A DNA stretch of 24,700 nucleotides from positions 1-24,700 of IMG/VR virus record IMGVR_UViG_3300043788_000351; one strand, given 5' to 3'. Origin of the DNA: a virus. A program made the translations under genes and the position numbers. Each line of letters begins with the position of its first letter. The first letter of the stretch is position 1. Below, one piece after another: positions 1 through 24,700 of this stretch. The notes under the pieces are model-generated. The model did no database searches. It saw nothing but the letters and a program-made list of their open reading frames with translations, and was not told the DNA's origin.

Positions 1-77
1 CGCCGCGCGCCGGGGGGGGGCCCGGTGGGCGTGGGCTCGGACGACCCCCCACCCCGACGCCGCCCCTATTTCTACGG

Positions 78-95
78 GCTCTTTTCGCCAAGAGC
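78..95 (-). terminator. Possible weak terminator hairpin after the tail fibre gene
   Basis: GCTCTT and AAGAGC pair as a 6-base-pair stem with a 6-base loop, about 50 bases downstream of the tail fibre stop codon on the minus strand. No U-tract follows in that direction, so intrinsic termination is only a possibility. Apart from this hairpin and a run of 9 G at 12-20, I see nothing in bases 1-146. Confidence 0.25.
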
Positions 96-146
96 GATCG
101 TCGTGGTGATTGGGCTAGGATATCTGCGCAAAGCGCGAACGAGCAA

Positions 147-1400
147 TCAGCTCTCTTCGACGGTGACGATCCACACCGCGCCCGAGCCGCCGTTGCCCCC
201 CGCGTCCGGGACGGGATTGTTGAATCCGGTGAGCCAGTAGGCCGCCGATCCCGAGCCTCCCCCGCCGGCGCCCGATCCCGTCGCGCCGTCGGACGGAGGA
301 GCGTTGCTGCGGTTCTGCCCACCGTCGATCCCGTCCCCGCCGTTGCCGCCAGGACCCGCGGGCCCGGCCGCGCCGCCGCCTCCGCCGCCGCCTCCGCGTG
401 CCGATCCCGAGTCCGCAGCGAAGAGCCCCGCCGAGCCGCCGTTGAAGCCGCCGAAGATGTTCCTCTGGCCGCCCGACGCCGAGGGGTGGGTCGAGCCGCC
501 CGCGCCGAAGCCGCCGTAGCCCGGCGGGACCGGGAACTCGTAGCTGTACTGCGACGCCGCGAAGGGCGAGAAGGTCGGGTCGAACCGAGTGTTCATCGTG
601 TCGGTCCCGAGGAGGATCCGCGACTCGTTCCGCGTCGGCGCGCCGCCCCACACATAGTGGAAGATCCCAGAGAGCGCGGTATCGGAGGAGCTCGGGTTCG
701 ACAGCGTCCCGTTCGTCCCGCGGCCTCCCTGCGCGCCCAGCCATTGCGCGAGGACCGTCGAGCCTTGCTTGATGAACGAGTCCCCTCCGTCGTTGCCTGG
801 GACGCCGTTGATCCCCGAGCCCGCGCCGCCGATGCCCGCGATGACCGAATAGCTCGTCGAAGGAACGACAACGAGCGGGACGCTCGAGGGGAGCGCGCCA
901 CCTCCGCCGCCCGCGCCCGCGTACCAGACGTCGCCGACGCCCGTGTCCGCGATCGGGATGTTGCCGGAGCCTCCCCCCGCGCCGCCGCCGTAACCCCACG
1001 CCCACGCCGCGACGACTCGCGCGTTCGGCGTCCAGACCGTCGTGGTCGTCGCGAGGAAGGGGCCGTAGATGCGGAGCCGCGGCGTGTGGTTCGCCCAGTC
1101 GCCCTCGAGCGTCGTGATGCGCCCCTCGTGGTTCGCGAGCTCGGTGTCGATCGTGACGATGTCTCCATCGAGCGTCGTCACGTCGGTGATGAGCTGGGTC
1201 ATGATCTGGGCGAACTGGTTCATCACCCAGTTGTTGCCCTGCGCCGCGACCTGCCTCTGCGGCCGCATGCCTTGCGTGATCTCGAGCGGGCTCGGCTCGA
1301 CGTCGACCGGCGTGTTGTCCCACGCGTCCGTCTCGACCACGTAGTCGGCGTCGCTGGCGTATCCGAGGGCGGGGCTCGAGTAGATCGGCGGGGTGGGCAT
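147..1400 (-). CDS. Glycine-rich phage tail fibre / receptor-binding protein
   Basis: This 417-residue protein probably forms the distal tail fibre or adhesin that contacts the host surface. Residues 1-60 are a short polar N-terminus. Residues 60-110 look like a short coiled coil with repeated hydrophobic spacing (TTLDGDIVTIDTEL, then EGRITTLEGDW). From about residue 130 to the end it is dominated by Gly-Gly and Gly-Ala runs alternating with short hydrophobic strands. It ends in GGNGGSGAVWIVTVEES, a type of C-terminus common in glycine-rich phage fibre proteins. It is the last gene read in the structural cluster, 36 bases after a small membrane protein. The start is ATG; no strong ribosome site is seen. 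The exact receptor is unknown. Confidence 0.72.
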   Translation of the reverse strand: MPTPPIYSSPALGYASDADYVVETDAWDNTPVDVEPSPLEITQGMRPQRQVAAQGNNWVMNQFAQIMTQLITDVTTLDGDIVTIDTELANHEGRITTLEGDWANHTPRLRIYGPFLATTTTVWTPNARVVAAWAWGYGGGAGGGSGNIPIADTGVGDVWYAGAGGGGGALPSSVPLVVVPSTSYSVIAGIGGAGSGINGVPGNDGGDSFIKQGSTVLAQWLGAQGGRGTNGTLSNPSSSDTALSGIFHYVWGGAPTRNESRILLGTDTMNTRFDPTFSPFAASQYSYEFPVPPGYGGFGAGGSTHPSASGGQRNIFGGFNGGSAGLFAADSGSARGGGGGGGGAAGPAGPGGNGGDGIDGGQNRSNAPPSDGATGSGAGGGGSGSAAYWLTGFNNPVPDAGGNGGSGAVWIVTVEES

Positions 1401-1436
1401 CGCTGCCGCTGAGCCTACGTCACGACCGAGCCGCCG

Positions 1437-1664
1437 TCATCCGCCGCGCTTGCGCCACGCGCGCCATTCGCGAAACCACTCCCACGCGGTGCCCGCCCAG
1501 AGGACGGGCCAAAGGGTCGTGCTCGCCGCCATCACCATCGCGACCGCCGCCGCGCTCTCTCGAGCGGCCTGCCTCGGGAGATCCTCCCGCATGACCACGC
1601 GAACGATCTCCCACGTCCGATAGGCTCCCCAAACGTAGACGACCGCGAGGAGCGCGACGAGCAT
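1437..1664 (-). CDS. Small membrane protein
   Basis: A 75-residue protein with a hydrophobic segment at residues 2-25 (MLVALLAVVYVWGAY) and a second at about residues 39-58 (AVAMVMAASTTLWPVLWAG), followed by a basic tail ending in WRKRGG. This looks like a two-helix inner-membrane protein. Size and topology would fit a holin, but no endolysin is nearby, so I leave the role open. It starts one base after the stop codon of the Mu gpF-like gene, so it is part of the structural operon. Confidence 0.6.
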   Translation of the reverse strand: MLVALLAVVYVWGAYRTWEIVRVVMREDLPRQAARESAAAVAMVMAASTTLWPVLWAGTAWEWFREWRAWRKRGG

Positions 1665-1665
1665 G

Positions 1666-2496
1666 TCAATCCTCGGCGCCGGGCTTCACCGGGAACGCGA
1701 CGCATCGACAGTTGACGGGGATCCCAGGCTCGTCTCCCTCATCGCCGCCATCGGGATCGTCATATTCGAACTCCTCGCCGTCGAGCTCCTCGTGCTCGGG
1801 GCGGACGCGCTCGTCGTTCGACGTCGTCCACACGTAGCCCTTGATGCCCGCCGCCTTGTGACGGTGCTTCGTGATCTTCGCGTGCAGCTTCGTCACCTGG
1901 TCGCGCGCGATGAGCGTGGCCCGCGACTTCGACACGCCGAGCTGACTCTCGATGTCCTTCGCGATGCTCCGAGGGTGACGCGAGCCGCCGGTCGCGAGGA
2001 TCTTCTCGACCTTGCCGAGCTCCTCGTCGGCCATGTTCGTGATGAGCGCGACGTTCTCCTTTCGGAACTTGCCGATCATCGGGCCGAGCTTCTCGTCCTT
2101 CTCGAGGGAGATCCCGAGGCGCCCGAGATCGTGCTTCGACGCCTTGTCGACCTTCGCGGCCACTTTTGCCGCGGAGACGTCCACGCCCCCCTTGATCGCC
2201 GCGATGCCCGCCGCGCGCGCCTTGCCCATGAGCGGCCCCGGATCCTTCGCGTCCGTCTTCACGACGGGGCGGCCGTAGTCGGCGACACGCGGCAGGACGA
2301 TGGCCCCGACCGCCTTGATGAAACGCGCGGCACAGCGGAGGTAGGCGCGGGTCAAGAAGACGATCGCGTCCATCGGCGCGTGGGACGAGTTCGCTCGACG
2401 GTAGGCGTTCGACGGCGCGCGCGTCCGCTTGGCGTCGAAGCGCCTTCGATTCGTCCACGGGCGCGCGGAGCGAAGACCTGAGGCCGCGAGGCTCAT
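1666..2496 (-). CDS. Phage head morphogenesis protein, Mu gpF-like
   Basis: A 276-residue minor head protein of the Mu gpF (SPP1 gp7-like) family, which acts at the portal vertex during capsid assembly. The diagnostic C-terminal motif is present: WTTSNDERVRPEH at about residues 223-235, then GEEFEYDD, then P-V-NCRC at 260-265. The region at 150-215 is helical and charged, with ARDQVTKLHAKI. The start was set at the ATG that overlaps the upstream stop as ATGA; a longer open frame upstream has no coding character. It lies downstream of the portal, as expected, but five small genes separate the two. The 276-residue length is short for the family, so the N-terminal half may be reduced. Confidence 0.85.
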   Translation of the reverse strand: MSLAASGLRSARPWTNRRRFDAKRTRAPSNAYRRANSSHAPMDAIVFLTRAYLRCAARFIKAVGAIVLPRVADYGRPVVKTDAKDPGPLMGKARAAGIAAIKGGVDVSAAKVAAKVDKASKHDLGRLGISLEKDEKLGPMIGKFRKENVALITNMADEELGKVEKILATGGSRHPRSIAKDIESQLGVSKSRATLIARDQVTKLHAKITKHRHKAAGIKGYVWTTSNDERVRPEHEELDGEEFEYDDPDGGDEGDEPGIPVNCRCVAFPVKPGAED

Positions 2497-2708
2497 CGCT
2501 CGATGACCTTGATGACGAGATTCTTCGCGAGAACGCCCACGGTGCGGTGACCGCTCGGCGTGAAAGCGACGCCACATCCCTTGCCCGCGGCGTCGTCCAC
2601 GCATGCGTGAGTGCGATGCGGGCGCGTCGCCCATTCACCCTCGTCTATGTGCTGCTTCTTGCACACGGGACAGTGGAGGACGACCGGGATGACCTCGGCT
2701 TGGCTCAT
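2493..2708 (-). CDS. Small zinc-ribbon protein of a conserved phage type
   Basis: A 71-residue protein starting MSQAEVIPVVLHCPVCKK. It carries CPVC, the block HIDEGEWATRPHRTH, then a Cys and a further GC-containing loop, which together suggest one zinc site. The pattern CPxC-x2-QHIDEGEWATRPHRTH is common in small phage proteins of unknown role. Both ends overlap neighbours by ATGA. Its first residues, MSQAE, match those of the next gene upstream, which suggests that the gene junction was duplicated. Confidence 0.8.
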   Translation of the reverse strand: MSQAEVIPVVLHCPVCKKQHIDEGEWATRPHRTHACVDDAAGKGCGVAFTPSGHRTVGVLAKNLVIKVIER

Positions 2709-3010
2709 TGCTCGATCTCGTCTGAGATGATCGCAACGTCGCCGACGATGCACCACGGAGATTCTTTGCCGACTAGGCGTTGATGGATCTCGCGTTGAAG
2801 TGCCGTCGCCTTTTCGTTGACCGGTTTCTTCTTCTCGAAACCGGCATCATCGACAACCATCCTGCGCTTGCTCCCATCCCGGAAACCAATTGTGTCGATC
2901 CAATCGGCATCGATGAGCTTCTTCGCGAGTTGCAACGCGCCATCGGGACTACAAGCGTGCTCTTCCTCGTCACCGTTCGCACGGATGATGATGATCTCGG
3001 CCTGGCTCAT
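2705..3010 (-). CDS. Hypothetical phage protein starting MSQAE
   Basis: I do not recognise this 101-residue protein. It begins MSQAEIIIIRANGDEEEH, is acidic and mixed alpha/beta in character, has no membrane segment, and ends in ISDEIEQ. The ATG start overlaps the upstream stop as ATGA, and its own stop overlaps the next start the same way. The start region is nearly the same as in the downstream zinc-ribbon gene (ATGAGCCA, then GCCGAG), although the rest of the proteins differ. Confidence 0.7.
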   Translation of the reverse strand: MSQAEIIIIRANGDEEEHACSPDGALQLAKKLIDADWIDTIGFRDGSKRRMVVDDAGFEKKKPVNEKATALQREIHQRLVGKESPWCIVGDVAIISDEIEQ

Positions 3011-3369
3011 TGCTCGATGACCTCCGATCCGACCGCCGCCCGCGCCGCCGCCGAGAGCCGCGCGGCCTCGTTCACGAAGTGAGCGTGCTTCGTCCGAATC
3101 TCGACGATCACCTTCTCGAGGAGCCTGTCGGCCGCCTGCCCGAGATCCTTGCCGCACGCGTCGTAGTAGACGCTGGTGTGCCCCGCCGGGGAGTCGGCGA
3201 TCGAGATGCGCCACCGATCGTCGGGTAGCGCCGTAGCCTGTCCCGCCTTCGGGGACGGTCGATCGCCAACCTGCGCGATGGGCTCGATCGTGATGTGCTG
3301 AAGCCCCTTGTCGATGAGCGCCGCGGCTCTCACGATCCGCTCGAGGACGACGTCAGTGGAGGCGCTCAC
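3007..3369 (-). CDS. Hypothetical phage protein, GTG start
   Basis: I do not recognise this 120-residue protein. Residues 1-30 are amphipathic (DVVLERIVRAAALIDKGL), the middle holds short strands (RWRISIADSPAGHTSVYYD), and residues 75-120 form a long charged helix ending in VGSEVIEQ. No ATG is available in the coding part. The GTG at 3369 overlaps the upstream TGA as GTGA, like other junctions here, so I chose it. No function can be assigned. Confidence 0.68.
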   Translation of the reverse strand: MSASTDVVLERIVRAAALIDKGLQHITIEPIAQVGDRPSPKAGQATALPDDRWRISIADSPAGHTSVYYDACGKDLGQAADRLLEKVIVEIRTKHAHFVNEAARLSAAARAAVGSEVIEQ

Positions 3370-3599
3370 CAGGCGAATGCTTTCGACATTTTTGGGATTG
3401 GGTAGGCGATGACGCCTGGCACAATCCCCGGGGAGACGGCGCGAATCACCTGCATGACAACGATCGGCCGGTCGAACTCGGCGGAGAGCTCCTCTGCCCA
3501 CTTCCCGAGCGATGCGGCTTGCTCCTCGAACGTCTCCGCCATCGCAACTCGCCGAGCCAGTGCCTTATCGATCGCCGCTGCCAGTGCCTTGTCGCCCAT
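3366..3599 (-). CDS. Hypothetical small phage protein
   Basis: A 77-residue protein of unknown function. The first half is a charged helix (ALAAAIDKALARRVAMAETF) and the second half is hydrophobic and strand-like (RPIVVMQVIRAVSPGIVPGV). An AGGGGC sequence precedes the ATG and supports this start over a longer frame that would run back into the portal gene. It sits 19 bases after the portal stop and overlaps the next gene by GTGA. Confidence 0.65.
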   Translation of the reverse strand: MGDKALAAAIDKALARRVAMAETFEEQAASLGKWAEELSAEFDRPIVVMQVIRAVSPGIVPGVIAYPIPKMSKAFAW

Positions 3600-3618
3600 G
3601 CCCCTGATGATGGCGCGC

Positions 3619-5916
3619 TCAGTCGATCGGGCCGGAGCCGCCCTTGTCGCCGAGCACGTGGCTCGTCTCCGGAACCTCGCGCGGCCGGTCGTCCTCGAAG
3701 ACGGCCTGCGTATCCCCGTTGTGACCGTGGATAGCGATAGCATGGCGCATGTTGTCGAAGAGCGTCGTCGACGCGTTGGCGCCGCGCCAGCGAAGCGCCA
3801 CCTTGCCGTCCGGGAACTCGACGCCGTCCGCAACGTGACCCGTACCGCTCACGCCGGTCGAGTCCTTCGAGCGCATGAGCCGGAAGACCCGCGGACCGCC
3901 CTTGTCGTCGTAGCGCACGAGGCTCCTCGGTCCCGGGGCGCCCGAGACGCCGGCGAGCTCGAGGATCTCCTCGCAGCGGTTCTCCTGCACGGCTTGATTG
4001 TTCCGCGCCTCCGCGACGCGCGAAGATCCGGCCTGAGCTGGCGCGTGTCCGACGCCGGCGTCGGCGATCTTGAACCACGCCGCCGCCGCGATCTTCGCCT
4101 TCTGGTAGGCCGCGTCCCTGGCGCTCGTCATCGCCGTCCTGCGAGCCTCGTCGCCCGGAGCGTTGGCGTAGATCCGCGACGCGTCCTCGAGCGCGAGCCA
4201 CGCCGCGTCGGCCTCCATCGTCAGCACCTTCGCGGCGTCCCACGTCGGGAGCTCGGCGAGGATCTCGTCGGCGCTCGCGGCGTCGAGCTTGAACCCGAAC
4301 GTCCCCTCGTCGTCCGGCGAATTCGGCGACACCTCGGGGCTCGATGCGCGCGACCATCCGGGTCCGGCGCCGATCGGCTGACGTAGCTCCTCGTCGATCG
4401 CTTTCTCCTCGGGGCTCGCTTCCTCGGGCGCGGCGGCCGCCATCTTCACCATGTCCGTCTCGAGCACCTTCTCGTAGACCTCGGTCTCGTCCTTCGAGAG
4501 CACGATGTCCGTCGAGAAGCCTCCCGGCGCGAAGCGGTGGAGCGCGACCTTCTCGGGGCTGATCGCTTGGTTCTGGATGTAGATTTGATCAGACTGCGCC
4601 GTCTGGAACATGCGCTGCGCTTGCACGAGCGGCGTCTCCGTCCAGAGCGGCGGGAACTTCACCGAGAGCTTCTCGGGCGTCTTCTTGACGAGCTCCTTGC
4701 CCGCCTTCGTCGCAAGCCAGATCGACGTGAGGCGCCGGAGCTTCGGCGCGAGCTCGATCGCTTGGAGCGACCTCACGCGGTCGTAGAACCATCGGAAGTC
4801 CGACTCGCCCGTCGCGTTCATGCCCGCCGGGCTCTGCCCCATCAGGATCGTCACCGGGATCTGGACGGCGGCCGCGAGCCGGAGCATCAGCTTGTCGAGC
4901 GTGTCGGGGATGCCGGTGAACGACGTCGACGTCCGCTCGAAGCCCTCGTCCGAATCCTTGTCGACGACGATGGCCCGCATGACCGAGCGGTAGAAGTCCG
5001 TCTGCCTCGCGCGCGCGGAGACGTACTCTTCGCTCTTGCTCGCGATCGCTTCGGCGAGGCCAGTCATCTTGAAGATGCTTTGGAAGCCGTCGGTGAGCAG
5101 CGTCTCGGCCGCGCGGTATCCCGTGTTGAACGAGCGAAGGACGTCGTAGGCGCGCTGCAAGACCGAGAGGTCCCAGCCCACGAGCTCCATGCGCTCGCGG
5201 ATGCCGGTCGGCGCGCCGCGGAAGATGATGAGCCGCGACTCGTGCACCTCCATCGTGTTGTAGACGGTGCCGCCGACCGTCGTGACGAGGTACGTCCGCG
5301 GCAACCCGAGGAACGGGTGGCCGGGCTCGTCGTACCAGGACACGGGCCAGAGGAGCCGCCGGTCGACGACGTAGAGATAGTTGATGTCGTCGGCGAGGTT
5401 CTCGTTCAGCGGCATGACGGCGTCGCGCCCGTCGTCGGCGCCGACCACGACCGCGCCTCCACCGAAGCATCGCCCCCACCTCATCCCCTCGGCGAACTTG
5501 CCCCGCACGTCGAGCGCGTCGAACTTGTCGGCGACGAAGCGATCGGCGTCGGCGTCGCCCGTCTCCATCATGAAGCCCTCGCGCATCATCTCCTGCGGGA
5601 TGATGTCGACCATCCGCGCCGCGATGTCGTCGGAGTGGTAGAGCGCGCTGAGCTCCTGATCGGAGAGGCGTCGGCTCGGCAGGATGAAGCCGTGCTCGCT
5701 CTTGTCGCGGCGCGTGCCGAAGCCGGTGACCTCGTTCACCCACGCGTCCATGCGCGAGGCGCCGATCACGAGGTTCGCGGCGGAGCGCTGCGCGAACTGC
5801 GCGATGGCGCGGACCATCGCGCTCTTGGGCATCGGGAGCGGCTCGGACGGGGAAGGTTCGCGGTAGCTCGAGCCGGCCGACCCGAAGAGGCCGACGATCT
5901 TGTCGCCCATGCTCAT
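3619..5916 (-). CDS. Phage portal protein, DUF1073 type, with an extra C-terminal domain
   Basis: A 765-residue portal, the ring protein through which DNA enters and leaves the capsid. Residues 60-480 carry portal-type features: a FILPSRRLSDQELSALYHSDD block near residue 80, DIIPQEMMREGF near 108, a glycine-rich WGRCFGGGAVVVGADDG stretch near 150, and the late block VQIPVTILMGQSPAGMNATG. Residues 480-640 are an acidic, Ala-rich helical region. Residues 675-745 hold a separate domain (DSTGVSGTGHVADGVEF, VALRWRG, IHGHNG) that I recall as a small domain of unknown function in phage and actinobacterial proteins. The family is sometimes labelled Acb1-like in databases, but the context (terminase upstream, Mu gpF-like protein downstream) makes portal the right reading. 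About 765 residues is long for the family because of the tail. Confidence 0.85.
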   Translation of the reverse strand: MSMGDKIVGLFGSAGSSYREPSPSEPLPMPKSAMVRAIAQFAQRSAANLVIGASRMDAWVNEVTGFGTRRDKSEHGFILPSRRLSDQELSALYHSDDIAARMVDIIPQEMMREGFMMETGDADADRFVADKFDALDVRGKFAEGMRWGRCFGGGAVVVGADDGRDAVMPLNENLADDINYLYVVDRRLLWPVSWYDEPGHPFLGLPRTYLVTTVGGTVYNTMEVHESRLIIFRGAPTGIRERMELVGWDLSVLQRAYDVLRSFNTGYRAAETLLTDGFQSIFKMTGLAEAIASKSEEYVSARARQTDFYRSVMRAIVVDKDSDEGFERTSTSFTGIPDTLDKLMLRLAAAVQIPVTILMGQSPAGMNATGESDFRWFYDRVRSLQAIELAPKLRRLTSIWLATKAGKELVKKTPEKLSVKFPPLWTETPLVQAQRMFQTAQSDQIYIQNQAISPEKVALHRFAPGGFSTDIVLSKDETEVYEKVLETDMVKMAAAAPEEASPEEKAIDEELRQPIGAGPGWSRASSPEVSPNSPDDEGTFGFKLDAASADEILAELPTWDAAKVLTMEADAAWLALEDASRIYANAPGDEARRTAMTSARDAAYQKAKIAAAAWFKIADAGVGHAPAQAGSSRVAEARNNQAVQENRCEEILELAGVSGAPGPRSLVRYDDKGGPRVFRLMRSKDSTGVSGTGHVADGVEFPDGKVALRWRGANASTTLFDNMRHAIAIHGHNGDTQAVFEDDRPREVPETSHVLGDKGGSGPID

Positions 5917-5991
5917 GGGGCGGAACGTAGCAGAGCCGGCCGCCCGAGCACGAGGGGGGTTCGCGCGTCGGGCGGCCGGCGACGAGGGTTA

Positions 5992-6110
5992 TGGCGCCGC
6001 CAATCGGACTCGAACCGATTTCACGTCGTACGACGCGTCGTCCTCAGGTCGAAGCCGCCCCGCGGGAGCAGCCTCCACCCCAACCTCCTCTGCGAGGTTC
6101 ACGTGGCGGC
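5992..6110 (-). tRNA. tRNA-like sequence: acceptor stem, T-arm and CCA, anticodon not resolved
   Basis: On the minus strand the 3' end reads as a good T-arm, ATCGG-TTCGAGT-CCGAT, then TGGCGGC, a discriminator G and an encoded CCA. A sequence GCCGCCA, able to pair with all seven acceptor bases, lies 119 bases upstream. Between them are several hairpins (AACCTC/GAGGTT, a GTCGTACGAC palindrome), but no normal 5+7 anticodon arm and no classic D-loop. Options are an unusual tRNA with an insertion, a decayed tRNA, or only the 3' end of a host tRNA kept as a phage attachment core, in which case the 5' match is chance. The region 5917-6184 has no protein gene. Confidence 0.4.
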
Positions 6111-6145
6111 AAAGACACGCCGCGCCGATGTCGCCCCTGCGGGTG

Positions 6146-6190
6146 TCGCGATCTTCGAGGCGTCGCGAAGCCGTTGCAATCATCCTATAA
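6146..6190 (-). repeat. 45-base dispersed repeat, copy A
   Basis: One of four near-identical copies. Read on the minus strand it starts TTATAGGATGATTGCAACGG and ends in AAGATCGCGA. It contains an internal hairpin, CTTCG/CGAAG with an 8-base loop. Here the element supplies the TAG stop codon of the 70-residue gene at 6185-6397 and lies 36 bases upstream of the tRNA-like sequence. It differs from copies C and D only at its second base. Confidence 0.93.
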
Positions 6191-6397
6191 CTGACCACGA
6201 GTACCCTCCAGGTAATCGATGCGCCGGTGCGCCTGCTCTAAGTCAGCACGGAGCAGGCGAAGTTCCTCGCCCAACGCAACGACGATGTCGGCGAGATCGA
6301 GCACATCGACAACTTCGTCGGCGCGCGGCGGCCTCATCCGCTTCTCCGCCGCCGCCTTCACGATCGTCCCCCACTCCGTCTCCGCGATGCTGTTCAT
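6185..6397 (-). CDS. Small coiled-coil hypothetical protein
   Basis: A 70-residue protein of unknown function. Residues 1-22 are mixed (MNSIAETEWGTIVKAAAEK). Residues 28-65 form a long heptad-like helix (VVDVLDLADIVVALGEEL, then LRADLEQAHRRIDYLEG), so it probably forms a coiled-coil dimer. Its TAG stop comes from the inserted 45-base repeat, so the original C-terminus may have been longer: without the element the frame continues by at least 15 codons. Confidence 0.6.
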   Translation of the reverse strand: MNSIAETEWGTIVKAAAEKRMRPPRADEVVDVLDLADIVVALGEELRLLRADLEQAHRRIDYLEGTRGQL

Positions 6398-6406
6398 CGC
6401 GGTTGT

Positions 6407-6649
6407 TTATGGCGCGGGCTCGTCGATCGCGTGGGCCACGTCCTCCATGCTCGCCCCGTATTCGATGACGTGAACCGACGAAGCGCCGCAGAGATCGCAG
6501 CGCTTCACCTTCGTCGCGGAGGTCTTCCACCGTTGGTCGGCGCAGCATCGGCGCGCGCACGCGTCGCAGAGCGCGGTCGTCTCGCGCGGGGGATGCTCGT
6601 TCACGGCTTCGACGGTAGGCGAAAAGAACAAACGGATCGCGTCAAACAT
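6407..6649 (-). CDS. Small zinc-binding protein
   Basis: An 80-residue protein with CDACARRCC at about residues 28-36 and CDLCG at about 51-55, a likely four-cysteine zinc site. The N-terminus is MFDAIRLFFSPTVEAV. It lies 9 bases after the terminase stop and before the coiled-coil gene, in the same direction. The function is unknown. A role in packaging or in binding nucleic acid is possible from the position but is not shown. Confidence 0.65.
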   Translation of the reverse strand: MFDAIRLFFSPTVEAVNEHPPRETTALCDACARRCCADQRWKTSATKVKRCDLCGASSVHVIEYGASMEDVAHAIDEPAP

Positions 6650-6658
6650 CGTGTGGGG

Positions 6659-8107
6659 TCATGGCGCGGCCGGCGTCGGCTTGGAGAGATTGCCCATCAC
6701 CGCCGCGAATAGCGGGTTCGGCGCCGTCCTGGCGTAGTTAGCGAGCGCGAGCGCCCACGCGTGATCGCCATGCCCCTCGGACGTGTGGGGCGTCTCGTAG
6801 CGGACGTTCGCGGCGTCGGTGATGACTCGCCTGATGGAGGCGACCTCGCGGCGTAGCTGCCGCGCGACGCCGACGTGCTCGGGAGCGACCGCGAGGTTCT
6901 CGTCGTTCATCGGCAGGAGGAGCGTCTTGTTCGTGATCGCCGTGAAGAGGCCGGTTGCGAGCGCCTCCTTGCTCTTCGGCGTGAACTCCACGAGCTCGAC
7001 GCGCGGCCGCTGGTTGGCGGGGACGAACTTCTGGGAATGCTTCTTCTGGAGATCCTCCGACACCATCGCGCCGAGGCCAGTCGAGTCGATGCAGAGCCGC
7101 TTCGGATGGACATCGGAGAAAAGCTCGCCAACGATCTTGTGAAGGAGCGCCGTGTCCGTCCGCTTGAAGGTCCGCACCCGCCACACCTTCGCGACGCCAC
7201 GAAGACTCTGGACGATGATAAGCACCGTGCGATCGACCACCCGCCCGATGTCGAGGCCGGCGAAGTAGTCGACCATGTCGTTCTCCTCCCATGCCTCGTC
7301 GAACGTCGCCTCGTCGATGGCCTCGGTCGCGATGTACTGAAACGCGTTGTCGAGAAACGAGCACCGGAACTCCTGATCGAAGATGCGCTTATCGCCTTGC
7401 GCGATGGCCCAGCACTTCTCGATGTCGACCGGGTAGCCCTGCTCGATCGCCTTCTCGATCGGGATCTCGTGTGCGCTCCACGTCGCCTTCGGCATGTCGC
7501 CCGGCGAGTAGTCGGGGTCGGTCGCGATGCGCCACGTATTGTGAAACTCGTTGCCGACGCCGTTCGGCGTGGAGACGACGCGAAGCTTCAGGCCTTGCAG
7601 CATCGTCACCGCGCCGGCGTTCTTCCACGCGCGCGTCGCCTGCTTCATGTGCCCGAACTCGTCGAGAATGACGTTCGCCGTGAACGAGCGCCCCGCGGTC
7701 GCCGGTAGTGTCGTGATCGCGCCGCCCGAGTGAAAGACGATCTCGTCGGCGTTGCTCTTGATCGTCCGTGCCATCTTCGAGCCCGCCCACTCGAGGAAGG
7801 CGACGTGCTTCAGGCACTTCGCGAAGAGCCCTTCGTCCGCCTCGCGCTCGCCCTCGCTGAGGAGCACCGTGTGCTCGCCGAGGTAGGCCCCCCACAAGAC
7901 GGCGATGCCGCCGGTCGCGAAACCGATCCCGATCTGGCGGCTCTTGTTGCAGACGGCGAAGGACGCGTCGTCGAGGAGCCACTCGCGCTGGAACCGATAG
8001 TAGCGATCGACCCAGAGCTCGAAGATGCGGAACTCCTCGGGCGGCAAGTTCGCGCGAAATTGCTCGAAGACGCGGTCGGCCCGCTCGGTCGCCGTCTCGA
8101 GCGTCAT
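6659..8107 (-). CDS. Terminase large subunit (packaging ATPase-nuclease)
   Basis: The 482-residue motor that pumps DNA into the capsid and cuts it. The ATPase region has CNKSRQIGIGFATGG near residues 53-67 as a variant Walker A, VILDEFG at 146-152 as Walker B with its catalytic Glu, and the coupling motif VVSTPNG at 177-183. The RNase H-like nuclease has three acidic sites: D286 in AGLDIGR, D341 in CIDSTG and D448 in GHGDHAW. The start overlaps the small-subunit stop by ATGA. The Walker A lacks the usual GKT(S), a deviation also found in other phage terminases. All other motifs look intact and the length is normal. Confidence 0.9.
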   Translation of the reverse strand: MTLETATERADRVFEQFRANLPPEEFRIFELWVDRYYRFQREWLLDDASFAVCNKSRQIGIGFATGGIAVLWGAYLGEHTVLLSEGEREADEGLFAKCLKHVAFLEWAGSKMARTIKSNADEIVFHSGGAITTLPATAGRSFTANVILDEFGHMKQATRAWKNAGAVTMLQGLKLRVVSTPNGVGNEFHNTWRIATDPDYSPGDMPKATWSAHEIPIEKAIEQGYPVDIEKCWAIAQGDKRIFDQEFRCSFLDNAFQYIATEAIDEATFDEAWEENDMVDYFAGLDIGRVVDRTVLIIVQSLRGVAKVWRVRTFKRTDTALLHKIVGELFSDVHPKRLCIDSTGLGAMVSEDLQKKHSQKFVPANQRPRVELVEFTPKSKEALATGLFTAITNKTLLLPMNDENLAVAPEHVGVARQLRREVASIRRVITDAANVRYETPHTSEGHGDHAWALALANYARTAPNPLFAAVMGNLSKPTPAAP

Positions 8108-8760
8108 TCGGCGGCGTCGTCGACGGGCTTGTGCTCGACGCCGTTCGCCGCCTGCCCGTTCGTGTACGGCTTCGACGCGCGCCCGAAGACCTCGCGCATC
8201 TTCGCCGCTGCCTCCTGCGGCCCGATGTGGCTCGTCTCGATCGGGCCGCCGTCGCGCCCGGTGTGCTCGTGCTGATGCTTGTTCCCCGTCCCGAGCGCGA
8301 GGCTCATGTCGCGCTGAGCCTTGAGGATGATCAGCGCCGCCTTCGGGTCGCCGGGGATCTTCACCTCGCGGGCCTTGCCCGTCCTCGGATCCTTCTCGAC
8401 GACGGTGCGCGTGATGGCCCGCGGCATGTACTCGCGCTTCACGCGATCGAGCTGCGCGAAGCCCTCCGTGAAGAACTCCTCCACGCGCTGCGTGTGGCTC
8501 TTCTTGTAGTCGGCGAACGCGAGGTCGTAGTAGCGGAGGACCGTGCGGTGATCGATGTCGAGCTCGCGGCCGATCATCGCGAAGGTCACGCCGTTGATCC
8601 GCATGTCGAAGACGCGCTTCGTCAGCTCGGCCTCATGCGCCTTCGTCGCCTCGCTCTTCATCTTCTCCGGCTGCACCTGCGTCCCCGTCGCTTGATGGTG
8701 CCGCCGCTTCTCCTCGCGGGTCTTCTCCGGCCTCGGAGCCCGCGGACTTCGCGCCCTCAT
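8104..8760 (-). CDS. Terminase small subunit-like DNA-binding protein
   Basis: A 218-residue protein directly upstream of the large terminase and overlapping it by ATGA. Residues 49-78 (KRVFDMRINGVTFAMIGREL, then DIDHRTVLRYYDL) form a helix-turn-helix of the kind terminase small subunits use to find the packaging site. The middle is helical, and the C-terminus is polar. I chose the ATG at 8760 because GC at third codon positions is high from there on, while the overlapping upstream gene frame loses it. An alternative start is the ATG at 8661 (MKSEATK). The upstream frame overlaps this gene by 128 bases. The call rests on position plus HTH; I cannot place it in a named family. Confidence 0.72.
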   Translation of the reverse strand: MRARSPRAPRPEKTREEKRRHHQATGTQVQPEKMKSEATKAHEAELTKRVFDMRINGVTFAMIGRELDIDHRTVLRYYDLAFADYKKSHTQRVEEFFTEGFAQLDRVKREYMPRAITRTVVEKDPRTGKAREVKIPGDPKAALIILKAQRDMSLALGTGNKHQHEHTGRDGGPIETSHIGPQEAAAKMREVFGRASKPYTNGQAANGVEHKPVDDAAE

Positions 8761-9250
8761 GCTCTGACGGATAGCACGGGCCAGGGTCGTTCGCGATCGC
8801 GGTATATCCATTCGGATAGCAGTGCGTGGCTCGGTAGAGGCCGTGTCCGACGCGCTCGACGTGGCCGTTCGCTCGAAGTTTCGTGATGTGAACGCCGACG
8901 GTCCCGTAGGAGACGCGACCCTTGAGGTCGCGGACGATGTCGCGGAGGTGGAAGGGTCCGGGCGAGCGCTCGACGATGTCGAGGACGGCGGCGATCTTGC
9001 TCTCGGGGTGGGGCCGCTTGTGCGATGGCGGGTTTCGTCGAAGGGGTGGGGGCGCCGCGGGGGGCCATACCTCGATGCCCTCGGGCTTCGGGTAGCGGTA
9101 GGGCGCGGGGGGCGGGACGCGAGGGATCTCGTCGGTGAGGCGGCCGTGGCTGATGAGCAGGGTCGCGATCTGCCGATAGGCCGCGAGGCGATCCTCGTAG
9201 AAGTTCAAGATGCCGGCGAGGCGGAAGAGCTCGTCCTGTCGGGTCGGCAT
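8633..9250 (-). CDS. Winged-helix DNA-binding protein
   Basis: A 205-residue protein. Residues 1-40 are helical (MPTRQDELFRLAGILNFYED), residues 43-80 are proline-rich, and residues 83-142 form a winged helix (SKIAAVLDIVERSPGPFHLR, GTVGVHITKLRANGHVERVG). After about residue 165 the sequence turns low-complexity and acidic, and third-position GC drops where it overlaps the small terminase gene, so the true C-terminus may matter little. It could regulate late genes or assist packaging-site recognition. Neither role is shown by sequence. Confidence 0.68.
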   Translation of the reverse strand: MPTRQDELFRLAGILNFYEDRLAAYRQIATLLISHGRLTDEIPRVPPPAPYRYPKPEGIEVWPPAAPPPLRRNPPSHKRPHPESKIAAVLDIVERSPGPFHLRDIVRDLKGRVSYGTVGVHITKLRANGHVERVGHGLYRATHCYPNGYTAIANDPGPCYPSEHEGAKSAGSEAGEDPRGEAAAPSSDGDAGAAGEDEERGDEGA

Positions 9251-9269
9251 CGGGATCACCCGGGTCTGA

Positions 9270-9650
9270 TCATCCGTCGTCCTCGTCTTCGTGAAGATTC
9301 TCGCGGAGTCCGTTGTCGAGAATCTCGCGAAGCACCTCGCACGCGCGACCGACATTCTTCTCCATCTTGCCGGCGCTGCCGAGCGGATCGATCTTGAGGT
9401 TGCCGAGCGCGAGCTCGAGCGACTCGACGACGGCGAGGATCCTCGTCGCGCGCGCGGTGCGGTCCTCTTGCGGCGGGGGTTGGGCGGTCGACCACGTGAA
9501 ATAGAAGTCGCCCGCCTCGTAGCCGTTCCCGTTTGCTAACTCCGCGGCGAGGATCGAGAGGCACGCGGCCCCCATCCTTCGCTGAAGATCGGTCGCGTGT
9601 TCAGGCAGTCGGGGTAGTCGGGGCAGTCGGGGCCTGACGGGAGCGGGCAT
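9270..9650 (-). CDS. Hypothetical phage protein
   Basis: A 126-residue protein of unknown function. It starts with a proline/arginine-rich stretch encoded by a short tandem repeat (LPRLPRLP), followed by a helical core (MGAACLSILAAELANGNGYE) and a charged C-terminus rich in Glu and Asp. GAGG upstream of the ATG at 9650 supports this start. It begins 8 bases after the preceding gene stops. Confidence 0.6.
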   Translation of the reverse strand: MPAPVRPRLPRLPRLPEHATDLQRRMGAACLSILAAELANGNGYEAGDFYFTWSTAQPPPQEDRTARATRILAVVESLELALGNLKIDPLGSAGKMEKNVGRACEVLREILDNGLRENLHEDEDDG

Positions 9651-9658
9651 GCGCCTCG

Positions 9659-9913
9659 TTATGGCGCGTCGATCCTGCATAGGGCCCAACCAACGCCGAT
9701 CCCGATGAGGCAGGCGCCGTCGTCGAGGGTGACGCCTCGGATCGCGACTTGGATCGCGTGGTGGTCGCAGAGCTCGGTGCGCGGGGCGCGCCTGCCTTCG
9801 TTCATGAGCGCGTGGCGGGCGGGCAGGCCGCAGACTGGCCACGGCGACCGCGGGCCCCTTGGGCGGCCCGTCACGGCGCGGCATCGGGGGTTCCGAGGGA
9901 CGCGGGGCCTCAT
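9659..9913 (-). CDS. Small Cys/His-rich protein
   Basis: An 84-residue protein. Cys and His residues are spaced like a zinc-ribbon protein: C12, then C28-GLPARH, then LCDHH near residue 55. The C-terminal half is strand-like (AIQVAIRGVTLDDGACLIGI). The ATG at 9913 overlaps the upstream TGA as ATGA. An inner ATG at 9805 would give a 48-residue version without the first cysteines. The function is unknown. Confidence 0.55.
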   Translation of the reverse strand: MRPRVPRNPRCRAVTGRPRGPRSPWPVCGLPARHALMNEGRRAPRTELCDHHAIQVAIRGVTLDDGACLIGIGVGWALCRIDAP

Positions 9914-10146
9914 CGGTGCCGCCGGAGCCGGCCCGTGCTGAGGCGCTCGTAGTAGAGATCCATGGACGGCCACGCCGGCGGAGGCGTCGGAGGAAAGCGG
10001 GGCGCGTTGTCGTTCGCCGGAGCGCCGGGCCAGCCCCACGCGAAGACGCCGCGAGGCGATCGATCGGGGACGAAGACGCCCGACTCCGCCGACGAGCGGA
10101 AGACCCTCATCGCGTCGCGGCCGAGGTGGGGAAGCGGCTCGATCAC
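9910..10146 (-). CDS. Hypothetical small phage protein
   Basis: A 78-residue protein, not recognised. It has an Arg-rich start (MIEPLPHLGRDAMRVF), a Trp/Gly patch (GVFAWGWPGAPANDNAP), and a proline-rich stretch before YYERLSTGRL. Both ends overlap neighbours by ATGA, which supports it as a real member of the operon. Confidence 0.55.
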   Translation of the reverse strand: MIEPLPHLGRDAMRVFRSSAESGVFVPDRSPRGVFAWGWPGAPANDNAPRFPPTPPPAWPSMDLYYERLSTGRLRRHR

Positions 10147-10340
10147 GACTCCACCAGCCCGTACCCATTACGACGGTCAAGGTGGTCGATCTCGCGGAGC
10201 TCACGCGCCACCCTCAGCCCAGCAGGGCAGAGCGTACAGTACCCGCGCGGGCCCGCGTAGGGCTCGTACCCGGTGTCGTCGCACATCTGGCATGGCTCAT
10301 TCGCGGGTGACGCGGGAGTAGTGCGCGGTTCGCTAGCCAT
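10143..10340 (-). CDS. Small zinc-finger protein with a CxxC pair
   Basis: A 65-residue protein. CQMCDDTGYEPYAGPRGYC followed by TLCPAG gives two CxxC knuckles, similar to the zinc repeats of DnaJ-type proteins; one zinc is likely. Its N-terminus contains RTTPASP, also found in the gene at 19124-19309, together with an 18-base stretch that matches at 17 positions (10309-10326 and 19284-19301). It overlaps both neighbours. Confidence 0.6.
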   Translation of the reverse strand: MASEPRTTPASPANEPCQMCDDTGYEPYAGPRGYCTLCPAGLRVARELREIDHLDRRNGYGLVES

Positions 10341-10560
10341 CGTCGTTCAGCTCCTCGACAACCGCCTCGAGACGAATCTGGAGATCAGCGATCAACTCAG
10401 CGAGAAAATCGCGATACGTCTTCTTGGTCATATGGTCCGGCGAGGTCACGTCATCGAGCACGCGCTCGAGTGTTGCACGGGCAATCGCCTTCGCCGCCGT
10501 TCCTCTTGCCTTCTTGAGCGACCCAGTAGAAGTGCGTCCATCGGCCGTTTCACGAGCCAT
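10333..10560 (-). CDS. Hypothetical helical protein
   Basis: A 75-residue protein of unknown function. The first 25 residues are basic and polar (MARETADGRTSTGSLKKARG). The rest is two helices (AIARATLERVLDDV and FLAELIADLQIRLEAVVEEL), so a small helical dimer is plausible. It overlaps the next gene by 8 bases and the upstream gene by 11. Confidence 0.58.
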   Translation of the reverse strand: MARETADGRTSTGSLKKARGTAAKAIARATLERVLDDVTSPDHMTKKTYRDFLAELIADLQIRLEAVVEELNDDG

Positions 10561-10756
10561 GTGCCTGCCTCCATTCGTGCGCCTCTCGGATCGACTCCAC
10601 CCGGTAGGCCTCGAACTCCTCGTCGCTCATCGCGAAGAGGTTCACTCGCGCGGCCTCCCGCATCACCGCGCGCCGACCCATGGTGAGCGTCTGACTCCCG
10701 TGGGACAGGCGGTAGATGACGACGAGGAGGCGCCTCGCGTCCCGCTCGGTGCTCAC
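10550..10756 (-). CDS. Hypothetical small phage protein, GTG start
   Basis: A 68-residue protein. The GTG start at 10756 overlaps the preceding TGA as GTGA; a longer frame upstream is rich in Arg and unlikely to code. The content is a basic strand-like part (ARRLLVVIYRLSHGSQTL) followed by a helix (EEFEAYRVESIREAHEW). The function is unknown. Confidence 0.55.
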   Translation of the reverse strand: MSTERDARRLLVVIYRLSHGSQTLTMGRRAVMREAARVNLFAMSDEEFEAYRVESIREAHEWRQAHGS

Positions 10757-11118
10757 CGCTGCACCTTCGTTTCGGTAGCGCACTCGACTACGTCGACGGC
10801 AGCCGCGTATTCGGCCTCGGGATCGAGCCCGACGCGCTTGCACATCTCATAAGCGCGCTTCGCCTCGCTGACCGCGTTCCGGTAGATGAGCCGCGCGTAT
10901 TCGGGCGAGTCGACCTTCTTCGTGATCGCGACGCACTTGGCTCTCTCGTCCGCGCGCACGTTGGCGATGAGCTTGAGGACGTTGTCCCGATGCTCCGAAG
11001 CGCACGCGTCGAGGGCTTGGTCGGGAGGAAGCATATCGTCCCAAGCCTTCCGCGCGTGATGGATCGAGGTCAGCCGCTCCTGCTCGAAGAACGCGTCCGC
11101 GCGCTCGTCGTCGGTCAT
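10753..11118 (-). CDS. Hypothetical helical protein
   Basis: A 121-residue, mostly helical protein starting MTDDERADAFFEQER and ending ECATETKVQR. A GGAGGCGATAGA sequence just before the ATG is one of the clearest ribosome sites in the window and fixes the start. No known motif is seen. It is charged, with two cysteines far apart. Confidence 0.65.
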   Translation of the reverse strand: MTDDERADAFFEQERLTSIHHARKAWDDMLPPDQALDACASEHRDNVLKLIANVRADERAKCVAITKKVDSPEYARLIYRNAVSEAKRAYEMCKRVGLDPEAEYAAAVDVVECATETKVQR

Positions 11119-11158
11119 TCTATCGCCTCCCCATGCGTCGTGGTTATGGCGCGCGCGG

Positions 11159-11344
11159 CTACCCGAGCGAGGACGAGTCGGTCTTCCACTCGCCGCGCCG
11201 GATGGCGATGGCCTTCTTCCGGAGCTCGGCGGCCACGACGCCGGAGGTGGGGTCGCCCTTCTTGTAGGCCTGCTCATATCCCTCGGCGTGGCCCTCGAGC
11301 CAGATCGCGATCCGCTTGGAGGTCTCCGCCTCGTGCCTCGTCAT
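11159..11344 (-). CDS. Hypothetical small protein
   Basis: A 61-residue charged, helical protein (MTRHEAETSKRIAIWLEGHA, then VVAAELRKKAIAIRRGEW). The ATG at 11344 was preferred to an upstream ATG at 11377, which would overlap the preceding gene. The function is unknown; coding is supported by third-position GC and by its place in a same-strand series. Confidence 0.5.
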   Translation of the reverse strand: MTRHEAETSKRIAIWLEGHAEGYEQAYKKGDPTSGVVAAELRKKAIAIRRGEWKTDSSSLG

Positions 11345-11363
11345 GCGCGGATGGTTAGCACGC

Positions 11364-12083
11364 TCACCGCGAGCCACCCACGCGCCCGAGCGTCTCGTTG
11401 AGGTGCATCCCGAGCCCCGTCAGGAGGAGCCGCGCGCCGTCGAGCGAGCGATGCGCGAGCGACGAGGCAAGGAGAGCGCGCTCGAGGATCGGATCGCCGA
11501 TCGGGAGCTCCTCCCCGACCTGCCCGATCGCCCACTCGACCCGCGTTCGCTCCTCTGTCGACGCGCGCGCGAGCTCCTTCGGCTTGACGCGCCGCGAGGA
11601 GAGAACCGTCCGGACCGCCCCATCGGCCGCCGCGTTCCTCCACTCGACGATCTTCGTCCGGACGAGGCGGCCGGGCGTGTGCGACGGCGCCCACTTCTCG
11701 AGGTCGCAGACCATCTTCGCCGTCGCCACGAGCGTCGCGTCGCCGGGCGTCTCGACGTAGCCCTGCGCCACGAGCTCCGCGAAGTCCGCCGCGCTCGAAC
11801 GAACGAGCGTCGCGATGGGCTCGGCGCCGTCGAGCACGTCTCGCCGGACGGCGGCCGCGATCATGGAGCCCGAAACGCGGTCGTCCCAATCGAGATCGTG
11901 CTTCGCTAGGGTTCGGACGAGGATCGCGGCCGCGACGAGCATGGATCGATGCTTCTCGTCGACCACTTCCGAGTCCTCGAAGGGCAGCGGGGGCGCGACG
12001 ACCACGTCCGCCGGCGAGAAGTAGACGGCGTGCTTCGGCGCCGGCGCGGGATCGTCGAGGACGAAAGGCTGATTCGGATCCAT
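11364..12083 (-). CDS. Hypothetical protein, divergent from the REC-EAL gene
   Basis: A 239-residue protein of unknown function. Residues 1-40 are polar and proline-rich. The rest is helical, with three or more amphipathic helices (MLVAAAILVRTLAKHDLDW, SSAADFAELVAQGYVETPG, LERALLASSLAHRSLDGAR). No catalytic motif is recognised. It begins 62-101 bases from the plus-strand EAL gene, so the short gap between them must hold promoters for both directions or be transcribed through. No Shine-Dalgarno is obvious. Confidence 0.68.
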   Translation of the reverse strand: MDPNQPFVLDDPAPAPKHAVYFSPADVVVAPPLPFEDSEVVDEKHRSMLVAAAILVRTLAKHDLDWDDRVSGSMIAAAVRRDVLDGAEPIATLVRSSAADFAELVAQGYVETPGDATLVATAKMVCDLEKWAPSHTPGRLVRTKIVEWRNAAADGAVRTVLSSRRVKPKELARASTEERTRVEWAIGQVGEELPIGDPILERALLASSLAHRSLDGARLLLTGLGMHLNETLGRVGGSR

Positions 12084-12184
12084 CGATCGGGTAATAGCGC
12101 CCCGAACCGCTCGACGCCGCTCCGAAGCCCGTTCACTCTCGGGGGATGGTCGACACGCCTCGCCAAGTCAGGCGACAACCGCAG

Positions 12185-13360
12185 ATGACCGATCGCCCGA
12201 GGATCCTCATCGTGGAGGACGAAGCGGGCCTCCGGACCGTCCTCGATCGCGCTGGGCGGAAGCTCTTCTCGGTCGTCATCGTGGGCGACGGGAACGAGGC
12301 CGCGGACCTCCTCACCCACGAAGCCTTCGACGTCGTCTTGTCGGACGTGATGCTCCCCGGGATGAGCGGCCTCGATCTCCTCCGCATCGCCCGCGCCTAC
12401 GATCTCGACGTCCCATTCATCCTCATGACGGGGCACGCCGAGGGACGAAAAGCGAAGACGGAGGCGATCGAGCTCGGCGTCCTCACCTTCATCGAGAAGC
12501 CCTTCGACATCCCGACCCTGATGAAGACCCTCGAGCGGACGGCGCGCCTCTCGAGGATCGGGCGGGTCCGTCGATGGGCCGCCGACGCTGGGATCGGCTC
12601 GCCCCTGCCGAGCGACGGCGCGGGTCTCGCGGCATGCTTCGACCGCGCTCTCTTCGAGCTATTCGTCGCCTACCAGCCGATCGCGCGGGCCATGACCGGC
12701 GAGACCGTCGGCTACGAGGCGCTGGCTCGGACCGCGGAGCCGTGCATGGCCTCACCGTTGGCGTTCGTGGAGGCCGCGGAGAAGCTCGGGAGGACGGCCG
12801 ACTTCGGGCGCGCGGTGAGGGAGCTCGCGGCGCTGGGCGTCGAGGCGATCCCCGGGGATCTCTATGTGAACCTCCACCCGATGGATCTCGCCGACGACGC
12901 GCTCTTCGACCCGTCGGCGCCCCTCTCGAAGATCGCGAGCCGCGTCGTTCTCGAGGTAACCGAGCGCGCGGGCCTCCACGCCGTTCCCGACCTCGTCGAG
13001 CGGATCGCGCGGCTCCGCGGCATGGGCTTCCGCATCGCCCTCGACGACATGGGAGCGGGCTACGCCGGGCTCTCGGCGTTCGCGGCCCTCGAGCCCGACG
13101 TCGTCAAGCTCGACATGTCGCTCATTCGCGGGATCGACTCGTCGCCGGTGAAGGCGCGGATCGTCGAGGCCTTCGGCAAGCTGGCCCGCGAGCTCGGGAT
13201 GCAGGTCGTCGCCGAAGGCATCGAGACCGGGAGCGAGCTCACCGCCGTCGTCGACCTCGGCGTCGACCTCGTGCAAGGCTTCCTCCTCGGGCGCCCCGAT
13301 CCGAAGCCGACGCCCGCGTCGACGTGGTCGCTGCCGCCTCGGGGTGGCGCGGCGGCGTAG
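12185..13360 (+). CDS. REC-EAL response regulator, c-di-GMP phosphodiesterase
   Basis: A 391-residue cytoplasmic enzyme predicted to hydrolyse c-di-GMP to pGpG under phosphorelay control. The receiver domain (residues 5-120) has the acidic pair at E11-D12, phospho-acceptor D54 (VLSDVM), T82 (LMTG) and K105 (IEKPF). The EAL domain (about 155-375) keeps the metal and catalytic residues: YEAL (E178), NLHP (N229), LEVTE, the DD pair 287-288 (ALDDMGAGY), K308, E344 (VAEGIET) and Q364 (VQGFLLG). I chose the ATG at 12185, five residues before the receiver domain; the ATG at 12146 would add 13 residues. It lies on the opposite strand to the phage operon, like a moron gene. No histidine kinase is in the window. 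Such enzymes are common in bacteria and unusual in phages. Confidence 0.92.
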   Translation: MTDRPRILIVEDEAGLRTVLDRAGRKLFSVVIVGDGNEAADLLTHEAFDVVLSDVMLPGMSGLDLLRIARAYDLDVPFILMTGHAEGRKAKTEAIELGVLTFIEKPFDIPTLMKTLERTARLSRIGRVRRWAADAGIGSPLPSDGAGLAACFDRALFELFVAYQPIARAMTGETVGYEALARTAEPCMASPLAFVEAAEKLGRTADFGRAVRELAALGVEAIPGDLYVNLHPMDLADDALFDPSAPLSKIASRVVLEVTERAGLHAVPDLVERIARLRGMGFRIALDDMGAGYAGLSAFAALEPDVVKLDMSLIRGIDSSPVKARIVEAFGKLARELGMQVVAEGIETGSELTAVVDLGVDLVQGFLLGRPDPKPTPASTWSLPPRGGAAA

Positions 13361-13364
13361 CTCG

Positions 13365-13409
13365 TAATAGGATGATTGCAACGGCTTCGCGACGCCTCGA
13401 AGATCGCGA
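13365..13409 (+). repeat. 45-base dispersed repeat, copy B
   Basis: This copy lies on the plus strand, five bases after the TAG stop of the REC-EAL gene, and reads TAATAGGATGATTGCAACGG at its start. The second base differs from the other copies. Downstream it is followed by CCGACAGATTGA, while copy C has the reverse complement of GACAGATTGA at its opposite end. It has the same orientation as the gene it follows, like copies A and C. Confidence 0.93.
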
Positions 13410-13436
13410 CCGACAGATTGATGTAAACTCGGCCGC

Positions 13437-13760
13437 ATGGGCGACGACGAGCGCGGGCGCATCGGCTGGGAAGGTCCGCCGTGTTTGCTCCTCATGGGCT
13501 TCGATCCCTCACGAGTCGCCAAGCCCGCGCCGAAGAGCGGCCCTAAGCTCGCGGACATCTTCGCGCCGCGGATCGAACCGTCGCGGGTCGGCGCCTTCGA
13601 GCACGTCTGCGCGATCTGCCGCGTGAAGTTCCGGAGCGACAATCGTTGGCAGAAAACGTGCTCCTACTCGCACGGGCAAGATCTGAAGAAACGCCGACGC
13701 GAGGAGGAGATCACCGAAGTGCGTGACTCCGAGGTTCAACGAATCAACCGCGCTAGATAG
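13437..13760 (+). CDS. Small zinc-finger protein
   Basis: A 107-residue protein on the plus strand. Residues 57-82 hold a zinc finger (HVCAICRVKFRSDNRW, then QKTCSYSHGQDL), followed by a basic tail (KKRRREEE). This could bind DNA or RNA. It begins 27 bases after repeat copy B and ends 24 bases before the convergent lipoprotein gene. It may be co-transcribed with the REC-EAL gene, with the repeat between them. Confidence 0.7.
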   Translation: MGDDERGRIGWEGPPCLLLMGFDPSRVAKPAPKSGPKLADIFAPRIEPSRVGAFEHVCAICRVKFRSDNRWQKTCSYSHGQDLKKRRREEEITEVRDSEVQRINRAR

Positions 13761-13784
13761 CTTTGATCCCTTTGGTCCCAACGT

Positions 13785-14444
13785 TCACAACGTCCCCGCC
13801 CACGGATTGGTCGACTGCGCGGGCGGAGGTGCGGCGCAGCAAAGAGCGTCGCCGACGGTCGTGCAACCAGCGTGATACGAGCAGCCGGAGACAAGCCCGG
13901 TCCAACCTGTCGGTGCCACCGAGATCCCGCACGCATCGAGCGTCCATTCGTCGTCGGGCGTCTCGCATCCCGAGTAGTCGGGCGTCGGGTCCTCCGTGCA
14001 GCAGTAGGCCGTCTCGGGTAGCCCCGTCGCTGGATCGAAGCCAGTGGTGGGCGTGCACGAGACGCCATTCCGTATAGTGTAGGGGCACATCACCGTCGCC
14101 CCCCACGTCGGGAGGCCAGCCTGGATGCACGCGATGACCGTCCAATGCTGGACGGCGCACGGGTCTGGCCCGAGGTCCACGTGATAGGCCGGAGGCGGAG
14201 GATAGTCTGACGGCGCGGCGTCCGGGGTCGAGCCCGGATCGGCAGGCGGCGCGGGCGGCGCGAGGATGCCCGTGGAAGGCCGATCGGCCGCGGGGGTCCC
14301 AAAGGTCGCGAGGGTCGGCGCGGGCGCGGCAGGGGCCGGGACGCGGGCCGCCGCGAGGCCTTCCGGCGGGGAGGGCTCGGCGGCCGCCGAGCAGCCGGCG
14401 AGGGCCGCGAGGGCGAGGACCGCAGCGATGACGCGGGCGGTCAC
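13785..14444 (-). CDS. Cysteine-rich secreted lipoprotein
   Basis: A 219-residue protein with a lipoprotein signal: basic TAR, a hydrophobic core (VIAAVLALAALAG) and Cys18 in LAGC. Residues 19-90 are a Pro/Ala-rich linker. Residues 90-215 contain about twelve cysteines (AVMCPYTIRNGVSC-like spacing, AYCCTED, SGCETP, DALCCAAP), suggesting a disulfide-bonded domain outside the cytoplasm. The GTG at 14444 overlaps the upstream stop as GTGA. A phage lipoprotein may act in superinfection exclusion or alter the host surface, but nothing in the sequence decides this. It is the last gene of the operon started by the leader at 14636-14717. Confidence 0.78.
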   Translation of the reverse strand: MTARVIAAVLALAALAGCSAAAEPSPPEGLAAARVPAPAAPAPTLATFGTPAADRPSTGILAPPAPPADPGSTPDAAPSDYPPPPAYHVDLGPDPCAVQHWTVIACIQAGLPTWGATVMCPYTIRNGVSCTPTTGFDPATGLPETAYCCTEDPTPDYSGCETPDDEWTLDACGISVAPTGWTGLVSGCSYHAGCTTVGDALCCAAPPPAQSTNPWAGTL

Positions 14445-14635
14445 GACGCCACCTCGACGCCGACCGCGAGGGTCGAGCCGCAAAGGCAGTTACGGAGCTC
14501 GATAGCCTCCGCCGGGCCGGTCGCGTCCGCGTCGAAGGCCTGAACCCCCCGCGAGGGGAGCGACTCCCAGGCCGCCGTGTCGTGGACGAGGCCGCATCCG
14601 CAGGCCTTCGGGTTCGTGTCGATTCGCTTGCTCAT
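14441..14635 (-). CDS. Small conserved phage protein with CGCG and CLCGSTL motifs
   Basis: A 64-residue protein, KACGCGLVHDTAAWESLP followed by ELRNCLCGSTLAVGVEV. The Cys pairs and the ELRNCxCGSTL block match a small zinc-ribbon-like protein I recall from phages and proteobacteria; its role is unknown. Its 3' end is copied elsewhere: the 17 bases 14441-14457, which cover the stop/start overlap, are identical to 23999-24015. It is the first gene after the structured leader. Confidence 0.78.
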   Translation of the reverse strand: MSKRIDTNPKACGCGLVHDTAAWESLPSRGVQAFDADATGPAEAIELRNCLCGSTLAVGVEVAS

Positions 14636-14717
14636 GGCATCCGCCCTTTCGGGCGCCATCCGCGGCGCCCATGCTCTATCTATAACCCTAGAACGGTAGC
14701 ACGTCGCGACTTTTTAG
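14636..14717 (-). promoter_or_regulatory. Promoter and structured 5' leader, copy 1
   Basis: Read on the minus strand: an A-tract (CTAAAAAG), CCGTTC, a TATAGAT -10-like box, GCATGGG, then hairpin GCGCC/GGCGC (loop 14658-14663), then CCC-GAAA-GGG (14644-14653), GCGGATGCC and the ATG at 14635. The GCAT/ATGC ends can pair to close a three-way junction. The AAAGGG that could act as Shine-Dalgarno lies inside the second hairpin, so translation could be controlled. A second copy lies at 24251-24338. Confidence 0.65.
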
Positions 14718-15046
14718 ACCGACGGATCGTTTTTGGAGGGCGGTGTGGGCGGGTCGAGGCGGAAGGTGCACGCCTGTTCGTGGTAGAGCGGGAGGATGCA
14801 GAGAACGTCGGCGCCGTCGGCAAGTCGCTTGAAGACGCGCCCGCATCGCTCCTTCGCGAGTAGCGCTCTGATCTCGTTCCCAGCGGCGCGGACGAGAACG
14901 TTGTCGTAGACGTCGCGATCGAACGCATCGAGCTGCTCGAGGAGCGCCTTCGGGTAGTCGCACGCGCGGCAGCGATCGATCTTCGCCTTCTCCTCGCCAT
15001 TGAAGACGCGGCACCTCGGGCAGTCCCATCCGGCGATCTCGATCAT
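14714..15046 (-). CDS. Hypothetical protein with N-terminal zinc ribbon
   Basis: A 110-residue protein. Residues 7-30 (WDCPRCRVFNGEEKAKIDRC, then RACDYPK) form a four-cysteine RanBP2/TFIIS-like ribbon. The rest is helical, with RDVYDNVLVRAAGNEIRALL. A late Cys pair (CGRVFK, VLCILP) is not clearly zinc-binding. The TAA stop overlaps the A-tract of the downstream promoter. The start overlaps the upstream stop by ATGA. Confidence 0.7.
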   Translation of the reverse strand: MIEIAGWDCPRCRVFNGEEKAKIDRCRACDYPKALLEQLDAFDRDVYDNVLVRAAGNEIRALLAKERCGRVFKRLADGADVLCILPLYHEQACTFRLDPPTPPSKNDPSV

Positions 15047-15228
15047 CTCGATCCGTACTTCCGATGGAGGTGGCTCATCGCGACGATCACGCGCTTCGCC
15101 TTCCGCTGGCTCGTCCCCGCGAGGTGGGCGACGAGCAGGATGATCGCCTTCCGCTTCGCCGGCGACGGCTCGTCGAGGACCGAGCGCGCGACCGAAGACA
15201 TCGCGAGGAGGTGAGCGTCGAGGCTCAT
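15043..15228 (-). CDS. Hypothetical small basic protein
   Basis: A 61-residue basic helical protein (PAKRKAIILLVAHLAGTSQR, then KAKRVIVAMSHLHRKYG). No known family is recognised. It overlaps both neighbours by ATGA, so it is coupled to the Dam-like gene. Nucleic-acid binding is possible from the charge. Confidence 0.6.
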   Translation of the reverse strand: MSLDAHLLAMSSVARSVLDEPSPAKRKAIILLVAHLAGTSQRKAKRVIVAMSHLHRKYGSR

Positions 15229-16145
15229 GCGCCGACCGCCTTTCGGTTCTCGAAGCGCGCCGCGTGCGGGTCGTAGCTCGTCATCACGAGCTCACCGACG
15301 CCCCCGCGCTTCGCGCCGTTCGAGTTGATGTTCCGCCTCACCTCGAGCCGCTCGATGTGGAATGCGCCAGCGTAAAGCTCGCGCACGCTCGGGAGGTCAT
15401 GGTTCGAGAGCATCACGAGCGCGCCGCGCTTCGCCGCGCGACGAGCCGCCTCAGCGAGCCTCGTCTGATCGCCCATCCGGAAGTTCGCCTTCGCGTAGGC
15501 CGTGAAGTTCGCCGTCCCGCCCATCGGCACGTAGGGCGGGTCGCAGTAGACGAAGTCTCCGTCGGTGCACGAGTCGAGGATCTTCTCGAAGTCCGCCGGC
15601 ATGTCGGCGAGGCCGATCGACGTGTATCGGTTCAACGCGCGCGAGCAGGCTCGTAGGTTCTCCTCATCGTAGAGCGCGACGTTCGTGCGCTTGCCCCATG
15701 GCGTGTTGAAGCGCCCGGCCTTATTCGTCCGATAGAGGCCGTTGAAGCACGTCTTGTTCAAGTAGATGAACCACGCGCCGACGGCCGCCGCCTTCCCCGG
15801 CGAGCCCGGAGCGATGTCGCGAAGCGGATCGAAGTCGCGGACCTTGTAGTAAGCGGCTTCGGTGAGCTTCATCCCGTCGAGCCGCCTCATGAGGTCGTCG
15901 ACATCGTCGCGGACCGCGCGGAGCGTGACGACGAGCGCGGGGTGGACGTCTGAGACGAGGTAGCAGCCGCGCACCGAGCGCTCGCCGGCGGCCTCCAAGC
16001 GGCGCATCTCCCAAAAGAGCGCGCCGCCCCCGATGAACGGCTCGACGTAGTCGCCGCGGATCTCGCTCGGGATGCGCGCGAGGAGCTCGGGGAGGCTCGA
16101 CGTCTTCCCGCCTGCCGCCTTGATGTATGGGCGCGGGACGCTCAC
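15225..16145 (-). CDS. Dam-like DNA adenine-N6 methyltransferase (D12 class)
   Basis: A 306-residue enzyme that would transfer a methyl group from AdoMet to adenine N6 in DNA. Residues 7-14 (YIKAAGGK) and 34-45 (VEPFIGGGALFW) form the AdoMet-binding motif I. LNKTCFNGLYR at 129-139 is typical of the Dam group, and DPPY at 202-205 is the catalytic motif. The GTG start overlaps the upstream gene by GTGA. The likely target is GATC or a relative, as in Dam, but the specificity is not proven here. Phages use such orphan methylases to escape host restriction or to mark packaging sites. No partner restriction enzyme is seen. Confidence 0.88.
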   Translation of the reverse strand: MSVPRPYIKAAGGKTSSLPELLARIPSEIRGDYVEPFIGGGALFWEMRRLEAAGERSVRGCYLVSDVHPALVVTLRAVRDDVDDLMRRLDGMKLTEAAYYKVRDFDPLRDIAPGSPGKAAAVGAWFIYLNKTCFNGLYRTNKAGRFNTPWGKRTNVALYDEENLRACSRALNRYTSIGLADMPADFEKILDSCTDGDFVYCDPPYVPMGGTANFTAYAKANFRMGDQTRLAEAARRAAKRGALVMLSNHDLPSVRELYAGAFHIERLEVRRNINSNGAKRGGVGELVMTSYDPHAARFENRKAVGA

Positions 16146-16348
16146 CACGTCTCCGTGAGGCGCTCGCCGAGCTCCCAAACGTTCTCCGCCCCGATCGACA
16201 GATCGAAGAAGCCGACCGTCTCGCCGCGACGGAGCCGCCTCGCGACGAGCTCCGCGGGATGAAAGAGCCGGACCTTGCCGTCCTGCGACACGATGAGCGC
16301 GATCCCCGGCGGCGCCTCGGGCGACGCGATGTCGACCTTCGCTTTCAC
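16142..16348 (-). CDS. Hypothetical small protein, GTG start
   Basis: A 68-residue protein of mixed alpha/beta character (VKAKVDIASPEAPPGIALIV, then VRLFHPAELVARRL). The GTG at 16348 overlaps the DHH stop as GTGA, and its own stop overlaps the Dam-like start as GTGA. No function is recognised. Confidence 0.6.
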   Translation of the reverse strand: MKAKVDIASPEAPPGIALIVSQDGKVRLFHPAELVARRLRRGETVGFFDLSIGAENVWELGERLTETW

Positions 16349-17352
16349 GCGTGCACCCCCATAACCGACCAATCGCTGACGAGCTTGTCGATCGCCCCGA
16401 ACGGGTCGCGGATGTTGCTCACGCGGCAGCCGGCGGCGCCCGTGTGCCCTCCCCCGCCATAGTGCTTCGCGAAAGCCGCGCAGTCGAAGCGATCGCGCCC
16501 CGGGCGCCCGCGGGAGCGAAGCGAGAGCTGCGTCGAGGACGCGTCCGTCGCCGGGTCCCACGCGTGCGAGAAGCCGACGACGAGATCTACTTCATCGGCG
16601 ACGATGTCCGCGAGGTCGGAGGTCTCGATCGTCGGGACGATCAGGAACGTGAAGCCGCCGCGGGCGATGATGCGGCCGCGGGCGATGTCCCCCTGAGCCT
16701 TCCGATGGGCGCGGTCGACGAGGATCTCTCCCGCGCCGAAGATCGGGGCGAGGCCGATGTCGAGCCTCCCCGCGAACGGCGTCGCCGGGATCCGTTCGAG
16801 CGGCCAGAAGCGGAGCCCCTCTGCGAGCGCGCACGCGACGTCCCAGTCTGGCGACTCGCGGACCCACGTGTCGCGGATGCCCGCGAGCCGCGCGAACTCG
16901 AAGGCGTTCCGATCCTCGGAGTCGAAGAGGTCGACGCGCGCGGCGTCGCCCGGGGCGGCCTCGGGGTGAGCCATCGGGAACCACGCGTAGCGGAACGCGA
17001 GGACGGCGCCCGAGACGCCGCGCTCTAGCGTCTCGTCCCCGAAGACGCCGCGCTCTGCCGCCGCAAAGCGGAGGACGGTGTCCTTGTCCGTCTTGTGATG
17101 GTCGAGGACGATCGCTCCCGCCGCGAGGTAGCCCTCGATGTCCTCGGCGCGCGGGCAGACGTCGCAAAAGAGCATCTTGTCCTGCGGCGGAGCGATCTTC
17201 TTCACGTCGAGGTGCGACGCGAACAGGATCTTCGCATCCGGGAAGACGTCGCGTAGGAGGACGGCGGAGGCCGTCCCGTCGGGGCAAGCCGAGTCGGGGT
17301 TGCGATGGCAGACGACGATCTTCACGTCATCGAGCCGCGAGCGTTTGATCAT
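16345..17352 (-). CDS. DHH/DHHA1 family phosphoesterase
   Basis: A 335-residue enzyme of the DHH superfamily, which includes NrnA-type nanoRNases, pAp phosphatases and cyclic-dinucleotide phosphodiesterases. The metal motifs are seen in order: CHRNPDSACPDGTASA at 15-30, FCDVCPR around D64, and LDHHKT at 83-88. The C-terminal DHHA1 motif GGGGHTGAAG is at 299-308. The length is normal. CHRNPDSACPDG is a variant of the usual HxNxDxD, so the substrate is hard to predict. With the EAL enzyme in the same genome, pGpG or short oligonucleotides are attractive substrates, but this is inference. Repeat copy C ends 18 bases before the ATG. Confidence 0.88.
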   Translation of the reverse strand: MIKRSRLDDVKIVVCHRNPDSACPDGTASAVLLRDVFPDAKILFASHLDVKKIAPPQDKMLFCDVCPRAEDIEGYLAAGAIVLDHHKTDKDTVLRFAAAERGVFGDETLERGVSGAVLAFRYAWFPMAHPEAAPGDAARVDLFDSEDRNAFEFARLAGIRDTWVRESPDWDVACALAEGLRFWPLERIPATPFAGRLDIGLAPIFGAGEILVDRAHRKAQGDIARGRIIARGGFTFLIVPTIETSDLADIVADEVDLVVGFSHAWDPATDASSTQLSLRSRGRPGRDRFDCAAFAKHYGGGGHTGAAGCRVSNIRDPFGAIDKLVSDWSVMGVHA

Positions 17353-17370
17353 GGACAGGCTTATGACGCG

Positions 17371-17415
17371 TCGCGATCTTCGAGGCGTCGCGAAGCCGTT
17401 GCAATCATCCTATCA
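17371..17415 (-). repeat. 45-base dispersed repeat, copy C
   Basis: Identical to copy D. The element begins TGATAGG on the minus strand; its first three bases, TGA, are the stop codon of the winged-helix gene 17413-17646. Reading on in the same frame meets TAG and then stays open into the DHH gene, whose ATG is in the same frame 63 bases later. Removing the 45 bases would fuse the two genes. Confidence 0.93.
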
Positions 17416-17646
17416 CGACAGATTGAGGACGCGGACGCCGAGCGGCGTGAGGGTGTAGACGCCGAACCGCGACCCCGTGACTCCCCCGCGACGAAGCCAA
17501 CCGCGCCTGATGCAGACCGAGATCGCGCCGTAGAAGCCGCCGTGCTGCGAGCCGCCGGCGCACCTCGCGAACGGGTCGCCGCAGGACTTCACGTCCTCGA
17601 GAACCTGCCGCTGCGCCGCCGTCAGCGGGCTCCTCGCGGGCCTCAT
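17413..17646 (-). CDS. Small winged-helix protein
   Basis: A 77-residue protein. It has a helix (TAAQRQVLEDVKSCGDPF), a recognition-like segment (GGFYGAISVCIRRGWLRRGG) and a wing (SRFGVYTLTPLGVRVL), resembling small MarR/PadR-type winged helices. It could be a phage regulator. The start overlaps the glycosyltransferase stop by ATGA. Its stop TGA lies in repeat copy C, and the frame would continue into the DHH gene without the element. Confidence 0.7.
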   Translation of the reverse strand: MRPARSPLTAAQRQVLEDVKSCGDPFARCAGGSQHGGFYGAISVCIRRGWLRRGGVTGSRFGVYTLTPLGVRVLNLS

Positions 17647-18728
17647 GCTCCCGACGACGGCGCGGGGAGCTCGGGCTCGGTCGACGGCGGAGGAGGCACG
17701 TCGGACGGGTCGACGACCGGCGGGCGGTTGACGAAGGTCTCGGTCACCGTGTCGATCCCGATCCCGGCCGCGATGAGCGCCTCCTCCGAATACGCCCCCA
17801 CGTCGACGAAGAACTCGGCGTCCCTCGGGTAGGAGCACTCGCGAGCGGCGTTGGCCCACCTCGCGGCATTCGGCGCGTCGCCGACCTTCATGAATGCCTC
17901 GGCGAGCTCCCTCATCGGCTCGGCGCGCTTCGGCGCGAAGTGATGGGCCGCGAGCCCGCGCGACACGATCTCGTCGTGCTCGATCGGGAGCCAGCGGGCG
18001 ATCTTCGCCGCCCAGAGGTGCGCCCAGAAGGTCTCCTCGACGTTCGTGCTCTCCATCGCCGCGCGCGCGAGGAACGCGTCGTAGGCGTCGCGCTGGCGGC
18101 CCGCGTCGCGGAGAGCGTAGGCGCGGTAGAACGCGGAGCGCGGGTCGCCGTTCTCGTCCGGGATCGCGGCCTCCGCCTTCTCCGCGACGGCGCCCCAATC
18201 CTTCGCCTCGCCCGTGACCGAGTTGAAGACGAGCCCGTCCCATCGCCTCACGTGCTCGGGCGGCACGATGAGGATCTCGTGCATCCCCGCCGCCGTCCCC
18301 TTCCACTCGTAGGGGAGCCTCGCGCGCTGGAGGTGCCCCCTTCGGATCCATCGCCACCGACCGCCCGGGAAACGATGGTCGACCGGGATCGCGTAGGCAT
18401 GGACGTCCGCCGGCGTGCCGGCGAGATCGGGGAGCTCACCCGTGAAGATCGCGTGAGCGTCAAGCATGAGGACCCAGTCGACGTCCGGATCCTCGCCGGC
18501 GGATCGATAGACCGCCGTGCGCGTGTCGGCGTAGCCGAGCCAGCCCTGACAGACGACCGACGTTCGGAGCGAGTTCGGCGCGCGGTCGATGAGCTCGTCC
18601 TTCCACTCGTCGGGCGTCGCCGGCGAGACCACGACGACGCAGCGATCGACGAAGTCCTTCGCCGACCGGATCGCCGTGAGAACGGTGTCGACGGGCGCGC
18701 GGGCCATGATCGCGAGGGCAACGGTCAT
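17643..18728 (-). CDS. Glycosyltransferase-like protein (GT-A fold) with helical repeats
   Basis: A 361-residue protein. Residues 1-160 look like a GT2-type domain: MTVALAIMARAPVDTVLTAI, strand VVVVSP, then WVLMLDAHAIF at 85-95 with a D-x-H in the place of DxD, and MHEILI near 149-154. Residues 190-330 carry TPR-like helix pairs (FYRAYALRDAGRQRDAYDAF, then ETFWAHLWAAKIA). The C-terminus is Pro-rich. It may glycosylate phage DNA, virion proteins or host surface sugars; the acceptor is unknown. The ATG at 18728 overlaps the upstream stop by ATGA. Confidence 0.75.
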   Translation of the reverse strand: MTVALAIMARAPVDTVLTAIRSAKDFVDRCVVVVSPATPDEWKDELIDRAPNSLRTSVVCQGWLGYADTRTAVYRSAGEDPDVDWVLMLDAHAIFTGELPDLAGTPADVHAYAIPVDHRFPGGRWRWIRRGHLQRARLPYEWKGTAAGMHEILIVPPEHVRRWDGLVFNSVTGEAKDWGAVAEKAEAAIPDENGDPRSAFYRAYALRDAGRQRDAYDAFLARAAMESTNVEETFWAHLWAAKIARWLPIEHDEIVSRGLAAHHFAPKRAEPMRELAEAFMKVGDAPNAARWANAARECSYPRDAEFFVDVGAYSEEALIAAGIGIDTVTETFVNRPPVVDPSDVPPPPSTEPELPAPSSGA

Positions 18729-19045
18729 CGTCGCGCCGCCTTCCGCGCACGCTTCGCCTCTGCCGCGTTGATGGTCTCGAGCTGCTTCTCGGGCGGTCGC
18801 TCGTTCCGCTCCGCCGTGCACCGCTCGACGCCGTCGCCGGAGATCTCGGTGAGCTTCTCGAGGACTTTCCCCATCGCCGTCCCGCGCGGGGCGGTGATTA
18901 TCCTGCCGCCGGGGGAGAGCGCCTCGTCCGCGCCGAGGAGCGTCGATCCTCTGCTCGACCCGTCGCGGACCTTGAGTGGCCCGCTCATGATGTCCCGCGC
19001 GAGCGCCATCGTCTCCTCGCTCGCCGGCGTCCTCGTCTTCCTCAT
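18725..19045 (-). CDS. Hypothetical basic protein
   Basis: A 106-residue protein with a short helix (SEETMALARDIM), a Gly/Ser-rich loop (VRDGSSRGSTLLGADE) and a basic C-terminal helix (LETINAAEAKRARKAARR). A GGAGGGAAG site lies just upstream of the ATG and fixes the start. The function is unknown. Confidence 0.62.
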   Translation of the reverse strand: MRKTRTPASEETMALARDIMSGPLKVRDGSSRGSTLLGADEALSPGGRIITAPRGTAMGKVLEKLTEISGDGVERCTAERNERPPEKQLETINAAEAKRARKAARR

Positions 19046-19070
19046 CGCTCTTCCCTCCGCCGTTGTGCTC

Positions 19071-19127
19071 TCACGAGATCCTCCGAACCACCAGCGTTGC
19101 CCACCGCTGCTCGTCGCCGTCACTCAT
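19071..19127 (-). CDS. Tiny ORF, or displaced C-terminus of the upstream gene
   Basis: An 18-residue reading frame (MSDGDEQRWATLVVRRIS) whose ATG overlaps the upstream TGA. It is in the frame that would be joined to the gene 19124-19309 if the G14 tract had 15 G, so it may be the true C-terminal strand of that protein rather than a separate gene. Confidence 0.35.
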   Translation of the reverse strand: MSDGDEQRWATLVVRRIS

Positions 19128-19309
19128 GACGTAGCCGCCCCCCCCCCCCCCGGCGCCAGCGACCGAATCTCATAGAGATCGTCGTCGGACATAAAACCTT
19201 CGAGCGCGTCGGCGTTCACGTCAAGCCACGCGTCCAGCCCGCCTCGATACTCCACCGCTCCCCAACGGATGCAGTAGACGGGAGACGCAGGAGTAGTGCG
19301 CTGGGTCAT
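19124..19309 (-). CDS. Hypothetical protein ending at a G14 tract
   Basis: A 61-residue protein (MTQRTTPASPVYCIRWGAVE, then LDAWLDVNADALEGFMSDDD, YEIRSLAP). Fourteen G in a row then encode four Gly, and the frame stops at AATS. With one extra G the frame continues into the following 18-residue frame. The N-terminal RTTPASP is shared with the gene at 10143-10340. It overlaps the upstream gene by ATGA. Confidence 0.6.
   Translation of the reverse strand: MTQRTTPASPVYCIRWGAVEYRGGLDAWLDVNADALEGFMSDDDLYEIRSLAPGGGGAATS
19138..19151 (-). repeat. Homopolymer run of 14 G (C on the plus strand)
   Basis: It lies inside the coding sequence of the gene 19124-19309. Runs of this length slip easily in replication and transcription, and assembly errors are also possible. 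With 14 G the gene ends 5 codons later; with 15 G it extends by about 23 residues. Confidence 0.95.
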
Positions 19310-19647
19310 GACGCGACCTTCGCAACGAAGCCGTCGCAGGCGCACCATCCGTCATCGTCAGCGTGATTGCAGCCGCTTGCTGGGCAGTGGTACTCGAGGT
19401 GCCCGCACGAGCCGCAGCGCCAGGATTCGACGAGGTCCTTGGCTTTGTCGCCGACCGCGAAGCGGTTCACTCCGCCGAGCCCGACGACATGCGCGCCGAG
19501 CCCGTGGCATTCGAGAACAGCGGCTGACGCGTACTCGCGATGTCGGATCCTCACGTCGCCGCCCAACTCGACGGCGCGGATGATGAGCGCCCGTTGTGCG
19601 TCGGTCAGCTTCGGTGGCGACGGACGCCCTATCTGTCGCCCGCTCAT
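19306..19647 (-). CDS. Hypothetical protein with C-terminal Cys/His zinc cluster
   Basis: A 113-residue protein. The N-terminal half is mixed (PSPPKLTDAQRALIIRAVEL). The C-terminus holds CGSCGHLEYHC, then SGCNHADDDGWCACDG, with seven or more potential zinc ligands. ATGA overlaps at both ends. The function is unknown; the N-terminal helix and zinc cluster might bind nucleic acid. Confidence 0.66.
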   Translation of the reverse strand: MSGRQIGRPSPPKLTDAQRALIIRAVELGGDVRIRHREYASAAVLECHGLGAHVVGLGGVNRFAVGDKAKDLVESWRCGSCGHLEYHCPASGCNHADDDGWCACDGFVAKVAS

Positions 19648-19931
19648 TGCTGGTTGTCGTCGAGCGCCTTGCGCCCGGCCTCCACGTCGAAAGTGTTCGC
19701 GACCTGGACATGGGCACGCGCCGGTAGGATCACGAGGTCGTCGTAGCGCCCGCGTCGGTGCTTCTCGCGATAGACCGCAAGGAACAGCTCGGCGTCCTTC
19801 TTCTCAGCGAAGACGGCGATCGCCACGAACGAGCACGCCTCGGTCGGTGCAACGCACCACGCCTCATCGATCGGATCCTCCTCGATGTCGACGACCTCGG
19901 GGAACGCAGTAGGAGTGTCCAGCTTGCTCAC
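19644..19931 (-). CDS. Hypothetical protein, GTG start
   Basis: A 95-residue acidic protein (DTPTAFPEVVDIEEDPIDEA) with an alpha/beta core (SFVAIAVFAEKKDAELFLAV) and a strand-rich end (YDDLVILPARAHVQVANTF). The GTG at 19931 overlaps a preceding TGA. An alternative ATG at 19988 would add 19 residues but would overlap the membrane protein gene. The function is unknown. Confidence 0.6.
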   Translation of the reverse strand: MSKLDTPTAFPEVVDIEEDPIDEAWCVAPTEACSFVAIAVFAEKKDAELFLAVYREKHRRGRYDDLVILPARAHVQVANTFDVEAGRKALDDNQQ

Positions 19932-19957
19932 GACTGCACTGGTCCCTTCTCGCTCAT
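19928..19957 (-). CDS. Nine-residue coupling ORF (tentative)
   Basis: MSEKGPVQS. Its ATG overlaps the membrane gene stop (ATGA) and its stop overlaps the GTG start of the next gene (GTGA). It may only carry ribosomes across the junction. Coding status is uncertain. Confidence 0.25.
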   Translation of the reverse strand: MSEKGPVQS

Positions 19958-20298
19958 GCGCCCATCCCTTCTCGTCCGAACACCGCAAGCACGTACGTCA
20001 CGATCCACTGGGCGCCGATGCCGACGCAGTAGAAAGCGAAGTCCATGGCCGAGTCGCTCCACGAATCGCGCTCGCCGATCGTGAGCCCGGAGTCCCAGAG
20101 GAACTCCTTCAGGGCCGCGAGCACGAAGGCGACGATGCTCCACACGAGAAGCACGTGCCACGAATGGGTCGCGCGGACGAAGAGGTCGAGCGGGATGAAG
20201 GCGAGCGCGAAATGGATCGGCTGCGTCGCGACCTGATCGTCCTGCATCCACGCGTTCAGCTTGGCGACCCACGCGAGGATCGTCGTCTTGGCGCTCAT
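19954..20298 (-). CDS. Predicted membrane protein with three helices
   Basis: A 114-residue inner-membrane protein. Hydrophobic segments lie at about residues 28-45 (IHFALAFIPLDLFV), 47-65 (WHVLLVWSIVAFVLAALKE) and 85-108 (MDFAFYCVGIGAQWIVTYVL). The LAALKEFLWD segment, with a charged KE-x3-D after the second helix, resembles VanZ-like or small phage membrane proteins. A role in lysis or envelope modification is possible, but no partner gene shows it. Confidence 0.66.
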   Translation of the reverse strand: MSAKTTILAWVAKLNAWMQDDQVATQPIHFALAFIPLDLFVRATHSWHVLLVWSIVAFVLAALKEFLWDSGLTIGERDSWSDSAMDFAFYCVGIGAQWIVTYVLAVFGREGMGA

Positions 20299-20307
20299 GG
20301 CTTCACC

Positions 20308-21189
20308 CTACCACGGGAGATCATGACGCCTCTCACCGACGCGCCAGTGGACGCCCGCTGGCTCGACGTCCACGAGCAGCCGGCGCTCGGGCTCCGTGTT
20401 GTCGAAGACGTCGTTCCACTTCGCCTTCACATGCTCGATGAAAGCGCCACGCGGTGCGTAGATCGGGATGTCGCAGGCCTGAAGCCGCGCGGAGAGCATC
20501 CAGTCGCTCCCGTAGCCGCGCTCGGCGCCCGGCCTCGTGATCACGCGGAACGGGAAGCGACTCCACATGGCGAGGCTCATCCCGGTGAGACTCATCCCCG
20601 CGAAGTAGCTTCGAACGGGGTAACCCCATCGTTGTTCGGTCTCGGAGCCGTCTGCCTCGTCCTTCGTCATCCAGTCGTAGTCGCTGGCCACGCTCGTCTT
20701 TTCGAGGAAGTGGCGACGCGTGAGGTTCACGTGGGGGCGGACCGCGTCGAGGTTGCAATACGCCGTGACAACGTTCGCCTCTTGCATCGAGCCGATTCGC
20801 GTGAGCACCTTCTCGAGAGCATCCGCGGTCGGCACCGTGTCGTCGGAGAGCATGATCATATGCGTGTATGGCTCGCCGTCGAGCGGCGGTCGGTCGACCC
20901 TCACGCTCTTCTCGGAGACGCGATCGAGCTCCTCATCGGGCGATCGCGGCCACTTGTGGGTCCGCCGCTCGGCGAACCGAGTCAAGAGCGAGAATTTCTC
21001 GCCGCGCGCGACCTCGTCCTCGATGTCGGGGGTCGTGAGGGTCGCGAGCGTGACGACGGAGTCGACGATCGGCTCGAGCTCCTTCTCCGTCATGTTGCTG
21101 AGCCACACCTTGTCAATCGGCAAGGAGCGGATCGCTTCGATGCACCGCGGGTTGCGGCGCGGGTTCATCACCGCAAGGAACGGCTTCAT
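20308..21189 (-). CDS. Glycosyltransferase-like protein (GT2 type)
   Basis: A 293-residue protein with a GT-A pattern: N-terminal KPFLAVMNPRRNPRCIEAI, a nucleotide-binding acidic triad SDDTVP at 115-120, a later acceptor-type motif ERGYGSDWML at 223-232, and IEHV with H253 as a possible metal ligand. This order (DxD-like, acidic pair, His) is typical of family 2 enzymes. The donor and acceptor are unknown. The start ATG overlaps the upstream stop by ATGA; a longer frame upstream lacks coding character. With the 361-residue protein it makes a two-enzyme sugar-transfer set. Confidence 0.74.
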   Translation of the reverse strand: MKPFLAVMNPRRNPRCIEAIRSLPIDKVWLSNMTEKELEPIVDSVVTLATLTTPDIEDEVARGEKFSLLTRFAERRTHKWPRSPDEELDRVSEKSVRVDRPPLDGEPYTHMIMLSDDTVPTADALEKVLTRIGSMQEANVVTAYCNLDAVRPHVNLTRRHFLEKTSVASDYDWMTKDEADGSETEQRWGYPVRSYFAGMSLTGMSLAMWSRFPFRVITRPGAERGYGSDWMLSARLQACDIPIYAPRGAFIEHVKAKWNDVFDNTEPERRLLVDVEPAGVHWRVGERRHDLPW

Positions 21190-21395
21190 CGCTTCGCCTC
21201 CGGTTCCGCGTCCCACTTGCCTTCCTCGTCGGCGCGCCTCTCCTCTTCCTCCGAAAGCTTGCGGACGCTGAGGTGCTCGGCTCCGAAGTCCGCATCGCCT
21301 CCGACGAGCCGCGCCATCATCCACCGCTTCGCCTTCACCGGCGAGTCGGTGGTCGTGAGCATCGCGACCTTGAAGACGTGAACGTACTGACTCAT
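21186..21395 (-). CDS. Hypothetical small acidic protein
   Basis: A 69-residue protein. The first half is strand-like (MSQYVHVFKVAMLTTTDSPV) and the second half is a highly charged helix (SVRKLSEEEERRADEEGKW). It overlaps both neighbours by ATGA. No family is recognised. Confidence 0.58.
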   Translation of the reverse strand: MSQYVHVFKVAMLTTTDSPVKAKRWMMARLVGGDADFGAEHLSVRKLSEEEERRADEEGKWDAEPEAKR

Positions 21396-21616
21396 CGCGC
21401 TGCCTTCGCGCGCGCGACCTTGTCGAGGACGACGGCGGCGCCGACGTGCTTCTCGAAGTTGTCGCGGATGCCGCGGGCCAGCTCTTCGAGGTCTCGCGCG
21501 TGCGCGGTGATCTGCTGAGGGGTTGCGTCGTCGTTCACCATCCGGATCCCCCGCTTCGCCCCGAGCGCCAGCATCCGCAGCGCGTCGGTCACGATCTTCT
21601 TCTGTCGTTCGTTCAT
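21392..21616 (-). CDS. Hypothetical small helical protein
   Basis: A 74-residue, fully helical protein (MNERQKKIVTDALRMLALGA, then ITAHARDLEELARGIRDNF). The ATG at 21616 overlaps the upstream stop. The sequence suggests a small helical bundle. The function is unknown. Confidence 0.6.
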   Translation of the reverse strand: MNERQKKIVTDALRMLALGAKRGIRMVNDDATPQQITAHARDLEELARGIRDNFEKHVGAAVVLDKVARAKAAR

Positions 21617-22248
21617 CGTCGTCCCTCCAGCCGTGCGACGGCCTCGACCGCCTCGTGTATCGCCCTCAAGCTTCGCTGACTCGGATCCTTCCGGGTCTCC
21701 TGCCCCGGGACGTATGACGCCCACACCTCGTCACGGAGGATCTTCGGGACGAGAAACCAATGCCGCGAGCACATGCAGAACTTCGGCGAGACCTCGACGC
21801 GACACCCCTCGGCGTGACAGAGGTGCTTCGCCGGCGGAGGCGCGACGCTCTTCGGCGGGACCGAGGTGCTTCGCCGGCGATCCTCCTTCACGCGTTGATT
21901 GCAGACCGTGTAGGCGACGCGCGCCCGGTCGAGGATGCGGTCGAGGATCTTCGCGACCGACCCCGTGCGGAGGATCTTCGGCGTCTTCGCCACGCCGCGA
22001 GACGTGGAGCCGTCGGGGGAGAGCTCTTGGTAGGCGACCACGCGGATCGCGTCGGCGCCGAGGTCCCGCGCGACCGTCGCGCCGTCGGTGAGGCTCGTGT
22101 AGACACAGACGACGTAGCGCGGGTCGACGTGGTGCCGCCTGCGGTAGACGACCTCCGTTCGGTGCCGCCCGCGCTCGAAGCCCTTCGCCTGAAGGAAGGC
22201 CTCGAGCTCGACGGCGGGGACGACGACGAAGCGATCGCCGGCGGGCAT
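21613..22248 (-). CDS. Two-domain hypothetical phage protein (conserved N-terminal domain plus zinc finger)
   Basis: A 211-residue protein with two parts. Residues 10-110 match a conserved phage/bacterial domain of unknown role (LEAFLQAKGFERGRHRTEVV, RYVVCVYTSL, GADAIRVVAYQ, TGSVAKILDRILDR). Residues 140-185 hold a Cys/His finger (LCHAEGCRVEV, KFCMCSRHWFLVPKILRDEV) followed by YVPGQE, a pattern I know from short phage proteins. In other genomes the two parts usually occur separately, so this is probably a fusion. The start is one base after the TGA of the coiled-coil gene (TGATG). Confidence 0.72.
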   Translation of the reverse strand: MPAGDRFVVVPAVELEAFLQAKGFERGRHRTEVVYRRRHHVDPRYVVCVYTSLTDGATVARDLGADAIRVVAYQELSPDGSTSRGVAKTPKILRTGSVAKILDRILDRARVAYTVCNQRVKEDRRRSTSVPPKSVAPPPAKHLCHAEGCRVEVSPKFCMCSRHWFLVPKILRDEVWASYVPGQETRKDPSQRSLRAIHEAVEAVARLEGRR

Positions 22249-23096
22249 CAGGGGCCACCCTTCGGCGCGCGCGGCTTTCGGGCGCGGATGCCTTTCGTCG
22301 GCTCGAAGCGCTCGACGATCTCCGCCCTCGTCCCGTGGAGCTCGAGTAACTCGCCGCCGAGCGCCACGCGGGCGAGCCGGTGGGCGTCCTCGGGCTTGCC
22401 GCTGACGATCTTGGTGAGTGATTCGCGGAGGCGCTTCGCGTCGGCCTCTGCCTCAGTAGCGGCCGCGAGCGCCGCCTTCCGCGCGGCGGATGTCTGATCG
22501 TTGACGCGCGCGATCTCGTCGCGGACCCGCTGCTCCCAGAAGGTCGTGGCGCGCGCGGCGCCTTGCTTGATCCTGATGTTCTCGTCCTCGAGCACGCGAA
22601 CGCACGCCGCGAGCTCCTCGTTCTTCCGGAGGGCAGCGTCGCGCTCGGCCTCCGCAGTCTTCAGCCATTCCCCGAGGAACGAACCGTCAGCCGCGACGAT
22701 CGCCGGCGCGCCGTCGTCGATCTTCTTTTGAAACTCGGCGATCTTCTCCTCGAGATCGTCGCGCTCCTTCTCCATGCGCGAACGCTCTTCGTCCGCCTTG
22801 TCGCGAGCTTTCTCGGCTTCGTCCTTGTCCTCGACGGCGTCGTCACGCTCCTTCTTGATCGGGTCGACGAGCTCCCTGATGAGCTCGGGGAGCGCGCCGG
22901 CCTCGTGAATGCAGGTCGCCTCCGCCGCATCCATTCCTGCCTCGAGCGCCTCGATGAGCGCGACGACCGTGTCGCCGTCGATCTCCTGACCGATCGAGGC
23001 GCGAACGCGGAGCTCGCGAAGGCCCGAGAGGCTGAGCGACGCGGGGACGTAGCCCGAGGCCGCGGCGAACCGTCCAAGAGATGCGGCGCGCTTCAC
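22248..23096 (-). CDS. Long coiled-coil protein
   Basis: A 282-residue protein. Residues 1-75 are mixed and include GYVPASL, also found in the gene 23999-24250 (GYVPGSL). Residues 75-225 are an almost unbroken coiled coil (KKERDDAVEDKDEAEKARDK, then RSRMEKERDDLEEKIAEF). The C-terminus is basic (GIRARKPRAPKG) and could bind nucleic acid. Possible roles are scaffolding, a structural rod or a DNA-associated protein. It overlaps RadC by ATGA. Confidence 0.68.
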   Translation of the reverse strand: MKRAASLGRFAAASGYVPASLSLSGLRELRVRASIGQEIDGDTVVALIEALEAGMDAAEATCIHEAGALPELIRELVDPIKKERDDAVEDKDEAEKARDKADEERSRMEKERDDLEEKIAEFQKKIDDGAPAIVAADGSFLGEWLKTAEAERDAALRKNEELAACVRVLEDENIRIKQGAARATTFWEQRVRDEIARVNDQTSAARKAALAAATEAEADAKRLRESLTKIVSGKPEDAHRLARVALGGELLELHGTRAEIVERFEPTKGIRARKPRAPKGGP

Positions 23097-23584
23097 GTCG
23101 CACCCGGCACGGAGGAGAAGGATCCGTCGGCGACCACGACGATGTGATCGAGGAGCGGGAGGCCGACGATCGCGGCCGCCTTCTTGAGCTCGCGCGTGAA
23201 CTCGACGTCCTGCGATGACGCCTTGACGTCTCCGCTCGGGTGATTGTGGGCGAGGTCGCGATCTTCGAGGCGTCGCGAAGCCGTTGCAATCATCCTATCA
23301 CGACAGGCGACGGGCTGCGTCACGAGGACCGTGCGGAGGACGTCGACGATCCGCATCCCGCAGCCCTGCATCCCGCCCTTCGAGAGCTCGACGACGGCGG
23401 TGACGCGGTTCGCGCCGTTGACGCAGATCGCGATGCAATGCTCGACGGGGAGCTTGCCGATCCGCTCGGAGGCGATCGCGGCGAGGTCCGTCGAGAGGTG
23501 GACGGCCTCCCGCGGGAGCGAGAGGGTTCGCTCGCGGACCATGCGGAGCCCGAGCTGAGGGACCTTGTAGCGTTGCGCCTTCAC
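23093..23584 (-). CDS. radC: RadC-type JAMM domain protein interrupted by an in-frame 45-base repeat
   Basis: A 163-residue MPN/JAMM domain protein of the RadC type, with the metal motif HNHPSGDVKASSQD (H113, H115, S123, D126) and E48 (VEHC) as the likely catalytic Glu. It lacks the N-terminal helix-hairpin-helix of full RadC, as many phage versions do. Residues 95-110 (R-DRMIATASRRLEDR-D) come from repeat copy D and split the strand just before HNHP. Without the 45 bases the protein reads QPVACR-LAHNHPSG, which restores the family spacing (as in SALILAHNHPSG). The insertion might inactivate the enzyme or be tolerated as a loop. The function of RadC is unsettled even in E. coli. Confidence 0.85.
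   Translation of the reverse strand: MKAQRYKVPQLGLRMVRERTLSLPREAVHLSTDLAAIASERIGKLPVEHCIAICVNGANRVTAVVELSKGGMQGCGMRIVDVLRTVLVTQPVACRDRMIATASRRLEDRDLAHNHPSGDVKASSQDVEFTRELKKAAAIVGLPLLDHIVVVADGSFSSVPGAT
23256..23300 (-). repeat. 45-base dispersed repeat, copy D, inside radC
   Basis: Identical to copy C. It is in the one frame without internal stops and adds exactly 15 codons to radC. The left flank CTGTCG is the same as at copy C. Confidence 0.95.
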
Positions 23585-23724
23585 GACGCCTCCGCGGCGA
23601 TCGCCGCCTCCACGTCGTCCTCGAGCAAGAGAGCGATCACGACGTCGGCGTCCTGCTCGCGCGTCTTGGCGCGGTCGAGCTCGTCGAGATAGGAGTCGCG
23701 GCGGTCGCGGACGATGACGATCAC
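23581..23724 (-). CDS. Hypothetical 47-residue protein, GTG start
   Basis: A small acidic helical protein (RDSYLDELDRAKTREQDADV, then VIALLLEDDVEAAIAAEAS). The GTG at 23724 overlaps the upstream TGA; the stop overlaps the radC start. The function is unknown. Confidence 0.55.
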   Translation of the reverse strand: MIVIVRDRRDSYLDELDRAKTREQDADVVIALLLEDDVEAAIAAEAS

Positions 23725-24002
23725 GACGACACCCCGACGAGGAGCGAGGCGGCCAGCATCAGCTTCGTGAACTCGCGGAGCTCGGCGACCTGCTCCGCCG
23801 TGATGAAGGCCCCGTCGCTGGCGACGTCGATCGCCGACTCGGCGGCATCGCGAAGCGCAGCGAGAACGCCGTTGACGCCGATCTGCGAGACGAGCCGCCC
23901 CACGCGGAGGCTTCGGATTCCCATGTCCTCCGCGCCGGGGTAGTCCTCCGCCTTCGCGTCGCCGTTGATCTCGAGGCCCGCGATGATCTCGTCGCCGATC
24001 AC
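23721..24002 (-). CDS. Hypothetical protein, GTG start
   Basis: A 93-residue protein starting VIGDEIIAGLEINGDAKAED, helical near the C-terminus (AEQVAELREFTKLMLAASLL). The GTG at 24002 overlaps the stop of the first gene after the leader as GTGA. No family is recognised. Confidence 0.6.
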   Translation of the reverse strand: MIGDEIIAGLEINGDAKAEDYPGAEDMGIRSLRVGRLVSQIGVNGVLAALRDAAESAIDVASDGAFITAEQVAELREFTKLMLAASLLVGVSS

Positions 24003-24250
24003 GACGCCACCTCGATCTCGAACGAGGCGACGCGGTAGGTGAGCGAGCCGGGGACGTAGCCGCGGCCGGCATGGCGGGCGAAGTCCTTCGCGTTCTTCGC
24101 GTTGATCGTCTCGACCCAGCCCTCGGCGTCCTCGCGCGAGCAGAAGCCGATCGAGTCGGCGTGCATCGTCCCGACGAGGACGGTGCCGTGCGTGAACTCG
24201 CGCACGAAGCGGAGGAGGAAGGGATAGGGGCTCTTCTTGGTCGTGGTCAT
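23999..24250 (-). CDS. Hypothetical phage protein, first gene after leader copy 2
   Basis: An 83-residue protein: MTTTKKSPYPFLLRFVREFT, then GFCSREDAEGWVETINAKNA and RGYVPGSLTYRVASFEIEV. The middle suggests a small alpha/beta fold. It is the first gene after the promoter/leader and probably an early gene. Its 3' end (17 bases) is identical to that of the first gene after leader copy 1, though the proteins are otherwise unrelated. Confidence 0.68.
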   Translation of the reverse strand: MTTTKKSPYPFLLRFVREFTHGTVLVGTMHADSIGFCSREDAEGWVETINAKNAKDFARHAGRGYVPGSLTYRVASFEIEVAS

Positions 24251-24338
24251 CTTGGCATCCGCCCTTTCGGGTCGCCGTATCGCGGCGTCCCATGATCTAG
24301 TTATATCCCATGAACGGCCTCGCGCCAGTTCTTTTTTA
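24251..24338 (-). promoter_or_regulatory. Promoter and structured 5' leader, copy 2
   Basis: It has the same layout as copy 1: CTAAAAAAG, CCGTTC, GGGATATAACTAGATC (-10-like), CATGGG, hairpin CGCCG/CGGCG (24273-24287), CCC-GAAA-GGG (24262-24271), GCGGATGCC, then ATG at 24250. The first stem differs in sequence from copy 1 but keeps full pairing (GCGCC/GGCGC becomes CGCCG/CGGCG), which supports an RNA structure. It would drive the long operon to its left. Confidence 0.68.
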
Positions 24339-24394
24339 GGTGGGCCGGTCGATTTCTCCGGAAGGCCTTGTTTCAGCGGTCCTTCGCGAACTTC

Positions 24395-24409
24395 CCGTAG
24401 ACCCTACGG
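24395..24409 (-). terminator. Possible hairpin at the end of the methyltransferase gene
   Basis: CCGTAG and CTACGG pair with a 3-base loop, overlapping the methyltransferase stop codon. No U-tract follows, so it may only protect the mRNA 3' end or be chance. Confidence 0.25.
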
Positions 24410-24700
24410 CCTACCGGTTCTCTCTCTCTCTCTCTTGCGCCGCATAGACCGATCGGCGAGCCCCGAGTAGACGCCCCCGCGGGTGATGCGCGCCTTTGCG
24501 ATCTCGATGTACTCCGCCTCGCGCTCGATCCCGACGACCTCGTCCCAGCCCGCTTGCAGGCACCCGATCATCTCCGAGCCCGACCCCGAGAACGGGACGA
24601 GGATCCGGCGCGGCGTTCCTCGCTTCGGCGGGAGGATGAGCCTCGCGAGGTAGCGGATCAAGTCAATGGGTTTTAGCGTCGGATGGATATTGGTTCGCGG
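24404..24700 (-). CDS. DNA methyltransferase, C-terminal part (5' end outside the window)
   Basis: The frame is open to the window edge and starts mid-gene: NIHPTLKPIDLIRYLARLIL, then VPFSGSGSEMIGCLQAGWDE, VVGIEREAEYIEIAKARI. HPTLKP followed by the AdoMet motif FSGSGS at the C-terminus is the usual order in N4-cytosine/N6-adenine methylases of the beta class. The catalytic DPPY or SPPY should lie outside the window. The last ten residues are encoded by a (GA)8 repeat (RERERT) and look added. A TTG at 24661 could be mistaken for a start, but the conserved residues upstream rule it out. Confidence 0.85.
   Translation of the reverse strand, partial: PRTNIHPTLKPIDLIRYLARLILPPKRGTPRRILVPFSGSGSEMIGCLQAGWDEVVGIEREAEYIEIAKARITRGGVYSGLADRSMRRKRERERTGRP

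Follow-up and report, generated by a model that had tools for sequence, protein, structure and literature searches.

The window analysed here, 24,700 bases long, corresponds to one complete virus record, which is itself probably a fragment. One sign of this is part of a CcrM-like DNA methyltransferase (phrog_8769; 24404-24661, minus strand) that lies close to its right end and is probably truncated there. Its genes form a densely packed minus-strand array, which is broken by an island of two plus-strand genes (Table 1). The first of these encodes a predicted response-regulator phosphodiesterase with a receiver (REC) and an EAL domain. The strand switch at this gene, remarked upon in an earlier sequence-only reading of the same DNA, is real, with the added detail that a second plus-strand ORF follows. 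A sigma-70 promoter match was sought in the presumed promoter region that separates the REC-EAL gene from its divergent neighbour, and none was found; an Rfam scan of the window likewise returned no match.

Table 1. Features of the 24,700-base window, in order of position.
Feature	Position	Strand	Evidence and remarks
Glycine-rich, tail-like protein	147-1400	-	Left of EAL gene
Mu F-like head protein	1666-2634	-	Left of EAL gene
Portal protein	3619-5916	-	PF06381 3e-71; phrog_146 9e-97
44-nt element copies	6145-6188, 17370-17413, 23255-23298	-	Identical to copy at 13367-13410
Terminase large subunit	6659-8107	-	Phage marker, Pfam/PHROG; same inter-repeat segment as EAL gene
ORF left of EAL gene	11364-12083	-	Divergent from EAL gene
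Divergent intergenic region, 62 bp	12084-12145	.	Presumed promoter region, between ORF 11364-12083 and EAL gene
REC-EAL response-regulator phosphodiesterase gene	12146-13360	+	Pfam domains, residue check, AF2 model, PDB matches
Receiver domain	12203-12532	+	Residues 20-129; Pfam Response_reg PF00072 2.2e-21
Phosphoacceptor D67 of receiver	12344-12346 (codon)	+	Residue check
EAL domain	12656-13297	+	Residues 171-384; Pfam EAL 7.2e-47; own-record EAL match
44-nt element copy	13367-13410	+	6 nt after EAL stop codon; not part of EAL system
Second plus-strand ORF, 107 aa	13437-13760	+	Zinc-finger-like cysteine/histidine pattern; weak NinG-like match, phrog_171 E 0.0015
Dam-type methyltransferase	15225-16178	-	Right of EAL gene; phage-type match
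DHH/GGGH phosphoesterase-like protein, possible NrnB-type	16345-17352	-	phrog_4771 5e-23; motifs LDHHKTD, GGGGHTGAAG
RadC-like protein	23093-23584	-	Right of EAL gene

Elsewhere in the record, two minus-strand products (17643-18821 and 20308-21324) look glycosyltransferase-like by eye (e.g. DAH and SDD motifs), and had no match among Pfam, PHROG and NCBIfam models. At its C terminus the portal protein has a module (residues 670-745; 3682-3909, minus strand) that matches phrog_7499, a family of unassigned function; a similar module occurs in genome G074, there without a portal match.

The REC-EAL ORF is a single open frame running from an ATG to a TAG and encoding 404 aa plus the stop, although an alternative ATG at 12185 (Met14) may be the true start of the gene. 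The phage protein covers positions 12-236 of the 236 in the Pfam EAL profile, and its EAL domain scores 160.2 bits, above the cut-off of 31.3. Individual residues were checked in an alignment of the protein and 40 relatives from bacteria. In the receiver, the acidic pocket (D25, E26), the phosphoacceptor D67, T95 and K118 are all kept, while the EAL domain, with its EAL motif at residues 191-193, its DD at 300-301 and E357 as catalytic base, keeps the metal, substrate and base residues E191, N242, E270, E273, D300, D301, K321, E357 and Q377. All nine of these catalytic-site residues are invariant among the 41 aligned proteins. The coordinates, domain calls and intact catalytic residues given in the sequence-only reading were thus right, with one small correction: loop 6 of the phage EAL domain reads DDMGAGYAGL and differs from the textbook DDFG(T/A)GYSSL by three substitutions, the usual Phe and Ser being absent. 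These departures are common to the bacterial relatives (A307 in 36 and G308 in 38 of the 41 proteins) and so represent a trait of the subfamily, for which a test of activity was not found, rather than decay specific to the phage. The phage copy is complete and apparently in working order.

The predicted fold points in the same direction. An AlphaFold2 model of the protein (pLDDT 87.5) matches the catalytic EAL phosphodiesterases YahA, PA0575 and PdeA with Z about 25, and FimX and LapD are also among its fold matches. The match to RocR (3sy8) spans both domains, with 353 residues aligned at an rmsd of 16 that stems from a difference in how the domains are arranged; RocR is also the top PDB match by sequence (1.8e-28, over residues 19-387). 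The PvrR model (NF052596) aligns over residues 19-383 with 112.3 bits, well short of the curated cut-off of 580, such that the phage protein is not classed as a PvrR equivalog. FimX and LapD are EAL folds that serve as receptors, and together with the departure of loop 6 from consensus they raise the alternative that the phage EAL domain binds c-di-GMP without cleaving it, the protein being a sensor or regulator. Receptor-type EAL domains, however, usually lose metal or base residues, whereas here every one of them is kept, without variation across the 41 aligned proteins, and we regard a non-catalytic receptor as very unlikely.

That the gene is phage-carried is supported from both sides: terminase, portal and Mu F-like head genes lie to its left, and methyltransferase, DHH and RadC matches to its right. 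Flanks belonging to a host chromosome had been named beforehand as the finding that would speak against a phage-borne gene; this check was run and found phage genes on either side, and host-chromosome contamination was rejected as the source of the gene. One could still suppose that phage and host contigs were wrongly joined at the 44-nt repeat (see below), an identical copy of which adjoins the gene and might confuse assembly software. However, the EAL and terminase genes lie within one and the same inter-repeat segment (6191-13362), and mis-joining mediated by the repeat cannot have brought them together; moreover, the left boundary of the gene (12083/12146) is not a repeat. A chimera is therefore extremely unlikely.

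The 44-nt element itself (ATAGGATGATTGCAACGGCTTCGCGACGCCTCGAAGATCGCGAC) occurs as four identical copies in the record, always sense to the upstream gene. At 6185 and 17413 the preceding ORF ends in a stop codon that the element provides or overlaps, while the copy at 23255-23298 forms a 15-residue in-frame insertion in the phage RadC, directly before its JAB motif (HNHPSG). This insertion is unique to the phage protein, being absent from the RadC proteins of all 11 Myxococcota genomes with which it was compared. The repeat beside the EAL gene had been taken as a sign of acquisition, a suggestion that did not hold up: the element stands at just one end of the gene and has three further copies elsewhere, including the one within RadC, and thus represents an independent mini-insertion rather than a mark of EAL gene capture. 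It resembles a tiny mobile insertion of an unfamiliar kind. No match was found with a 29-mer and a 20-mer of the repeat in IMG/VR, with a 25-mer pattern in the genome collection, or with the 44-mer, allowing three mismatches, in 183 genomes of the Polyangiales order, and plasmid and phage collections gave only weak partial matches. We rejected a CRISPR-type or host-derived repeat, given the absence of a collection match and of an array, and an ending unlike any of the CRISPR tail motifs that PMC11237760 gives for myxobacteria. We also rejected a stable hairpin or terminator, as the element folds no better than its shuffles.

The top full-length relatives of the phage protein among bacterial genomes are from Myxococcota. 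We searched for relatives in 183 genomes of the order to which a Sandaracinaceae genome belongs (Polyangiales), and in 114 of them a match reached 1e-70 or better, with top identities of 56-57%. Maximum-likelihood analysis places the phage protein in one clade with proteins from genomes G117-G125 (SH-aLRT 99.9, bootstrap 100), where it forms the outermost and longest branch. These bacterial copies are full-length homologues (49-57% identity) that agree with the phage protein in the checked residues and in the type of loop 6; they differ in being carried on bacterial genomes, with several paralogues in each, and no member of the clade has diverged further than the phage copy. Acquisition of the gene, as proposed earlier, is supported by this picture, its close relatives being without exception bacterial genes from Myxococcota. 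Phylogenetically, then, the REC-EAL gene is a captured bacterial gene, taken from a Polyangiales lineage or an unsampled relative and since diverged a good deal. Relatives of the portal protein also occur in genomes of the Polyangiales order, as do those of the phage RadC (up to 40% identical), and on this sequence evidence a Polyangiales-type Myxococcota host is likely.

Such a gene might be no more than a passenger, that is, a host gene that entered the phage through illegitimate recombination, recently and from an unsampled Myxococcota lineage, and of no benefit to the phage. The gene was found in one record only, its long branch could reflect an unsampled bacterial lineage, and its GC3 of 90.9% is the same as in the phage genes, which makes composition uninformative about the age of capture. 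Yet the gene is full length, lacks frameshifts and internal stops, and retains all of its active-site residues, and the plus-strand island to which it belongs interrupts a dense minus-strand array from which useless DNA should be lost. Of 127 positions at which nine relatives are invariant, the protein retains 108, and the 19 at which it departs include no active-site residue. That the active site has been kept whole despite the longest branch in the clade, with departures that avoid it, argues for a catalytic protein, and we consider a passenger unlikely.

The reading that we favour, and consider more likely than not, takes this for an auxiliary gene that a phage of Polyangiales-type Myxococcota obtained from a host, and that encodes a RocR-like phosphodiesterase that is gated by a host kinase and lowers c-di-GMP to the advantage of the phage. 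It builds on the established domains, intact residues, predicted fold, position inside the phage record and bacterial origin of the gene. Were the gene expressed and its product active, D67 of the receiver would be phosphorylated by a histidine kinase of the host, and the receiver would then control the EAL domain, where c-di-GMP would be opened to pGpG. No kinase was recognised among the scanned ORFs of the record, which include only part of the small ones. The resulting drop in c-di-GMP may alter the surface polysaccharide or exopolysaccharide, the pili or the motility of the infected cell, and the phage might gain, for example, from down-regulation of its receptor against superinfection or from better release and spread. 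The earlier proposal that the enzyme lowers c-di-GMP, and through this acts on motility, biofilm formation or a signalling-based defence, is plausible. It is known that c-di-GMP can control phage infection: E. coli cells are guarded against phage N4 by PdeL, an EAL enzyme (PMC8669472).

A different benefit would be counter-defence, with the enzyme removing a cyclic dinucleotide alarm signal during infection, such as the c-di-GMP of STING-type CBASS. While c-di-GMP is indeed the substrate of EAL enzymes, and phosphodiesterases of jumbo phages (HD-GYP, DHH) have been predicted to counter nucleotide-based immunity (PMC7824862), the protein at hand comes from a bacterial Myxococcota signalling family and no anti-defence gene was recognised among its neighbours. 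Furthermore, its receiver is intact, a domain that a constitutive counter-defence enzyme could do without, and this retention argues for regulated signalling over an anti-defence role. Counter-defence is thus distinctly unlikely.

The signalling reading could be extended to a second gene of the record, the DHH protein. NrnB enzymes, which have DHH and GGGH motifs, degrade pGpG (PMC6256023, PMC12709177), and c-di-GMP turnover is subject to feedback from pGpG (PMC6256023). The two phage proteins might therefore form a two-step drain, in which the host-kinase-switched REC-EAL enzyme makes pGpG and the NrnB-like enzyme cleaves it to GMP, removing a feedback inhibitor and forcing c-di-GMP down. However, the DHH protein scores below the cut-off for Pfam PF01368, its PDB match is weak (0.057), and it has no good match to any characterised enzyme, for which reason we rate such a drain low. 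No relatives of the DHH protein were found in 16 genomes of the Polyangiales order or in 50,697 phage records.

A phage with an intact, receiver-gated c-di-GMP phosphodiesterase seems to be rare, and we found no second REC-EAL phage record. Nothing in the 50,697 phage records matched 80% or more of the REC-EAL protein, and single-protein scans of IMG/VR, run with the EAL, portal and terminase proteins as queries, found no relatives. An alignment-based scan of IMG/VR returned three EAL loci, two at contig ends (L142 and L144) and one in a plasmid-like setting (L143), none of which is a REC-EAL protein in a phage interior; in two distant prophage-like regions, the EAL gene was absent from the stretches examined. 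A search of the open-access literature found no paper on a phage-encoded REC-EAL protein.

Dependence of phage infection on host c-di-GMP is already known (e.g. N4 and PdeL, PMC8669472), and what is unusual here is the carrier of a known enzyme type. If active, the enzyme would make it possible to ask directly whether a host's sessile-motile switch is reset by its phages, and whether these leave the timing to a host sensor. Among viruses, enzymes of cyclic dinucleotide metabolism have also been reported for a Cariaco Mu-like virus, which carries a diguanylate cyclase (PMC7785012), and for jumbo phages with HD-GYP genes (PMC7824862). The available portions of these two sources describe no REC-EAL protein, and both enzymes differ from ours: the GGDEF protein makes c-di-GMP, and HD-GYP is unrelated to EAL. 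Among the closest known systems are RocR and PvrR, the REC-EAL c-di-GMP phosphodiesterases of Pseudomonas aeruginosa, with which the phage protein shares its architecture and all of the EAL catalytic residues. Nonetheless, it is only 28% identical to RocR and falls far below the equivalog cut-off for PvrR, and, unlike either, it is carried by a phage and stands outside the Roc kinase context.
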